DNA of 64,000 nucleotides from Agrobacterium tumefaciens (GTDB lineage: Bacteria; Pseudomonadota; Alphaproteobacteria; Rhizobiales; Rhizobiaceae): positions 1,399,501 through 1,463,500 of the forward strand of contig NZ_CP039904.1 of NCBI RefSeq assembly GCF_005221385.1. The letters are read 5' to 3'. The position numbers and the translations under genes were made by a program. This document shows positions 1-64,000 of the stretch, piece by piece (the first letter of the stretch is position 1; the number at the start of each line of letters is the position of its first letter). The notes under the pieces were generated by a model. The model was not told where the DNA came from and made no database searches. It worked only from the letters and a program-made list of their open reading frames with translations.

Positions 1-200
1 TGCCGGAGGATGCATGGGGGAAGCTTCTGAAGCTCGCGACGATGATCGAGTTCGATGGTTCCGGGACGCTGACGATCCGCAACGGCGAGGCCCGAATCTC
101 ATTGGGCTCTGACGGCGTGGTGAGGGTGGAAGGTAAAAAAATTATCCAGACGGCTCGTCAGAATATCGCGCTCGACGCTGCCTATATTGACCTGAACTGA
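1..200 (+). CDS. DUF3540 protein, C-terminal part (T6SS-associated)
   Basis: Partial gene; its start lies before the window. The last 65 codons read in the frame that ends at the TGA at 198-200 and end in ALDAAYIDLN. The piece is rich in short beta strands with regular G/D turns (FDGSGTLTIRNGEARISLGSDG, with a following VRVEGKKI), the pattern of a VgrG/gp5-like beta-prism tail. DUF3540 proteins lie directly before DUF2169 proteins in type VI secretion effector loci, which is exactly the position here, only 5 bases before the next start. The family assignment rests mainly on this context because only the tail is visible. Confidence 0.6.
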   Translation, partial: PEDAWGKLLKLATMIEFDGSGTLTIRNGEARISLGSDGVVRVEGKKIIQTARQNIALDAAYIDLN

Positions 201-205
201 CCGGC

Positions 206-1231
206 ATGTGGGCTGTCAGCAACAACACGCCTTTCTCTGCGGACGGCTATTTCATTCGCGACCGCGATGGAAAGGAATATTGGTGTGTCGCCGTGCGCGG
301 GCGGTTTCGCGCGCGTCCGGACGGTATGACCGATCTTCTTGAGCCGCAGCCCATTCGGCTCTCTCCAGCCTATCGCGATGCCGAGGCAAATGAGCTCCTC
401 GCGGATGCTGATTTCGCACCTTTCAGGCCCGCCGCAGATATTCTTGTCAACGGCTCAGCCGTTGCACCTGACGAGAAGCCGATAGACCGTATCGATGTCA
501 CGGTTGCTGTGGGTACGATGACAAAGCAGGCCGCCGTCACGGGCGAAGCGCGTATGGTCAAAAAAAAGCGCGGCTGGGAGGTCGCCGAAAAAGAGCGGGC
601 CTCGCGCGTCGAACTATCATGGAGGCGTTCGCTCGGCGGAAGCGATCTTTTTGCGGATGATGATGGGGCCGAGTGTGAAGCCAATCCAATTGGCCGGGGC
701 TGGTCACGTCATTTCGAGCGCGCGCCGGAGGGAGCCGAACTGGTTATGCCGCAGATCGCAGCGCCTGCGGATGTCTTCGATCCAGGTCGCCCGCTTTCGC
801 AGCCAGTCGGGTTTGGCGCTATTCAGCCGGCTTGGACAACGCGGCGTATCCATGCTGGCACCTATGACGACGCTTGGATTAAAAACAGGTCGCCGCTTTT
901 GCCTTCCGATTTCTCCGAAAATTTCCACCAGACCGCGCCGGTCGATCAAATCTATTCCGGTGAGTTGCGCGGCGGTGAGCCGGTACGGCTGGAAGGGCTT
1001 CATCCGGAAGGCGGTTATGCATTTCGCCTGCCGCAATGTATCCTCGAAGCTGATACGCGTATTGCCGGAAAGACGCTGACGCACAGGTTCAGGCTCGTTC
1101 AGGTGGAGATCACTGGCGATGAGCGCCTCGTGGATCTGGTATGGAATGCCCATGTGCCATGTGGCGGGCGCGACCAGGATGTCGAGGTCTCTTTTCTCCG
1201 ACTGAGGCAAATGGCCGGAGTTGTCGCATGA
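206..1231 (+). CDS. DUF2169 domain protein, T6SS effector accessory
   Basis: 341 residues. The N-terminus (MWAVSNNTPFSADGYFIRD, then a W-C-V-A-V-R-G-R-F strand) is typical of DUF2169, and the protein is rich in beta strands throughout. DUF2169 proteins are encoded in T6SS effector loci next to DUF4150 (PAAR-like) effectors and are thought to act as adaptors or chaperones that help load the effector on the spike; the exact mechanism is not visible here. The gene starts 5 bases after the previous stop and its TGA overlaps the next ATG (ATGA at 1228), so the module is probably translationally coupled. Confidence 0.82.
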   Translation: MWAVSNNTPFSADGYFIRDRDGKEYWCVAVRGRFRARPDGMTDLLEPQPIRLSPAYRDAEANELLADADFAPFRPAADILVNGSAVAPDEKPIDRIDVTVAVGTMTKQAAVTGEARMVKKKRGWEVAEKERASRVELSWRRSLGGSDLFADDDGAECEANPIGRGWSRHFERAPEGAELVMPQIAAPADVFDPGRPLSQPVGFGAIQPAWTTRRIHAGTYDDAWIKNRSPLLPSDFSENFHQTAPVDQIYSGELRGGEPVRLEGLHPEGGYAFRLPQCILEADTRIAGKTLTHRFRLVQVEITGDERLVDLVWNAHVPCGGRDQDVEVSFLRLRQMAGVVA

Positions 1232-2295
1232 GAACGGCGGTTTCAATCCTGGCGGCCGGCCTGACGTGTCCGGCGGGCAAAGACTTTGAAACGGCAATTG
1301 CCGCCTATTCGAGCGGCGAACGATTTACCGAGAAGGACCGCAACCTGGTGATGGCGGACGGGCGGCCGCCAACCCTTGCGGCGGTCTTTCCGTTGGCGGA
1401 AGAGCGGGACTATGTCGAGCGGCTGCGAAAATTACTCGCCTGCGCGCTTGCCGATTGCGTTGCGCAGTTGACGAAGCGCGGACAGGAAAGCGCGGACTAT
1501 GCGATGCTTCTGCTGCTGCCCTATTGGATGGAGGGCGGACCTGTCGCAGAGGACTTTAATACCAGGCTCCACCAGGCCCCTCTGCCGCAGGTGACGAGCC
1601 TCTCCGTTTCCTTTGGCGGACAGGCTGAAAGCCTGCAGCTTGTTGGCAGGGATGGTCCGGAAATCGTGAGGAGAACGGGGGGAATTGTTCTCGTTGCCGT
1701 CGTTGACAGTTATATCCACTCAGACATGCTCGACAGTCTGGCCTATCACGGTGAACTGCTGACACGAGACAACCCCTACGGCATGGTTCCCGGCGAAGCT
1801 GCGGCCGTGTTGGCGCTTGGGCCGGAAAATGATGTGCGGCTCGGTCGAATCGCGCGCCTTTCTACCATGGAAGAGCCTGAAAGCCCGATTGATCCCGAGC
1901 GCGGATTGATGGGGCGCGCCCTTGCGAGCTGTTATGGGATGCTCCTCGAAGGAGGCTTTTCTCCTGATCGCTTTATTGTCGATCTCAATGGCGATCGCGT
2001 ACGCGCTGAGGAATTTGGCTATGCGATCACAACCAATGCCGCGGAAATGGCCGAGCTGGCCGACAGGGCGGAAATACCGTCGCTTCAGCTCGGTGATCTT
2101 GGGGCGGCAAGCGGGCTTGTGATGGCCGCTCTTGCACTTGCGCCGGCGCCGGGATCGCGCAGGGAAAATGCCGAACCGGACGGCGAAGCGTTTCGATACA
2201 CTCTTCTGTCGGCCAGTTCCCGCGACGGGCTGAGAGCGGCAACAATTGTGGAAAGCGTCCAGCGCGACATAAGAACCGGTAGGGTAGACGCATGA
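1228..2295 (+). CDS. Ketosynthase/thiolase-like protein of T6SS effector locus
   Basis: 355 residues. The ATG at 1228 is chosen because it overlaps the upstream stop (ATGA); the frame stays open 29 codons further back, inside the DUF2169 gene. The middle (VVDSYIHSDML, then PYGMVPGEAAAVLAL) and the end (LGDLGAASGLVMAALAL) resemble the later half of beta-ketoacyl-ACP synthases. The usual active-site cysteine motif of a true synthase is not seen, so the protein is probably not a condensing enzyme. Ketosynthase-like proteins of this kind recur between DUF2169 and DUF4150 genes in T6SS loci. An adaptor or folding role is inference from that position. Confidence 0.68.
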   Translation: MRTAVSILAAGLTCPAGKDFETAIAAYSSGERFTEKDRNLVMADGRPPTLAAVFPLAEERDYVERLRKLLACALADCVAQLTKRGQESADYAMLLLLPYWMEGGPVAEDFNTRLHQAPLPQVTSLSVSFGGQAESLQLVGRDGPEIVRRTGGIVLVAVVDSYIHSDMLDSLAYHGELLTRDNPYGMVPGEAAAVLALGPENDVRLGRIARLSTMEEPESPIDPERGLMGRALASCYGMLLEGGFSPDRFIVDLNGDRVRAEEFGYAITTNAAEMAELADRAEIPSLQLGDLGAASGLVMAALALAPAPGSRRENAEPDGEAFRYTLLSASSRDGLRAATIVESVQRDIRTGRVDA

Positions 2296-3413
2296 AGGAA
2301 ACAATTCGCATCAACGGGATTACGCTCTGCCACAAAAACTCCAATGGCTACGTCCGCTCGACCTTGCCGGATGTTTGCCTGACCCCGCCCAAGCCTGTGC
2401 CCGTGCCATACACGAATACCGCATTTGCCCGCGATCTTGCCGACGGGACGACCACGGTGTTCTCGCATGGTGGAGCGATGAATGGCGTGCGCGGCTCCCG
2501 GTTCGCCAAATCAATCGGCGATGAACCCGGTTCGTCCGGTGGGATCAAATCCGGCACGCATTTGCATCAGGCCACCTTCCTTTCATGGTCCCCCAACGTC
2601 TTCATGCAAGGCCGCGCAGTGACGCGCCTTACCGACAAGATGCTCCTCAACAAGGGCAACACCGTATCGGTCGGAGGTTACAAAACCGATCTGCCCGAAG
2701 GTGATCCCGAGCGTTACCTGTGTGAAGTGGGCTGCCGCTGTTATGCGCTGCATCGTCCGAGAAACAGCGTTACCGAGGGTCTTGAATGGGTCGATCAGGT
2801 GTTGCCGCGCGACGACGAGGCGAGCCCGGGACGCTATCAGCGCTGTGTCGATGCAACGATCCAGGCGCAATATCCGAACACGGTGCTTGGCAGCAGCATG
2901 CCGGTCGGCGATCCCCGCACCAATTACGGCTATGTTTCCGAGCTTGGATTCTGGGACCCGAACAATCCGAACAATACATTCCCGGACAAACCGCCCGGCA
3001 ATATCATCCTGCAGGGAGAGGAACACGACATTCCAAAGGTTCCCCGTCGGGCGCCCTGGGGCGGCACGAGATGGTTCAATGTGCGTGGCTCCCGCTGGCT
3101 GGACGTGGTCAAAGTCGAAAACGGCCAGATGACCCACATGTACGACATGAAATTTCCGGGGGACAAGTTTCCAAATGATGCGGCGAAGGCAAGGGCATAT
3201 GAAGATATCGCTGATCGGCACGGCGCTGAATACAGTGAGTTTGTGGTACTGGACGAGTGTGACAACTGTGAGGAAGCTGTAAGGCAGCGCGAACAGGAGC
3301 GGCAGTGGGAAGCTGAGAGGCGGTGGCGCGAACTTCGGAAAGGTCTGGAAAATCCAATCTGGCTGCCCTTGCCCGGTCGTCGGTTCCCCGGCCGCCCGAT
3401 ACCGATCAAGTAG
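2292..3413 (+). CDS. DUF4150 (PAAR-like) T6SS effector with putative nuclease C-terminus
   Basis: 373 residues. Residues about 5-128 match DUF4150, the PAAR-like cap: HKNSNGYVRSTLPDVCLTPP, the P-V-P-Y-T-N segment, GSRFAKSIGDEPG and SWSPNVFMQGRAV. The remainder (about 140-373) is a separate domain that begins with a cysteine cluster (C144, C148, C150). It contains WLDVVKVENGQMTHMYDMKF, where D271, D285 and K287 could form a D...DxK core of the PD-(D/E)XK nuclease fold, as in VRR-NUC or Tox-REase toxins. The start overlaps the previous stop by ATGA. The three immunity-type genes just downstream support a toxic C-terminus. The fold is inferred from a short motif, so nuclease activity is unproven. 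Confidence 0.75.
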   Translation: MKETIRINGITLCHKNSNGYVRSTLPDVCLTPPKPVPVPYTNTAFARDLADGTTTVFSHGGAMNGVRGSRFAKSIGDEPGSSGGIKSGTHLHQATFLSWSPNVFMQGRAVTRLTDKMLLNKGNTVSVGGYKTDLPEGDPERYLCEVGCRCYALHRPRNSVTEGLEWVDQVLPRDDEASPGRYQRCVDATIQAQYPNTVLGSSMPVGDPRTNYGYVSELGFWDPNNPNNTFPDKPPGNIILQGEEHDIPKVPRRAPWGGTRWFNVRGSRWLDVVKVENGQMTHMYDMKFPGDKFPNDAAKARAYEDIADRHGAEYSEFVVLDECDNCEEAVRQREQERQWEAERRWRELRKGLENPIWLPLPGRRFPGRPIPIK

Positions 3414-3422
3414 GATAATATC

Positions 3423-4415
3423 ATGAATTTAAACGAACTCATCACCGCAATGGCCATCCTTGAGGAGCGGGGTGAACTCGAAAAACTGGATGAAATCGGA
3501 TTGCCGCCCGGCAATGCAATCCAGTGGTTATTCGGGTTGACGGCAGGGTTCTATTTTGCCGATGGAGAAACGCGTCAAATACGTCAGGCCATGCTCGGTT
3601 TGGCACTGCGCTATTACGACCTCGCAGAGGGCAATACCAATTTATTGTCGTTTAACGAGCGGACACGCCGTATTTCAGCAGGAAAACAGATCGAGGAATA
3701 TCTGTCGCAGGGTGAGTATTACGACGAAAGAGAGACAGCGAGTTTCTATATCAGGCACATGCCAAAACAGGCGCTGCGTTCGACCGATCCGGTTCACGAC
3801 TACTTTACGGCCCTTCTTCCAGGCGCCGGTTATCGTGGTGGCAACGGTCACCTCATGTGCCAGACGAGGCTATCGGCGCTGTCGCACGATCCGGCAGGTG
3901 TGATCCGTTTCTTCGTTGACGCCTGTCGCGATCTGCGGGTTTTCTATGCCGTGTCGGGTTTGTCGCTCTTTTTCTATTCCTATGCGGCGGGTGCAACTGC
4001 GAAAGCCTATCCTCTGTTTCGCAGGTTTCCCGGGCTGCTTTACGAGGATGGCGCGCGTTTTGGATTGGCCATACGAGACCGGACGGACACTATCCGTGAC
4101 GTGAACTGGCTGACTGCGGTTAACGATGAACTGCTCTCGCGGGTCGGCGGTCTCGATAAGGCGCGAGCGGTACTCGGCGAAGAAGTCATCCTTCATCCTT
4201 ACGAGGGTGGCGTCGTTTTCCAGGCTGGCGAACGGCCTGTGCTCGGCGACTTGAACAAGGGGAGGGTGCCGGTGGCCTATCGCGCAGTCAATGATTTCCT
4301 CAGGCCGCTGCGTTACGAGACCTGGGAGCGCGCCTATCTTAGAGCGCCATATGATGTCGATAAGATGGAGTACACAGAATGGTGGACACGCCGGTTTGAT
4401 GGCGGCGAGCGCTAG
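3423..4415 (+). CDS. DUF3396-type T6SS immunity protein, copy 1
   Basis: 330 residues, starting 9 bases after the effector stop. It matches the DUF3396 (type VI immunity) family: a G-F-Y-F-A-D strand near residue 43, the RFFVDACRDLRVFYAVSGLS block, a LFRRFPGLLYEDG segment and IRDVNWLTAVNDELL followed by a conserved LHPYEGGVVFQAGERPVLGD block. Such proteins neutralise a cognate effector in the producing cell. No signal peptide is present, so it should act in the cytoplasm, consistent with a nuclease toxin. Copies 2 and 3 follow in tandem. Confidence 0.8.
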   Translation: MNLNELITAMAILEERGELEKLDEIGLPPGNAIQWLFGLTAGFYFADGETRQIRQAMLGLALRYYDLAEGNTNLLSFNERTRRISAGKQIEEYLSQGEYYDERETASFYIRHMPKQALRSTDPVHDYFTALLPGAGYRGGNGHLMCQTRLSALSHDPAGVIRFFVDACRDLRVFYAVSGLSLFFYSYAAGATAKAYPLFRRFPGLLYEDGARFGLAIRDRTDTIRDVNWLTAVNDELLSRVGGLDKARAVLGEEVILHPYEGGVVFQAGERPVLGDLNKGRVPVAYRAVNDFLRPLRYETWERAYLRAPYDVDKMEYTEWWTRRFDGGER

Positions 4416-4424
4416 GATGGCGTC

Positions 4425-5414
4425 TTGGATATAAACGGATTCATCGCCACAACGGCGACCCTCGAAGAGCGCGGTGAACTCGACAAGTTGGATGAGATCG
4501 GTTTGCCGCCGGGCAATGCCATCCAATGGTTGTTCGGGCTGACGGCCGGGTTCTATTTTGCGGATGGTGAAACACTGCGGACACGCCGAGCGGCGCTTGA
4601 TCTGGCGTTGCGCTACTACGATGTTACGAAAGGAAACACCAATCTGCTGACGGTTGGTGAGCGTTCGCGCCGTGTGTCTTCGAGAGATGACATCGAGCGG
4701 CATCTAGCACAGAGCAATTACGCTGATGGGAAGGAGACCGCTGGCTTTTATATCAGACATATGCCTGCCAAAGCTCTGCGGTCGACCGATCCGGTACACG
4801 ACTATTTGACGGCGCTTCTTCCCGGCATTGGGTATCGTGGCGGCTGTGGGCAGCTGATGTACCAGACGAGGTTGTCGCAACTATCGCTAGATCCAATAGG
4901 TGTTGTGCGTTTCTTCGTTGACGCCTGCCGTGACCTTCAGGTTTTTTACGCCGTGTCGGGCATGTCGCTTTTTTTCTATTCCTATGCGACAGGTGCAACC
5001 GAGCGGGCCTATCCACTGTTCCGCAGATTTCCCGGTTTCCTCTACGAAGATGGCATCCGTTTTGGATTAATCATTTCACAGCGCACCGATGTGATCCGTG
5101 ACGTGAACTGGCTGACAGCTGTCAACGATGAGTTGCTTGAGCGCGTCGGTGGCCTTGAGAAGGCGAGAGAGGTGCTCGGAGACGAGGTCGTCCTCCATCC
5201 CTATGAGGGTGGCGTCGTTTTCCAGGCGGGTGAACGGCCTGTGCTCGGCGACCTGAACAAGGGGCGGGTGCCGGCGGCATACCGCGCCGTCAATGATTTC
5301 CTCAAGCCCCTGCGCTACGAGAACTGGGACTATCCCTATCTACGAGCGCCCTACGGTGTCGATGAGATGGAGTATACGCAATGGTGGACACGTCGATTTG
5401 ACGATCAACATTAA
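4425..5414 (+). CDS. DUF3396-type T6SS immunity protein, copy 2
   Basis: 329 residues; paralogue of the genes before and after it and of nearly equal length. The first in-frame start is TTG at 4425, preceded by an AGGATGG ribosome-binding site; a nearby ATG at 4417 is in another frame. It carries the same DUF3396 hallmarks (FFVDACRDLQVFYAVSGMS, LFRRFPGFLYEDG, IRDVNWLTAVNDELLERVGG). It differs from copy 1 most between residues 46 and 130, suggesting either altered effector specificity or drift. The TTG start may reduce its expression relative to copy 1. Confidence 0.78.
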   Translation: MDINGFIATTATLEERGELDKLDEIGLPPGNAIQWLFGLTAGFYFADGETLRTRRAALDLALRYYDVTKGNTNLLTVGERSRRVSSRDDIERHLAQSNYADGKETAGFYIRHMPAKALRSTDPVHDYLTALLPGIGYRGGCGQLMYQTRLSQLSLDPIGVVRFFVDACRDLQVFYAVSGMSLFFYSYATGATERAYPLFRRFPGFLYEDGIRFGLIISQRTDVIRDVNWLTAVNDELLERVGGLEKAREVLGDEVVLHPYEGGVVFQAGERPVLGDLNKGRVPAAYRAVNDFLKPLRYENWDYPYLRAPYGVDEMEYTQWWTRRFDDQH

Positions 5415-5428
5415 GGCCGCTTAGCCTC

Positions 5429-6418
5429 GTGAAGTTAAACGAACTCATCACTGCGATGGCGATCCTCGAAGAGCGCGATGAACTCGACAAGTTGGACGAG
5501 ATCGGTTTGCCGCCGGGCAATGCCATTCCATGGTTGTTCGGGCCGACGGCCGGTTTCTATTTTGCCGATGGAGAAACGCGTCAAATACGCCAGGCCATGC
5601 TCGGTTTGGCACTGCGCTATTACGACCTCGCAGAGGGTAATACCAATTTATTGTCGTTTAACGAGCGGACACGCCGTATTTCAGCAGGAAAACAGATCGA
5701 GGAATATCTGTCGCAGGGTGAGTATTACGACGAAAGAGAGACAGCGAGTTTCTATATCAGGCACATGCCAAAACAGGCGCTGCGTTCCACCGATCCGGTT
5801 CACGACTACTTTACGGCCCTTCTCCCGAGCGCTGGCTACCGCGGCGGCAATGGGCGCTTGATGTATCAGACGCGGTTATCCGAATTATCACGCGACCCAA
5901 CTGGCGTGGTTCGCCTTTTCATTGACGCCTGCCGTGATCTCCGGGTTTTTTATGCCGTTTCGGGAATGTCGCTTTTTTTCTATTCCTATGCGGCGGGTGC
6001 AACTGAAAAAGCATATCCTCTGTTCCGTCGGTTTCCGGGCCTTCTTTACGAAGATGGCAGTAATTTCACCCTGGAAATATTGCGCCGCACCGATGTGATC
6101 CGTGACGTGAACTGGCTGACAGCCGTCAATAATGAGCTGCTTGAACGCGTCGGTGGTCTTGAGAAGGCAAGAGAGGTGCTTGGAGACGAGATCGTCCTCC
6201 ATCCCTATGAGGGTGGCGTCGTTTTCCAGGCGGGTGAACGGCCTGTGCTCGGCGACCTGAACAAGGGGCGGGTGCCGGCGGCATACCGCGCCGTCAATGA
6301 TTTCCTCAAGCCCCTGCGCTACGAGAACTGGGACTATCCCTATCTACGAGCGCCCTACGGTGTCGATGAGATGGAGTATACGCAATGGTGGACACGCCGA
6401 TTTGACGATCAACGTTAA
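5429..6418 (+). CDS. DUF3396-type T6SS immunity protein, copy 3 (mosaic)
   Basis: 329 residues, GTG start at 5429, 14 bases after the copy 2 stop. The nucleotide sequence is a mosaic. About 5556-5822 is almost identical to copy 1 at 3550-3816 (three differences seen by eye). From about 6082 to the stop it is almost identical to copy 2 at 5078-5412. The beginning resembles copy 2. One oddity is IPWLFGPTAG where both other copies have IQWLFGLTAG. The frame is intact and the family blocks are all present, so it probably still encodes a working protein. Confidence 0.78.
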   Translation: MKLNELITAMAILEERDELDKLDEIGLPPGNAIPWLFGPTAGFYFADGETRQIRQAMLGLALRYYDLAEGNTNLLSFNERTRRISAGKQIEEYLSQGEYYDERETASFYIRHMPKQALRSTDPVHDYFTALLPSAGYRGGNGRLMYQTRLSELSRDPTGVVRLFIDACRDLRVFYAVSGMSLFFYSYAAGATEKAYPLFRRFPGLLYEDGSNFTLEILRRTDVIRDVNWLTAVNNELLERVGGLEKAREVLGDEIVLHPYEGGVVFQAGERPVLGDLNKGRVPAAYRAVNDFLKPLRYENWDYPYLRAPYGVDEMEYTQWWTRRFDDQR

Positions 6419-6432
6419 GGCCGCCCAACCTC

Positions 6433-6509
6433 GTGAAGTTAAACGAACTCATCACCGCGATGGCGATCCTCGAAGAGCGCGGTGAACTCGACAAGTTGGA
6501 CGAGATCGG
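6433..6509 (+). pseudogene. Immunity gene copy 4, 5' fragment
   Basis: The GTG at 6433 and its upstream bases (AAGGCCGC then CCTCGTGAAG) repeat those of copy 3, and the first 26 codons match copies 1-3 (NELITAMAILEERGELDKLDEIG). At 6509/6510 similarity stops: copies 1-3 continue with LPPGNA, whereas this frame runs into unrelated DNA. It is the stump of a fourth tandem copy cut by recombination or deletion. Confidence 0.85.
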
Positions 6510-6542
6510 CCAAGAGCTTTTCCTTGAGACCGTTTCGGGCAT
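6510..6542 (-). pseudogene. 5' stump of an unknown gene cut at the array junction
   Basis: On the minus strand, an ATG at 6542 is preceded by a strong ribosome-binding site (GGGGAGG, four bases, ATG) and begins MPETVSRKSSW. After these 11 codons the sequence runs into the reverse complement of the immunity gene stump at 6509. It lies just downstream of the DUF899 gene on the same strand, so it was probably the next gene of that operon, now lost. Eleven residues are too few to name a family. Confidence 0.5.
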
Positions 6543-6596
6543 CGTATCCTCCCCAGTCACGGCTCGCGGCAATTGCATTGGCAAACATAAGGACTG

Positions 6597-7289
6597 CTAT
6601 TCGTACCGATCGTGGCGGCGCACCCAGTCCATTCCTTCGGCTTCGTTGCGTCCCTTCGGAGCGAGATCGAGCAGCTGATAGGTGCCCATCATCGCCTCGA
6701 CGCCGCGCCCATAGGTGGAGTAGGTGCGGAAGACCTGGCCGGCGTCGTCCTTGTAGAAGGCGCTGATGCCCGGCCATTCCTCGCCGAGTTCCGGCCACTC
6801 TCCGAAATTATAGTCGATCTTTCCGGAGGCGACTTCGCCTGGTGTGAAGCTGACACGGAAATCGTGATTGAAGTCATTTCCGAAGGACGACACCCATTTG
6901 AACTGCCAGCCCATCCGTTTACGATAGCGCTCGATGTCGGCGAGCGGTGCGCGCGATACGGCGATCATGGTAACGTCGTGATGCGAAAGATGATTGTTCA
7001 TGCCATCTGTATGATCGGCCATGAAAGAGCAGCTTGGGCAACCCTCCTTCCATCCCGGCGCGAACATGAAGTGCTGCACCAGAAGCTGCGATCGGCCATC
7101 GAACAGATCGGCAAGCGTTCGGGGGCCATCGAGCGTATCGAACACATATTCCTTCTCGATCCGTACCCATGGCAGCGCCAGCCGCTTTTGGGCGACCTCG
7201 TCCCGGTGTCGAGTAAGCTCCTTCTCCGCTTTCAGAAAATCCCGCCGGGCGGCGAGCCAGTCTTTGGCTGAAACGATTTTGTGGTTCAT
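6597..7289 (-). CDS. DUF899 family thioredoxin-like protein
   Basis: 230 residues. It starts with the family opening (VSAKDWLAARRDFLKAEKEL) and contains FMFAPGWKEGCPSCSFMAD, with a thioredoxin-like CPSC motif, then DHTDGMNNHLSHHDV and the conserved late block YSTYGRGVEAMMGTYQLLD. DUF899 proteins are predicted thioredoxin-fold proteins of unknown reaction, often called dithiol-disulfide oxidoreductase-like. No signal peptide is seen. The start lies 2 bases after the stop of the small membrane protein gene, so the two form an operon, and a third gene downstream has been cut off at 6510. Confidence 0.85.
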   Translation of the reverse strand: MNHKIVSAKDWLAARRDFLKAEKELTRHRDEVAQKRLALPWVRIEKEYVFDTLDGPRTLADLFDGRSQLLVQHFMFAPGWKEGCPSCSFMADHTDGMNNHLSHHDVTMIAVSRAPLADIERYRKRMGWQFKWVSSFGNDFNHDFRVSFTPGEVASGKIDYNFGEWPELGEEWPGISAFYKDDAGQVFRTYSTYGRGVEAMMGTYQLLDLAPKGRNEAEGMDWVRRHDRYE

Positions 7290-7291
7290 TG

Positions 7292-7576
7292 TCAGTCTCC
7301 TCGGGTTTTAGGGGGTGGACATTGCCGCCAGTAAGCGGAAGCGAGCTTCAGCCAGGGCGACAGGTGAAAGAGGCTCATCAGCAGGTACATGAAGGCCATG
7401 CCACTGATCGGCAGCATGCCGGGTGGGGACGCGCAGATACTCACCTGAATGTCGTTCGCCGAAATCCAGGCCATCGACGCGAAGGTTGGCGAAGCTGCAA
7501 GAACGAGCCAGCCTGTCATATCGCCTGATCGCAGGGTGTCCGAAGAGCGTTTTCTTGTTGGTTTGGACATTGTCAT
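7292..7576 (-). CDS. Small membrane protein, unknown function
   Basis: 94 residues from the ATG at 7576; the open frame extends further back but the start cluster MTMSKPTRKRSSD followed by a hydrophobic region fits a natural N-terminus. Two likely membrane segments are GWLVLAASPTFASMAWISA and MLPISGMAFMYLLMSLFHL. The stop is 2 bases before the DUF899 start. No family is recognised. The position suggests a membrane partner of DUF899, but that is only context. Confidence 0.6.
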   Translation of the reverse strand: MTMSKPTRKRSSDTLRSGDMTGWLVLAASPTFASMAWISANDIQVSICASPPGMLPISGMAFMYLLMSLFHLSPWLKLASAYWRQCPPPKTRGD

Positions 7577-7685
7577 TTCTGAATTCCCAATTGAGGTTCG
7601 ACAACGCTTCCCGCGACGCTTAGCCTGACAAAAATCTATGTCCGAATGGCGGGAGAATGTGAGTAACAAGTGTGACGGGATTTGA

Positions 7686-8906
7686 ATGGACACTCTGATG
7701 ACCTTCGCGGCGCGGGCGCTTGCGGCGGGCGATCCGCTTGCAGCACTCAAGCACATCGCACTACGCGCCGATGCTCCTGCACTCGCCCTGCGCGGCATTG
7801 CCATGGCGCAACTCGGCGACCTTGCGCGCGCGAAGGAACTGCTGGGAAACGCAGCACGCGCTTTCGGCAACCAAGAGCCTATGGCCCGTGCACGATGCAA
7901 TCTCGCGGAGGCAGAGATCGCGTTGGTCTTGCGCGACCTTGGCCGTCCCATGGAGGGGCTCGCCGCCGCCCGGTCCACGCTGGAGACATTCGGAGACTTT
8001 GCGAACGCCGCGCATGCCGGCTATCTCGAAGCAAGGCGCTTGCTGTTGATCGGCCGTCTCGACGAAGCCGAGCGGGTTCTGGGCGGCTTCGATGCCGGTG
8101 CGTTGCCGATGACATCGCGGGTAGGCTACGAGTTGGTAGTCGCGGGCATCGCGATACGCCGCATACGCGCGAAGCCGGCTCGTGATGCGCTCGATCGCGC
8201 GGAAAGCGCCGCGGCTGCCTTTGGCAATGCAGCATTGAAAGCCGAAGTCGACAGGGCTGTACGGGCCTTCGAAGTGCCTGCCGCGCGGCTGGTCGCGCGC
8301 AATGGAGAACGGCTTCTCCGGCTCGATGAGGTCGAGGCGCTCATTGCATCGGGGGCGACCGTCATCGATGTGTGCCGGAACGTCGTGCGCGTCAATAAAG
8401 CCATCGTCTTTCTCGCCAGTCGTCCGGTCCTGTTCGCGCTCATGCGCGTGCTGGGTGAGGCTTGGCCGGAAGATGTCACGCGGGAAGAGCTTCTCGTCCG
8501 CGCCTTTCGCGCACGGGAAGCAGATGAATCGCATCGCGCTCGGCTGCGGGTCGAGATCGGGCGTCTGCGCGAGGCAATCAGGCCCTTGACGGAGATACGC
8601 GCCACCGAGCGGGGATTCGTATTGGAGCCCCATGATAGCGGCGCGGTCGCGGTGCTTGCGCCGCCTGTCGAAGACGAGCATGGCGACGTGCTGGCGCTTA
8701 TCGCCGATGGCGAAGCCTGGTCCAGCTCCGCGCTGGCGCTTGCGCTCGACGTTAGCCCGCGTACGGTACAGCGGGCGCTCGGCACCCTTGCGCAAAATGA
8801 CAAGGTGGAATGGTTCGGCCACGGACGCGCCCGTCGCTGGATTGCGACGAGCGTACCGGGTTTCCCGACAAGCTTGTTACTCCCCACCGTCGGCGTTCTA
8901 GTCTAG
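7686..8906 (+). CDS. TPR-type transcriptional regulator with winged-helix DNA-binding region
   Basis: 406 residues. The first half (about 1-200) is a run of alanine-rich helical pairs like TPR repeats (LALRGIAMAQLGDLARAKELL, ARCNLAEAEIALVLRDLG and similar). Residues about 240-315 (PVLFALMRVLGEAWPEDVT followed by LRVEIGRLREAIRPL and ERGFVLEP) look like the OmpR/SARP-type winged helix. The end (SALALALDVSPRTVQRALGTL) is a second helix-turn-helix. It is divergent from the DUF899 operon with 109 bases between starts, so it may control that operon. The inducing signal is unknown. Confidence 0.65.
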   Translation: MDTLMTFAARALAAGDPLAALKHIALRADAPALALRGIAMAQLGDLARAKELLGNAARAFGNQEPMARARCNLAEAEIALVLRDLGRPMEGLAAARSTLETFGDFANAAHAGYLEARRLLLIGRLDEAERVLGGFDAGALPMTSRVGYELVVAGIAIRRIRAKPARDALDRAESAAAAFGNAALKAEVDRAVRAFEVPAARLVARNGERLLRLDEVEALIASGATVIDVCRNVVRVNKAIVFLASRPVLFALMRVLGEAWPEDVTREELLVRAFRAREADESHRARLRVEIGRLREAIRPLTEIRATERGFVLEPHDSGAVAVLAPPVEDEHGDVLALIADGEAWSSSALALALDVSPRTVQRALGTLAQNDKVEWFGHGRARRWIATSVPGFPTSLLLPTVGVLV

Positions 8907-8915
8907 GATGAGGGG

Positions 8916-9566
8916 ATGAAACAAACAGCCGCCGAAATCATCCGCGAATATGGCCCTTTTCCCGGAGTGGATCGCGTCCATGGGGTCAGCTTTGACGGCC
9001 GCCGGGTCTGGATGGCGACAGGCGAGAGGCTGGACGCCTTCGATCCGGACAACGGGGACGTGCTGAATTCGCTCAATATTGCCGCTGATGCCGGCACCGC
9101 ATTCGATGGCAAGCACCTGTTCCAGATTGCTGAAGCGGTGATTCGGAAGGTCGATCCACAGACTGGCGAGGTGCTTGCCACGATTTCCGCCCCCGGCAAT
9201 GGAGGCGATTCCGGTCTTGCATGGGCTGAAGGTTCGCTCTGGGTCGGGCAACATCGCGGCCGCAAAATCCATCAAATCGATCCTGAGACGGGAAAGGTGC
9301 TGCGCACGATTGAAACCGATCGCTTCGTTACCGGGGTCACCTGGGTCGACGGCGAGCTCTGGCACGGCACATGGGAGAACGACGAAAGCGATGTCCGCCG
9401 CATCGATCCTTCGACCGGTGAAGTATTGGAGCGGTTGGATATGCCGGCGGGAATGGCAGTTTCAGGACTTGAATCCGACGGACGCGATCGGTTTTTCTGC
9501 GGGGCTGGCGATAGCCCCAAAGTTCGCGCCATACGCAAGCCAAACCGATCTGAAACCGCAATGTGA
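8916..9566 (+). CDS. Beta-propeller protein, glutamine cyclotransferase/Vgb-like
   Basis: 216 residues, starting 9 bases after the regulator stop, so probably cotranscribed. It consists of repeated units of the form I-D-P-x-T-G-E-V-L (FDPDNGDVLN, VDPQTGEVLATI, IDPETGKVLRTI, IDPSTGEVLERL), each about 45 residues apart, as in seven- or five-bladed propellers of the glutamine cyclotransferase and virginiamycin lyase type. No signal peptide is seen. The substrate or partner cannot be told; a sensory or protein-binding role next to the regulator is possible. Confidence 0.65.
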   Translation: MKQTAAEIIREYGPFPGVDRVHGVSFDGRRVWMATGERLDAFDPDNGDVLNSLNIAADAGTAFDGKHLFQIAEAVIRKVDPQTGEVLATISAPGNGGDSGLAWAEGSLWVGQHRGRKIHQIDPETGKVLRTIETDRFVTGVTWVDGELWHGTWENDESDVRRIDPSTGEVLERLDMPAGMAVSGLESDGRDRFFCGAGDSPKVRAIRKPNRSETAM

Positions 9567-9781
9567 AACAAGAAGCAAGTCGCCGGCTTGTGTATCCTTA
9601 TTCGTTGGTCTTCTCGGCGGTAACCGTTCACATGGACATCTGCGATGTCGTTTAAGGACCTGATACTGGAGGCAACGCGCGAGCAAGCTTGATGAAAACG
9701 GCAAAGTCGCCGGTTCGAATCTTTTCAACAGCAATTGTGTGTAATCTCGAAAGCTGGTGCTGAAGCGTTCGGCCTTCATCT

Positions 9782-10165
9782 CTATCCAGAATCTCGAAAA
9801 GATAGAGAAACCCATGCATGGCGGGTCGCTTCATACACGCTCTGAGTTGGTTCCATAGCATCTGGGTCTTCAAAACAGCCCAAGGCGATGGCGACGAGGT
9901 TAGGCCGAAATTCCGGTATCCAGTAGACGGTTGATCCGCAAGTGGGGCAAAAACGGAACTCTAGGCGCTTTCCGCTATCTCCAGGTCGTATATAGGTTTG
10001 GTGTTTCCCCGACGCCCTGATTTGATCGGCAGCATAAAACACTGCGACACCGAACGCTGAACCGGTACGATGCTGGCATGCACGACAGTGACAAACGGAT
10101 ATCTTATGGGGTTCGCCGTTTGTCACCACTGTTAACTGATGACATGAACAATGGGCTAGGCGCAC
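9782..10165 (-). CDS. GFA family protein (Mss4-like zinc fold)
   Basis: 127 residues, GTG start at 10165 with a GGGAG site 7 bases upstream. The zinc-binding cysteines of the GFA fold are present in order: HCSCHQL, then CHCRACQHRTGSAFGVAVFY, then RFCPTCGSTVYW. The family is named after glutathione-dependent formaldehyde-activating enzyme, but most members have no proven activity. It stands alone. The C-terminus is slightly shorter than is common. Confidence 0.85.
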   Translation of the reverse strand: MRLAHCSCHQLTVVTNGEPHKISVCHCRACQHRTGSAFGVAVFYAADQIRASGKHQTYIRPGDSGKRLEFRFCPTCGSTVYWIPEFRPNLVAIALGCFEDPDAMEPTQSVYEATRHAWVSLSFRDSG

Positions 10166-10625
10166 AATTTTGCTCCCAATTCCAAATTTTTTCGATCCTG
10201 AATATGCGCGATGACGACGATATCGGAGCAGTCAGCTTTGAGCAAATTGACATTCGCAAAGTCGTACCGATCATGATCATCCTTGCGGTATCCTACACTA
10301 TTCCGTTGCCGGTGTAGTTACCGGCTTTATCGCCGGATCGAGCCGCCCACCGCAGGCGCGGTTCTGCGATATCACATAAGCGACCAGATAGGGCGCGTAG
10401 CACGGACGAGGGTGGGAGCCTTTCGGTCACCCCGGCGAGAGAGAGCTGTTCTATCTCAGTGCGGTTGAGTGACACTATTCGGAGAACGTCACACTGTTCC
10501 TCGCTGCACAGATTTCCCGAACCCCTTTCTATTTCGCCTCAGGATCATGTTCTGACACGCTCGACTTGCCGTATGAAGTATTGTTAGCTGAGGGTAAGTG
10601 AGAGCGAATGTGTCGGAGGGGCCGC
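10166..10625. other. Intergenic region, no gene recognised
   Basis: Contains the divergent control regions of the GFA gene and the histidine kinase gene. Short open frames here have no family features. A GTGACAC at about 10469 and GTCACAC at about 10489 form a loose inverted repeat about 125-160 bases before the kinase start; it may be an operator, but the match is weak. Confidence 0.4.
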
Positions 10626-12023
10626 ATGAGACTCAGGAACCAGATTCTCGCATTGGCCATCGGGCCTCTCGTTCTTGCGATTATCGTTATCACAGCACTG
10701 ATTACGTGGCAGTCCATGACGCTGGCGCGCACGAGCATCGATGCGTTCGAACGAAACATGCTCGCTGCAAAGGAGGCTGAACTCCTCAACCTCACCAATT
10801 TGGCCCTTTCGGCGATCCGTTCGGTCTATGACAGGGCGGGAACTGATGACGAGGCTGCGAAGGAGGAGGTCAAGCGAATTCTGACTGACCTCGATTACGG
10901 TACGGACGGCTATTTCTTTGTCTATGATTATGACGGGGTAAACGTCGTTCATCCGCGACAAAGCTTTCGTCCAGGGAGTAATTGGCTGGATCTTTACGAT
11001 CCCGACGGCAACCGCGTCATCTATGACCTGATAGTCAAGGCGAAAGAAGGAGGAGGTCTTGTCCAGTATAAATGGGAGAAGCCCTCGACCGGGAAGATGG
11101 CTGATAAGCTTTCTTTTGCAGCCGGCCTCAACAAATGGCGCTGGATGATCGGTACAGGGGTTTATCTGGATGATGTTTTTGCCGCGACAGCGGCGGCGAA
11201 GGAGGAAATGCGCCGTTCCATTACATGGAATTTCCTGATTGTTGCACTGTTTGCGGTCCCTGCCGTGTTGCTGGTGTTCGCCACCTGCATGCTGCTCAAT
11301 CTGCGTCAGCAGAGGTTGGCAGACGGACGGCTCAAGGAACTGATGCAGAGGGTTATCGATACCCAGGAAGAGGAGCGCCTGCGCATTGCTAGAGAATTGC
11401 ATGACGGCATTTCTCAAAATCTCGTCGGAGTGCGCTTTGCGATTGATCTCGCGCGGCGCAAGGTGGCGCCTGACAATGTCGGAGCCGGCGAGGCGATCGG
11501 CAAGGGCGCCGTCGCATTAAATGAGGCGATCAAGGAGGTACGTCGTATTTCCCACGATCTTCGCCCGCGTGTCCTCGACGATCTGGGGCTGACGGCAGCG
11601 CTGGAATCCCTCATCTCGAGTTTTTCCGAACGCACGGGAATAGCGGCGACGCTTGAATCCGTAGCCTTCAAGCATATGCTTGTCCCCGAGGCACGGGTTG
11701 CACTTTACCGTGTCGCACAGGAGGCGCTGACCAACATCGAGCGCCATGCCGGCGCGACGCAGGTCGCCATCCGGTTTTCCAGTCGCGATGAACGGGTACA
11801 GATGGATGTCAGCGACAATGGCCGCGGCTTTCCGACCGTTCGGACAGAGAACGGGATGCCGGCAAGCAAGGGGCTCGGTTTGAGAAACATGCAGGAACGC
11901 ATGACGCATTTCGGGGGCAGGCTGGATGTCGAAAGCTCCGCAAGGGGAACCGTTCTGCGGGCGGTGCTGCCCATCACCGCCATGAAGGATCGCAATAGCG
12001 GCTTACAGGAGGCCGCCGAGTGA
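10626..12023 (+). CDS. Cache-domain sensor histidine kinase, NarL-type (MctS-like)
   Basis: 465 residues. The ATG at 10626 is preferred over one 18 bases upstream because it has the strong site GGAGGGG four bases before it. A membrane segment (about 8-28) is followed by a periplasmic single Cache domain (YGTDGYFFVYDYDG, then GLVQYKWEKPSTGK and LNKWRWMIGTGVYLDD), a second membrane segment (about 198-222), a HisKA_3 domain with phospho-accepting histidine in RELHDGISQNLVG, and an ATPase domain (DNGRGF, GLGLRNMQER). Cache domains of this type bind small carboxylates. With the facing TRAP operon it probably senses a monocarboxylate or 2-oxo acid. Confidence 0.85.
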   Translation: MRLRNQILALAIGPLVLAIIVITALITWQSMTLARTSIDAFERNMLAAKEAELLNLTNLALSAIRSVYDRAGTDDEAAKEEVKRILTDLDYGTDGYFFVYDYDGVNVVHPRQSFRPGSNWLDLYDPDGNRVIYDLIVKAKEGGGLVQYKWEKPSTGKMADKLSFAAGLNKWRWMIGTGVYLDDVFAATAAAKEEMRRSITWNFLIVALFAVPAVLLVFATCMLLNLRQQRLADGRLKELMQRVIDTQEEERLRIARELHDGISQNLVGVRFAIDLARRKVAPDNVGAGEAIGKGAVALNEAIKEVRRISHDLRPRVLDDLGLTAALESLISSFSERTGIAATLESVAFKHMLVPEARVALYRVAQEALTNIERHAGATQVAIRFSSRDERVQMDVSDNGRGFPTVRTENGMPASKGLGLRNMQERMTHFGGRLDVESSARGTVLRAVLPITAMKDRNSGLQEAAE

Positions 12024-12652
12024 CCGTTCATCCGATCCGTGTGCTGCTGATCGACAACCATCCTCTGGTTCTGGATGGGTTGAGGGCCGTCCTCGAGACT
12101 TACGAGCATCTCGCAGTCGTTGGAACCGCATTGTCCGCCATGGCCGGTATCGACGCGGCTGTCGCCACGCGGCCCGATGTGGTGCTGATGGATATCAACA
12201 TGCCGCAGATCAATGGCATCGATGCCCTGGAACTGTTCAAGGAAAAGCAGCTTTCCGCCCGGGTGCTGATGCTGTCGATGCATGACAGCCGGGAATATAT
12301 ATCGACCTCGGTCATGTATGGTGCGGCCGGTTACATTCTGAAGGACGTGGCGACCGAAGAAATAGTCGCCGCAATCGAAACCGTGGCTGCCGGCGGCACC
12401 TATTTTTCCTCTGGCGTTCGCGATGTGCTGATGGAGGGGTCTTCCGGCAGGCTGAAGGCGCTGACGACACGCGAGCAGGAAGTTCTGCTGCTGATCGCGC
12501 GCGGAAAGAGCAATCGCGACGCTGCCCTGGCGCTCGACATCGCCGAGCGCACGATGGAAACCCATCGCAAGAATATCAAGAGGAAACTGGATATAGCGAC
12601 GACTGCGGGTCTCATCCGCTATGCGATCGATAACGGGCTTATCAAAGAATAG
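12020..12652 (+). CDS. NarL/FixJ-type response regulator (MctR-like)
   Basis: 210 residues. The start is GTG at 12020, overlapping the kinase TGA, with AGGAGG seven bases upstream. A receiver domain (VLLIDNHPLVLDGLRAVLE, phospho-acceptor aspartate in VVLMDINMP, conserved lysine in YILKDVA) is followed by a LuxR-type HTH (LTTREQEVLLLIARGKSNRDAA, then ERTMETHRKNIKRKL). It is the partner of the preceding kinase and probably activates the convergent TRAP operon. Confidence 0.9.
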   Translation: MTVHPIRVLLIDNHPLVLDGLRAVLETYEHLAVVGTALSAMAGIDAAVATRPDVVLMDINMPQINGIDALELFKEKQLSARVLMLSMHDSREYISTSVMYGAAGYILKDVATEEIVAAIETVAAGGTYFSSGVRDVLMEGSSGRLKALTTREQEVLLLIARGKSNRDAALALDIAERTMETHRKNIKRKLDIATTAGLIRYAIDNGLIKE

Positions 12653-12663
12653 CCGCTAAAGGT

Positions 12664-12699
12664 CCGAGGCCTCGGAATGTCGCCATCCGGGGGCCTCGG
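12664..12699. terminator. Inverted repeat between convergent genes
   Basis: CCGAGGC at 12664-12670 pairs with GCCTCGG at 12693-12699, in the 63 bases between the response regulator stop and the convergent takP-like stop. There is no clear T run, so it is a possible bidirectional terminator rather than a certain one. Confidence 0.35.
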
Positions 12700-12715
12700 T
12701 AAAGTCTATGCCGGC

Positions 12716-13828
12716 TTATTTGCCGGCCGTCTGCATGGCATAGCCGTAGCTGTCATAGGTATATTCGGCGACGCGGAACCATTCAAAGCTCTCGTCGCGG
12801 AATTTCTTCCAGCCCGGATAGATCTTGGCCCATGCGGGATGCTTCTGCGTGTACTCGTCATAAAGCTCGAAGGTCGCCTTGTAGGCGGCGTCGAGCACAT
12901 CGCGGGGCAGCGGGCGAAGCTGCGTGCCCTTGGAAACCAGCGAGCGGATCGCATCCTTGTTCTTGACGTCGTACAGCGCCTGCATGTTGATGTTGGCGGC
13001 CTTGCAGGCAGTGTCGAGTGCTGCCTTGTATTCATCAGGCAGGGCTGCATATTGGTCCTTGTTGACGAAGAAGTGGATCGTCAGTCCGCCCTCCCAGAAC
13101 GCGGGGTAATAGTAGTATGGCGCGATCTGGTAGAAGCCGAGCTTTTCGTCGTCATAGGGACCGACCCATTCCGCGGCATCGATGGTGCCACGTTCCAGCG
13201 CCGGATAGATGTCGCCGCCCGGGAGCTGCTGCGGCACCGCGCCAAGCTTGGCAAGCACCTGCCCCGCGACGCCGGCAATACGCATCTTGAGGCCCTTGAT
13301 ATCCTCGACGCTCTTGATTTCCTTGCGATACCAGCCGCCCATCTGGGCGCCCGTCGCTCCACCGGGAATACCGATGACGCCGTAGTCGGAAAGGAATTCG
13401 TTGTAAGCTTCGTTGCCGCCGCCATGGTAGAGCCATGCGTTCTGCTGGCGGGCGTTCAGGCCGAAGGGGATGGTCGAGCCGATGGCGAATGTCGGATCTT
13501 TCCCCGTGAAATAGTAGCCGCAGGTATGGGAAATCTCGACGGTATTGGCTTTTACGGCATCGATGGCCTGGGCGCCGGGAACGATTTCACCAGCCTGGAA
13601 GACCTGGATTTCGAACTTGCCGCCGGTAATGGCCTTCAATGCGTTCGCCATAACGACGGCGCCGCCGTAGATGGTGTCCAGATTGTTCGGAAAGCCGGAC
13701 GTCAGGCGCCAGCGAACGTTCGGCAAAGATTGCGCTATGGCCGGCGTGGCGAGCGTCGAAGCGGCCGCAGCCGCCCCGGCAAGCACGCCGCCGGACAAGA
13801 AGTGTCTGCGGTCCAGATTGTTCCTCAT
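12716..13828 (-). CDS. takP: TRAP transporter solute-binding protein, TakP-like (2-oxo acids)
   Basis: 370 residues with a twin-arginine-like signal (NNLDRRHFLSGGVLAGAAAA, cleavage near AIAQS). The mature part closely follows the pattern of Rhodobacter sphaeroides TakP as I remember it: a SGFPNNLDTIYGGA opening, VFQAGEIVPGAQAIDAV, then GATGAQMGGWYRKEI and EWVGPYDDEKLGFY. TakP binds pyruvate and longer 2-oxo acids with a sodium ion in the periplasm. The gene is last in the minus-strand operon, after the two membrane subunits, and has a very strong site (AGGAGGAGG) before its ATG. Confidence 0.85.
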   Translation of the reverse strand: MRNNLDRRHFLSGGVLAGAAAAASTLATPAIAQSLPNVRWRLTSGFPNNLDTIYGGAVVMANALKAITGGKFEIQVFQAGEIVPGAQAIDAVKANTVEISHTCGYYFTGKDPTFAIGSTIPFGLNARQQNAWLYHGGGNEAYNEFLSDYGVIGIPGGATGAQMGGWYRKEIKSVEDIKGLKMRIAGVAGQVLAKLGAVPQQLPGGDIYPALERGTIDAAEWVGPYDDEKLGFYQIAPYYYYPAFWEGGLTIHFFVNKDQYAALPDEYKAALDTACKAANINMQALYDVKNKDAIRSLVSKGTQLRPLPRDVLDAAYKATFELYDEYTQKHPAWAKIYPGWKKFRDESFEWFRVAEYTYDSYGYAMQTAGK

Positions 13829-13855
13829 AAGATTACCTCCTCCTATTGAAGTGAC

Positions 13856-13901
13856 CGACGCTTGGTGCGTCGATGGGGTGCGGCGGGCGCTTGTGCGCCC
13901 G
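13856..13901 (-). promoter_or_regulatory. Twin hairpins between takM-like and takP-like genes
   Basis: Two perfect stem-loops lie in the 81-base spacer: CGGGCGC/GCGCCCG (13884-13901, loop of four) and CGACGC/GCGTCG (13856-13872). Neither has a T run. Such hairpins often stabilise one part of a transcript, which would suit a binding protein needed in excess over its permease. Confidence 0.45.
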
Positions 13902-13909
13902 TCGGAATG

Positions 13910-15412
13910 TCAGGGGTTGCTGGGCTTGCCGAAGCTTGGGGCGTTGCCGCCAGGGGCGAAGGGATTAGCGAACGGATCGGCGTCGCTACCTGCGCCGGGC
14001 ATCGGTACATTGATATGGACGGCCGAGGGATCGGCGACCTTGGCACCCGACTTGTAGTGCATCACTATTCCGGGGAAGGCGATGATGATGATGACCATGG
14101 CGAGCTGGATGAAAAGATAGGGAATGGCGCCGAGATAGATCTGGGTCGAGGTGACCGGCTGGATCGTTTGTCCCGTGATCCGATCCTTATAGGCACGCGT
14201 CGGTGCGACGGACCGCAGGAAGAACAGCGAAAAACCGAAGGGCGGGTGCATGAACGACGTCTGCATGTTGACCGCCAGCATCACGCCAAACCAGATCAGG
14301 TCGATGCCAAGCGCATCCGCGACCGGCGCCAGCAGCGGGATGATGATGAAGGCCAGCTCGAAATAATCGAGGAAGAAGGCCAGGAAGAACACCAGCAGGT
14401 TGGCGACGATCAGGAAGCCGATCTCGCCACCGGGGATCGATGTCATCAGATGCTCGACCCAGACGTGACCGTTCACGCCATAAAAGGTCAGGGAAAAGAC
14501 GCGCGCGCCGAGCAGGATGAGCAGAACGAAGGACGACAGCTTTGCCGTGGCGTAGAGCGACTGCTGGATCAGGCCGAAATTGAGCTTACGGTTGGCAAGC
14601 GCAAGGGCGAGTGCGCCGACAGCACCCATGGCGCCACCTTCCGTGGGGGTGGCGATCCCGAGGAAGATCGTGCCGAGCACGAGGAATATCAGGACGAGCG
14701 GAGGCACCAGCGAGGTAATGACCTTGAGCAGCAACTTGGTGCCGCGCAGGGTCCGCGCCTCCAGCGGCAGGGCCGGAACTTTTGTGGGGCTGATGATCGA
14801 TGTGATGATGATGTAGAGCGTATAAGCCGTTACCAGCATCAGACCCGGAACAAGCGCTCCCTTGTACATGTCGCCCACCGAGCGGCCGAGCTGGTCAGCC
14901 AGCACGATCAGCACGAGACTTGGGGGGATGATCTGCGCCAGCGTGCCTGACGCGGCGATCGTACCTGCTGCGATTTTGCGGTCGTAGCCATAGCGCAACA
15001 TGATGGGAAGCGAGATGAGGCCCATCGAGATGACCGAGGCGGCGACGACGCCGGTGGTGGCGGCCAGAATTGCCCCGACGAAGATGACGGCAAACGCAAT
15101 GCCGCCGCGGACCGGTCCAAACAGCTGGCCGATCGTGTCCAGCAAATCCTCCGCCATGCCGCTCTTTTCAAGAATGAGCCCCATGAAGGTGAAGAACGGT
15201 ATCGCCAGCAGCGTTTCGTTAGACATCTGGCCGAATATGCGATCGGGAATGGCCTGGAACAGCGTGGCTGGCAGCAGGCCGAGTTCTATCCCGATGAAGC
15301 CGAAGACAAAGCCGACAAAAGCCAGCGCAAAGGCTACCGGATAGCCGAACAGCAGCACGATGATGAGCGCGGCGAACATGATCGGCGCGAGATTTTCCGC
15401 AAGGAATGCCAT
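13910..15412 (-). CDS. takM: TRAP transporter large permease, DctM/TakM-like
   Basis: 500 residues with about 12 hydrophobic segments. Typical DctM blocks are visible: FGYPVAFALAFVG near the start, LLAIPFFTFMGLILEKSGMAEDLLD, GAILAATTGVVAASVISMG and SGTLAQIIPPSLVLIVLADQ. It is the sodium-coupled translocation subunit. The last 40 residues are proline- and glycine-rich (PMPGAGSDADPFANPFAPGG), a hydrophilic cytoplasmic or periplasmic tail longer than in many relatives. It follows the small subunit by 18 bases. Confidence 0.88.
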   Translation of the reverse strand: MAFLAENLAPIMFAALIIVLLFGYPVAFALAFVGFVFGFIGIELGLLPATLFQAIPDRIFGQMSNETLLAIPFFTFMGLILEKSGMAEDLLDTIGQLFGPVRGGIAFAVIFVGAILAATTGVVAASVISMGLISLPIMLRYGYDRKIAAGTIAASGTLAQIIPPSLVLIVLADQLGRSVGDMYKGALVPGLMLVTAYTLYIIITSIISPTKVPALPLEARTLRGTKLLLKVITSLVPPLVLIFLVLGTIFLGIATPTEGGAMGAVGALALALANRKLNFGLIQQSLYATAKLSSFVLLILLGARVFSLTFYGVNGHVWVEHLMTSIPGGEIGFLIVANLLVFFLAFFLDYFELAFIIIPLLAPVADALGIDLIWFGVMLAVNMQTSFMHPPFGFSLFFLRSVAPTRAYKDRITGQTIQPVTSTQIYLGAIPYLFIQLAMVIIIIAFPGIVMHYKSGAKVADPSAVHINVPMPGAGSDADPFANPFAPGGNAPSFGKPSNP

Positions 15413-15430
15413 TATTGTTTCTTCCTTCGA

Positions 15431-15979
15431 TCAGAGCATTGCTGCCGCGGCATCAGCCGCCGCAACCGGATCGGGGATATCGCCGCGCAGGATTGCGACG
15501 CGTTTGATGAGTTCCGACACGCCCTGAAGGGCGAGCAAGCTGAAGCCGATTGGTATCAGCGCCCAGACCGGCCATTGAATGAGCCCGCCCGTATTATTGG
15601 AAACTTCACCGGAGGCAAATTTCTGCAGGAACACCGGCCAGGAGAGATAAACCGTGATGAGGCAGAAGGGCATGAGAAAGAAGATGGTCCCGAGGATATC
15701 GACCCACAATTGCCCCTTGCGCGGCAGGCTTCCGTAAATCAGATCGACCTTCACATGCTCGTTGTTGAGGAGCGTGTAGGCGGCGGCGATCAGAAACACA
15801 GCGGAGAACAAATACCACTGGGATTCAAGCCAGGCGTTGGAACTCATCGAGAACGCCTTGCGCATGGCGGCATTGATGGCGCTGATGAGAATGGCGGCGA
15901 GCAGCAGCCACGAAATACCTTTGCCAATAGCAGAGTTGGCGGTATCAATGGCGCGCGAAAGCGCCAGCAAAAACTTCAT
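15431..15979 (-). CDS. takQ: TRAP transporter small permease, DctQ/TakQ-like
   Basis: 182 residues from ATG at 15979, chosen because GGGGAGG lies five bases upstream and the hydrophobic N-terminus (MKFLLALSRAIDTANSAIGK) fits; the frame itself stays open further back. Four membrane segments and the family block NAWLESQWYLFSAVFLIAAAYTLLNNEHVKVD are present. It is the first gene of the TRAP operon and forms a complex with the DctM-type subunit. Confidence 0.88.
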   Translation of the reverse strand: MKFLLALSRAIDTANSAIGKGISWLLLAAILISAINAAMRKAFSMSSNAWLESQWYLFSAVFLIAAAYTLLNNEHVKVDLIYGSLPRKGQLWVDILGTIFFLMPFCLITVYLSWPVFLQKFASGEVSNNTGGLIQWPVWALIPIGFSLLALQGVSELIKRVAILRGDIPDPVAAADAAAAML

Positions 15980-16332
15980 GAGATCCTCCCCGGAAGCGGC
16001 CGCGTACTCCTCGATACGCGTGCTGCCGCTATAGTTCGGGCACGATATCAATGGCGTCTTCACGCTCAAGGGCTGCTGCCGGCGAATTTCTTCAGGCGTA
16101 CCGAGAACTGGGTATGTGAGGGGCAACTTCAGTAGGACGGCAAGGGATAATGAAATGAAAGAGCGTGCTTGGGCACCCAATACTTCGTCGTGCTCGACAT
16201 CAACCCGGAAGACAGGCTTCCCGCTATCGGCCTCTATTTCTCTTGCAAGTTCATTGCGCTGGAAGCCCAGCGCTCGGCGAAATGATAGAGACTTGAAGCC
16301 AAGTTGCAGGAGCCGAGCTTACCCGGCCACCA
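15980..16332 (-). other. Upstream region of TRAP operon with an open, startless frame
   Basis: 353 bases between the takQ-like start and the LysR gene stop. In the takQ frame the minus strand is open for roughly 110 codons upstream and reads like protein in part (QRNELAREIEADSGKPVFRV), but no good start is seen. It may be a gene remnant or chance. The operon promoter must lie in this stretch or in the LysR gene. Confidence 0.35.
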
Positions 16333-17553
16333 TTAGTTCGTCATATCAAGCAGCTGAAGAACGCGCTGCGCCATATCTGTGCCTCTGTCATCGGCGCGCC
16401 AGGCTAATAGCAATGGAACGGAAAATGTCATCGGCAATGGGATTTTCGTCACCTTGGGGGAGGTTATTCCCACGCCGGACGGCAATATCGAACAATATCC
16501 GTGGCCGACAATCAGTTGCACTGCCACCGGTATGCTGTCGATCTCAATCAACTGCACCTTTGATAGCCAGGTTGGCCCAAGCAGGTGCTCGAGAAAGCTT
16601 TCGGCCGTCTGGCGCAGTCCGGAGGCGCGGGAAGGTAGTACCAGAGGGTACTTGAGGATCGCCTCCCGCATCTGTGACGGTGAATATGTATCCGCCAGTT
16701 CAGGTGCTTCATGCTGCAGGAAACATGAAAGGTGGCTGCGCAGAACCTCACGGCTGCGCAGGCGGGAATTGTTGACTGGCATGTCGACAAGGACTGCATC
16801 GTATCGCTGCTGTTCAAGCCCTTCCAGCAGACTGTCTGCAAGTCCGGGCTGCATCAGCAGCGGTGTGTCGAAGCGCCGTGCCCAGTTGGCGGCAACGCGC
16901 GCCAGAATAATTGCCGTCGGGCTGTCAGTTGTTGCGGGAGGAATGCCGCCGAATGACCAATGGCGCAGATGCCGCTTGAAACGCAGGGCGGATGTGGAGT
17001 CCAGCGCAGCCCAGATATCGCGTAATTTGTGGACGTGGGGCGATACGCGCAGCCCCTCGGGCGATGCGCGCGAGCCGCTGCGGGTCCGTTCAAAAAGCCG
17101 GACGCCCAGGTTTTCCTCCAGCATCGCCATCATCCGCGTCAGCTGTGGTTGCCCGATTTGAAGCCTCAATGCGGATTTACGGATCGAGCCCGATTCGAGA
17201 ATGTCCACGAAGCGGAACAGTGCAATCAGCGACACGCTTCTCTGATAAATATCATTCGCATGGTCATCGCCGCACGCGCCGTGGATCGCGAAGATTTCAT
17301 GGGTGGCCTGCGCGAGATACGGGCTAAGTCGCCCGCCTTCGGCTGTCAGGATCAGGCCTTTTGCGCCCTGGACGAAAAGCTTGACGGAGAGGGCGGTTTC
17401 CAGGCGGCTGACGGCATCCGATACGGTTGAAACCGGAATTCCCGTTGCCTTGGACGCAAGGTGGATGCCGCCGAGACGAACCACCTGGTCACATAAAAGA
17501 ATCGTCGAAACCTTCACCGCCCACGCCTCGTCTTGACCTTCCCATTCCGGCAT
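16333..17553 (-). CDS. LysR-like regulator with two N-terminal HTH domains
   Basis: 406 residues, about 100 longer than usual LysR proteins. Two LysR-type winged HTH units stand in series: about 15-78 (LASKATGIPVSTVSDAVSRLE, then VKLFVQGAKGLILTAEG) and about 107-172 (ALRLQIGQPQLTRMMAMLEE, then GVRLFERTRSGSRASPEG). A LysR effector-binding domain follows (about 195-400). It is divergent from the hydantoinase-type gene with 72 bases between the starts, so it very likely controls the 17626-26219 catabolic genes. The inducer would be a pathway intermediate. Confidence 0.8.
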   Translation of the reverse strand: MPEWEGQDEAWAVKVSTILLCDQVVRLGGIHLASKATGIPVSTVSDAVSRLETALSVKLFVQGAKGLILTAEGGRLSPYLAQATHEIFAIHGACGDDHANDIYQRSVSLIALFRFVDILESGSIRKSALRLQIGQPQLTRMMAMLEENLGVRLFERTRSGSRASPEGLRVSPHVHKLRDIWAALDSTSALRFKRHLRHWSFGGIPPATTDSPTAIILARVAANWARRFDTPLLMQPGLADSLLEGLEQQRYDAVLVDMPVNNSRLRSREVLRSHLSCFLQHEAPELADTYSPSQMREAILKYPLVLPSRASGLRQTAESFLEHLLGPTWLSKVQLIEIDSIPVAVQLIVGHGYCSILPSGVGITSPKVTKIPLPMTFSVPLLLAWRADDRGTDMAQRVLQLLDMTN

Positions 17554-17625
17554 CGGCTGTCCGGATTTTGGGATATACCACTAATTTTATTGTGCCTCAT
17601 AGTCGAAATATGACAGGAGGACGAC

Positions 17626-19008
17626 ATGGCGGATTTCGATACGGTTTTGGCGGGGCGGGTCATTCTGACCGACCGCGAGATTTCTCGAGGTTTCGTGGCC
17701 ATTCGCGAGGGGAAAACGGCACTCATCGGAGAAGGCCCCGCGCCGGCTGGAAGAGAAAATCATGATTTCGGCACCGGCATCCTATTGCCTGGTGCCATAG
17801 ATGCGCAGGTGCATTCGCTGTCGCAGAAGGGGGCCGAGGGTTTTGCAGCCTCGACCCGTGCGGCGGCGGCGGGCGGCGTCACGACAATCGTTGACATGCC
17901 CTATGATGAGGGCAATCTTGTGTGTTCCGCCGAGGCTGTCAGGCGCAAGGTCGCGATGATCGACGCGGAGGCGCGCATCGATGTTGCACTTTATGGCACT
18001 GTCGATCCGCAAGAGGGTTCCGCCCGCATTGCCGAACAGGCGGCGGCGGGAGTTTGCGCCTACAAGTTCTCGACCTTCGGCACGGATCCCCAACGCTTTC
18101 CGCGTATCCCACCCGCGCTGCTTCGCGCCTGTTTTGCCGAGATTGCAAAGACCGGGCTTGCCGCAGGCGTGCACAATGAGGATGACGCCTATGTCCGCGC
18201 CGCGATTTCCGAGGTCGAGGCATCCGGTATAACCGACTGGCGTGCGCACGGCCTGTCGCGTCCCGAACTGGCTGAGACGCTGGCGATGCTGCAGATTTAC
18301 GAAACCGGTGCAGAGACAGATTGCCCGGCACATGTCGTCCATTGCTCCGTCAGCCGCGGCTACGAAATCGCCGAGATGTACCGCAGGAACGGCCGGTATT
18401 CCTCCGTCGAATGCTGCATTCACTACCTTGTTCTGGATGAGGAAAACGACGTCGCGCGGCTTGGCGGCAAGGCCAAGATCAACCCGCCCATACGCGCCCG
18501 AAAAGAAGTGGAGGCGATCTGGCGTCATCTGGCCGAAGGGCGGGTGTCGATGGTGTCTACCGACCATGTGAGCTGGAGCGAGGACCGCAAGACCAATCCC
18601 GATATGCTGAAAAATGCCTCCGGTGTCCCGGGGCTGGAGGTCATGGTGCCGCTTTTCGTCAAGGGCGCGATCGCGCGCGGTGTGCCGCTGGTGTGGGCGG
18701 CCCGGCTGATGGCCGAAAATCCGGCCCGGCATTTTCGTCTGGATCACCAGAAAGGCGGGTTGCAGGTTGGGCGTGATGCTGACGTCATGGTGCTCGTCGA
18801 TCGGCCCGTGGTGTATGACGCAGCCAGCAGTCCTCACTCCATTGCGGGGTGGTCGCCTTATCACGGCATGGAACTGCCCTGGACGGTCGCAGCCACCTGG
18901 CGGCGAGGCGAGATGGTTTTCGACGGGGAAAACGTGCTGGCTGCGCCGGGAACCGGTATTTTTGTGCGGCCGCCCGAAACGCTTGGTCTGCGCGAGGTGC
19001 TGTTGTGA
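17626..19008 (+). CDS. Cyclic amidohydrolase, candidate hydantoin-5-propionate hydrolase
   Basis: 460 residues, AGGAGG before the ATG. It belongs to the dihydroorotase/allantoinase/hydantoinase group: PGAIDAQVHS (61-63, with Q61 in place of the first metal histidine), carboxylated lysine K147 in CAYKFSTFG, H183 in AGVHNEDD, H239 in AHVVHCS and D313 in STDHVSW. The first ligand change occurs in some dihydroorotase relatives and need not abolish activity. With an N-carbamoyl amidase and a urocanase homologue next to it, ring opening of hydantoin-5-propionate to N-carbamoyl-glutamate is the most economical role. Another cyclic imide or ureide is possible. Confidence 0.75.
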   Translation: MADFDTVLAGRVILTDREISRGFVAIREGKTALIGEGPAPAGRENHDFGTGILLPGAIDAQVHSLSQKGAEGFAASTRAAAAGGVTTIVDMPYDEGNLVCSAEAVRRKVAMIDAEARIDVALYGTVDPQEGSARIAEQAAAGVCAYKFSTFGTDPQRFPRIPPALLRACFAEIAKTGLAAGVHNEDDAYVRAAISEVEASGITDWRAHGLSRPELAETLAMLQIYETGAETDCPAHVVHCSVSRGYEIAEMYRRNGRYSSVECCIHYLVLDEENDVARLGGKAKINPPIRARKEVEAIWRHLAEGRVSMVSTDHVSWSEDRKTNPDMLKNASGVPGLEVMVPLFVKGAIARGVPLVWAARLMAENPARHFRLDHQKGGLQVGRDADVMVLVDRPVVYDAASSPHSIAGWSPYHGMELPWTVAATWRRGEMVFDGENVLAAPGTGIFVRPPETLGLREVLL

Positions 19009-20246
19009 TGCGCCGCAATCTCGATGCGTCGATAAAGGACATAGAAACGGATCTCGATGCACTGGCGCAGATTACCGATCCGGAACGTCCCTGGACCCGC
19101 CGCGCCTTCTCGCCCCGTTTCGATGAAGGGCGCGACTATCTTCGGCGGCGTTTCCTGAGTGAAGGATTGAATGTCTCGACGGATGCGGGCGGGAACCTGA
19201 TCGGCCGCCGGGAAGGCACCGAGCCGCAGGCCGGAACGATCATGCTGGGCTCACATTCCGACACCGTGCCGGACGGCGGACGTTTTGATGGTGTTGCCGG
19301 TGTCGTCGTTGCATTGGAGGTCGCACGCATTCTCTCCCGGCGCGGTGTTGCCTTGCGGCATAACCTTGCCGTCGTCGATTTTCTTGCTGAAGAAGTCTCC
19401 ATTTTCGGGGTTTCCTGTATCGGTTCGCGAGCAATGGCGGGCGTTCTGCCGCAGGACTGGCTGAGGCGTATCAGTGACGGGCGCGATCTGGCGACGGCCA
19501 TACGTGACGTGGGCGGCAAGCCGGAAAGTCTTGAAGCTCCCTTGGCTGATGACCTGAAGGTCTTTCTGGAACTGCACATCGAACAGGGGCCGGTTCTCGA
19601 ACGGGAAAAGATTGCGCTTGGGGTGGTGACAACCATTGTCGGCATCAATCGCGTCGAGATCGAGGTGACGGGTCGTCCCGACCATGCCGGCACGACCCCG
19701 ATGGGGTTGCGTGCGGATGCCCTCGTCGCTGCGGCGCGGATCGTGAGTGAGATCGAGCGGTACGCGACGGAGCTTTCCGGTGGTTCCGGGCATTTTACCG
19801 CAACTGTGGGCGAGTTCGAAATCTCCCCCAACGCCGCCAATGTGGTGCCGGGCCGGGTCCGCATGCTGGTTGATATCCGCGCCGAGCGGGCCGAGGACAA
19901 GGAAGCATTCGTATCCTGGCTGACCGGACTTGACGCGGACGGTGGAAACACGATCGAAGCGCGGCTGATTTCCGGCAATCCCGGCGTACAGATGGATGAG
20001 GGATTGCAGGAGATGCTGGCAAAGGCCGCAGACCGGCTGGACACGCGCTATCGCAAGATGGTGTCGGGTGCGGGCCATGATGCGGCGTTCATGGCGCGGC
20101 TGTGTCCTTCGGCGATGCTCTTCGTCCCTTGCCGCGGCGGCCGTTCCCATTGCCCGGAAGAGTGGGCCGATGCGGCCGATCTCGCTTTGGCGGCTGAAGT
20201 TCTGGCGAACACGATTATGGAATTGGACAGAAAAAGGGAGGGCTGA
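19008..20246 (+). CDS. M20-family N-carbamoyl-L-amino acid amidase
   Basis: 412 residues; the ATG at 19008 shares one base with the upstream TGA, showing coupling. It is a zinc-dependent hydantoinase/carbamoylase family amidase: GSHSDTVPDGGRFDGVAGV (metal histidine and bridging aspartate), EEVSIFG, ELHIEQGPVLE, the dimerisation block GRPDHAGTTPMGLRADAL, and late GAGHDAAFMA and SHCPEEW segments. These enzymes release carbon dioxide and ammonia from N-carbamoyl amino acids (or act on allantoate and ureidoglycine relatives). In this operon the likely substrate is N-carbamoyl-L-glutamate, giving glutamate. Confidence 0.82.
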   Translation: MRRNLDASIKDIETDLDALAQITDPERPWTRRAFSPRFDEGRDYLRRRFLSEGLNVSTDAGGNLIGRREGTEPQAGTIMLGSHSDTVPDGGRFDGVAGVVVALEVARILSRRGVALRHNLAVVDFLAEEVSIFGVSCIGSRAMAGVLPQDWLRRISDGRDLATAIRDVGGKPESLEAPLADDLKVFLELHIEQGPVLEREKIALGVVTTIVGINRVEIEVTGRPDHAGTTPMGLRADALVAAARIVSEIERYATELSGGSGHFTATVGEFEISPNAANVVPGRVRMLVDIRAERAEDKEAFVSWLTGLDADGGNTIEARLISGNPGVQMDEGLQEMLAKAADRLDTRYRKMVSGAGHDAAFMARLCPSAMLFVPCRGGRSHCPEEWADAADLALAAEVLANTIMELDRKREG

Positions 20247-20248
20247 AA

Positions 20249-21340
20249 GTGGCCAGAATTCTGACGGAGAAGGATGTGGAACCCGCGGTGCGGGGAGGCG
20301 CGGTCTATGCGGCTGGCGGTGGCGGCTGGGTCCACCATGGACGGATGCTGGGCTATGCCGCAGTGAACGCCGGTGCGCCTGAACTCGTCTCGATCGACGA
20401 ATTGAACGAAGATGACTGGGTGGCGACGGCTGCCGCTATTGGCGCGCCGGCCTCCACGACGCCCTGGGAAATGCGGGGCGTGGATTATGTCAAGGCCGTG
20501 CAGCTTTTGCAGGACGCGCTTGGTGCAAAGGTCGCGGCCCTGATGATCGGGCAGAACGGCAAGTCCTCGACCCTCAACGCATGGCTGCCTTCGGCTATTC
20601 TTGGCTGCAAGGTGCTGGACGCGGTGGGTGACATGCGGGCCCATCCGACCGGCGACATGGGGGCAATCGGCATGGCCGGAAAACCGGACCAGTCGATCCA
20701 GACGGCCGTCGGCGGAAATCGCGATCAGAACCGCTATATCGAGCTTGTAACGCGCGGCGCAACCGGCCGGATCTCTCCCATCCTGCGCACGGCCTCCGAC
20801 ATGTCGGGCGGTTTCATCGCCTCGGCCCGCAACCCGGTTCGCGCCGGCTACGTCGCGAAAAATGCCGCGCTCGGCGGAATTTCCAAGGCGCTGGAGCTTG
20901 GTCACGCAATCCTCGCCGCCGAGCCTCGAGGGCATGCGGCAATCCTCGACGCGATCCTTGCGACCACGCGCGGCAGGATCATGATTGAAGGAGAGATCAC
21001 GGCGAAGGATGTCGTTTATACGAATGAGGCTTTCGACGTTGGTACGGTCACCATCGGCAGGGGCGATGCGGCGCTGACCCTGCATGTGATGAACGAATAC
21101 ATGGCGGTCGATGCGGTCGATGGTCGCCGCCTCGCAACCTTTCCGGACGTCATCACCACATTGTCGCAGGAGATCGAGCCGCTGTCTGTCGGTGAGCTGA
21201 AGGTCGGCATGAAGATCCATCTGTTGCATGTCCCGAAGACCCTCATTCCAATCGGCGCGGGCCTGATGGACCCGGCGATCTATGTCCACCCCGAAAAGGT
21301 CATGGGCATCAACCTGACCGACTACGCATTGGAGGCCTGA
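20249..21340 (+). CDS. DUF917 protein, candidate thiohydantoin desulfurising enzyme
   Basis: 363 residues, GTG start at 20249 with AGGGAGGG upstream, 2 bases after the previous stop. The DUF917 pattern is clear: GGAVYAAGGGGWVHHGRML near the N-terminus, DAVGDMRAHPTGDMGAIGMA in the middle and a hydrophobic C-terminal part. DUF917 enzymes have few known reactions, and some lie with hydantoinase-type genes. Between urocanase and hydantoinase steps, an ergothioneine pathway needs an enzyme that converts the 2-thioxo-imidazolidinone propionate to hydantoin propionate with loss of sulfide. This gene is the only one left for that step, so the role is by elimination. Confidence 0.62.
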   Translation: MARILTEKDVEPAVRGGAVYAAGGGGWVHHGRMLGYAAVNAGAPELVSIDELNEDDWVATAAAIGAPASTTPWEMRGVDYVKAVQLLQDALGAKVAALMIGQNGKSSTLNAWLPSAILGCKVLDAVGDMRAHPTGDMGAIGMAGKPDQSIQTAVGGNRDQNRYIELVTRGATGRISPILRTASDMSGGFIASARNPVRAGYVAKNAALGGISKALELGHAILAAEPRGHAAILDAILATTRGRIMIEGEITAKDVVYTNEAFDVGTVTIGRGDAALTLHVMNEYMAVDAVDGRRLATFPDVITTLSQEIEPLSVGELKVGMKIHLLHVPKTLIPIGAGLMDPAIYVHPEKVMGINLTDYALEA

Positions 21341-21342
21341 AG

Positions 21343-23001
21343 ATGCCGAGAGAAAATCCCCGTAATCCGGGCTTCCCGATCCCTTCAGGCCCGGACCTTC
21401 GAGCGAAGGGCTGGCGGCAGGAAGCCCTGCTGCGCCTCATGGAAAACGTGCTGGCTGTCGGTGAAGACCCGGAAAACCTCGTCGTCTACGCAGCACTCGG
21501 GAAGGCGGCCCGCAACAAGGCCGCATATGATGCCATCGTAAGCGCATTGACGACCATGGATGAGGATCAGACACTCGTCATTCAGTCGGGAAAGCCGGTC
21601 GGGTTGATGAAGACTTCGACCGAGGCTCCGATGGTCATCATGGCCAATTGCAACATGGTCGGCCAATGGGCCAAGGCCGAGAATTTTTATGCTCTCGAAC
21701 GCAAGGGCCTCATATGCTGGGGCGGCCTGACTGCGGGAGCATGGCAATATATCGGCTCGCAGGGCGTCATTCAGGGCACCTATGAAATCTTCATGCGCAT
21801 TGCCGAACGCCGCTTCGGCGGCACGCTGAACGGGCGTTTCGTATTGACCGCGGGCCTTGGCGGCATGGGAGGTGCGCAGCCGCTTGCAGGCCGCATGGCG
21901 GGCGCGGCCATCCTGTGCGTGGAGATCAATCCGGAACGGGCCCGCACCCGCAAGGATATCGGCTATCTCGACGAGATCGCCGATGATCTCGATAGCGCAC
22001 TGGCACGGATTGAAGAGGCCCGCGCAAAGGGTGAGGCGCTGTCCGTCGGACTTGTCGGCAATGCAGCGGAAATCTATCCCGAAATAGCCGCGCGGGGGAT
22101 CATCCCGGATATCGTGACCGACCAGACCTCCGCCCACGATCTCGTTTATGGCTATATTCCAATCGGTTACGATCTGGACCGGGTACGCCGCCTGCGCAGC
22201 CAGAACCCGGATGAGCTGATCGAGGCCGGCAGGGCGTCGATTGCCAAACAGGTAACAGCCATGCTGGAGTTCCAGCGGGCCGGCTCGGAGGTTTTCGACA
22301 ATGGCAATCTGATCCGCACGCAGGCGCAGGCCGGTGGCGTTGCTGATGCCTTCGACATTCCGGTCTTCACCGAGGCTTATCTGCGCCCGCTGTTTTGCCG
22401 GGCGATTGGTCCCTTCCGCTGGATGGCCCTGTCGGGCGACGCCTCGGACATTGCGCGGATAGACGAGCTGGTGCTGGAGATGTTTCCGGACAACAAGATC
22501 GTCACCAACTGGATTTCGCTGGCGCGCAAGCACGTTCCGTTCGAGGGGTTGCCGGCACGCATCGCCTGGCTCGGCCATGGCGAACGGAGCGCACTCGCAC
22601 GTCGGGTCAACGCTCTGGTCGCTTCGGGCGAATTGAAGGGGCCGGTCGCCTTCTCTCGCGATCACCTCGATTCAGCGGGCATGGCGCATCCGAACATCAT
22701 GACGGAGAACATGCTCGACGGTTCGGACGCCATCGCCGACTGGCCGCTTCTCGACGCGATGCTGCTCTGCGCTTCGCGCGCCGACCTCGTCGCACTTCAT
22801 TCCGGCGGCGGGGGATATGCGGGTTTCATGACCTCGGCAGGGGTCACGATCGTTGCTGATGGAACCAACGCGGCCGACGACCGGCTTTCGCAATCACTCG
22901 ACAATGATACCGGGCTCGGCGTCATCCGTTACGCGGATGCGGGCTATGCCGAGGCGCAGGATGAAATTGCCAGCAAGGGCATAAATCACGTGCAGATCTG
23001 A
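21343..23001 (+). CDS. Urocanase-family hydratase, candidate thiourocanate hydratase
   Basis: 552 residues, 2 bases after the DUF917 stop, GGAGG upstream. It is clearly a HutU homologue: RAKGWRQEALLRLMENV, IGSQGVIQGTYEIF, NAD-binding GLGGMGGAQ (171-179), TDQTSAHD, and the catalytic-cysteine block LFCRAIGPFRW (C352), then NWISLARKHVPFEGLPARI. It departs from housekeeping urocanase at sites near the ring: YAALGKAARN replaces the usual YGGIGRAARN, and AIGPFRW replaces GKGPFRW. No hutH, hutI or hutG of the normal histidine route is nearby. Hydration of thiourocanate fits the neighbours better than hydration of urocanate. Confidence 0.75.
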   Translation: MPRENPRNPGFPIPSGPDLRAKGWRQEALLRLMENVLAVGEDPENLVVYAALGKAARNKAAYDAIVSALTTMDEDQTLVIQSGKPVGLMKTSTEAPMVIMANCNMVGQWAKAENFYALERKGLICWGGLTAGAWQYIGSQGVIQGTYEIFMRIAERRFGGTLNGRFVLTAGLGGMGGAQPLAGRMAGAAILCVEINPERARTRKDIGYLDEIADDLDSALARIEEARAKGEALSVGLVGNAAEIYPEIAARGIIPDIVTDQTSAHDLVYGYIPIGYDLDRVRRLRSQNPDELIEAGRASIAKQVTAMLEFQRAGSEVFDNGNLIRTQAQAGGVADAFDIPVFTEAYLRPLFCRAIGPFRWMALSGDASDIARIDELVLEMFPDNKIVTNWISLARKHVPFEGLPARIAWLGHGERSALARRVNALVASGELKGPVAFSRDHLDSAGMAHPNIMTENMLDGSDAIADWPLLDAMLLCASRADLVALHSGGGGYAGFMTSAGVTIVADGTNAADDRLSQSLDNDTGLGVIRYADAGYAEAQDEIASKGINHVQI

Positions 23002-23069
23002 CAGGTCAAAGCGAGGAGACTTCATCAATCGCCACGAAGGGCGGAAAATTACGATCACTAATCAACACC

Positions 23070-23089
23070 GCCTGCCGGCACCGGCAGGC
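23070..23089 (+). promoter_or_regulatory. Strong hairpin before the MFS gene
   Basis: GCCTGCC at 23070-23076 and GGCAGGC at 23083-23089 form a perfect stem just upstream of the GAGGGGA site of the transporter gene, in a 103-base spacer. No T run follows, so it is more likely a transcript-stabilising or translation-modulating hairpin than a terminator. Confidence 0.4.
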
Positions 23090-23104
23090 CAAGAGGGGAC
23101 AATA

Positions 23105-24412
23105 ATGGAAAAAACATATCAAAATTTGTCAGTGACACCGGCCAGACGGTCATCACCGGAGCGCGCTGTTGCCGCAGCATCGATAGGCAACGCCCTGGAG
23201 TGGTATGACTTCACCGTCTATGCGCTGTTTGCAATCTACATCGCCCATAATTTCTTTCCCGGCGGTGATCATACGGTCGAACTCGTGAAAGCCTTTCTCG
23301 CCTTTGGGCTAGGCTTCGTGATCCGCCCCCTGGGAGCCATCGTGATCGGGGTCTATGGCGACAAGGCCGGCCGAAAGGCCGCACTGTTCCTGACCATCAT
23401 GATCATGGCGGCGGGCACCCTGCTGATCGCGGTGGCGCCCACCTATGCCGCGATTGGTGTGGGAGCGCCGCTCATGATCCTTGCCGGACGAGTCCTTCAG
23501 GGCTTCTCCGCGGGCGGAGAAATCGGCGGAGCAGCCGCCTTTCTTGTTGAACATGCGCCCGCCGACAAAAAAGGCAAATATGCTTCCTGGCTCCAGGCAA
23601 GCATGGCGATTTCCAACATCATGGGTGCACTCGTCGCCTTTGCGGTTACCTCGCTTCTGACGGAGCAGGAGATCGGCGACTGGGGCTGGCGGATCCCATT
23701 CTTCATTGGCGTACTGATCGCGCCGGTGGGCCTGTGGCTGCGCAAGACGCTGGACGAAACGCCGGCTTTTCAGGCCGAACAGGCAAGTCTGGAGAACAAG
23801 TCCGCCAAAACACCCCTGAAGCTCGTCTTCTCGGACTATTTCGGCCATCTGATCAAAGGCTTCGCTTTCTCGATCCTGTGGGCGGTTTGCGTCTATGTGC
23901 TGATCATCTACATGCCGATCTTCGTTCAGCGCGCTTTCGGTTTCAGCCCTTCGGAGGCGTTTACGGCATCGCTGATTGGCAACGTCTTCCTCGCGGTCGG
24001 CTGCGTCAGCGCCGGCAGCATTTCGGACAGGATCGGCCGGCGCGTGATGCTTGCTGTTGCCGCCGGCGCAATGCTGGTCGCTGTCTATCCCCTGATCTGG
24101 TGGCTGCAATCTTCACCGACGCTGACGACGCTCATCATCGTGCAAAGCCTCTTCTGCATCATGGTCTCGGGATATGTCGGGGTCGCGCCCGCGACCCTGT
24201 CTGAAGTTTTCCCGACGAATATCCGCACCACCGGCATGTCATTGGCCTACAATGCCGCCGTAACGATCTTCGGAGGATTTGCCCCGGCGACGCTGACCTG
24301 GCTTGGCAGCACGGGCATCGGTTATCACGCGCCCGGATTTTATGTCATGGCCGCGGCGTTCATATCGCTGATAGCGGTCCTGATCCTGCCGAAGCCGTAT
24401 TCCACGAACTGA
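23105..24412 (+). CDS. MFS transporter, metabolite:H+ symporter (MHS) family
   Basis: 435 residues with 12 predicted membrane segments. MHS family marks are SIGNALEWYDFTVYALFAIY at the first segment, GFVIRPLGAIVIGVYGDKAGRKAAL, GRVLQGFSAGGEIGG and the GDWGWRIPFFIG block before the central loop. Family members (KgtP, ProP, ShiA) take up organic acids and zwitterions with protons. In this cluster it probably imports ergothioneine or, if the lyase works outside the cytoplasm, the thiourocanate it makes. It lies between the urocanase-type gene and the exported lyase gene, all on the same strand. Confidence 0.85.
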   Translation: MEKTYQNLSVTPARRSSPERAVAAASIGNALEWYDFTVYALFAIYIAHNFFPGGDHTVELVKAFLAFGLGFVIRPLGAIVIGVYGDKAGRKAALFLTIMIMAAGTLLIAVAPTYAAIGVGAPLMILAGRVLQGFSAGGEIGGAAAFLVEHAPADKKGKYASWLQASMAISNIMGALVAFAVTSLLTEQEIGDWGWRIPFFIGVLIAPVGLWLRKTLDETPAFQAEQASLENKSAKTPLKLVFSDYFGHLIKGFAFSILWAVCVYVLIIYMPIFVQRAFGFSPSEAFTASLIGNVFLAVGCVSAGSISDRIGRRVMLAVAAGAMLVAVYPLIWWLQSSPTLTTLIIVQSLFCIMVSGYVGVAPATLSEVFPTNIRTTGMSLAYNAAVTIFGGFAPATLTWLGSTGIGYHAPGFYVMAAAFISLIAVLILPKPYSTN

Positions 24413-24455
24413 AGGAGATGGGCCGCTCAAGGCCCAGCTCGCCCAATTTCTCCAC

Positions 24456-24525
24456 CCGTCATGTCTGGAAGTTTCCAGTCGAAGCGAAGCCGTTTCGACG
24501 CCGGACAGTGCTGCAAACATGACGG
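24456..24525 (+). promoter_or_regulatory. Structured leader before the exported lyase gene
   Basis: A 9-bp inverted repeat (CCGTCATGT at 24456-24464, ACATGACGG at 24517-24525) encloses two smaller stems, CTGGAA/TTCCAG and TCGAA/TTCGA. A further GGGCC/GGCCC hairpin lies just before it near 24420. The whole sits in the 142-base gap before the lyase ribosome-binding site and could be a transcript leader, an mRNA processing site or a regulator-binding region. Confidence 0.4.
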
Positions 24526-24554
24526 CATAATAATAACCAACTCAAGGGAACATC

Positions 24555-26219
24555 ATGTCTGTTAAAAACGGGACTATTCATCGCCTCTCCATTGTCACAG
24601 CTTTTGCGATCGCCGGGCTTGCTGCTTCAAACGCACGGGCGGAACATTGGTCCATCGACGGTCAAAACCTGACCGTGGAACAGGTCGTCGGCCTGGCGCG
24701 GGATGACAGCGCCAAAATTACTCTCACCGAAAGCGCGGACAAACGGATCGCCGAAGGCTTCGATCTGGTGATGGAGGCCGCCCTGCAAGGCAAGGCGGTC
24801 TACGGCCTGACGGTCGGCGTTGGCTGGAACAAGGATCGCCCAGTTTTCGCGATGAAGGACGGCAAGCGTGTGCTGGACGACGATCTGCTGAAACTGTCAC
24901 GCGCTTTCAATTCGACATCCCTGCGCGCGCATGGCGCGGGCGTGGGCGAGCCGATGGCGGTAGAGGCCGTGAGGGCGGGCATGGCGATCCGTCTAAACCA
25001 GATTGCAACCGGCCGAACCGGCGTTCAGAGCGCCGTTGCGGAAATGTATCGACAGTTCCTGGAGCAGGGGATTACCCCGGTGGTTCCTTCACGCGGTTCT
25101 GTCGGCGAGGCGGATATCACCCTTGCCTCCCATATCGGTCTGGCGATGGTCGGCGAGGGGGAGGTCTTCATGAAAGGCAACCGCATTCCCGCAGCACGCG
25201 CCCTGACTGACGCCGGCATCGCTCCGCTCGAGCCGGTTGGCAAGGATTTCCTTTCGATCCTTAGTACGAATGCGCTGACCGCCGGACAGGCTGCCCTGCT
25301 GGCGCACGATACGGCGGGTTATCTCGAGAAAGAAGCCATTGTCTTTGGTTTGGCACTTGAAGGTTTTAATGGCAATGTCGCCCCTTTCCTCGCGGCGACG
25401 AACGAGCTGCGCCCCTTTGCCGAAAACACATCCGGGGCACTGATGGTTCGCTCTGCCCTTGACGGCAGCTATCTCTGGTCACCCGCGAAGGATCGGGCGC
25501 TGCAGGACCCGCTGTCTTATCGCACCATGGCCTATGTGCTTGGCGGAGCCGAAATTGCAACGCAGGATTTGACCAAGGCGCTAGAAATCCAGATCAATCA
25601 CAGTGATGACAATCCGGGCGTAGTTGCGGGAGCCTCGGACGACAAGGTTTCCGGACAGGTCTCCCAGTATTTTATCGAGGGCGAAATATCGGGAGCGATC
25701 TATCCGAGTGCGGGTTTTGAGATGCTGCCGGTGGCCTCGAGGGTTGAAACACTGAACACGGCGCTGGTGCGTCTGTCACAGGCCATTACGATGCAGACGA
25801 TCCGCTTCGAAAACCCGGACATGACGCATCTTTCGCGGTTCCTTGCTGCTGAAACCAATCAAGGACATGCATTTGGTGCGATCCAGAAACCGCTCGTCGC
25901 GCTTCTGGCCGAAAATCAGCAGATCGGCGCGCAGGCTCCCGTAGGGTCGATTGCGATGGCAGGAAATATCGAGGATCTGGACAGCCACGCACCGCTTTCG
26001 GTCACCAATCTCGGCCGAATTCTGGATAACCTCTACTGGATGTCCTCGATCCAGTTGCTCCATGCGGCGCAAGCTGTTGATCTACGCAAGCCCGGGCAGT
26101 TGGGAGCGGGGACAAAAGCGCTGTTTGAAAATTATCGCCGCAGTGTGCCCTTTGTGGCGGTGGACCGAATATATACCAATGATTTCAGTACGGGTTATCG
26201 CTTTCTAAAGGCCCGTTGA
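24555..26219 (+). CDS. Exported HAL-family lyase without MIO triad, candidate ergothionase
   Basis: 554 residues. A Sec-type signal peptide (MSVKNGTIHRLSIVTAFAIA, cleavage after ASNARA, residue 29) directs it to the periplasm. The rest is a full histidine ammonia-lyase fold: AVYGLTVGVG (81-90), SRAFNSTSLRAHGAGVG, VPSRGSVG (177-184), LSTNALTAGQAALLAHDTAG and INHSDDNPGV. The Ala-Ser-Gly triad that forms the MIO electrophile after GSVG is replaced by E185-A186-D187. Ammonia elimination from histidine should therefore be impossible. Ergothionase, which removes trimethylamine from ergothioneine, is a known HAL relative that needs no MIO. The neighbours match the later steps of that pathway. Confidence 0.75.
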   Translation: MSVKNGTIHRLSIVTAFAIAGLAASNARAEHWSIDGQNLTVEQVVGLARDDSAKITLTESADKRIAEGFDLVMEAALQGKAVYGLTVGVGWNKDRPVFAMKDGKRVLDDDLLKLSRAFNSTSLRAHGAGVGEPMAVEAVRAGMAIRLNQIATGRTGVQSAVAEMYRQFLEQGITPVVPSRGSVGEADITLASHIGLAMVGEGEVFMKGNRIPAARALTDAGIAPLEPVGKDFLSILSTNALTAGQAALLAHDTAGYLEKEAIVFGLALEGFNGNVAPFLAATNELRPFAENTSGALMVRSALDGSYLWSPAKDRALQDPLSYRTMAYVLGGAEIATQDLTKALEIQINHSDDNPGVVAGASDDKVSGQVSQYFIEGEISGAIYPSAGFEMLPVASRVETLNTALVRLSQAITMQTIRFENPDMTHLSRFLAAETNQGHAFGAIQKPLVALLAENQQIGAQAPVGSIAMAGNIEDLDSHAPLSVTNLGRILDNLYWMSSIQLLHAAQAVDLRKPGQLGAGTKALFENYRRSVPFVAVDRIYTNDFSTGYRFLKAR

Positions 26220-26514
26220 GCGGTTGTTATATTGGTGTTGAACAGATGAGATGACCGATGTCTTCCGCCCCTTTTCGCAAAGCAAATACTTGATGCTGCG
26301 GCACGGCCCGAAGACCTCGGCCATCCCCGCTATGATGGGCAGCGCCGAATTTGATACAAGGTAATCTGTCGATCTATATTTCGACAGGACCGGGAGCTGG
26401 CTTTACAGAGGAATATCGGCAGATAGCTGACAGCAGGGCCCATTATCTTGTGGAGGGTTCTGGAGTCTGGAATCGAGCGGGCTGTCGCAAATATTCCAAA
26501 GCCTGCACCCCGTT

Positions 26515-27489
26515 TCATGAGGGGAGTAAATCTATTTGCAGCTTGTAGGTGCGGCTTTCCCCAGCATCCAGCTGACCGCCTTCGGGTGGTCGGAGATCGG
26601 ATCGAGGCTCGATCCCAAGTGCGAATACGCCGGACTGGTATGCGCGCCAGGTCGCAAACTTTGGAAGCGCCACCTGATCATAGGTCAGGGAGAGGGAGAA
26701 ACCACATCGCTTGTTTTCGAGAACAATTGGCGTGTCGTGCGGAGTGACGCGGCAGTCGATATGATCCACTTTCTCCCCAAAGCTGTCGTGAGGGATCGGC
26801 GGAGTCGAATTGATTTCGCAAAGCGCAGGTTCAGGCAAGCCCTTCACGATCAAGGTCTCGTCCAAGAATGGATATCCGACGTTGAGGTGATAGAGGATAG
26901 CGTGTTCGGATGGTCGAAAGCTTCGGTTCGTTACCGTGTCTTCAATGAGCAGTGTGGATTCGAAAATCGGGACGGTTATTTTGCGGTGCAGTTCTAGAAC
27001 CTCTCCGAAAACACTTGATTGCCGCACCGTGCCCTCGCAGATGATGGTGCGTGTCCCAACCTCGACGCCAAATCTCTTCAGCCGCGACTTCTCGGACGAG
27101 ATCCGGCCGTGCTGCGGCAACCGCCTGGATTTGAGATTTGGATATCCGTAATGCGTGACATCGGAGTCATGAGGCCTGCTGTACTGGTCCAGACCGCATG
27201 TCACCATGAAGCCATCGAAATTGCGGAAAAAGCCCAACCCCTCTTCTGAATCCGGGTCATGTGGCGAGAATGGCATCTGGTTGGAAGAGTGCCAGCCTAC
27301 ATTCACCCCCTTGAACGACAGCGATGACACGTCGAAACCACGATCGACCGCGATCTCGAAGCCGATACCGGCGGCATTTCTGGCAATGATAAGACGCTGT
27401 CCTCTGCCCGGGCCATCTTCCATTGTTAAAAGCCGTGCGTCGGCAACCGAACGGAAATCTGCGGTTCGGCGGAGCAAATCCATGTCCAT
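26515..27489 (-). CDS. DUF4432 family protein, aldose-epimerase fold
   Basis: 324 residues; ATG at 27489 is chosen because GAGGA lies seven bases upstream (a TTG three bases earlier is also in frame). The beta-rich sequence has DUF4432 marks: MEDGPGRGQRLIIARNAAGI, AVDRGFDVSSLSFKGVNVGW, GFMVTCGLDQ, LPQHGRISS, ILYHLNVGYPFLDE and a late ALGIEPRSD. The family shares the galactose mutarotase fold and is assumed to act on sugars. It is the last gene of the minus-strand acc-like operon, 15 bases after the NUDIX gene, and could act on the sugar freed by the upstream enzymes. Confidence 0.75.
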   Translation of the reverse strand: MDMDLLRRTADFRSVADARLLTMEDGPGRGQRLIIARNAAGIGFEIAVDRGFDVSSLSFKGVNVGWHSSNQMPFSPHDPDSEEGLGFFRNFDGFMVTCGLDQYSRPHDSDVTHYGYPNLKSRRLPQHGRISSEKSRLKRFGVEVGTRTIICEGTVRQSSVFGEVLELHRKITVPIFESTLLIEDTVTNRSFRPSEHAILYHLNVGYPFLDETLIVKGLPEPALCEINSTPPIPHDSFGEKVDHIDCRVTPHDTPIVLENKRCGFSLSLTYDQVALPKFATWRAYQSGVFALGIEPRSDLRPPEGGQLDAGESRTYKLQIDLLPS

Positions 27490-27504
27490 CAATTGATCCT
27501 CATT

Positions 27505-28011
27505 TTACGGCTCGGAGCGCTGATACGTGGCCGGCAACGCCAGGGTTTCAAGTTTTGAGATCAAGCAACGAAGCTCCGGTTCCCTGACGGAAGAGGCTGC
27601 GGCCGCCGGCGTGAACCAGCTCAGTCTGCGTTCGTCCTTTTCGGGATAATCGCTCTCGAGCCCTTGCACATCGAGCAAATGGACCTGGACCATCGCAGGG
27701 ACAAGATTTCCGTCATCCAGCCTCTTAAGATAGGTGTAATGACCCCATGCCTTTTTCTGGACACGGCCTCTCACTCCGGCTTCCTCCCAGGCCTCGGTGC
27801 AGGCAATTTGGTGGGGCTTCTTCTTCCCCATAGGCCATCCCTTTGGGACGACCCAACGGCCGCTGTCTCTGCTCGTTATCAGCAGGACTTCGATCGCTCC
27901 GTCTTGCTCAGGTATGCGTCGAAAGCAAATTGCAGCATATTGCGTCCTGACATCACCCTTCGGCAGCTTGCCGTCTACTGGTGCTGAAACTTCGGTAGTT
28001 TTGTGTGCCAA
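27505..28011 (-). CDS. NUDIX hydrolase, diphosphoinositol-polyphosphatase-like
   Basis: 168 residues. The NUDIX box starts at GWPMGKKKPHQ and ends in TEAWEEAGV; the catalytic EExG glutamates are present but the usual R of REUXEE is T and the first E position is K. The VLLITSRDSGRWVVPKGWPM stretch resembles the small DIPP-like NUDIX proteins of rhizobia. It may clear a pyrophosphate-linked by-product, but the substrate is not visible. It lies 176 bases after the IMPase-like gene with a hairpin between, so its link to the operon is weaker. Confidence 0.78.
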   Translation of the reverse strand: MAHKTTEVSAPVDGKLPKGDVRTQYAAICFRRIPEQDGAIEVLLITSRDSGRWVVPKGWPMGKKKPHQIACTEAWEEAGVRGRVQKKAWGHYTYLKRLDDGNLVPAMVQVHLLDVQGLESDYPEKDERRLSWFTPAAAASSVREPELRCLISKLETLALPATYQRSEP

Positions 28012-28139
28012 GTCGATAGCCTTTCACACTCCTGTCATGCACGTCGGCTATAGGATTGGTGGATCAAGAGTGCTGAATATCTCGATTATTCAGCGGCTTG
28101 ACTGACGAGATGCTTGAAGGTTTTGTCTGATTGTGAGGA

Positions 28140-28163
28140 GCGTCGCACCGGCTTGCGCGACGC
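28140..28163 (-). terminator. Hairpin after the IMPase-like gene
   Basis: GCGTCGC (28140-28146) and GCGACGC (28157-28163) form a perfect 7-bp stem with a 10-base loop, about 25 bases after the IMPase-like stop on the minus strand. There is no immediate T run, so it may only attenuate reading into the NUDIX and DUF4432 genes. Confidence 0.4.
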
Positions 28164-28187
28164 CCGTTGGTAAAAGGCGATTGAGGG

Positions 28188-29000
28188 TCAGGCAGCCGCC
28201 GAAAGGTTGTTCAGCACCGGCTTTACTCGATTGAGAAACTCCTTGGAGCCGCAGACGAAACGAAGTTTCTGCGGTAACTCCGTATTGTCCCAATCGATCG
28301 TGTGAGTGACGCCCAGTCCCGCGAGGATTGGCAATGCCGCCATGACGTCCCATGTGGAGTCACCGACAGAAACGTACCCATCTGTCTCACCCATCATCAC
28401 TTCGATCAACGAGAGCGTTGCGGACCCCGTGAAGCGGAAGCTTATGCGCAGGTCATCCGAGATGAACCGGATGACCTCCAGCCTGTCAGCCGTCGAGACC
28501 GATGGATGAATGCTGAAACCTGTCGATGCGCGAGACATGTCGAGCGCTGGCAGGGGACCGAGAGGCTTTCCATTGAGCTGCGGTACGATGGCGTGACCAC
28601 CGATTAACAGAAGGTCGCGTGCAGGAGCGAAAATAACGCCGAAGGCGGGACGCCGGTTCTCGAAAAGCCCGATTGAGACAGCCCAGTTCTGGGCGCCGCG
28701 GACATAGTTGAACGTGCCGTCAATCGGATCGATGACCCAGATGCGACCCGAAGTGCCGGTGATCTCGCCGCCCTCTTCTCCGAAGACTCCATCGTCTGGA
28801 AAAGCTTGACGAAGCCTCTCGATAATCAGGGCTTCGACCTGTTTGTCGGCTTCGGTGACCAGGTCGAGGTGCCCCTTCTTCTCGACCGGCAGGGTGGCCA
28901 GTTTTTTGAAGTGGTATAGAGCCAGGTTTCCAGCTTCCCGCGCAATGCCCTCGACAATGCGCGCCTGATCCGAAGAGACTGTTGTGTTTACCTTATCCAC
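28188..29000 (-). CDS. Inositol-monophosphatase family phosphatase, AccG-like
   Basis: 270 residues from GTG at 29000, which overlaps the end of the phosphodiesterase gene; longer starts would reach far into that gene. IMPase metal and catalytic motifs are complete: DLVTEADKQVE, GEEGG, WVIDPIDGTFNYVRG and STWDVMAALPILAGLG. In the agrocinopine operon, accG encodes an IMPase-like enzyme thought to dephosphorylate the sugar phosphate made by AccF. The same order here suggests release of a free sugar from a sugar 2-phosphate or similar ester. Confidence 0.8.
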   Translation of the reverse strand: MDKVNTTVSSDQARIVEGIAREAGNLALYHFKKLATLPVEKKGHLDLVTEADKQVEALIIERLRQAFPDDGVFGEEGGEITGTSGRIWVIDPIDGTFNYVRGAQNWAVSIGLFENRRPAFGVIFAPARDLLLIGGHAIVPQLNGKPLGPLPALDMSRASTGFSIHPSVSTADRLEVIRFISDDLRISFRFTGSATLSLIEVMMGETDGYVSVGDSTWDVMAALPILAGLGVTHTIDWDNTELPQKLRFVCGSKEFLNRVKPVLNNLSAAA

Positions 29001-29793
29001 GCGCCTGATCCCGCAACCGTGCGATCTGTGCGACATCGTCACCGAGAAGCTGATCGAGCTGACCTTCACGGACCCACTGGACAAGTTGAGATTCGACGTC
29101 CACGCCATACGTCATCAATTTTTCATGGTGGCCGGCTGGCAGATAGCAGAAGGCCGCAAAGCCCTCTTCATGCAGCTGGCGCGCCTCGCCGCTGGCGAAA
29201 TGATAGACTTCGATATTCATGGCATCGAGATCGGCCTGGCGAGCAAGCGACGCAGGATCGATAAGGCGGGAGTGCATCAGGCCGACTGTCGGAACCTCCG
29301 GGATGGCTTTCTTAACGTCCCTCAGCTGCACATAATCGAAGGAAGAGAACTGCAACAGGTCGGCGGCACCAAGCTCATCGATCAATGCGCGTAGCTTCAG
29401 GAAAAACACGTCGTTCTGGTCGTAGATCTTGAGTTCCAGTTGGTAGATGATGCCAAGCTCTCGTGCGAGTATAAGCGCATCACGCAGTCGCGGCACCTGC
29501 TCACCTGCAAACTCGTCACTGAACCAGCTACCGGCATCAAGCTTCGCCAGCTCAGCATAGGTCATTTTCTGGACGATGCCGTGGCCATTCGTCGTGCGAT
29601 CAACGGTCTTGTCGTGCATCAGAACGAGCTCGCCGTCGCTGGTGATGGAGAGGTCGGTCTCGCAGGTCGTAAGCGGGCCGCCATACTCGAAAGCCTTGCG
29701 AAACGCGACCAGCGTATTTTCCGGGGCGCCGGCGCTGTGGCCGCGGTGGCCACCGATGCGCATGTTCTCAATCGTCATTCGAAGCGGATTCAT
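28993..29793 (-). CDS. Glycerophosphodiester phosphodiesterase family, AccF-like
   Basis: 266 residues from ATG at 29793 (AAGGAAAA upstream). GDPD motifs are clear: IGGHRGHSAGAPENTLVAFRKA, the CETDLSITSDGELVLMHDKTVDRTTNG block with the catalytic E and H residues, and LELKIYDQND. No signal peptide, so it acts after import. In pTiC58, AccF of this family cuts agrocinopine A to arabinose-2-phosphate and sucrose. Position right after the permease genes and before the IMPase-like gene matches that operon. A plain glycerophosphodiester substrate remains possible. Confidence 0.82.
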   Translation of the reverse strand: MNPLRMTIENMRIGGHRGHSAGAPENTLVAFRKAFEYGGPLTTCETDLSITSDGELVLMHDKTVDRTTNGHGIVQKMTYAELAKLDAGSWFSDEFAGEQVPRLRDALILARELGIIYQLELKIYDQNDVFFLKLRALIDELGAADLLQFSSFDYVQLRDVKKAIPEVPTVGLMHSRLIDPASLARQADLDAMNIEVYHFASGEARQLHEEGFAAFCYLPAGHHEKLMTYGVDVESQLVQWVREGQLDQLLGDDVAQIARLRDQARG

Positions 29794-29810
29794 AGTCTTT
29801 TCCTTCTGAG

Positions 29811-30677
29811 TTAGCGGAGGCGCGCGTCGAAGCGATCGCGCAGATAGTCGCCAAGCAGGCTGATGGAGAGCGTCGTCAGGACAATCACGGCGCCGGGGAA
29901 TGCGGCGATCCACCATGCGATCGCGAGATAGTTGCGGCCGTCAGCGACCATCAGCCCAAGGCTCGTTTCCGGGGCTTGAATGCCAAGACCGAGGAAACTC
30001 AGGCCACTTTCCAGAAGGATGATTTCTGGAAAGTTCACGGTGAACTGAACGATCAGGGGGCCAGCGATGTTGGGGAGCATGTGGCGCAGATAGATGCGCA
30101 TCGGAGGCACGCCGACGATACGAGCGGCTTCGGCATAGCCCTCCTCCTTCGCGCTCAGGACCAGACCGCGCGTCAGTCGCGCATAACGTTCCCAGCTGGC
30201 GAAACCGACAAGGAACACGAAGAGAATTGGGCTGGAACCAAGCAGCGCCAGAACGCCGAGCGCAATGACGATGAAAGGAACCGACGCCATGGCGTCGGCG
30301 AAGCCCATGATGGTGTTGTCCACCCAGCCGCCGAAATGGGCCGCCAGCAGGCCGAGCGTGGTCCCCATGATGGCGCAAATGAAGGAGCCAACCAGCGCGA
30401 TCATTAACGTCATCTGTGTCGCGACGAGCAGATTGCTGACCACGTCGCGACCAAGATAGTCGGTTCCAAGAAAGTGCTCGGCCGACAGGAATGGCCTGGC
30501 AAACCGCGCGATTGGATCCTGGCTCAGGTAGTCAAAGGGCGAAATCCAGCGTGCCGTTACGCCGACGATGACGACGATCGCAATCCAGAGGCAGCATAAA
30601 GTTATGCTTGCCGGCATTTTGCGGAATGGGGCCAGCACGGAGATCGGCGCGGGATTGGAGGAGGTGATCGATGCCAT
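29811..30677 (-). CDS. Opp/Dpp-type ABC permease, DppC-like
   Basis: 288 residues from ATG at 30677, one base after the stop of the other permease gene; the longer open frame lies inside that gene. It has the DppC pattern: FSAEHFLGTDYLGRDV-like start (LSAEHFLGTDYLGRDVVSNLL), about six membrane segments and the ATPase-contact EAA loop around SAKEEGYAEAARIVGVPPMRIYLRHMLPN. Part of the importer that also includes the neighbouring permease, two ATPases and the binding protein. Confidence 0.88.
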   Translation of the reverse strand: MASITSSNPAPISVLAPFRKMPASITLCCLWIAIVVIVGVTARWISPFDYLSQDPIARFARPFLSAEHFLGTDYLGRDVVSNLLVATQMTLMIALVGSFICAIMGTTLGLLAAHFGGWVDNTIMGFADAMASVPFIVIALGVLALLGSSPILFVFLVGFASWERYARLTRGLVLSAKEEGYAEAARIVGVPPMRIYLRHMLPNIAGPLIVQFTVNFPEIILLESGLSFLGLGIQAPETSLGLMVADGRNYLAIAWWIAAFPGAVIVLTTLSISLLGDYLRDRFDARLR

Positions 30678-30678
30678 G

Positions 30679-31596
30679 TCAGTGCTTCCTGATTTTCGGA
30701 TTGAGAACCGCATAGAGAACATCGACGGTGAGGTTGATGGCCACCATGAACGCGGTGAAGAGGATGATCATGGCCTGTACGACGGGTAGATCGCCGGTGC
30801 TCGTCGCATTGACAAACCCACTTCCGAGACCTGGCCACGAGAATACCGGCTCTATGAGTGCCGATCCGCCAAGCAGACCGCCTGCGACGAAGCCGAGTGT
30901 CGTCACCATCGGGATTGCTGCATTCGGAAGGGCGTGACGCAAGATGACGTCCCAATTCGGTATGCCATCCGCACGAGCTGCCGCGATATACGGCTGACCG
31001 AGCACGTCGATCAGCGTGGAGCGCATGAACCGCGCCACGGCCGCAGCGTTGAACAGCGCGAAGGTTGCTATGGGCAGGATGGCATGGTTCCAGGTTGAAC
31101 TTCCCGAACTCGGCAGTACCCGTAGCCACACTGCAAACACGAAGACGAAGACCAGACCGAGCAGGAAGTTTGGAATGCTGTAGCCGAGAACAGCGCCGGC
31201 CATCACACCTTTGTCGACAGCAGATTCACGACGCACAGCCGCAATAATTCCGACGGGGATTCCGATCAGGAGGCTCAGGAAAAAGGCCGAAACCGTCAAC
31301 AGCAGGGTTTTAGGGATTCGCTCGCTGATAACGTCGAACACTTCTCGGCCATCTGCGAATGATGTCCCGAAGTCGCCATGGAATGCATTGGCGACATAGT
31401 AGAGATATTGTTCCGGGATAGAGCGGTCGAGACCCCACTTCTCGTTGAACGCGGCAAGCGCCTCCGGGCCGGCATTATCCGACAACATCGACTGCGCGGG
31501 ATCACCGCTCAAGCGCAGAATGACGAAAACGATGGTAACCGTGAACACGAGAACGACGATGGCACGTATGACGCGGGCGAAAATGAAGCTGGTCAT
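30679..31596 (-). CDS. Opp/Dpp-type ABC permease, DppB-like
   Basis: 305 residues. Typical DppB features are FVILRLSGDPAQSMLSDNAGPE after the first membrane segment, GIPVGIIAAVRRESAVDKG, YSIPNFLLGLVFVFVFAVWL and the EAA loop around AARADGIPNWDVILRHALPNA. Its stop overlaps nothing but the next gene starts one base later, and its start overlaps the end of the ATPase gene by four bases, so the importer genes are tightly coupled. Confidence 0.88.
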   Translation of the reverse strand: MTSFIFARVIRAIVVLVFTVTIVFVILRLSGDPAQSMLSDNAGPEALAAFNEKWGLDRSIPEQYLYYVANAFHGDFGTSFADGREVFDVISERIPKTLLLTVSAFFLSLLIGIPVGIIAAVRRESAVDKGVMAGAVLGYSIPNFLLGLVFVFVFAVWLRVLPSSGSSTWNHAILPIATFALFNAAAVARFMRSTLIDVLGQPYIAAARADGIPNWDVILRHALPNAAIPMVTTLGFVAGGLLGGSALIEPVFSWPGLGSGFVNATSTGDLPVVQAMIILFTAFMVAINLTVDVLYAVLNPKIRKH

Positions 31597-32612
31597 ATGG
31601 CCAACTCCTTCTTCACGAGGACATCAGCCGCCGGGACGGATTGACGGTCAATCTCCTCTGCACGATGGCAGGCAGCTTGCTGGTTCCCGACCAGTCGCAA
31701 TGCCGGCGTCTCACTGACACATCGGTCGATCGCGAATGGACAGCGTGCCCGAAACGCGCAACCCTTTGACGCATTGCTGGCATCGAGTTCGCCTTTGATC
31801 GGCGGTTCGATATTTCGAACCCTGGGATCCATGGTCGGCACGGAAGCCAGGAGTGCCCGCGTGTAGGGATGCCGCGGATTTTGGTAGACCGTCTTGATGT
31901 CGCCTGTCTCGACAATGCGGCCGAGATACATGACGGCGATACGGTCAACGAGATGGCGAACGATCCTCAAATCATGGGTGATGAAGACGTAAGCGAGATC
32001 CATCTCCTGCCAGAGCTCGCTCAGAAGTGCCACCACCTGGGCCTGCACCGAGACATCGAGCGCCGAAACAGCCTCGTCAAAAACGACCAGCTTTGGATCA
32101 AGGATCAGCGCGCGTGCGATGACGACGCGCTGGCGCTGACCGCCTGACATCTGGTGTGGGTAGCGGTTCATCATCGCTCCGGAGAGGCCGACACGTTCCA
32201 GCATCGCGGCTGCCCGCCGATAGGCCTCTTCCCGACCACAGACATGATGAACGATCAGGCCTTCGGCGACCTGCTGGCCGATCATCATTTGCGGGTTAAG
32301 CGCCGCGAGCGGGTTCTGCTGTACGAGGGAGGTGCGAACACGGAAATTCCTCCAGTCCGCCTTCGTCCGGTCTTTGTGGTTTACGCCGTCAAACCATACA
32401 TCGCCGCTGGTTGGTGGTGTCAGACCAAGGAGCAGTCGGCCAAGTGTCGACTTGCCGCTGCCGGATTCGCCAACAACACCGATGCGTTCCCGAGCCGACA
32501 GTTCGAAACTGATGTGGTTCGCGGCGAGCTGCTGCGTCGGCCTGGTGAAGAAACCAGTCTTGTGCCTGTAAGCCTTCGTCAGATCGCTTGTTTGAAGCAG
32601 GGGCGTCATCAT
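31593..32612 (-). CDS. Opp/Dpp-type ABC ATPase, DppF/OppF-like
   Basis: 339 residues from ATG at 32612, whose ATGA overlaps the upstream stop. Walker A GESGSGKSTLGRLLLG, Q loop SLVQQNPLAALNP, signature [15 protein letters not shown], Walker B LVVFDEAVSALD (with A where most ATPases have T or P) and the H loop FITHDLRIVRHL are all present. The C-terminal oligopeptide extension with cysteines (GCAFRARCPFAIDRC) matches Opp/Dpp ATPases, which carry an iron-sulfur or structural cysteine motif. Confidence 0.88.
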   Translation of the reverse strand: MMTPLLQTSDLTKAYRHKTGFFTRPTQQLAANHISFELSARERIGVVGESGSGKSTLGRLLLGLTPPTSGDVWFDGVNHKDRTKADWRNFRVRTSLVQQNPLAALNPQMMIGQQVAEGLIVHHVCGREEAYRRAAAMLERVGLSGAMMNRYPHQMSGGQRQRVVIARALILDPKLVVFDEAVSALDVSVQAQVVALLSELWQEMDLAYVFITHDLRIVRHLVDRIAVMYLGRIVETGDIKTVYQNPRHPYTRALLASVPTMDPRVRNIEPPIKGELDASNASKGCAFRARCPFAIDRCVSETPALRLVGNQQAACHRAEEIDRQSVPAADVLVKKELAI

Positions 32613-33556
32613 GCGACCACCGGATGATAGCAGGAAGCTTCGTGGGACAGGCCGATGCTGGAGGGAGCAGGGAAGCGAGTCACACATTCCTCGGCCACGC
32701 GCGGACAGCGCGGATGGAAGTAACAGCCATCAGGCAGGCTCTCGAGAAGAGGAACAGAACCCGGGATTGGGATCGGTGGCTCAAGATCGGCGGGATCGAT
32801 GCTCGGCATACAGTCGATCAGAGCGCGGGCATAGGGATGAGCGGGCCGCGCAAGCAGCTCCGCAATTGGAGCCGTCTCGATGATCTTGCCGCAATACATG
32901 ACTGCTGCCTTGTCGGCGAGACGCGCAATCACCCCGAGATCATGGGAAACGATCATCAGGGCCATGCCAGTCTCGGCCTTCAACTCTTCGAGGAGGTGGA
33001 GGATCTGCGCCTGCATGGTGACATCGAGCGCAGTCGTTGGTTCATCGGCGATCAGCAATTGAGGCTTTGCCGCGAGTGCATGTGCGATCATGACGCGCTG
33101 GTTCATGCCGCCGGAGAATTGATGGGGGTAGGCGCGCAGACGGCTTGCGGCGCGGTCGATACCGACGCGCTCGAGAAGCCGCATGGCTTCCAGCCGGGCA
33201 TCGTTGCCATTCAGCCCCTGATGGCGATAGAGCGCCGATTCAAGGTAGCGGCCTATTGTGTGAACCGGGTTCAGGCTGCTGGTTGGGTCCTGGAATATCA
33301 TTGCGATCGTCGGATCAGCGGCCCTGCCGGATTTCGTCGCATCACGTTCGAACTCGATGGAGCCACCGGTGCGGGCGATTCCGCGCGGCAGCATGCCCGC
33401 AACGGCGTAACAGGTCATGCTCTTGCCGCAACCGGACTCCCCAACAAGACCGAGGGTCTCACCGGCATCCACACTGAAGCTGATCCCATCAATGATTTTG
33501 GTATTGCGTGCCGGGACTTCGACGACCAGGTCGCGAACGGTCAAGAGCTTTGGCAT
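32609..33556 (-). CDS. Opp/Dpp-type ABC ATPase, DppD/OppD-like
   Basis: 315 residues from ATG at 33556 with AAGGAGAT upstream; the open frame runs further back into the binding-protein gene but has no support there. Walker [17 protein letters not shown] (M replaces the common T after GKS), Q loop [11 protein letters not shown], signature [15 protein letters not shown], Walker [13 protein letters not shown] and H loop [12 protein letters not shown] are seen, with the usual C-terminal cysteine segment ([15 protein letters not shown]). Confidence 0.88.
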
Positions 33557-33615
33557 TCTTTGATCTCCTTGGGGCGATGCGCACGGATGCGCATCGCCGA
33601 GGCAGCGTGTTATGA

Positions 33616-35181
33616 TCAGCTGAAGCTGAGGTTGTTGCGAAATTCCATCATTTCGAAGCTGATGGGCTTCCACTGGACATTCTTGCGCGCCGCGTAGACG
33701 TCGAACGGCTGGTAAAGAATGACGGCTGGCGCTTCTTCCTCGAAAATGTCGCGCATGCGGCTCCAGGCGTCGAAGCGTTCCTTGCCATTCGGCATCTGGG
33801 AAACCTTGGTGCAGAGTTCGTTGAACTCGGCCGGAGCCTTCCAGCCCCAACGCTTCTGCACCTGGCCTTTCGGACCAAATTCGCAAACCATCGTCGCCCA
33901 GGCGTCCGTCATCCACTGGCCGTTCGACCAGTTGCGGATGTAGCTGTCCTGGTCTTTCGGTGCGGCGCCGGGGGCGAATACCTTCGGAACCACCGTGACG
34001 CCGATCTGCTTCCACATCTCGATCATCATCATGAGCGCGGGAACGGCATTGGCGTAGTAATTGCCCATCGTGTGGTAAGTGATGGGGGTGCCGTCGTAAC
34101 CACTTTCCTTGACCAGGCGCCTGGCTTCCTCGACGTTGTATTCCATCGCTTTGCGGTTTGGATCGAAAGACTCACCGTAGTTCGGGAAGTTGAAGCCATG
34201 AGGGATCGAGGCTTTGCTCTTCCAGAGCGATTCGACCATGATCGGGCGGTTGACCGCTAGCGCGAGGGCGCGGCGGAGCGTCTTCGACTGGAACACCTTC
34301 TGGTTCATGTTGAAGGTGAACATGTGGAAATTCTCAACGACCTTTCCGCGTGTTTCCAGGTCGGAATAGCCGTTGATGAGGTCCATGTCGTCGGGCGTGA
34401 GGGTGGTGACGATATCATATTCACCGCTGATCAGACCGGCGACACGGGCGGCTGGTTCGGCGACAAGCTGGTAGGTGATCTTTGAGGCAGTGGGTTTGAT
34501 ACCCCAGTAGTCGTCGTTTGGTTCGAGAACCACGCGGTCGCCAGCGATCATCTCTACGAATTTATACGGGCCTGTTCCGATTGGCTTGCTGCCGAACCCG
34601 ACAGTGCCAAGGCTCTTATAATAGTCCTTCGGGACGATGCGCCCCATCCAGGAGGTAACGTATGTCTCCGTCAGATAGCTCGGCGTTTTCGTGCGCAGAA
34701 CGACAGTGTATTTGTCCTCGATAACGGGCTCGTCGAAGTCGAGCGAATAGGAGCCACCAAGCGGAATGGTCTTGATTGCTTCAGGACCCCACAGGCGCTC
34801 GGACGAGAACGTGTAGGCGACGTCATCAGCGGTCATTTCGACGCCGTTGTGGAACATGACCTTCTGGCGCAGCTTGAAGCGCACGGACCTGTCGTCGATG
34901 CGTTCCCAGCTTTCAGCCAGCGATGGCATCAGACCGAGACCCGTTCCCGGCGCGCCGTTCCCGAAAAAATCGCGGGCGATGAGCGTGTCGTATATCTGGT
35001 TGACGATGCGCGGTCCGACATTGCTGATCGCATTGACCGGCTCCAGCGTGGCTGGCAGCCCGTTGACGCCGATCCGAAGCTCACGGCGCTCCTGGGCAAA
35101 TGCAAACTTCATGCTGGTGGTCGATGCCAGCGCCGCAACGCTTGCACCGATGATGAATTTTCTGCGGCTGGTCGAAAGCAT
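33616..35181 (-). CDS. Family 5 solute-binding protein, AccA-like
   Basis: 521 residues with a twin-arginine-like signal (STSRRKFIIGASVAALAS, cleavage near AFAQE). SBP family 5 blocks follow: RELRIGVNGLPATLEPVN, VRFKLRQKVMFHNGVEMTADD, GTGPYKFVEM, and FNMNQKVFQSKTLRRALALAVNR. In pTiC58 the family 5 protein AccA binds agrocinopine and agrocin 84 through a pyranose-2-phosphate group. The location between a DeoR-type repressor and the two ATPases matches accA. Ligand specificity cannot be read from the sequence by eye. Confidence 0.85.
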   Translation of the reverse strand: MLSTSRRKFIIGASVAALASTTSMKFAFAQERRELRIGVNGLPATLEPVNAISNVGPRIVNQIYDTLIARDFFGNGAPGTGLGLMPSLAESWERIDDRSVRFKLRQKVMFHNGVEMTADDVAYTFSSERLWGPEAIKTIPLGGSYSLDFDEPVIEDKYTVVLRTKTPSYLTETYVTSWMGRIVPKDYYKSLGTVGFGSKPIGTGPYKFVEMIAGDRVVLEPNDDYWGIKPTASKITYQLVAEPAARVAGLISGEYDIVTTLTPDDMDLINGYSDLETRGKVVENFHMFTFNMNQKVFQSKTLRRALALAVNRPIMVESLWKSKASIPHGFNFPNYGESFDPNRKAMEYNVEEARRLVKESGYDGTPITYHTMGNYYANAVPALMMMIEMWKQIGVTVVPKVFAPGAAPKDQDSYIRNWSNGQWMTDAWATMVCEFGPKGQVQKRWGWKAPAEFNELCTKVSQMPNGKERFDAWSRMRDIFEEEAPAVILYQPFDVYAARKNVQWKPISFEMMEFRNNLSFS

Positions 35182-35223
35182 CTAAGGTCCCCTGCTTGGC
35201 AAGATGTACGTGGAAAGGAAGGT

Positions 35224-36036
35224 TCACGTCGCGATGACGAACTTTTTGCGCAGCTTCTCTGGCGCCGCGTCGATGATGGTTTTCGAGCCGTTGTCGGTGA
35301 CAACGATGCCGATATCTTCGATCTTGCCGACGACGGACAGGCTGCTCTTTGTGAGCTTCGAATGATCGGCGACGACAATCGTCCGGCGTGAGACCTCGAT
35401 CATGACCTTCGCGATGCTTGCGTTGACGGGCTCAACGGTACAGACCAGACCGCGATCGACGTCGATTGACGCCGCATTCAAGATGAGCTTGTCGACGTTG
35501 AACTGCCGGATGAACTGCTCTGCCAGCGGTCCGCGGAAGGAATGGTTCGTGTCGGTGTATTCACCGCCAACAGAATAAATCTTGTGATCACCCTGGCGCG
35601 TCAGCTCGGCAACGATGTCGAGGCCGTTGGAGATGATCGTGAGGTTCTTTCGACCCGCGAGCATTTTCGCGACTTCCAGCGCGGTGGTGCCCGCATCGAG
35701 GAGGATCGTGTCTCCATCCGAAATCATTCCGACAACGGTGGCAGCAATTGCAGCCTTTTCATCTTGCTTCCACACCAGACGCGCGGAGTTCGTCGCATCT
35801 TGCGCTACCTGGTTGAGCCCGACTGCGCCGCCATGAGTTCTGCGAAGAAATCCCGACTCCTCAAGCTCGACCAGATCGCGACGCGCGGTCGCCACAGATA
35901 TGTCAAAACGCTCAGTCAGTGTTTTGAGGTCAACGAAATTCTGCTCACGCAGAAGCTCGACGATCTTGGCCTGTCTGCCTTCTGCTTGTGTCGGTATTGG
36001 CTGGATCTCGTTCATTTTGTGATGCTTCTCGTTCAT
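35224..36036 (-). CDS. DeoR/GlpR-family repressor, AccR-like
   Basis: 270 residues. DeoR HTH near residues 21-76 (RQAKIVELLREQNFVDLKTL, then SVATARRDLVELEESGFLRRTHGGAV) and a sugar-phosphate sensor domain (ILLDAGTTALEVAKML, then DKLILNAASIDVDRGLVC and VADHSKLTKSSL). Two starts are possible, ATG 36036 and ATG 36015; both lie in a repeated sequence ATGAACGAGA. AccR of pTiC58 is a repressor of this family relieved by arabinose-2-phosphate. Here it heads the minus-strand operon, 42 bases before the binding-protein gene. Confidence 0.85.
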   Translation of the reverse strand: MNEKHHKMNEIQPIPTQAEGRQAKIVELLREQNFVDLKTLTERFDISVATARRDLVELEESGFLRRTHGGAVGLNQVAQDATNSARLVWKQDEKAAIAATVVGMISDGDTILLDAGTTALEVAKMLAGRKNLTIISNGLDIVAELTRQGDHKIYSVGGEYTDTNHSFRGPLAEQFIRQFNVDKLILNAASIDVDRGLVCTVEPVNASIAKVMIEVSRRTIVVADHSKLTKSSLSVVGKIEDIGIVVTDNGSKTIIDAAPEKLRKKFVIAT

Positions 36037-36177
36037 TTGTGAGCGTTATCTATCGGCCTTGGATGACACTGATATGACAAAATAGGCCCGAAAAGTAGGT
36101 ATATTGTATTTTGCAAGGCACCAATTCGATGCTGCAATGCGCTTTGTCGATGAAATATGAGCGATATCGTTCATTTC
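36006..36177 (-). promoter_or_regulatory. Three CGTTCATTT repeats, candidate repressor operators
   Basis: TCTCGTTCATTTTGTGA at 36006-36022 and TCTCGTTCATTTGTGA at 36027-36042 are direct repeats 21 bases apart over the repressor start region; a third, ATCGTTCATTTC, lies at 36166-36177. DeoR-family operators are often direct repeats placed around their own promoter. Two of the copies overlap the two possible start codons, which would fit autorepression. Confidence 0.5.
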
Positions 36178-36554
36178 TTGGGGCTGTAAAGCAATAGAAG
36201 CGGTTGAGCTCTCAAACCCGTTTGGTAGGCACTCGGTTGGTAGCTCGTGATAGCGTAGCAGCGCGGTATCCAACGCGCTCCAATCCCGCTTTTGTTGATT
36301 GCTGCCCGGACTAAATCCGGAAGGGGTGGGCTAGCAAGCTGCCGCAAGCGGTGTTGAATCGTCGTCAATCCCCGTATGAGAACGTCGGCAAGGGGCTGCG
36401 CGTAGTCATTTCGACTCACCATCCCGAAAGGCAGTGAAGAACAGCGTGACGCCGGAGCCTATCGATTAGGCGGCGGCAGTCTTTGAGAATTACTGATCGC
36501 TGACACGCGCATCCTACGCGAATTCGCGCTTTAGACTGGTGTCAATGCCGACGG
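36178..36554. other. Intergenic region, no gene recognised
   Basis: Between the DeoR-type repressor and the lipoprotein gene. A minus-strand frame of 83 codons (36171-36422) shows no family features. No tRNA fold or transposase piece could be confirmed. It may hold old gene debris. Confidence 0.4.
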
Positions 36555-36575
36555 CTCTCCGTAACTTCCGCGTAA
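36555..36575 (+). promoter_or_regulatory. OmpR-type direct repeat before lipoprotein gene
   Basis: CTCTCCGTAACTTCCGCGTAA: two GTAA units start at 36561 and 36572, exactly 11 bases apart, 98 bases before the lipoprotein ATG. The same CTCTCCGTAA...GTAA arrangement recurs before macA. Eleven-base direct repeats are the usual form of OmpR/PhoB-family sites, and such a regulator is encoded at 37158. Confidence 0.5.
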
Positions 36576-36658
36576 TTTTTGGCGGCCATACGTCTCCGCC
36601 TTGGTGCGCCTCAACGGTCGACGGGCGACCGTAGCGGCGATGGATCGAAAGGACGGAC

Positions 36659-36943
36659 ATGAAAAAGATCATTTCAGGCGTACTTGTTTGCTTGACGCTG
36701 ACAGCGTGCAGCCAGACGGAAAAGGGCGCCGGCATTGGTGCGGCGAGCGGCGCTATCATCGGTGGGTTGGCAAGCGGCACTTGGGAAGGCGCTGCAGTGG
36801 GAGCCGCCGCAGGTGGCGTGGGAGGGGCTGTGGTAGGCAACATCAGCGAACGTAACGACAGGAACCGCCGCGACCGCTGGGAACAACGGGACCGCCGCGA
36901 CTACGGGTGCAGATATCGGGATCATTACGGTCGCTGCCGATAA
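36659..36943 (+). CDS. Small glycine-zipper lipoprotein
   Basis: 94 residues. Lipoprotein signal MKKIISGVLVCLTLTACSQ with lipobox LTAC (acylated Cys17). Residues about 23-62 form a glycine-zipper (GAGIGAASGAIIGGLASG, then GAAVGAAAGGVGGAVVG) typical of membrane-inserting Rickettsia 17 kDa/OsmB/YMGG-type lipoproteins. The C-terminus is highly charged (NDRNRRDRWEQRDRRD). Probably an outer-membrane stress lipoprotein. It shares a putative control site with macA, suggesting membership of the same regulon. Confidence 0.75.
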   Translation: MKKIISGVLVCLTLTACSQTEKGAGIGAASGAIIGGLASGTWEGAAVGAAAGGVGGAVVGNISERNDRNRRDRWEQRDRRDYGCRYRDHYGRCR

Positions 36944-37157
36944 GGATTGCGGCCTGGGTGGTGCACGTCAATGGCGAGATGGGTACCGGACGAACTTCGG
37001 TTTCTCCGGTCTCCACGTCCACGGCAGTTTCATGATGTCCCACAACCTGACGATCAGGACGACGTCACGACTGTCGAGTTTATCTGAACCAGAGCCGTAG
37101 TTTTGCTATAAAGACTATCGGGAATGATTAGTCCGAGACTTGACTGATTAGGCGACT

Positions 37158-37832
37158 ATGAAACTTCTGCTTATCGAAGACGATCCGGAAATGACGGACG
37201 CGTTGAGGACGGCCCTCTCGCAGCATGGCATCGTGCTTGACGCTGTTGGAGATCTGGCAATGGCGCGGGAAGCAATCGCTATGGCGGATTATGATATTGT
37301 CCTTATCGACCGGCAACTGCCGGATGGTGATGGCAGTACCTTTCTCGCCGATTTGCGTCGCGCGGGATCAAATACGCGATCGATCATCATCTCCGCCCTG
37401 AGGTCGACCGACGAGCGAATTTCCGGCCTCAATGACGGCGCCGATGACTATTTGCCGAAGCCGTTCGAAATTCCCGAGCTGATTGCCAGAATGAGCGCGG
37501 TGCTGAGGCGGGTGCCCACAACCAGCCCATTCGTCCTGTCGGCAGGAAACGTCACCTATGATCGTGTTTCATGCGATGTGCATGTCAACGGCGTCCGGCT
37601 TGCGCTCACCCGCAGGGAACTGCTCATCATCGAAACTCTTCTGAGAAACCGGGGTCGTACCGTGTTGCGCTCGTCCCTTGAGGGGCAGGTCTATTCCTTT
37701 GACGATGAGATCCAGTCGAACTCGCTGGAGTCCAATATGTCTCGCCTGCGCCGAAAGCTTGGCGAAGCCGAGGCCGACATTGTTATCAAGAATATTCGTG
37801 GCATAGGCTACTACCTTCATGAGCAGAAATAG
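37158..37832 (+). CDS. OmpR-family response regulator
   Basis: 224 residues. Receiver domain with acidic pair IEDDPEM, phospho-acceptor aspartate in VLIDRQLPDGDG, conserved threonine/serine site replaced by S in IISALRS, and lysine in YLPKPFE. Winged-helix domain from about 128 (ALTRRELLIIETLLRNRGRTV, then SNSLESNMSRLRRKL and IRGIGYYL). The downstream kinase gene overlaps or abuts it. Candidate sites with 11-base repeats lie before the lipoprotein gene and before macA. Confidence 0.9.
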   Translation: MKLLLIEDDPEMTDALRTALSQHGIVLDAVGDLAMAREAIAMADYDIVLIDRQLPDGDGSTFLADLRRAGSNTRSIIISALRSTDERISGLNDGADDYLPKPFEIPELIARMSAVLRRVPTTSPFVLSAGNVTYDRVSCDVHVNGVRLALTRRELLIIETLLRNRGRTVLRSSLEGQVYSFDDEIQSNSLESNMSRLRRKLGEAEADIVIKNIRGIGYYLHEQK

Positions 37833-39183
37833 GATGACCAGCACATCCCTTCGCTGGCGCTTCACTTTTGGTTTTATTGTCCTGCAGCTCTGCGCGGTCA
37901 TCGCCTCTCTCAGCCTGGTTTTTTATCTCCTTTCCGGCCTCAAGCCCGATGTGGCGATCACGTCCATCTGGCTGTCTCAGGAAATCGCAGACTCGGTCCG
38001 TCTCGAGCCGAATGGCCGGGCCCATCTGGTGCCGACTGCCAAACTTAAAGAGATCATGGAGGACGCGCCTGACCTGTGGTTCGTGGCAGACCTGGGCAAA
38101 GATATTGTCCTTGCACACGGTGCGCCTCCCGGGAAAATTGCCGACAACATGCCATTCCTGCGGGCGTTCAGAAGTGTCGAGCTCCATGGTGACCTGAACG
38201 ATCCGCTGAGTGTCGCCCGCATGGAGCGTTTCGACACAGAGGCCGGTGAGGCAACGATTTTTGCCGGCGGTGTTTCGATGTCGCAATATGGTGTGACCGT
38301 GCTGTTGGGGAACCTTGCCATCGGCGTGCCGGCGCTGATCCTCGTCGCCATTTCCCTCATTGGCGTCCCGTTTGTCACACGCTTGGCTTTGCGGTCCTTC
38401 AGCGATCTGACCAGGCGTCTTGACAGGATCGATCTCGACACACGTGGCGCCCTGGTGGAAGAGCGGGGCTTGCCCAATGAGGTGCTTCGTCTGGTGCGCG
38501 ACATCAACAGGGCGCTGCGTCGTCTCGACAGCGGCTTCGAGGCGACGGAGCGCTTCTTCGTCAACGCTGCCCATGAACTTCGAACGCCGATCGCTGTCCT
38601 GCAGGTGAGGATAGATACGCTTTCACCAGGTGCGGACAAGACACACCTGCAGACGGCCATCAAGCGACTTACAGCGATCGCGAACCAGCTTCTCGACACC
38701 GAGAAGTATCGGCAGAAGCCTCAGCAGAATGCACCTGTCGATCTCAACAGCGTTGTGTCGAAGGTGGTCGCCGACCTTGCTCCCCTGGCTATCGCCGAAG
38801 GTTACGAGATTTCGTTCGATAGCGATGCGGAAAACCTGTTCGTTCCCGGGGATGCTGAAGCTCTGGAACGTGCATTCGTCAATCTGGTGCGTAATGCAGT
38901 GCAGTACGGAGGTGGAGGAGGACAGATATCGGTCAGTATTGAGGCTGACGGCAGCGTGACCGTAGCCGATCAGGGCTGCGGAATTGCCGGCGATAAGCAA
39001 TCGCGCATATTCGAACCGTTCTACCGGATCAGCCCTCACGGCTCAGGTGCGGGCCTGGGGCTCAGCATGGTCAACGAGATCGTGACCCGTCACGGCGGCT
39101 ATGTTGAGCTTTCGTCCGCTCCAGGCAACGGCAGCACATTTGCCGTGCGCTGGCGCGAGAAGCGCGTTTTCCAGCAGCGGTAG
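37819..39183 (+). CDS. EnvZ/QseC-type sensor histidine kinase
   Basis: 454 residues from ATG 37819, or 449 from ATG 37834 which is one base after the regulator stop; neither has a strong ribosome-binding site. Membrane segments at about 15-40 and 160-185 flank a periplasmic sensor of about 115 residues. A HAMP-like linker leads to the dimerisation helix with histidine in NAAHELRTPIAVLQVR, then ATPase motifs NLVRNAVQYG, ADQGCGI, FEPFYR and GAGLGLSMVNEI. It pairs with the preceding regulator. A signal such as cationic peptides or metal would fit the adjacent MacAB genes but is a guess. Confidence 0.88.
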   Translation: MSRNRMTSTSLRWRFTFGFIVLQLCAVIASLSLVFYLLSGLKPDVAITSIWLSQEIADSVRLEPNGRAHLVPTAKLKEIMEDAPDLWFVADLGKDIVLAHGAPPGKIADNMPFLRAFRSVELHGDLNDPLSVARMERFDTEAGEATIFAGGVSMSQYGVTVLLGNLAIGVPALILVAISLIGVPFVTRLALRSFSDLTRRLDRIDLDTRGALVEERGLPNEVLRLVRDINRALRRLDSGFEATERFFVNAAHELRTPIAVLQVRIDTLSPGADKTHLQTAIKRLTAIANQLLDTEKYRQKPQQNAPVDLNSVVSKVVADLAPLAIAEGYEISFDSDAENLFVPGDAEALERAFVNLVRNAVQYGGGGGQISVSIEADGSVTVADQGCGIAGDKQSRIFEPFYRISPHGSGAGLGLSMVNEIVTRHGGYVELSSAPGNGSTFAVRWREKRVFQQR

Positions 39184-39358
39184 GGGCCGTCGTCTGCGCC
39201 AACGGGCAAGGCATCTTCGTCCGTCGACGTTGGCTGAGCACGGGCGCGATCGCTTGATGTCTGGCGGGCAATCTCTGGCACGCCATCCACATTGCAAGCA
39301 CTCTCTGTCGATCGGTTGACCTTACAGCGCGTGCCAAACGGACCAGGCGCGGCGACCG

Positions 39359-39379
39359 CTCTCCGTAATTTTCAGGTAA
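39359..39379 (+). promoter_or_regulatory. OmpR-type direct repeat before macA
   Basis: CTCTCCGTAATTTTCAGGTAA: GTAA units at 39365 and 39376, again exactly 11 bases apart, 66 bases before the macA ATG. Fourteen of 21 positions agree with the repeat at 36555-36575. It lies in the 247-base gap after the kinase gene, which otherwise shows no gene. Confidence 0.52.
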
Positions 39380-39430
39380 CTCTCGTGACAGAGAAAGCCC
39401 GCAAATTTCAATAGCATGGACTACGACTAA

Positions 39431-40624
39431 ATGACACGACACATTACCCGCAAGCGTTTCATCCTGGCGGCGGCAACCCTTGTCGGTCTGCTGGTCGTCT
39501 GGCTCTTGTTTCTGCGTCCACCGACGAAGCCTGAACTGGTGACCACGCAGGCGCGAACGGGTGACATTGAAGAGGTCGTACTGGCGACCGGGGTTCTCGA
39601 ACCGCTCGAGCTGGTGCGCGTCGGCGCCCAGGCCTCGGGTCGCGTTGAGCGTCTGGCGGTCAAGATCGGTGACGTCGTCGAGGCTGGCCAATTGGTGGCC
39701 CAGATCGATTCCCAGACCCGGCGCAACACGTTGCGGGACCGCGAGGCCGCCTTGGCCAATATCCGCGCCGTCCACGCCGCGCGCAGCGCCGGTCTGGTGA
39801 AAGCCGAGAAGGATTTCGAGCGCGAGCGTGACCTGCTGGCAGGTGGTTCGACGCCGCGCGCCCAGTATGACGCCGCGGTTGCCACGCGAGACAGCGCGCG
39901 GGCTGAGGTTCAGTCGCTGGACGCTCAGGTCGCCCAAGCGCAGGTCGGGCTGGAGTCCGCAGGCATAGAGCTGGACTATACCCGCATCACTGCCCCGATC
40001 GCCGGCACGGTGGTAGCGATCGTCACTGACGAAGGTCAAACCGTGAATGCCCTGCAGACCGCGCCGACCATCGTCATGATCGCGCGATTGGACACAATGA
40101 CGGTGCGCGCGGATATCTCCGAGGCTGACGTCGTGCGTGTACGGCGGGGCCTACCGGTCTGGTTCAGCATTCTTGGCGATCCGACGCGCCGTTTCGATGG
40201 GGAGTTGCGACAGGTGGAACCGGCTCCCGCCTCCATCGCCAACGAGAGCAACGCCGCCGCGAGCCGTATTGGCTCGACCAACGGCGCGGTCTATTACACT
40301 GGGCTGATCGACGTCGCGAACGCGGACGGGGTCCTGCGGCCCTCCATGACGGCGCAGGTGTCCATCGTTCTCAGCCGCGTCAGCGGCGCCGTGCTGGTTC
40401 CGCTCAGCGCAGTGGAAGGCGCGCCACGGGCCGGCGATACGGCGCGTGTCCGCGTACGCGACACAATGGGCGAGGTCCAGATCCGGCAGGTCCAGGTCGG
40501 CATCGACAACGGCGCGGACATCCAGATCCTTAGCGGTCTTCAGGCAGGCGAGACCATCGTCCTGGGAGCATCCACAGACGAACGCACGGATGGCCAGGCT
40601 CAACTGGCCGCGGCGAAGCGGTAG
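39431..40624 (+). CDS. macA: MacA-like periplasmic adaptor of an ABC exporter
   Basis: 397 residues. One N-terminal membrane anchor (FILAAATLVGLLVVWLLFL), a lipoyl/barrel-sandwich half (GVLEPLELVRVGAQASGRVERLAVKIGDVVEAGQLVAQID), a long alpha-hairpin (about 95-165), then the second half (YTRITAPIAGTVVAIVTDEGQTVNA) and beta-barrel domain. This is the membrane-fusion architecture of MacA, which links MacB to an outer-membrane TolC-type channel. No TolC gene is in the window. It is 8 bases before macB. Confidence 0.85.
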   Translation: MTRHITRKRFILAAATLVGLLVVWLLFLRPPTKPELVTTQARTGDIEEVVLATGVLEPLELVRVGAQASGRVERLAVKIGDVVEAGQLVAQIDSQTRRNTLRDREAALANIRAVHAARSAGLVKAEKDFERERDLLAGGSTPRAQYDAAVATRDSARAEVQSLDAQVAQAQVGLESAGIELDYTRITAPIAGTVVAIVTDEGQTVNALQTAPTIVMIARLDTMTVRADISEADVVRVRRGLPVWFSILGDPTRRFDGELRQVEPAPASIANESNAAASRIGSTNGAVYYTGLIDVANADGVLRPSMTAQVSIVLSRVSGAVLVPLSAVEGAPRAGDTARVRVRDTMGEVQIRQVQVGIDNGADIQILSGLQAGETIVLGASTDERTDGQAQLAAAKR

Positions 40625-40632
40625 GGCGCGCT

Positions 40633-42582
40633 ATGACGGAACCACTGATCCGCGTACGTGGGGTATCCCGCGCTTTCCCCGCAGGCGACGAGATGGTGTG
40701 GGTGCTGAAAGACGTCGACCTCGACATTGAGGCCGGCGAGATGATGGCCATCATCGGCGCCTCGGGCTCCGGCAAGTCGACCCTCATGAACATCCTTGGC
40801 TGCCTCGATCGTCCAACGACTGGCAGCTACTGGATCGAAGGGCGCGAGACGTCTAAGATGTCCGTGGACGAACTGGCGGCGCTACGCCGTGAGCGGTTTG
40901 GTTTCATCTTCCAGCGCTATCATCTGCTTGGCGATCTCAGCGCGGCCAGTAACGTCGAGGTTCCGGCCATCTATGCCGGGCGCAGCCGATCCGACCGGCA
41001 CAAGCGAGCGATCTCATTGTTGACCCGGCTGGGCCTCGCCGAGCGGACGGGCAATATTCCGGGCAAGCTTTCGGGCGGCCAGCAGCAGCGGGTGTCGATC
41101 GCCCGCGCCCTCATGAATGGCGGCGAGATAATTCTGGCCGACGAACCCACCGGAGCGCTGGATACGCACAGCGGCGCCGAAGTTATGAAGATCCTGCGCG
41201 AGCTTCACGCCGAAGGGCACACCATCATCCTCGTCACTCACGACAAGAAGATCGCCGAACACGCGGATCGGGTCGTAGAGATCAGCGACGGCGTTATCAT
41301 TTCCGACGAGCGCAATATATCCAAGTCCGCCGCGACGGCTCGTCCCATCCGCGAACACGCGCCGGACGCTGGCTGGCGTGGCGCAATTGATCGGATGACC
41401 GAAGCCTTTCGTATGGCTGGCGCGGCAATCTGGGCGCACAAGATGCGCTCGCTTCTGACCATGCTCGGCATCATCATCGGTATCGCCTCGGTGGCGGCTA
41501 TTTCGGCGCTGGGAGCCGGCTCGCAGCAACAAATCCTGAGCAGTATCAGTTCGCTCGGCACCAACACGATCGAGGTGCGGGCCGGGAAAGGCTTCGGCGA
41601 TCTGGAAGCGGGCAAGATACGGACCCTGGTTCCCGCCGATGCCGAAGCGCTGGTGAACCAGCCCTATGTCGACAGCGTGACACCAACCGTCACGACGAGC
41701 GTAACTGTCAAGCGCGCCGCCGTGGCCGTCAATGCGTCAGTCACCGGAGTTGGCGCGGACTTCTTTCGTGTACGGGGGCTTGAGCTGGCGCATGGACAAC
41801 TGTTCGATGCCCAGGACGTTACCGCCTACAGCCAGAATGTGGTGATCGATGCAAACGCCGCGCGAGACCTGTTTCCAGACCGGGTAAACCCGGTGGGGCA
41901 GGTCATCCTTCTGGGCACAATGCCGGCGAGGGTTGTGGGTGTGACGAAACGGGAAAACTCCTTCGGCCCGGCGGTTGATACATTGACCGTTTATGCGCCT
42001 TACACAACCGTCATGGGCCGCATGCTGGGTCGTCCGAACGTCGACGGCATAACGGTCCGTATCAGAGACGATGTCGATCCGGGCAATGTCGAAGCGGCAG
42101 TTTCGCGCCTTCTCGAGCGTCGGCACGGCGCGAAAGACTTCTTCCTCACCAACTCGGCGACCATTCGCGAGACTATCGAGACCACCACGCAAACCCTGAC
42201 GCTGCTGATTTCGTCAGTCGCCGTGATCTCGCTGATTGTCGGCGGCATCGGCGTGATGAATATCATGCTGGTATCGGTGACCGAACGCACCAAGGAGATC
42301 GGGGTTCGTGTGGCCGTCGGCGCTCGCCGCAGCGACATCCTCTCCCAGTTCCTGATCGAGGCCGTCATGGTCTGCCTTGTCGGCGGCTTCATGGGAGTGA
42401 TGCTCGCCCTCGGGATCAGCGCTCTTTTCAATTTGCTGAGCCCCGACTTCAAAATGATCTTCTCTTCGGGCTCCATCATGGTGGCCTTCACCTGCTCAAC
42501 CCTGATCGGAATCGTCTTCGGTTTCCTTCCCGCCCGAAATGCGGCAAAGCTGGACCCGATCGAGGCCCTGGCGCGTGACTGA
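40633..42582 (+). CDS. macB: MacB-like ABC exporter, ATPase fused to permease
   Basis: 649 residues, normal for MacB. N-terminal ATPase: Walker A GASGSGKSTLMNILG, Q loop FIFQRYHLLGDLSAA, signature LSGGQQQRVSIARAL, Walker B IILADEPTGALD, H loop LVTHD. A first membrane segment near 285 (LLTMLGIIIGIASVAAISAL) precedes a large periplasmic domain (about 310-515), and three membrane segments follow, including ERTKEIGVRVAVGARRSDIL typical of FtsX-fold permeases. MacB exports macrolides, lipopeptides, toxins or peptides. Controlled probably by the adjacent two-component system. Confidence 0.9.
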   Translation: MTEPLIRVRGVSRAFPAGDEMVWVLKDVDLDIEAGEMMAIIGASGSGKSTLMNILGCLDRPTTGSYWIEGRETSKMSVDELAALRRERFGFIFQRYHLLGDLSAASNVEVPAIYAGRSRSDRHKRAISLLTRLGLAERTGNIPGKLSGGQQQRVSIARALMNGGEIILADEPTGALDTHSGAEVMKILRELHAEGHTIILVTHDKKIAEHADRVVEISDGVIISDERNISKSAATARPIREHAPDAGWRGAIDRMTEAFRMAGAAIWAHKMRSLLTMLGIIIGIASVAAISALGAGSQQQILSSISSLGTNTIEVRAGKGFGDLEAGKIRTLVPADAEALVNQPYVDSVTPTVTTSVTVKRAAVAVNASVTGVGADFFRVRGLELAHGQLFDAQDVTAYSQNVVIDANAARDLFPDRVNPVGQVILLGTMPARVVGVTKRENSFGPAVDTLTVYAPYTTVMGRMLGRPNVDGITVRIRDDVDPGNVEAAVSRLLERRHGAKDFFLTNSATIRETIETTTQTLTLLISSVAVISLIVGGIGVMNIMLVSVTERTKEIGVRVAVGARRSDILSQFLIEAVMVCLVGGFMGVMLALGISALFNLLSPDFKMIFSSGSIMVAFTCSTLIGIVFGFLPARNAAKLDPIEALARD

Positions 42583-42649
42583 TGACCTGGAAACGTCTGC
42601 TCGCTAGCCGTTGCGGTCGCTTATCATTATTGAGGCTGGCGTAGTGTCA

Positions 42650-43534
42650 CTAGGCCGATGGTTGTAAGGCTGCATCGAGCAGCTTGCGCCCATTGCCAGC
42701 GAGCCAGGACCTGAAAGGGAGAAGGTCGGGGTTAATTTCGCGCATGACTTTCAGATCGACGAGCTCGGCGAGCGGCCCGTCTACCAGGCTCTTTGCCATA
42801 TGCGCGAGATCAGCGTTTGCAGCGAGAACATCGTCCGGAAACCGTTCATAGGTTATTGAGCGACCGGCTGCTTCGCTGAAAGCGACCTCAAGTTCACCTC
42901 CGGTCAGTCGATCGCTCGCGATCTTAAGTGTTGCACCGCCAAAGCGTGACTTGTCGGCAAATACGGCAGCGACAAACCTGCCGATGTCTTCCACGGCGGT
43001 AAGCTGAATGGAATGGTCGGGTCGGATCAGGGACACCAGCCGGCCCTCATCCAGACCGAAGCCAGGTCGCACCAGCATTTCCATGAAAATCATCGGCCGG
43101 ATGATGGTCGTAGTCATGTCCAGCTGTCGAATATGGGCTTCGATATGAGGCTTGGCGTCGAAACGCGGAACGCCTGTCAGTTCATTCCCCACGCTGGCGC
43201 CAGACGAATAAACAAAATGGTTGATGCCGGTTTCGGCAGCGATATCCGCAATCGATATACCATGACGGACTTCGTCTTCGGCGGCCAGGTTGGCTGGCAG
43301 TACGCTAAAGACACCGTAAGCGTCTTTCATCGCGGTGCGGATTACATTTGTCTCTTCAAATGAACCCTGCACAAGCTCGACACCTGCATTCCTCAACTGG
43401 AGGGATTCAGCTTTGGTGGAATCCAGAACGAGCGCGCGAACGGGCCATCCCGCTTTCAACAGGGCTTTGGCGACTGATCCTCCCTGTTTTCCGGTTGCGC
43501 CGAAAACCAGAATGGGGTGCTTGCTATTGGTCAT
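42650..43534 (-). CDS. NmrA-like NAD(P)-binding protein
   Basis: 294 residues from ATG at 43534; the frame stays open 29 codons further back without support. Rossmann motif ILVFGATGKQGGSVAKALL at the N-terminus, then LVLDSTKAESLQLRNAGVELVQGSFEE, as in NmrA/HSCARG-type proteins that bind NAD(P) and either reduce a substrate or sense redox state. The catalytic YxxxK of true dehydrogenases is not obvious (VYSSGASVGNELTG). Divergent from the HxlR gene, 89 bases between starts, so probably its target. Confidence 0.85.
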   Translation of the reverse strand: MTNSKHPILVFGATGKQGGSVAKALLKAGWPVRALVLDSTKAESLQLRNAGVELVQGSFEETNVIRTAMKDAYGVFSVLPANLAAEDEVRHGISIADIAAETGINHFVYSSGASVGNELTGVPRFDAKPHIEAHIRQLDMTTTIIRPMIFMEMLVRPGFGLDEGRLVSLIRPDHSIQLTAVEDIGRFVAAVFADKSRFGGATLKIASDRLTGGELEVAFSEAAGRSITYERFPDDVLAANADLAHMAKSLVDGPLAELVDLKVMREINPDLLPFRSWLAGNGRKLLDAALQPSA

Positions 43535-43623
43535 TTGAAACCCTCGCGTTAAACAAGGGCCATCCATATATACGAATGTAGTTCTGCCGGAAGACGGCAC
43601 ATTTTTCAGCGTCAGGCACAAGG

Positions 43624-44040
43624 ATGAAACCCTTGGATGAACAGACCGATGTCAGTACACAGTACGGGTCAGAAAATGACAGGCAATTCAGGCCCATTCC
43701 GTCAAATGGGGTCTGCAGCCTGCTGAGTGACAAGTGGACCGTGCCGGTTCTCTGGCGTCTTTCGCTCGCCGAGGATCATCGGCTCCGCTTTTCAGCCTTG
43801 AGAAAAGAGGTCCGTGAAATCACCCAGCGCATGCTGACGCTCACGTTGCGCAATCTCGAGCGTGACGGCTTCGTTACACGTCACTATTTCCCTGAAGTGC
43901 CGCCACGTGTTGAGTATGAGCTGACGGATATAGGCCACGGAGCCTTGCACGCCCTTGAGGGGTTCAACTTCTGGATCCACGACAATCTGGAAGCCATCAA
44001 GGCGCGACGACGCGCTTACGACGACCAGAAGGAGCTGTAA
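43624..44040 (+). CDS. HxlR-family transcriptional regulator
   Basis: 138 residues. HxlR-type winged helix: VCSLLSDKWTVPVLWRLSL (the C of many redox or quinone-sensing members is present at the start of helix 1), RFSALRKEVREITQRMLTLTLRNLERDGFV and PPRVEYELTDIGHGAL. Likely controls the divergent NmrA-like gene and perhaps the truncated dehydrogenase downstream; many HxlR proteins respond to aldehydes, quinones or disulfide stress. Confidence 0.88.
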   Translation: MKPLDEQTDVSTQYGSENDRQFRPIPSNGVCSLLSDKWTVPVLWRLSLAEDHRLRFSALRKEVREITQRMLTLTLRNLERDGFVTRHYFPEVPPRVEYELTDIGHGALHALEGFNFWIHDNLEAIKARRRAYDDQKEL

Positions 44041-44104
44041 ATCCGAATCCCCGAGCCGAGTTGAGAGACACAGAGACCGCTCCAGATTAGCAACGCTTGG
44101 CTAA

Positions 44105-44611
44105 GACCGCGCCGGGGTCTTCAACCCCAAGCCATTCATAGAACTGACGGAAGCCGACTACGACTGGTATCTGGACACGATTCTCAAGGGTAAATTCTTC
44201 ACGGCGCAGGCAGCGGCCAAGGTGATGAAGGAGAAGGGGGGCGTGATTGTCCAGACGGGTTCCATGTGGGCGATCCAAGCAATCGGCGCAACGCCATCAG
44301 CCGCCTATTCCGCGGCGAACGCAGGGGTCCACGCAATGGTCCGCAACCTCGCCATTGAACTTGCTCCGTACAATATCCGGATCAACGCAGTCGCGCCGGC
44401 AGTTGTCGAGACCCCTGTCTATAACACCTTCCTCTCTGACGATCAGGTCAAGGAGGTCCTGCCAACCTTTAACGCCTTCCACCCGCTCGGTCGGAATGGC
44501 CAGCCGCGTGATGTTGCCGAAGCGATCCTTTTCCTGGCATCCGAGCAGGCATCGTGGATTACCGGCACGATCCTTCCCGTGGATGGCGGCGTGACCGCCG
44601 GCCGCCAGTAA
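44105..44611 (+). pseudogene. 5'-truncated short-chain dehydrogenase
   Basis: The frame reads [20 protein letters not shown] and later [14 protein letters not shown] and [10 protein letters not shown], with the catalytic [12 protein letters not shown] (Y and, in place of lysine, N) and a normal C-terminus ([15 protein letters not shown]). An in-frame stop at 44102 precedes it, and the first 80-90 residues, including the TGxxxGIG coenzyme site, are missing. An ATG at 44222 could start a 129-residue piece, but without the coenzyme site it would not be an active dehydrogenase. Deletion of the 5' part is the simplest explanation. Confidence 0.78.
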
Positions 44612-44621
44612 GGAGATCACC

Positions 44622-44972
44622 ATGAACACGATGCAGGATTGGAATGCCTACCGTGAGACGCTGTTGGCGCGGGTAGGAGAATTCGCGAAGCACAGCCCCG
44701 ATGTGTTGCGTGGGCTCAACATGGTCGAAGGCAGCGGGGCCAAAACAAAACACCTTGAGCCGAAAATACACGAGCTGATCGCCCTCGCTGTCGCGGTTAC
44801 GACCCGTTGCGACGGCTGCATCTCCGTCCACGCCAAGAAGGCAGTCGAACTCGGAGCAGTGAAGGGTGAAATCGCTGAAGCTCTGGGTGTTGCCATAGCG
44901 CTCAACGCTGGAGCAGCACTCACGTATTCGGCACGCGTACTTGACGCTGTCGATGCCCTCCCATCGGACTAA
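44622..44972 (+). CDS. Carboxymuconolactone decarboxylase/AhpD-like protein
   Basis: 116 residues, 10 bases after the truncated dehydrogenase, AAGGAG upstream. CMD-family core: LEPKIHELIALAVAVTTRCD followed by CISVHAKKAVELGA, with the AhpD-type C-x-x-C-x3-H motif (CDGCISVH) that gives alkylhydroperoxidase-like redox activity. Likely a small helical disulfide oxidoreductase in oxidative or aldehyde stress defence. Downstream is a strong terminator-like hairpin. Confidence 0.88.
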   Translation: MNTMQDWNAYRETLLARVGEFAKHSPDVLRGLNMVEGSGAKTKHLEPKIHELIALAVAVTTRCDGCISVHAKKAVELGAVKGEIAEALGVAIALNAGAALTYSARVLDAVDALPSD

Positions 44973-44981
44973 GGCAGACAT

Positions 44982-45009
44982 GCTGGCGGGGCCAAAGCGC
45001 CCCGTCAGC
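44982..45009 (+). terminator. Terminator-like hairpin after the AhpD-like gene
   Basis: GCTGGCGGGGC (44982-44992) pairs with GCCCCGTCAGC (44999-45009) over 11 bp with one G-T pair and a six-base loop, 10 bases after the stop. A T-rich stretch (ATCTTCCTTCC) follows, so it is a good candidate for rho-independent termination. Confidence 0.6.
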
Positions 45010-45237
45010 GATCTTCCTTCCACGCAGTGTTTTGCAGGGCAGGGCGGATCACAGTGGCCAATCCCTCCCGGAAGCTGCCTTTCGCCGAATAGGTTTTGTG
45101 TGAGTCGCGCTTATGGAGTCCACCGAGCGCAATTCCGGACGGTCAGCGATTGCGATACGAAAACTTCTGATCTGTCTGTCTGGCATCCGAAAAAAACAGG
45201 ACGTGCCCGCATACCGGAAGAAATCCTCATCGCAAGG

Positions 45238-46740
45238 TCACGGCGCCAACCGCACAATGATCGTCGCCTCAGAGGATGACAAGTGCCGCTCAATCACCTT
45301 GGCTTGCGATGAATCAAGACCATTGATGGTAACGCTGCCGCCGATAATTGGCTCTCTCACCACCGGCTCGAAAATGACTTCTCCATCAACCAGCAACTGG
45401 GTCTTGTGCCCGAGAGCTACGCGCGTGAAATCCTCGAAGGCCTTGGCGCTTTCCGGTGTCAACGCAATTTCCACCGCAGGTCCTGCAGCAGGATCGACCG
45501 AAGTTTTCACCTTGGCGACCTTGAGCGAAATCGGTGCAATGTCCCCGCCGCCGTCGGCAGAGGTTTTGCCACCCTCATTCTGGTCGGGAGAGGAAGCGGT
45601 ATCGGCTTCGGGCTTCGGGCGGTACTGGTCCAGATTGATTGAAGCCTTCGTATTGTTTTCGGGTAACGGCTCAACCCGTTGGCCAGACAGGGTCTCGGCA
45701 GTCCAGGCACGCGGCGCGGGCAAGACCGGTGGCTGATCCTCTCGCCAGATATGCACGGCCACGGTAACCTTCATGCCGCCAACATTTGCGACCGTGTTTT
45801 CCAGCACTTCGATTGTCGAGCCGTCGTGTGTTGAATTCACATAGGTCACAGTCCGCGATTTGCCGGCGCTTCTGGCCTGCGCCAGTTGCGCATCGGTCAG
45901 TTGTTTGGCCCGGTCTGCGAAGCTCGCGATCATGCCATCGATCGAAGATTGCTGGGATTGCAGCAGGGCAGCCGGATCGTAGGTTACCTTCGCGCTGAAG
46001 GTGGCTGTTTGCCGGGCCTTGTCGGCGGCTTCGAGTTTCCAGACGGTACTTGTCGGAACGAGCATCCCCTTCAGTTCTTCGCTTCCCGCAACCGTCCATT
46101 CCTTCCCGATATCGGTCGTGAAAGCTTCGGAGGATTGCCCAAGCGCAAGGATCATGCTTTCCGGCGCAAGCACGTCGATAACGACTAGGGGATTACCTTT
46201 AACCGCCTGGAGCATGCGGGAAGCCGTGTTATCAGACGAGGACGTGGACAGAAGCATTTCCATATTGGCTATGATCTGATCGGCGCCGACAAGCGCCGTC
46301 GGGGCACCGCTCGGATCCGCGTCGAATTCCAGCTCCTCGACGCCATAAGCGGCGAGCGAATTGCGAAACATGGCGTTCATCGCATAGGAATCCGCAGCGC
46401 CCGTTGCGTCCGGGGGAATGTCCGCCGAAAGCCTCCACTTCATCCGCATCCCCTCGTCGTTCTGCGACAGGACCGTTGCCGATTGACGGAAATCGCCCCG
46501 CATGACGGCGGACGATGCTTCCGGCCTGTCGAACCAAAGCGACATGTCGGTCTCGGTCGTCTTTTGAACGCGATAATGACGCTCAGTCCCAACCGCAGGT
46601 TCGTAAGGTGGAACGGTCACGCTCTCCGCCGCCTGGGCCGGGCTGACTGCCATCGTTACCTGGAATATCAGCCCGGCAGCGAGAAAGAGGGGAGGGACCA
46701 GACCGATATTACGGCGCGTTACGTTCGTGCGAATTTGCAT
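45238..46740 (-). CDS. Exported protein with C-terminal SecD-like (P1 head) domain
   Basis: 500 residues. A signal peptide (NIGLVPPLFLAAGLIFQVTM, cleavage near AQAAES) exports it. Most of the length (35-380) is unrecognised, beta-rich and without membrane segments. Residues about 405-497 resemble the P1 head of SecD: VEIALTPESAKAFEDFTRVA, then LLVDGEVIFEPVVREPIIGG and INGLDSSQAKVIERHL. It lacks the SecD membrane part, so it is not a translocase subunit. It stands alone between convergent genes. A periplasmic role in protein handling or binding is possible but unproven. Confidence 0.68.
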   Translation of the reverse strand: MQIRTNVTRRNIGLVPPLFLAAGLIFQVTMAVSPAQAAESVTVPPYEPAVGTERHYRVQKTTETDMSLWFDRPEASSAVMRGDFRQSATVLSQNDEGMRMKWRLSADIPPDATGAADSYAMNAMFRNSLAAYGVEELEFDADPSGAPTALVGADQIIANMEMLLSTSSSDNTASRMLQAVKGNPLVVIDVLAPESMILALGQSSEAFTTDIGKEWTVAGSEELKGMLVPTSTVWKLEAADKARQTATFSAKVTYDPAALLQSQQSSIDGMIASFADRAKQLTDAQLAQARSAGKSRTVTYVNSTHDGSTIEVLENTVANVGGMKVTVAVHIWREDQPPVLPAPRAWTAETLSGQRVEPLPENNTKASINLDQYRPKPEADTASSPDQNEGGKTSADGGGDIAPISLKVAKVKTSVDPAAGPAVEIALTPESAKAFEDFTRVALGHKTQLLVDGEVIFEPVVREPIIGGSVTINGLDSSQAKVIERHLSSSEATIIVRLAP

Positions 46741-46906
46741 GCCCCTCCAATTAGCTTTCCAACACCTGACACGTGGATTTCATACTGTCTATCCCAGGTT
46801 CAGCGCCAAACGGCTCCCATAAACAGTGATTTTTAATCATTGAATCCGGCCCTGCGTTGCGATTCCGCGATCATTGCACTCAGGCGGTGTCGTGGCGATC
46901 GGTCTG

Positions 46907-47950
46907 CTAGTTGAGGCGTTGACTGGTCCTGGCATCGAACAAATGGATCGACGCCAGATCCGGCTGAACCTGAATGGTCGCGCCCGGCTGCGCCTGCACA
47001 CGTTCGCGGAAAACACCGATGACCTGGTGGTGGCCGATCATCATCGTCACCTGCGTTTCCGAACCCATTGGCTCCACCAGCAAAACCGTTGCGGTGAGGC
47101 CATGGTTGACCAGTTCGAAATGTTCCGGGCGGATGCCGTATATCGCTTCGCCTGTGGCGGGGCCGGGGGGGAGGGGCAAAACGACGCCGTCAGCCTCGAA
47201 GCCAGCGGCGGTAAGTTGTCCCTTGATGAAATTCATCGCCGGGGACCCGATGAAGCCGGCGACGAAGGGATTGGCGGGCCGGTCATAAAGCTCAAGCGGC
47301 GCCCCGCATTGCTCGACCCGTCCGGCATTCATCACCACGATCTTGTCGGCCATGGTCATGGCTTCCACCTGATCATGCGTGACATAAACGGTCGTGACCC
47401 CCAGACGCTGGTGCAACCCTTTGATTTCACCGCGCATCACCACGCGTAGCTTGGCATCGAGATTGCTGAGCGGTTCGTCGAACAGAAAAACCTGAGGATT
47501 GCGGACGATTGCGCGGCCCATGGCGACACGCTGCCGTTGCCCGCCGGAAAGCTGGCGGGGGAACCGTTCGAGCAATGGTGTCAGCCCCAGTATCTCCGCT
47601 GCCCAGTTCACCCGCTCAGTGATCTCGGCCTTGCTGCCGCCGCGATGCTCGAGCGAAAATGCCATGTTCCTGGCCACGCTCATGTGCGGATAAAGCGCGT
47701 AGTTCTGGAAGACCATGGCGATGTCGCGGTCCTTTGGTTCGATTTCGTTGACGACACGGCTGCTGATCGAGATATCGCCGCTGGTCACGGTTTCAAGGCC
47801 TGCGATCATCCGCAGCAGGGTGGATTTGCCACAGCCCGAAGGGCCGACGAGGACAACGAATTCGCCATCGGCAATATCGATATCGACACCATGGATGGTG
47901 GCGAGTGCGCCATAGCTTTTCTTGACGGATCTAAGGGTAACGGGTGCCAT
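46907..47950 (-). CDS. Sugar ABC importer ATPase, UgpC/MalK-type
   Basis: 347 residues. Walker [18 protein letters not shown] loop [18 protein letters not shown], signature [15 protein letters not shown], Walker [18 protein letters not shown] loop [14 protein letters not shown], followed by the MOI/TOBE regulatory domain ([24 protein letters not shown]). Last gene of the LacI-headed operon; it energises the two permeases just upstream. Substrate family is carbohydrate by similarity. Confidence 0.88.
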
Positions 47951-47965
47951 GGGTCAGCCTTTCGA

Positions 47966-48808
47966 TTAGCCTTTGAGCCCGGTATGGGCGAGGCCTTCGA
48001 CGAATTGTTTCTGCGCAACGATGAAGACGATGAGTACGGGGATGGCGGTCATCGTTGCTGCGGCAAGCTGGATGTTCCACATCGGTCCGCCATAGGCGTC
48101 GGTAAATTGTGTCAGTGCCTGGGGCAGGGTGAACCTGTCGGGGCTGGAAAGAAAGACGATGGGTTCGAGATAGAGGTTCCAGCTGCCGAGAAATGTGAAG
48201 ATCGCAACGGCGGCCAGCGCCGGACGGGAAAGCGGCAGCGCGATGGTCCAGAATATCTTGAACCGGCCGAGGCCATCGACCCGGGCGGCTTCCTCCAGTT
48301 CCACGGGCAGGGAGATGAAGAACTGGCGCATGATGAAGGTGGCGAAGACCGCCGGCGCACCGAAGATCGGCACCAGGATGAGCGGCCAGTGTGTGTTGAC
48401 CATGCCCCATTTGAGAAACATCCGGAACAGTGGAACCAGCGTCACTTCGGATGGGATCAGCAGCCCCACCAGCACCACCATGAAGATGGCGTTGGCGAAG
48501 GGGAACCTGATGCGCGCAAAGGCATATCCGGCCATCGATGCCACTGCCATGGTGCCGATGGTGACGATTGCGGCGATATAGGCGGAGTTCCAGTATTGCA
48601 GCGCGAAGGGCTGTATTCTGAAAACGTCGGAATAGGACGAAAAATCGAAGGCGCGCGGCCATATATCAGGCGGAAAGGCAAATATCTGGCTGACGGGTTT
48701 GACAGACGACGTCACCATCCACCAGGTCGGAAAGACGAAGGGGACAAGCAGCACGCAGAGTATGAAATAGATCAGCGCCTGCGCGCGTGGGCTGAGTTCA
48801 GTTTTCAT
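47966..48808 (-). CDS. Sugar ABC permease, MalG-type
   Basis: 280 residues from ATG at 48808, which lies inside the end of the preceding permease gene (11-base overlap). Six membrane segments; FAFPPDIWPRAFDFSSYSDVF after the first, and the EAA loop LEEAARVDGLGRFKIFWTIALPLSRPAL. Forms the heterodimeric channel with the MalF-type subunit. Confidence 0.88.
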   Translation of the reverse strand: MKTELSPRAQALIYFILCVLLVPFVFPTWWMVTSSVKPVSQIFAFPPDIWPRAFDFSSYSDVFRIQPFALQYWNSAYIAAIVTIGTMAVASMAGYAFARIRFPFANAIFMVVLVGLLIPSEVTLVPLFRMFLKWGMVNTHWPLILVPIFGAPAVFATFIMRQFFISLPVELEEAARVDGLGRFKIFWTIALPLSRPALAAVAIFTFLGSWNLYLEPIVFLSSPDRFTLPQALTQFTDAYGGPMWNIQLAAATMTAIPVLIVFIVAQKQFVEGLAHTGLKG

Positions 48809-49724
48809 AGAATACGAACTTTCTGCGCAAGTGCCATTGGATGAAGGTGAGAGCGCCGACAATGACCAGCAGGATGATGGAGAGTGTCGAACCGTAACCG
48901 AAGAGGTAGAACTGGAAGGCCTGCTGATAGAGGTAATAAACGAGAACCGTCGTGGAAAAACCCGGCCCGCCCTGAGTGAGGATCATGATCTGCGCAAAGA
49001 CCTGCAACGCGCCGACGATCGTGACGATGGAGGCAAGCAGGATCGTCGGGCTGATCATCGGCAGGGTGATGCGATAGAACTGCTTGAAGCGCGGCACACC
49101 GTCGACGCGCGCGGCTTCGAACAGTTCCCGCGGCACGCCCTGCAGTGCTGCGAGAAACAGGATCATGTTGAGGCCGAGATTCTTGAGCGCCTGCACGACG
49201 ATGACCGAGATCATCGCCGTTGTGGGGTGGCGCAGCCAGTTGGGACCCTCGACGCCGATCATTTGCAGGAGGCCGTTGATGCCGCCATTATTCTGCAGCA
49301 AAAAGCTCCAGACGATTGTCCAGGCGACCAGCGACACTACCACTGGCGAAAAGAACAGCGTGCGGAACACGGTCATGAAGGCCAGCTTCTGGTTCAACAG
49401 CAATGCAAGTCCCAGCGCCAGGCTCATATTGAGGAGCGCTAGCCCGCCCGAGAACACGGCGGTCACGGCCATCACCTCGCCTATGGCCGGGTCGCTGAGC
49501 AGCTTCTGGTAATTGGCAAGGCCGGTGAACCGGAAAGATCCCGCCAGCACGTTCCACTCATGCAGCGAATACCAGAAGACCAGCACCAGCGGAACGAGCA
49601 CGAAGACAACGATGCCGATGAGTTGCGGCGCTATGAACAGATAACCGGTGGCGGCGTCCCGCCGCGCCATGGTCCAGAAGCCGCGCCGGGCCTGTGTTTG
49701 CGCCGTCTGGAGGGCAAGCGTCAT
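48798..49724 (-). CDS. Sugar ABC permease, MalF-type
   Basis: 308 residues from ATG at 49724. MalF/LacF-type pattern: YLFIAPQLIGIVVFVLVPLV first segment, FTGLANYQKLLSDP in the first loop, and EAA loop LFEAARVDGVPRFKQFYRITLPMISPT. Overlaps the downstream MalG-type gene, supporting an operon. Confidence 0.88.
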   Translation of the reverse strand: MTLALQTAQTQARRGFWTMARRDAATGYLFIAPQLIGIVVFVLVPLVLVFWYSLHEWNVLAGSFRFTGLANYQKLLSDPAIGEVMAVTAVFSGGLALLNMSLALGLALLLNQKLAFMTVFRTLFFSPVVVSLVAWTIVWSFLLQNNGGINGLLQMIGVEGPNWLRHPTTAMISVIVVQALKNLGLNMILFLAALQGVPRELFEAARVDGVPRFKQFYRITLPMISPTILLASIVTIVGALQVFAQIMILTQGGPGFSTTVLVYYLYQQAFQFYLFGYGSTLSIILLVIVGALTFIQWHLRRKFVFYEN

Positions 49725-49779
49725 GGCTTTTCTTCCTTCTGCTTTTCGCATCCACGCAAAATCGGATGACTACGAAGCG

Positions 49780-51039
49780 TCAATTGGCCGCCAGCAATGG
49801 GTCGAGACGGCCGCAAAGCGCTTGCAGGACAGCCGCAACGTCGGCATCGGGACGCCAGAGACCGTCCAGGCTGGCACGAACGGTTTGTTGCAGCCGGGCA
49901 AAATTGAGAACCTGCTGCGTCGACTGACCGGTGGCGACGCCACGAATGACTACGGCCTCTATCTGTTTGCGCGACAGCAATGGGTTGGCGGCCGCGAGCA
50001 CATCGGCGGTGAGCAGGCTCTGCCGCGCCGGCGGGAAAAACCGCGCGAGCTTGGCTACATTAGGCTTGGAGGAGAAAAATGCCAGGAATTCCGCCGCGAG
50101 CTTGGGATTTTTGCCGCTGGCCATGACGCCAATGCCCGCCCGACCTGTAACGGCATAGTCACCTGCAGGCCCTGTGGGCAAAGGCACGAGATCCCAGTCG
50201 AAGGCCTTGTCGCCTTTCGGCAGCAGCGCTGCGCGGCTGATCTGGGTGGTCGTCATCGCCGCATCCCCGGCAAAGAAATCGGCCGAAACACCAGGCCCCG
50301 GCATGGCTTTCTTCACGAAGATCGCATCGTGGATGAAGCGCATGGCATCAACCATCTCCGGGCTGGCAAAAGCACAGGACTTGGTGTCTTTGGACCAGGG
50401 ATAGGCATTCCAGCCGGTATAGACTTCGGCAAGGTTCTCCCAGGCCTTGTATTCAAAATCACGAATGATCAATCCCTGTTTGCCGGTGGCTGCGACTTTC
50501 GCGGCCGTCGCAATGGCATTGTCCCAGTTCCATTCGCCGGCAGCGATCATCTCGGCGGGCGTCTTTGCGCCTGCCGCCCGGATCATGTCGTTGTTGACGA
50601 AAACGCCGAAGGGCGATGTCGAGAATGGATAGAGATATTGCACCCCTTCATGCGACCAGGCGGTGAGTGTTGCCGGGGGGAAATCGCCCATGTCGTAACC
50701 TTCGGTGTTGGCAAAGGTTTCAGTGAGGGGATAAAGCGCTCCGGCGGCCATGAAGTCGGGCGCGGTCGTGTCGAAAAGCCAGGCCAGATCGGGGGGATTG
50801 CCACCGGCGATCTGGGTGGTCAAGGTTGTGGCATAACCTTCGTAGGCAAGCGAATCGTAGGTGATCTTGACGCCGGGATGGCTCGCCTCAAACTCATCGG
50901 CGATCTCGTTGAACAGGGCCAGATGGGCTTCGTTGGCGCTCCAGATGGCCATCCGCAATTCCTGCGATAAAGCCGGTGAAACCAGCCCGGACGTGACCAG
51001 GAAACCGGCCATTGCAATTTTCACTATACTCCTGCGCAT
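49780..51039 (-). CDS. Sugar ABC solute-binding protein, family 1
   Basis: 419 residues with a Sec signal (IVKIAMAGFLVTSGLVSPAL, cleavage near ALSQE). Family 1 features: IADEFEASHPGVKITYDSLA, GNPPDLAWLFDTTAPDFMAAGAL, and the late block VTGRAGIGVMASGKNPKLAAEFLAFF. Tryptophan-rich stretches (GEWNWDNAI, WNAYPWS) suit carbohydrate binding. A LacI-type palindrome overlaps its promoter region at 51055-51069, so it may have its own regulated promoter. Confidence 0.86.
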   Translation of the reverse strand: MRRSIVKIAMAGFLVTSGLVSPALSQELRMAIWSANEAHLALFNEIADEFEASHPGVKITYDSLAYEGYATTLTTQIAGGNPPDLAWLFDTTAPDFMAAGALYPLTETFANTEGYDMGDFPPATLTAWSHEGVQYLYPFSTSPFGVFVNNDMIRAAGAKTPAEMIAAGEWNWDNAIATAAKVAATGKQGLIIRDFEYKAWENLAEVYTGWNAYPWSKDTKSCAFASPEMVDAMRFIHDAIFVKKAMPGPGVSADFFAGDAAMTTTQISRAALLPKGDKAFDWDLVPLPTGPAGDYAVTGRAGIGVMASGKNPKLAAEFLAFFSSKPNVAKLARFFPPARQSLLTADVLAAANPLLSRKQIEAVVIRGVATGQSTQQVLNFARLQQTVRASLDGLWRPDADVAAVLQALCGRLDPLLAAN

Positions 51040-51054
51040 AAATAATCCTCCCAG

Positions 51055-51069
51055 ATTATACGTATTAGC
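51055..51069 (-). promoter_or_regulatory. LacI-type operator before the binding-protein gene
   Basis: On the minus strand GCTAATACGTATAATC, a near-palindrome about a central CG, at 51054-51069. It shares nine leading bases (GCTAATACG) with the reverse strand of the palindrome before the LacI gene (53763-53778). It lies between the oxidoreductase stop and the binding-protein gene and overlaps the former. Confidence 0.55.
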
Positions 51070-52679
51070 TAGTAGCCGCGAATATCAGGCCAATGGCGCT
51101 CCACCCCTTGGCGTTCAATATGGGTGTGGAACTCCGCCAGCCGCTTTTCATCGGCATGCACGCCATGCGGGGTCTCGCCCCTGTCGAGGCAATAGGCGGC
51201 CAGCATGCCTGCCACTTCGCCGATGTTCCATTCGACCGGATGCAGCCTGTAACAACCATTGGTGATATGCGTGGTGCCGATATTCTTGGAAGCGGCCAGC
51301 AGATTTGTTTTGTGGCGGGGAATAAGGGCACCCAGCGGAATTTCGAAAGGGCAGGCGCCGACATCGATATAATTATCGCCGCCCGTCGAGGGGTGCAGGT
51401 CGATGCGGTACATGCCGACGCCGATGCTATCCGGGTAATGTACCGCACCGCGATCGCCGCGCACTGCAAGCGACAGATCCTGCTCGACCACCGTGGTCAG
51501 GGCACGAATGCGACGGCTTTCACGGATATAGGGCGCCATTGCCAGGCCATGTTCCGTGCCGGTAATGTCGCCGCGCAGGCGCAGGCCCGGAAAGCCCTGG
51601 CCGCCATCCGGGCGAGGCGCCTCGGTCTGCATCCAGTAGAACATGGAATAGGACAGGCTTGCCGCATCGGCCAGCCGCTCAGCATATTGTTCGGGGGTAA
51701 CGTCGATGATCGGCGCCTCGAAATAATCGATCATCGGCCAGTTCACGAGGCAGATATCGCTGGCATAGGCGCCGGGCCGAAATGTATGGCGGGCGGCAAT
51801 ACGGCGGAATATCCACAGGCTCATATCGCCGGCGCTGTGGCGCTGGTCGGCGACGTCGCGTGTTGCGTTGTCGACCGGGTTGGGATCAAAGAACCGGCGG
51901 CTGCGCTCCAGTGTACGCGGGTTGGGCGAGTCCCAGCTCAACAGCGGGCCGCCCCAGAATTCGGGGGCAACCTGACGCCAGTGGTCGTACCGGGCGGGTT
52001 TGTCGATGACATGGTTGCCGTCAACCTGATCGACGGCGAAGCAGATCGAGACGGCCTGCTGATTGTGCGGTTGCGCCTCCGCCGGCGCGCTCGGCTCGCC
52101 GGTTTCGGATTGGGCTTCGAAACCAATGACATAGTCGGTTGCGGTCAGCGGCAGCAGATCGCCCAATTCGGTCGCGTCGATAATGTAGCGGGCCGAGCAG
52201 GAGATGAGATCGCCCGTATTGCAATGGCGCAGCGTCACGGCCCGCACGGTGTCGCCGTCGGCCTCCGCTGCGATCGGCTCATAGGGCTTGAGGATGGTCA
52301 GCTTGCCGCCGGCCGCGTAAGGCGCAAGCATTGCCTCCATCATCGCCAGCGAAACGCGTGGTTCATGGCAGAGGCGAGATACGTTGCCGTCACCGGGGTT
52401 GAGCGTGAGATCCGCCCGGGCGGTGTCCGTCAGCGGATAGTGGTCGCGGTAATATTGCCGTACGCCGGTGCGCAGGGCGCGATAGCTGGCCGTGATCCCG
52501 AACTGTTCAACCCAGCTGTGCTCATCGGGCGGCACCGCCTGGCTGGTCAGCTGGCCGCCAATCCAGTCGAATGCTTCTGTCAGGATAACGCTGCGGCCGT
52601 TGCGCAGGGCCCCAAGCGCCGCGGCCACGCCGCCAAGTCCGCCGCCAACCACAAGAATATCTGCATTGTATTCTCTCAC
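51069..52679 (-). CDS. FAD-dependent oxidoreductase (FAD_oxidored type)
   Basis: 536 residues from GTG at 52679, 16 bases after the LacI stop; the start is set by the FAD-binding fold (ADILVVGGGLGGVAAALGAL) beginning at residue 6. Further flavin contacts are AFDWIGGQLTSQAVPPDEHSW, IIDATELGDLLPLTATDYVIG and the late NIGTTHITNGCYRLHPVEW block. This family of long FAD proteins often accompanies sugar ABC importers and is thought to oxidise sugars or sugar acids. No signal peptide, so it would act on imported substrate. Confidence 0.8.
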   Translation of the reverse strand: MREYNADILVVGGGLGGVAAALGALRNGRSVILTEAFDWIGGQLTSQAVPPDEHSWVEQFGITASYRALRTGVRQYYRDHYPLTDTARADLTLNPGDGNVSRLCHEPRVSLAMMEAMLAPYAAGGKLTILKPYEPIAAEADGDTVRAVTLRHCNTGDLISCSARYIIDATELGDLLPLTATDYVIGFEAQSETGEPSAPAEAQPHNQQAVSICFAVDQVDGNHVIDKPARYDHWRQVAPEFWGGPLLSWDSPNPRTLERSRRFFDPNPVDNATRDVADQRHSAGDMSLWIFRRIAARHTFRPGAYASDICLVNWPMIDYFEAPIIDVTPEQYAERLADAASLSYSMFYWMQTEAPRPDGGQGFPGLRLRGDITGTEHGLAMAPYIRESRRIRALTTVVEQDLSLAVRGDRGAVHYPDSIGVGMYRIDLHPSTGGDNYIDVGACPFEIPLGALIPRHKTNLLAASKNIGTTHITNGCYRLHPVEWNIGEVAGMLAAYCLDRGETPHGVHADEKRLAEFHTHIERQGVERHWPDIRGY

Positions 52680-52695
52680 GTCAGGTTCTCTTTCC

Positions 52696-53739
52696 TTAAG
52701 TTGGGCCTTGATTTGGGGAGCCAAGCGTTTCGCCTGCCACGATGTCGCAGCCCAGCAGTATTTGCCGCACGGGGCCGGGGGGGCTGGTGAGGGTTTCGAC
52801 CAGCATGGAGGTCGCCTGCCGGCCCATCTCTTCGCGGGGGATGGCATAGGAGGTGAAGACGCGTTGCGACCGGAATGTATGCGTTCGTGTGCCGCTTCCC
52901 AGCACCACGATGGAAAGATCGTTGGGGAGGCTCACTCCCTGGGCGCGGGCATGATTGTCGAAAACCATCGCTTCGGCCACTTCGGCAAAAAAAACGACGC
53001 TCGCTCCGCTGGCGCGAACGGCGGCCAGTTGCTCGGCCGGATCGCCATTTTCAGTCTCGTGGGAATAGACCAGTTCCGCCGCGCCCTCGATTGCGGCGAG
53101 AAAACCACGCCAGCGGTCGCTGATGGATTCCGCCGGGCCCGTCGCACCGATAAAGGCGAAGCGGCGATGGCCGGCGACAAGCGCCTCTCGGACAAGAGCA
53201 TGCGTGGCTGTCACGTAATCCGCGCCAACATAACGCACCGGCCCGCCGGCATCGTCACGACGACCGACTGCGACATAGGGATAGTCACCGGCAACCAGTT
53301 GGGCCAATTCATCGCGGTCGAACTGACTGCCCAGAATGAGGCATCCGTCAGCAAGTCGAAGCCGACCTGTTTCCCCGAAGATGCGCTTGCGGCCGTTGTC
53401 GTCGCGCGCCGCAGCCGTCATCAGCAGAAGGTCGTAGCCCAACCTCTCCGCTTCCTCCTCTATTCCCATCAGAAAAGGCGTGTAGAAATCCGCCTGCGCA
53501 ATCGGGAAAGCCGGCTGATAGGTGAATACGCCCAGAATCCGGTTGGCACCCTTGACCATGCTGCGCGCGATGGGATCCGCCACATAACCGGTGTCGCGAA
53601 TGGCCTTCAGCACACGCTCCCGCGTTTCAGGCGGGATACGACCTTCAGCGGATTTCGCCTCGTTTAGCACGAGCGAAACCGTTGCCTGGCTGACCCCCGC
53701 GAAGATCGCAATGTCCCGTTGCGTCAAGCGCCTAACCAT
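52696..53739 (-). CDS. LacI-family transcriptional regulator
   Basis: 347 residues. LacI HTH at the N-terminus (TQRDIAIFAGVSQATVSLVLNE, then hinge region GYVADPIARSMVKG), followed by the periplasmic-binding-protein-like sensor domain. It heads the operon that continues with the FAD oxidoreductase and the ABC importer. Palindromes just upstream (53763-53793) and before the binding-protein gene (51054-51069) are likely its operators, so it is probably autoregulated and responds to a derivative of the imported sugar. Confidence 0.9.
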   Translation of the reverse strand: MVRRLTQRDIAIFAGVSQATVSLVLNEAKSAEGRIPPETRERVLKAIRDTGYVADPIARSMVKGANRILGVFTYQPAFPIAQADFYTPFLMGIEEEAERLGYDLLLMTAAARDDNGRKRIFGETGRLRLADGCLILGSQFDRDELAQLVAGDYPYVAVGRRDDAGGPVRYVGADYVTATHALVREALVAGHRRFAFIGATGPAESISDRWRGFLAAIEGAAELVYSHETENGDPAEQLAAVRASGASVVFFAEVAEAMVFDNHARAQGVSLPNDLSIVVLGSGTRTHTFRSQRVFTSYAIPREEMGRQATSMLVETLTSPPGPVRQILLGCDIVAGETLGSPNQGPT

Positions 53740-53762
53740 CGAAACCTCATTTCCTGTCGCTT

Positions 53763-53793
53763 GCTAATTCGTATTAGCTGCTTATGCGTATAA
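53763..53793. promoter_or_regulatory. Two adjacent LacI-type palindromes
   Basis: GCTAATTCGTATTAGC (53763-53778; arms GCTAAT/ATTAGC) and TTATGCGTATAA (53782-53793; arms TTAT/ATAA) lie 24-54 bases before the LacI gene start. Both are centred on CG, as LacI-family operators are, and the first resembles the site at 51054-51069. Confidence 0.6.
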
Positions 53794-53946
53794 ACAAGGT
53801 TTGCGAGAGGATGTCAAGAGTGAGGCACTCCACGATGATGTCGGGAGACGTGATGCGCTCCAGGCAGACCCTGCCGAACCTTGGGATCAGCGCCATAGAG
53901 CATGAGGGCCGGGTGAAGGAAGGAATTGCAACAATCGTGGCGAGGT

Positions 53947-54405
53947 TCAGATGCGTCGTGCCTTTATCGTGTTCATGACGAAGCTTGTCTCGATGGTGTC
54001 GACGCATTTCAGCTTTGCGATCTTGTCTTTGATGAAGCGCTCGTAGTCCTCCAGCCCGCCACACATGACCTTGAGCATGTAATCCCTCGAGCCGGTGACC
54101 AGATGACATTCGAGAACCTCATCCCAGTTGAGAACGGCCGCCTCGAACATTCGGATTTCGTCGTCGTGCTGGCGGCTGAGGCGGACGGATGCAAGGGCGG
54201 TCATCGTCCATCCCTCGATTGCCGGATCGATAATCGCGGAATACCCTTTGATCGCCCCCACTTCCTCCAGCCGCCGAAGCCGCCGCAGACACGCGGATGC
54301 CGACAATCCCACCCGCTCGGCAAGTTCGTTGTTTGTGACCCGCGCATCGGCGGACAATTCCCTGAGTATCCGTTTGTCGATCTGATCCGCAATTTTCTGC
54401 GACAT
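53947..54405 (-). CDS. Lrp/AsnC-family regulator
   Basis: 152 residues from ATG at 54405; an ATG at 54444 would add 13 residues not seen in usual Lrp proteins. Lrp HTH (KRILRELSADARVTNNELAE, then GLSASACLRRLRRLEEVGAI) and RAM sensor domain (VLECHLVTGSRDYMLKVMC). Divergent from the lyase gene at 54529, so it most likely controls that gene in response to an amino acid. Confidence 0.88.
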   Translation of the reverse strand: MSQKIADQIDKRILRELSADARVTNNELAERVGLSASACLRRLRRLEEVGAIKGYSAIIDPAIEGWTMTALASVRLSRQHDDEIRMFEAAVLNWDEVLECHLVTGSRDYMLKVMCGGLEDYERFIKDKIAKLKCVDTIETSFVMNTIKARRI

Positions 54406-54528
54406 AAAGGAAAATTCTCCGCAATATATTGCGTCATCAGACATGTCTGCGCCTTAAAATGCAAGTTATTTTGGCCTGATTGCATGTAACCTGCAGACAG
54501 TTCAACGCCAGCCAAGGGATCATCGGAA

Positions 54529-55812
54529 ATGACCGCGCCGCATCCGTCCAAAACCCACATCGGCAATCACGCTCTCCATCCTGAAACCCAGATGCTTAAT
54601 TACGGATATGATCCGGAATTGTCGGAGGGCGCCGTAAAGCCGCCTGTGTTTTTGACATCGACTTTCGTCTTCAAGTCGGCAGAAGACGGGCGTGACTTCT
54701 TCGACTACGTCTCCGGGCGCAAGGAGCCGCCGGAGGGCAGGGGGGCGGGCCTCGTCTATTCGCGTTTCAACCATCCGAACAGCGAAATCGTTGAAGATCG
54801 TCTTGCCGTTTACGAACGTACGGAGAGCTGTGCGCTCTTCTCATCCGGCATGTCCGCCATTTCAACGACGCTTTTTGCTTTCGTCCGGCCCGGCGATACC
54901 GTGCTGCATTCCCAGCCCCTGTATGGTGGCACGGAGACGCTGCTGGCCAAGACCTTCCATAATTTCGGCGTGTCTGCCGTGGGTTTCGCCGACGGCGTCA
55001 GCGAAGCTTCGGTGATGGCTGCGGCAGAGGAGGCGATGGCGAAAGGCAGGGTGTCTGTCATCCTTATCGAAACCCCCGCCAATCCGACAAACAGCATTGT
55101 CGACATCGCGATAATGGGCCGCGTCGCTGATGTGATCGGCCAAAAGCAGGGGCACAGGCCGATCATCGCCTGCGACAACACGCTTCTCGGCCCGGTGTTC
55201 CAGCGACCTATCGAGCACGGTGCCGATATCTCCCTCTATTCGCTGACGAAATATGTTGGCGGGCACTCCGATCTCATTGCCGGGGCTGCGCTCGGTCGGA
55301 AAGATGTCATGAAGCAGGTGAAGGCCTTGCGTGGCGCTATCGGCACGCAGCTTGATCCGCATTCATGCTGGATGCTTGGCCGCTCCCTTGAGACGCTGCA
55401 GATCCGGATGGAGCGGGCGGACAACAATGCCAGGGTCGTGGCTGAATTCCTGAAGGCGCACCCGAAGGTCGAAAGAATCCACTACCTGCCGTTCAGCGAG
55501 CCGGCGTCCGCTGTGGGCAAGGTGTTTGCGGCTCAATGCACCGGCGCGGGATCGACATTCTCGTTTGATATCATCGGCGGCCAGGCCGCATCCTTCAAAT
55601 TCCTCAATGCCCTGACCATATTCAAACTCGCGGTGAGCCTTGGCGGTACGGAGTCTCTTGCTTCCCACCCGGCAACCATGACGCATTCGGGAGTTCCCGC
55701 CGATGTTCGCCAGCGCATCGGCGTGCTGGATTCCACAATCCGGCTGTCAATCGGTATCGAACATCCCGACGATCTTGTCGCTGACCTGGCCCTCGCCTTG
55801 GACAAGTCATGA
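54529..55812 (+). CDS. Cystathionine gamma-synthase family PLP enzyme
   Basis: 427 residues. Cys/Met metabolism PLP family: [66 protein letters not shown] and the PLP lysine in [11 protein letters not shown]; late block [20 protein letters not shown]. Family members are cystathionine or methionine gamma-lyases and synthases; which one cannot be settled by eye. Control by the divergent Lrp protein suggests a catabolic lyase. The neighbouring genes concern organosulfur uptake, which fits. Confidence 0.83.
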
Positions 55813-55925
55813 CGCGGAGAAAGATGTAACCTCGAATGGATGGAAGGCGAATGCTGCGGCAGATTCTCGCGCTGCCCAGCTTCGCCTGCCAGCTTCAGGC
55901 GGACTATTCGGGCGAGGCGCAGTCT

Positions 55926-56654
55926 TTAGATGACATGGGCATTATGCAGGGCGGTCAGCACCTCGTTCTTGAGGCTGGCGAGTTGCGGCGACCTTCGGTC
56001 ACGCGGGCGCGGTACGTCCACCTCTATCCGCTGCTGGATACGGCCGTCATGGGCGCCCATCATGTAAATCCGGTCACCGAGATAGAGTGCTTCGTCGATA
56101 TCGTGGGTGACGAGCAGGAAGGAAATTCTGCGCTGTTCGACGATTTTCAGCACCAGATCCTGCAATTTCATCCGCGTGAAAGCGTCCACCGCACTGAAGG
56201 GCTCATCCAAAAGCAAGATGCGTGGCCGGGTATAGAGTGCCCTTGCTATGGTCACCCGCTGCGCCATGCCGCCTGAAAGGGCCTTTGGCAACGCGCCAGC
56301 GTGGCCGCTCAGGCCCACATCGTTGATCAGGCCCTCCACCCGCTCGACATCATATTTCTTGCCGGCGGCGTAACCTATATTCTCGGCAACCGTCAGCCAG
56401 GGCATCAGGCGGGGTTCCTGAAACACGAAGGCGATGGGCGGCGAGGCCTCATCTCCTTCTGCCGGCTGAACCTTGACCGTGCCGGAAAAACGCCGGTCGA
56501 GACCGGCGGCAATGCGCAGCAACGTGCTCTTGCCGCAGCCGCTGGGGCCAAGAAGAACCGCCGCTTCACCATCACCCAGCGTCAGGTGGATATCCTGAAG
56601 GACGACCGTATCGCCGAAAGCTTTTTCGCGCACATCGACATTGAGCAGGCTCAC
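55926..56654 (-). CDS. Sulfonate/nitrate-type ABC ATPase, SsuB/TauB-like
   Basis: 242 residues. Walker [18 protein letters not shown] loop FVFQEPRLMPWLTVAENI, signature LSGGMAQRVTIARAL, Walker B ILLLDEPFSAVDAFTR, H loop LVTHDIDEALYLGD. The start overlaps the permease gene by four bases. Substrate type is inferred from the partners. Confidence 0.86.
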   Translation of the reverse strand: MSLLNVDVREKAFGDTVVLQDIHLTLGDGEAAVLLGPSGCGKSTLLRIAAGLDRRFSGTVKVQPAEGDEASPPIAFVFQEPRLMPWLTVAENIGYAAGKKYDVERVEGLINDVGLSGHAGALPKALSGGMAQRVTIARALYTRPRILLLDEPFSAVDAFTRMKLQDLVLKIVEQRRISFLLVTHDIDEALYLGDRIYMMGAHDGRIQQRIEVDVPRPRDRRSPQLASLKNEVLTALHNAHVI

Positions 56655-57520
56655 CGCAGCGGCCCTCCTTCTTGAAGGGAATAGGTGTCACGCCAGCGCA
56701 GGCAGCGCTCCTCGACGATCTTGAACAGGCTGTCGGAAATCTTGCCAAGCACCGCAAGGCAGATGATGGCGATCATCACCAGATCGGGCCGCGAAAGCTC
56801 CCGCCCGTCGGAGAGCATGTAACCGATGCCTTCGGAGGCGGCCAGAAGCTCGGCTGCGACGACACTCAGCCAAGCCAGCGACAGCCCGTAACGCAGACCG
56901 GTGAACAGGTGCGGCAAAGAGGCGGGAATGAAGATCCGCCACACCAGAACGGGCAGCGGCTGGCGATACATCTCGCCCACTTCCACCAGCTTGCGGTCGA
57001 CATTTCTGATGCCGGAGAAGAGGTTGAGGTAAACTGGGAAAAACGCGCTTTTGGCGATCAGCACGATTTTTGAAGTTTCTCCAATGCCGAACCAGATCAT
57101 CAGCAGCGGCACCCATGCAAGGCTGGGCACGGCGCGCAGCGCCTGAAATGTCGGCTCGAGATAACGTTCGGCAGCAATGACCAAACCGACCAGCGAACCA
57201 ACGACGACCGCAAGCAGCGAGCCGATGACGAAGCCGACAAAGACGCGCGCGGTACTGGCCGCAACATTCGTCCACAACGGACCTTCGGCAAGCCGCATAA
57301 ACGTCTCGTAAAGTTCGGAAGGCGGCGGCAGCACATAGGGGCTGACCCAGCCCAAACGGACGAAAAGCTCGAGAAGTACCAATGAGCCGACCGGCACGAT
57401 CGCGCCGCGCAGATCGAAGCGGCCAAAGAAATTGCCCACCCGCCGCAAGAACGGCAAGCGGGAGGGGAATTGTCTGGCAGTCTGCTTCACGCGCTGGAAT
57501 TCGCGCGGATGGGAATTCAT
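56651..57520 (-). CDS. Sulfonate-type ABC permease, SsuC-like
   Basis: 289 residues with six membrane segments; VLPPPSELYETFMRLAEG before the second segment, and the family block FQALRAVPSLAWVPLLMIWFGIGETSKI, then SLAWLSVVAAELLAASEGIGYML. Its start overlaps the end of the binding-protein gene by four bases. Typical of SsuC/TauC permeases. Confidence 0.86.
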   Translation of the reverse strand: MNSHPREFQRVKQTARQFPSRLPFLRRVGNFFGRFDLRGAIVPVGSLVLLELFVRLGWVSPYVLPPPSELYETFMRLAEGPLWTNVAASTARVFVGFVIGSLLAVVVGSLVGLVIAAERYLEPTFQALRAVPSLAWVPLLMIWFGIGETSKIVLIAKSAFFPVYLNLFSGIRNVDRKLVEVGEMYRQPLPVLVWRIFIPASLPHLFTGLRYGLSLAWLSVVAAELLAASEGIGYMLSDGRELSRPDLVMIAIICLAVLGKISDSLFKIVEERCLRWRDTYSLQEGGPLR

Positions 57521-58512
57521 GCGCCGAGTGCCTTTTTCGCCGGTGCCGGATCGATCAGCGATGACAGGACATTATCGACATTGACGCCCGGGCGCAGAAC
57601 ATCATCGCCGAGCAGTGGCGTGACGATGCGGATCGAGTTCAGCAATTCCTCACCCGGAACGGGATCCTTCCAGTCGCGCTTGTTGATTGTCAGCTCGGTG
57701 ATCTTGGGATCGTTGCCGGTAACCTTGGTGACGAAATCGATGAATTCGCGGTTATTCTCGCGGATCCATTTCTGCGTCTCCACCCAGACGCCGAGCAGTC
57801 GCTCGACCGCTTTCGGGTGCTTTGCCAGAAACTCTTCGGAAACGCTGAAGACGCTGCCGTCGCGCCAGCTGCGCTCGTCGAAAATCGCCCTGTCGCCGGC
57901 AAGCTCCGCCTGGGAGGTATGCGGATCGATACCGACCCAGGCATCGACCTGACCCTGCTGCAGCGCGTTGAAGCCTTCCGGATGTTGCAGGTTCACGACC
58001 TTCAGATCGTCGATCGACAGCTTGTTTTGGTCAAGCGCGCGCACCAGGGTGAAATAGGGCGCCGTGCCCTTGGTGACTGCGATGGTCTTGCCCTTGAGAT
58101 CGGCAACGGTCTTGACCGGCGAATCCGGGCGCACCTGAATGATGGAGGAACCGCCCCAGCTTGCCACATAGATGACCTTCAGCGGCACGCCGTTGGCGCG
58201 GGCCAGAAAGGCCGACAGTGCGGCCGAACCGGCAAAATCGGTCGAGCCGACCTTCAGGAATTCCAGCGAATTGTTGCTGCCGCGGGACTGCACCCAGGTG
58301 ATCTTGGTGCCGACATCCTTAAAAGCGTCCTCAAGCCAGCCCTTGTTCTTTATCAGCAGCGTGTGCGAGGAGTAAAATCCCCAGTCAAGTTTCAGCTCCG
58401 CAGGGAAATCCGAAGAGGCTTGGGCGAGCGCGCGGCCCGTGACCAGCGGTGCTGCGAGAGCGCCAGCAAGGCCGAATTTGAGGATCTGGCGACGGGAATG
58501 TTCAGCCTTCAT
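57517..58512 (-). CDS. Aliphatic sulfonate-type binding protein, SsuA-like
   Basis: 331 residues with a twin-arginine-like signal (HSRRQILKFGLAGALAAPLV, cleavage near ALAQA). SsuA/NMT1 family: LDWGFYSSHTLLIKNKGWLE, VQSRGSNNSLEFLKVGSTDFA and VGIDPHTSQAEL. First gene of the importer operon. The adjacent flavin monooxygenase and gamma-glutamyltransferase on the same strand suggest organosulfur ligands. Confidence 0.85.
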   Translation of the reverse strand: MKAEHSRRQILKFGLAGALAAPLVTGRALAQASSDFPAELKLDWGFYSSHTLLIKNKGWLEDAFKDVGTKITWVQSRGSNNSLEFLKVGSTDFAGSAALSAFLARANGVPLKVIYVASWGGSSIIQVRPDSPVKTVADLKGKTIAVTKGTAPYFTLVRALDQNKLSIDDLKVVNLQHPEGFNALQQGQVDAWVGIDPHTSQAELAGDRAIFDERSWRDGSVFSVSEEFLAKHPKAVERLLGVWVETQKWIRENNREFIDFVTKVTGNDPKITELTINKRDWKDPVPGEELLNSIRIVTPLLGDDVLRPGVNVDNVLSSLIDPAPAKKALGA

Positions 58513-58661
58513 ATTAATTCACCTAATTTATGTATTTTGTGTAATTAAAAGGTAAGGGCGGGGGTTTTTGAGGTCAATCCGCCCTTCTGGAACCTCATGC
58601 CAAACTTCGCGGCGGGCGTGGAAAATCTCCCTAGCTTTGTCGCAATCGGCGCGATGGCGCT

Positions 58662-59990
58662 TTATTGAGGGAAAAAACGATTGGCTGGCCGTTGCAGCCC
58701 CAGATGGTCGCGCAATGTCGGCCCCTCATAGTCCTTTCGAAACAGACCACGCCTTTGCAGTTCCGGCACCACCTGCGTGGTGAAGTCATCAAGGCCGTCA
58801 GGCAGGAAAGGGAAGGTGATGTTGAAACCGTCAGAACCTTCTTCGTGCAGCCATTTTTCCATCTCGTCGGCGATGGTTTCTGGCGTGCCGACGAAGGCGA
58901 GGCCGGCATAACCGCCCAACCGCTGGGCAAGCTGGCGCACCGTCAGGCCTTCGTTTCTGGCGAGTTCGATGACCCTTTCACGGCTGGATTTGCTGGCATT
59001 CGTCTCCGGAATATCAGGCAGGGGAGCATCGGGATTGAAGCCGGAAACATCGTGGCCGAGCGCAATCGAAAGCGAGGCGATCGCGCTGTCATAATGGACG
59101 AGGCTGTCGAGCCTGGCGCGTTTGGCCTTGGCCTCCTCCACCGTATCGCCAACCAGAACGAAAGCGCCGGGCAGGATGACAATTCCGTCGCGGGAGCGGC
59201 CAGCGGCGACAGTTCTGTCCTTGACGTCCCTGTAAAAGGCCTTTCCCGCGGCAAGCGTGGGTGTCGCCGCAAAAACCACCTCGGCTGTTTCGGCCGCAAG
59301 CTGGCGTCCTGGCTCGGATGCGCCTGCCTGAACGATGACAGGCCAGCCCTGCACCGGACGCGCGATGTTCAGCGGCCCGCGCACGGAAAATTCAGGTCCC
59401 TTGTGATTGAGGACATGCATTTTTTCCGGATCGAAGAACAGCCCGCTATCGACATCGCGTATGAAGGCGTCGTCAGAAAAGGAGTCCCAGAGGCCGGTGA
59501 CGACATCGTAAAATTCACGTGCCCGCCCGTAGCGCTCGGTGTGATCAGGCTGTTCGTCGCGGCCGAAATTCCGCGCAGCATCCGGGTTGGACGTGGTGAC
59601 GATGTTCCATCCGGCACGACCATTGCTGAGATGATCGAGAGACGCAAAACGTCGCGCCACATGATAGGGCTCATCGAATGTGGTGGAAGCGGTGGCGACC
59701 AGCCCGATGCGCGAGGTGACGGCGGCGAGTGCTGAAAGCAGGGTAAAAGGTTCGAAGGACGTTACGGTGTGGCTGCGGCGCAGGGCTTCCGTTGGCATGT
59801 TCAACACCGCCAGATGATCGGCCATGAAGAATGCGTCGAATTTCGCGGCTTCCAGCTGTTGCGCAAAGCGCGCCAGATGGGCGAAGTTGAAATTCGCGTC
59901 CGGGAATGCACCCGGATAACGCCATGCGCCCGTGTGGAGGCTGACGGGCCGCATAAAGGCACCAAGATGCAGTTTGCGATCATTTGCCAT
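58662..59990 (-). CDS. NtaA/SnaA/DszA-type FMN-dependent monooxygenase
   Basis: 442 residues. The family opening LHLGAFMRPVSLHTGAWRYP and the FDAFFMADHLAVL strand, then RRSHTVTSFEPFTLLSALAAVT and GRAGWNIVTTSNPDAARNFG identify the class C flavin monooxygenases that oxidise NTA, dibenzothiophene sulfone or sulfur compounds with reduced FMN from a separate reductase. No reductase gene is in the window. It precedes the SsuA-like operon by 149 bases on the same strand. Confidence 0.86.
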   Translation of the reverse strand: MANDRKLHLGAFMRPVSLHTGAWRYPGAFPDANFNFAHLARFAQQLEAAKFDAFFMADHLAVLNMPTEALRRSHTVTSFEPFTLLSALAAVTSRIGLVATASTTFDEPYHVARRFASLDHLSNGRAGWNIVTTSNPDAARNFGRDEQPDHTERYGRAREFYDVVTGLWDSFSDDAFIRDVDSGLFFDPEKMHVLNHKGPEFSVRGPLNIARPVQGWPVIVQAGASEPGRQLAAETAEVVFAATPTLAAGKAFYRDVKDRTVAAGRSRDGIVILPGAFVLVGDTVEEAKAKRARLDSLVHYDSAIASLSIALGHDVSGFNPDAPLPDIPETNASKSSRERVIELARNEGLTVRQLAQRLGGYAGLAFVGTPETIADEMEKWLHEEGSDGFNITFPFLPDGLDDFTTQVVPELQRRGLFRKDYEGPTLRDHLGLQRPANRFFPQ

Positions 59991-60304
59991 TCGGCTTTAC
60001 CCTCTCGTCGATGTTTTTGATCCGGGCTGCTGGCCTTGCCGTGGAAGAGCAAGGCAGGCCCGATTGCCATCGCGACGATATCCCTGCCGCGAACCGGGCG
60101 CGGCAAAGACCATTCCGATTATTGGTGGCAAACCGAAAGATTTTTTCTACGGGGCTGGATAGCCGGGTTCAGCAGCGTGTGAGGTCAACCACGATATTGA
60201 AACGACGCCCGTTGGCGCAGCCGAGCTTTTGAAAGACGCTAGTAGTCAAGATGGAGACAAGGTCCTCACCCCTTTTTGCGCCGGTGTCCGCCGCGCGCCG
60301 TTTC
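59991..60304. other. Intergenic region, no gene recognised
   Basis: Between the monooxygenase start and the gamma-glutamyltransferase stop, both on the minus strand. No convincing open frame, hairpin with T run or known site was seen; it should hold the monooxygenase promoter. Confidence 0.4.
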
Positions 60305-62062
60305 TCATTCCCCCACAACCACTCCTTCGCGTCGTGGATCGGCACTGCCGGCCAAACCTCGGGCGGTCATCTCGATAGCATGCAAACCGGAATTCATCTC
60401 ACCCGGTTTCACCTCGTAGCCCAGTGCCTTCAGCGGACCGACCAGATCTTCCGCGCTGGTGCCGGCCTCTATGTCATAGGTGCCGAACCGGTTGATGAGA
60501 TGCGGCTGGGCGACGATCACTTCCACCGGCATACCCCAGTCAATGTAGGCGATGAGCGCCTGCGCCACATAGCCGATGATCTGGCTGCCGCCGGGCGAAC
60601 CAATGGCGAGCAGCGGTTTTCCATCCTTCATCACGATAGTCGGGGCCATGGAGGAACGCGGCCGTTTGCCGGGCTCGACACGGTTGGCGATCGGCAGGCC
60701 GCCATCATGGGTCTTGAAAGAAAAGTCCGTCAACTCGTTATTGAGCAGGAAGCCATTCGTCATCAGACGCGAGCCGAAGCCGCTTTCGATCGTTGTTGTC
60801 ATCGAGACCACGTTGCCCTCCTTGTCGGCAATGACAAAATGGCTGGTGGAGGGCAATTCGAGCGCGGCATCCCGGCCGAAAAGGAGCGCGTGGTCCCATT
60901 CCGGCTCACCGGCCTTGACGGCATCGGTGGCCAACGCCTTGTCGCCGTCGAGCAGCTTTGCCCGCTCGCCCAGGTACGTTTTGTCCAGCAGGCCCTTGAT
61001 CGGCAATGGCACAAAATCGGTGTCAGCGACGTAACGCTCACGGTCGGCGAAGGCGAGACGCTGCGCGTCGCCGATAATGCGCCAGCTTTCGACATTTCTC
61101 GGCCCCAGGGACTTGAGATCAAAATTCTCCGCCATGCCGAGCATCTGGCCGATGGCGATGCCGCCCGACGATGGTGGTCCCATGCCGCAAACATCAAGTG
61201 CGCGATAGATAAAACAGACCGGCTCGCGCTCGATGATGCGATAGTTGGAAAGATCGGAAAGCGACAGCACACCGGGATTGTCGGACACCTCGCGCACGGT
61301 CTTGACGATAGCCTCGGCAATTCGCCCCTTGTAAAAGGCATCGGCGCCACCTTTGGCGAGAGCGGCAAGCGTCTCGGCATAGGCTGGGTTTTTCAACAGC
61401 GTGCCGGTCTGCAGGGCGGCCCCTGATGTGTCAAAGAAATAGGACCGGGGCTCTGAATATTTCTTCAACCGATCGCCCTCGGACGCGATCAGGGAGGCAA
61501 GACGCGGCGAGACTTTGAAACCCTCGGTCGCCAGTTTTTCCGCCGGCTTCAGCAGGCTTGCCCATTCCGCCTTTCCATAGCGTCTGTGCGCTTCCTCTAA
61601 AAGTCGCACCGTTCCCGGCGTGCCAACGGAACGGCCGCCGATGACTGCGTCCATGAATTTAAGCGGCTGACCTTTGTCATCCAGGAAGAGTTTTGGCGAG
61701 GCTTCCATCGGCGCCGTCTCCCGGCCGTCCAACGTCGTCAGCTTGCCGCTTTTCGCATTATAATAGACGAGGAAGGCACCGCCGCCGAGACCAGAACTCT
61801 GCGGTTCAACGAGGCCCAGCACGGACTGCACCGCCACCATAGCATCAATGGCGTTGCCGCCCGCGGCGATCACGTCGCGCCCAGCCTCGGCCGCCAGCGG
61901 ATTGGCAGCCGCGACCATGAAGCTTCCTGACTCGACACGTCTGGCCGTCGCGACATCAGTCGCCTTCTCGGGCGCGACCATGTCGGACGCCTGCTGGGCA
62001 GAGGCGATAGCGGTGGAAAGCATGAGGGCGAGAAAAGCCTCAGCGAGAAATCTTACTTCCAT
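60305..62062 (-). CDS. ggt: Gamma-glutamyltransferase, periplasmic
   Basis: 585 residues from ATG at 62062, with GGAGG nine bases upstream; the longer frame (to 62266) has no support. Signal peptide (VRFLAEAFLALMLSTAIASA, cleavage near ASAQQ). Family blocks: GGNAIDAMVAVQSVLGLVEP, GLGGGAFLVYY, GRETAPM, and the autocleavage region STSHFVIADKEGNVVSMTTT, where the threonine of TSH is the nucleophile (TTH in E. coli). Late GSPGGSQIIG is present. Cleaves gamma-glutamyl bonds of glutathione and its conjugates in the periplasm, yielding Cys-Gly compounds for import. Confidence 0.88.
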   Translation of the reverse strand: MEVRFLAEAFLALMLSTAIASAQQASDMVAPEKATDVATARRVESGSFMVAAANPLAAEAGRDVIAAGGNAIDAMVAVQSVLGLVEPQSSGLGGGAFLVYYNAKSGKLTTLDGRETAPMEASPKLFLDDKGQPLKFMDAVIGGRSVGTPGTVRLLEEAHRRYGKAEWASLLKPAEKLATEGFKVSPRLASLIASEGDRLKKYSEPRSYFFDTSGAALQTGTLLKNPAYAETLAALAKGGADAFYKGRIAEAIVKTVREVSDNPGVLSLSDLSNYRIIEREPVCFIYRALDVCGMGPPSSGGIAIGQMLGMAENFDLKSLGPRNVESWRIIGDAQRLAFADRERYVADTDFVPLPIKGLLDKTYLGERAKLLDGDKALATDAVKAGEPEWDHALLFGRDAALELPSTSHFVIADKEGNVVSMTTTIESGFGSRLMTNGFLLNNELTDFSFKTHDGGLPIANRVEPGKRPRSSMAPTIVMKDGKPLLAIGSPGGSQIIGYVAQALIAYIDWGMPVEVIVAQPHLINRFGTYDIEAGTSAEDLVGPLKALGYEVKPGEMNSGLHAIEMTARGLAGSADPRREGVVVGE

Positions 62063-62344
62063 TCGATTTATCCTCCGGAGGCGCGCAATCGGTAATGTAA
62101 GCAGGGCCAGTAATGTAAGCATGGCATCCAACTGAGCCAACAGGTAGATCGAACCCGCAATGACTAAGATACGGATGACTTCCGAACTCGTCCTTCCCTC
62201 TCCGAAAAGACGCCAGCCTCTGGCACTATGATGGCTCCGGCGACATGCGAAGTCTATGCCATACACGAGTTGGTGCTCAATGATTTCGCTTTAAGTGAGA
62301 AGGCGCATTGCGCTGTTGTATCCTGGTCGTGCTAATATTCGGGT

Positions 62345-63256
62345 ATGGGATTCGGAATTTTCATTCATCGCTCAGATTCAATTTACGACGACAGTCCGGC
62401 TGAACAGTACCAGTTTCCGAGCCAATATCTCGGTCGTGTACAAGCTTGTCTCGGTGATTGGATCATCTATTATGAGCCGCGCAAGGTTGCAGCGACGCGT
62501 GGTTATTTTGCTGTCGCCAAAGTCGCCCAGATCATTTCGGACACTAAGGCGGCCGGCATGTATCTGGCGTTGATTGAGCCGGGAAGTTACCTTGATTTTA
62601 TCAATCCTGTTCCGTTCGGTGGGCCAGACGGCGTCATCGAGCGCGGTCTGTTGAATGAAGAGGGCCGGATTTCTGGTAGGGCACAGGCGGCAGTACGCCC
62701 GATATCAGCGGCGGACTTCAATCGCATCGTGTCGATTGGCCTGGATGAGCTGGAACCCGAGTTGCCGCGTTTGGACGAGCCGAGAGAGATGCGGCTTTCT
62801 AACGGATTTGACGACCGGGTTCAGGCGCCCTTCGTGGTCGAAGAAGAGCGTGAGCGTGTTGCCCAGCTTTCGTCACGAATTGTGCGAGATCGCCTGTTTC
62901 GCCGGCTCGTTTTGCAGGCTTACGACAAGCGCTGTGCGATCACGGGCCTGAAGCTTATCAATGGCGGTGGACGTGCGGAAGTCGATGCTGCGCATATACG
63001 TCCGGTGGAGGCAAATGGCCCTGATATACTTTGCAATGGCATCGCCCTTTCAGGAACGGCGCACTGGATGTTCGATCGTGGGTTAATCGGTCTCTCCGAT
63101 AAACTTGAGATCCTGATTTCACGGCAGGCCAATGATCGAGAGAGAATCCGCGGTTTGATCAACAAGACAGGGCGAGCGATCGTGCCGTTTCGATCGATTG
63201 AGCAGCCACACCCACATTTTCTCCAGTGGCATCGTGAGAATTGCTTCAAGGTTTGA
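62345..63256 (+). CDS. HNH nuclease with distinct N-terminal domain
   Basis: 303 residues. The C-terminal HNH domain is clear: CAITGLKLINGGGRAEVDAA followed by H-I, then NGIALSGTAHWMFDRGLIGL, which carries the expected C, H, N and H residues. The N-terminal part (FGIFIHRSDSIYDDSPAEQY, then YLGRVQACLGDWIIYYEP and GYFAVAKVAQI) resembles the beta-barrel readers of modified bases (EVE/PUA-like), which hints at modification-dependent restriction. That reading is inference from pattern only. No methyltransferase gene is adjacent. Confidence 0.75.
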   Translation: MGFGIFIHRSDSIYDDSPAEQYQFPSQYLGRVQACLGDWIIYYEPRKVAATRGYFAVAKVAQIISDTKAAGMYLALIEPGSYLDFINPVPFGGPDGVIERGLLNEEGRISGRAQAAVRPISAADFNRIVSIGLDELEPELPRLDEPREMRLSNGFDDRVQAPFVVEEERERVAQLSSRIVRDRLFRRLVLQAYDKRCAITGLKLINGGGRAEVDAAHIRPVEANGPDILCNGIALSGTAHWMFDRGLIGLSDKLEILISRQANDRERIRGLINKTGRAIVPFRSIEQPHPHFLQWHRENCFKV

Positions 63257-63381
63257 ATATTTAGTCATGGCGGCGTGTAGGCCGCTCAGTCAGGGGTCGC
63301 AGATACTCTATACCGCCGGTCGGCCATCGAGAGACGACGATCGACAATGTTCTCTATATCGGAATATGGCCGTACCCTCTC

Positions 63382-63687
63382 TCAAATCCCCGATCCATCG
63401 AGTTCGCGATCATCCTCGCCTTTCCAGGGGGATGGCATTGCGAGACCATCGGCATTGGCCAGGGGAACCGGCATCCAACACTTCAATTCCGGCTCGGCAT
63501 ATTCGATGATCCGGCCCGGTGACGAGTCTGAAGCGCGCCAGCCTTCCGAGCCGAACCGGTCGCTCTTCGCCCAATATGCAAGATCCACCTGGGCAGGCCC
63601 CTGTTCTGACGAGCGTATCGTTACGAGGATCCGGTTGCCGTTTTTGGGCGCACTTGCCATGTGGCGCCATTGCTGTGCCTCATCCAT
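63382..63687 (-). CDS. Hypothetical small protein
   Basis: 101 residues from ATG at 63687 with GGAGG six bases upstream (a second ATG lies three bases earlier). It has the pattern of small phage- and plasmid-type proteins with HMASAPKNGNRILVTI near the start and a tryptophan-rich middle (YWAKSDRFGSEGW, CWMPVP). No function is known to me. Convergent with the HNH gene. Confidence 0.55.
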   Translation of the reverse strand: MDEAQQWRHMASAPKNGNRILVTIRSSEQGPAQVDLAYWAKSDRFGSEGWRASDSSPGRIIEYAEPELKCWMPVPLANADGLAMPSPWKGEDDRELDGSGI

Positions 63688-63951
63688 CATCTTCCTCCCT
63701 GTCCATGGCTGCAAGTGTCACCTCACCATTTAAAACGGTCAACTCAAACTTTGCGCATGATGCGCTGATTGGTTTACAAACCAGCAGCCCATTTATGCGG
63801 GCCTTTTCTTGCAACATTTTATTGGGCAGCGGTTCGCAAGTGGCGAACGCCCGAGCTTGAAATTGGCCGGGAGATCGTGCTTGTTCAGGGCCAGCAGGGG
63901 GTAAGGCTCGTCCTCCACCAGCAACCGGCGACCTGAATCGAGGAATACGGC

Positions 63952-64000
63952 ATGAAGAAGCTCATCAACGACCCATCCACCGTTGTGCGGGACATGCTCG
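63952..64000 (+). CDS. dhaK: Dihydroxyacetone kinase DhaK, first 16 codons
   Basis: The window ends inside this gene. The visible start MKKLINDPSTVVRDML matches the opening of DhaK, the dihydroxyacetone-binding kinase subunit. A weak ribosome-binding site (AGGAATACGGC) precedes the ATG. A call from 16 codons remains tentative. Confidence 0.6.
   Translation, partial: MKKLINDPSTVVRDML

Follow-up and report, generated by a model that had tools for sequence, protein, structure and literature searches.

Gene content and distribution of the locus

The window analysed here is a stretch of 64,000 nucleotides, and the operon it holds sits on the 2.15 Mb contig NZ_CP039904.1 of the 5.5 Mb Agrobacterium tumefaciens genome (GCF_005221385.1). 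Between positions 16333 and 26219 we found one divergent LysR gene and six genes on the + strand, where an earlier reading made from the letters alone (the sequence-only reading) had placed them. The gene order it gave and the tight spacing of the first four catabolic genes are also borne out. The features are:

16333..17553, - strand: LysR-type regulator whose N-terminus has two HTH domains (two stretches of PF00126, HTH_1, plus PF03466)
17554..17625, no strand: divergent control region of 72 bases, near-invariant across the window and four congeners
17626..19008, + strand: ErtD-type hydantoin-5-propionate amidohydrolase (NF058538, 753.5 bits, cut-off 600)
19005 (approximate start)..20246, + strand: ErtE-type N-carbamoyl-L-glutamate amidohydrolase (NF058540, 598.1 bits, cut-off 520)
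20249..21340, + strand: thiohydantoin desulfurase (DUF917; Pfam S-Me-THD-like; NF058529, 560.4 bits, cut-off 440)
21343..23001, + strand: thiourocanate hydratase (NF058530, 1044.2 bits, cut-off 930)
23105..24412, + strand: MHS-type (metabolite:H+ symporter) carrier, proposed thiourocanate importer (TIGR00883, 384.6 bits, below cut-off)
24555..26219, + strand: MIO-less lyase, proposed periplasmic ergothionase, predicted to be exported (ergothionase 6s7j, 274.9 bits)
24555..24641, + strand: predicted signal peptide of the lyase, residues 1-29, cut after ARA (hydropathy and inspection)
25098..25115, + strand: codons of lyase residues S182-D187 (SVGEAD), the site of Ala-Ser-Gly in MIO enzymes (alignments)

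The ErtD and ErtE genes overlap by GTGA, gaps of 2 bases each separate ErtE from the desulfurase and the desulfurase from the hydratase, and longer intervals precede the MHS gene (103 bases) and the lyase gene (142 bases). The six catabolic and transport genes follow one another in the same way in all five congener loci read (L065-L069), with LysR in the same position (in L068 it is only partial, cut by the locus end), and also in Paracoccus denitrificans (L054), where LysR lies on the same strand. Its recurrence across congeners and Paracoccus indicates that the arrangement is above chance. The LysR protein, correctly described beforehand as divergent and dual-HTH, would be the controller of the operon; promoter and terminator pattern scans inside the operon gave no excess over shuffles.

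By curated NCBIfam equivalog cut-offs, the four enzymes acting downstream of the lyase are assigned to steps of the ergothioneine pathway, and the Pfam families are consistent with these calls at a broad level. The ErtE protein also exceeds the cut-off of the general model NF009531 (668.3 vs 486). Both the desulfurase (281.4 bits, cut-off 450) and the hydratase (747.7 bits, cut-off 880) fall under the cut-offs of the corresponding S-methyl models. Among solved structures, the hydratase best matches 7ned, labelled urocanate hydratase (782 bits; next 611), and a thiourocanate hydratase structure has reportedly been solved; the sole solved relative of the desulfurase is a distant hypothetical protein, 2o3i. 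Two further DUF917 genes of the same genome (G000:C2:428059-431891) reach 93-105 bits against the model of the desulfurase and stay below its cut-off. The EgtD model, for ergothioneine synthesis, has no match in this genome, a weak result as none of 14 controls exceeded the cut-off either.

The distribution of these genes is narrow. A desulfurase above the cut-off is present in seven of the 39 genus genomes, this one included, and the lyase occurs at 93-97% identity in five of 36 congeners; the nearest named desulfurase loci are from Agrobacterium. In a sample of the class, five of 385 genomes, again counting this one, encode a desulfurase that exceeds the cut-off. At the level of the phylum, where 398 genomes were sampled and at most three candidates scored in each, the exported lyase was found in no other genome, and four other matches below E=1e-50 (175-218 bits) have different motifs. 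The flanks of the operon vary between congeners, which fits an accessory block whose two ends are LysR and the lyase.

Two further features of the window lie upstream. Positions 3423-6418 hold a tandem array of three paralogous ORFs, each about 330 amino acids long and 78-88% identical to one another. The TRAP genes at 12716-16180, which end beside LysR, were considered as part of the system and rejected: their DctM is only 27-28% identical to those of the TRAP genes in two desulfurase loci (L077 and L081), and close copies (90-91%) exist in only one of the six other desulfurase-bearing genus genomes (G023), where one copy shares a contig with the operon at a distance of about 32 kb and the other is on a different contig.

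The MIO-less lyase and its N-terminus

The lyase is a member of PF00221 (390 bits) and, as the sequence-only reading had noticed, lacks the MIO triad, with SVGEADIT aligned to the SVGASGDL of MIO enzymes. The comparison with Treponema ergothionase which that reading suggested was run: the nearest solved structure is the Treponema denticola ergothionase 6s7j, with 274.9 bits over the full domain, 131 bits ahead of the next structure (144). In a tree of 32 sequences the window lyase falls inside a ten-member clade (support 100), with 6s7j as sister (ultrafast bootstrap 94). The window lyase and 6s7j have in common GVGWNKD, GE[AG]DIT, LQDPLS[YF]R, DDNP, IQK and AG.IED; across the clade these read GVG[WL]NKD, DITs, LQDPLS[YF]R, DDNP and AG..ED. 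Eight of the ten members have the lysine of IQK, which L057 and L070 lack, and at the GEAD glutamate L057, L070 and L060 have Q or A instead. Given the two members without this lysine and the location of some others beside urocanase, function varies within the clade. NCBIfam has no model naming ergothionases, and the T. denticola protein itself clears no cut-off there.

Three PF00221 genes are present in the genome: the window lyase, an ordinary MIO-type HAL (C2:1034 kb) and a GSxGY-type gene. The absence of hutH, hutI and hutG, as claimed from the sequence, thus holds for the cluster and not, as regards HAL, for the genome. Since the other two genes are of these types, the window lyase is the only ergothionase candidate in its genome. 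HAL relatives in which GS[VL]GY-[LI]THAAA replaces the MIO triad occur in several Agrobacterium genomes (L002, G000:C2:1103 kb; L070:4645-6240), and the one in L070 adjoins hutU, HutF and an OpuAC ABC importer. Other MIO-less HAL relatives (L156-L160, L182-L185, L195) carry the motifs GSIGAGDLV, GSIGAADLAH, GTLGEGDLA and GSMGESDM.

Residues 1-29 of the window lyase are Sec-like, with a basic start, a hydrophobic core and ARA|E before the mature start, so that the mature protein would comprise residues 30-554. In six aligned close relatives A27 and A29 are invariant, and most of the remaining stretch diverges. Signal peptides were judged by hydropathy and inspection rather than with a trained predictor. 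On this basis, signal-peptide-like N-termini were seen in all ten clade members examined: in nine the hydrophobic 12-residue stretch scores 1.98-2.53, and in L060 the stretch was recognised by eye, further upstream. By comparison, eight of nine sampled lyases of the other clade described below score at most 0.69, the exception being L138 (1.88), whose start codon is uncertain. The match to 6s7j begins at residue 6 of its chain, corresponding to residue 35 of the window lyase. The first enzyme of the pathway thus appears to be exported from the cytoplasm.

Lyase types, carriers and a proposed mechanism

A scan with the desulfurase returned 435 relatives, of which the nearest 80 (72-99% identical, all alphaproteobacterial by title) were fetched with their neighbours. 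These are related loci, so that the counts are not independent events, and the neighbour table omits LysR matches and MHS matches below 120 bits. Among these best 80 of 435, 56 loci carry a MIO-less lyase that falls in a separate clade (the GSxGC[AG]D type, bootstrap 100), six have the exported type and 18 have no lyase nearby; L098 was tallied with the latter despite a 28% match, so the other clade may amount to 57 of the 80. The carrier changes with the lyase, although not as a strict rule. Within the same best 80, the exported type is accompanied by an MHS gene in five loci (L072-L076, the only ones with MHS matches of at least 120 bits), by a DctPQM TRAP system in one (Martelella, L077) and by an OpuAC ABC importer in none, whereas no locus with the other lyase has MHS or that TRAP. 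In the latter group an OpuAC-type importer lies inside the operon in 8 of 56 loci (L096 by Pfam, seven by clustering), and the remaining 48 show neither carrier cluster. The TRAP genes occur in four loci, L077 with the exported lyase and L078, L081 and L085 without it; of these three, one has no lyase and two carry other lyases elsewhere in the genome. When 17 of the 18 lyase-less loci (all but L098) were searched genome-wide, the best score was only 161 bits, placing these 17 genomes among those without the exported type. Six lyases from the genomes of lyase-less loci are class-b-like by motif (L162, L163, L167, L171, L176, L181), as is L197 in G448.

The order desulfurase, hydratase, MHS and lyase is found in both Burkholderia arboris (L059) and Paracoccus denitrificans (L054), and in B. 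arboris the desulfurase, hydratase and ErtD exceed their cut-offs and the MHS protein is 66% identical. Celeribacter persicus (L078) has the four downstream genes with TRAP and a single PF00221 gene, of MIO type; its genome is a draft from which a lyase may simply be missing, and at face value it looks as if it were a thiourocanate user.

In this context, we put forward as the probable reading that the locus is an accessory Agrobacterium operon for ergothioneine, in which cleavage precedes import. The exported MIO-less lyase would remove trimethylamine from ergothioneine in the periplasm. The resulting thiourocanate is an organic anion, which the MHS carrier would bring in together with protons. 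Its conversion to glutamate in the cytoplasm would then fall to thiourocanate hydratase, thiohydantoin desulfurase (with release of sulfide), ErtD and ErtE. In most related loci the lyase belongs to another clade and is not exported, and so the cargo of the transporter here is probably thiourocanate rather than ergothioneine. For the same reason, the exported first enzyme and single transporter of the sequence-only reading are not just a matter of compactness as it had supposed.

The same pathway could instead begin in the cytoplasm, with the MHS protein importing ergothioneine itself and the hydrophobic N-terminus of the lyase being no working export signal. The MHS family includes the betaine carrier ProP, and the window carrier matches the ProP model at 273.1 bits; however, it scores higher with TcuC (359.4) and best with TIGR00883 (384.6, cut-off 443.45), all three under cut-off. 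Starting so early in the chain, the match to T. denticola ergothionase leaves that enzyme no room for a signal peptide, and the downstream enzymes are without an evident signal. Nevertheless, a signal-like N-terminus in every clade member examined, with A-x-A conserved amid divergence, and the joint change of lyase and carrier types argue for export, and we consider a cytoplasmic lyase unlikely.

A different difficulty is raised by relatives of the lyase in other settings. In Paracoccus saliphilus (L055:9232-12656) and Paraburkholderia (L058:7896-14440) the exported MIO-less lyase stands beside a true urocanase (943.5 and 966.7 bits, cut-off 375), and these are possible hercynine-using loci, hercynine being the likely substrate where urocanase follows the lyase. 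The L055 lyase is 68-69% identical to that of the window, with nearly the same motif residues, and just downstream of the L058 lyase lies an MFS carrier of galactonate-type similarity (154 bits, below cut-off). In P. seriniphilus (L056; 4504-12450) an S-methyl-thiourocanate hydratase (945.9 bits, cut-off 880) lies about 5 kb from a lyase whose reading frame is broken into two pieces. The main substrate of the window lyase might on these grounds be a different histidine betaine (hercynine, S-methyl-ergothioneine or ergothioneine sulfonate), with thiourocanate reaching the operon by another route. Yet the thiourocanate gene set adjoins the lyase in the window, in L072-L077 and in L059, and the genome holds no second ergothionase candidate, so that this explanation seems improbable to us.

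Ert-linked and urocanase-linked members are tree neighbours twice (the window group with L055, and L059 with L058), and the clade has thus probably become associated with different hydratases on more than one occasion; it may serve several histidine betaines. In Polaromonas (L060:9679-14712) the exported lyase lies between a gene for a YeiH-type putative sulfate exporter and one of ornithine cyclodeaminase type, and YeiH is also found near the P. saliphilus lyase. An ergothioneine sulfonate pathway is cited in PMC13405746, and the L060 setting might fit that route.

More tentatively, and with somewhat less than even confidence, we suggest that the exported lyases form a periplasmic trimethylamine-lyase family for ergothioneine, hercynine and S-methyl-ergothioneine, which would cleave first and import afterwards by organic-anion carriers. 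Trimethylamine would be freed outside the inner membrane, and thiourocanate would be a shared good that strains without a lyase, Celeribacter persicus for instance, could take up.

A pathway for histidine, allantoin or pyrimidines that merely resembles ergothioneine catabolism is very hard to sustain: distant similarity is seen with the models for HutH, HutU, allantoinase and dihydropyrimidinase, and the hydratase clears the loose hutU cut-off (699.7 > 375), but the specific models score far higher and above their cut-offs (ErtD 753 vs allantoinase 269, the latter under its cut-off of 358; hydratase 1044), and thiohydantoin desulfurase is not known to have a place in any of these pathways. Ordinary histidine catabolism was ruled out by the missing MIO triad and the best match of the hydratase to the thiourocanate type. 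Grouping with enzymes of these three kinds, which the sequence-only reading had named as refuting, was not found, and its assignment to ergothioneine catabolism stands on the four equivalog matches and the proximity of the lyase to 6s7j.

Relation to known systems

Ergothioneine is an antioxidant derived from mushrooms. Its conversion to glutamate is already a known pathway, with NCBI models for four of the enzymes, and the locus belongs to it; what is new, as far as we have seen, is an anion-type carrier next to a lyase of exported type. No title in the open literature searched, which leaves out most subscription journals, reports an exported or periplasmic ergothionase, and one article contains both "ergothionase" and "periplasm" (PMC4621440). 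According to PMC13405746, ergothionase is MIO-less, is known from few genera and is expressed by Burkholderia with ergothioneine as sole nitrogen source. The sequence of the Burkholderia sp. HME13 enzyme is given as BAM63550 / AB699692 in that article and in PMC11089744, and this enzyme may turn out to be of the same exported type as the window lyase. In PMC11089744 its product thiourocanate is followed by absorbance near 311 nm. An ergothioneine-specific ABC importer, EgtU, is described from Firmicutes in PMC9732360.

If the proposed mechanism is true, some soil bacteria start ergothioneine use outside the cytoplasm, and a carrier gene beside the lyase would not denote an ergothioneine importer. 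Such bacteria would be missed when degraders are sought through a cytosolic lyase or through ABC importers of betaines, and thiourocanate and trimethylamine could leak to neighbours. The lyase and carrier pair would also allow cleave-then-import and import-then-cleave to be compared within one pathway.

Four known systems invite comparison. With hutHUIG the locus shares parent families, HutH for the lyase and HutU for the hydratase, and differs from it in the lost MIO triad and in a hydratase best matched by the thiourocanate model. The T. denticola ergothionase (6s7j, 6s7q) is the nearest solved structure, MIO-less and with common motifs, but its chain has no counterpart of the signal-peptide-like N-terminus. 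The five-step bacterial ergothioneine-to-glutamate (Ert) pathway is reportedly that of Burkholderia sp. HME13, and is said to have been reconstituted in vitro by Seebeck's group; the four downstream enzymes of the window exceed the equivalog cut-offs for the same steps, whereas the window lyase is predicted to be exported and sits with an MHS carrier. Closest in setting is the common alphaproteobacterial ert lyase of the GSxGCADIG type, likewise a HAL relative without the MIO triad, with the same four genes next to it in 56 of the best 80 loci (of 435). It belongs, however, to a separate clade, lacks a clear signal peptide in eight of the nine cases sampled and is accompanied by an OpuAC ABC importer in 8 of its 56 loci, in contrast to the exported lyase and MHS carrier of the window.
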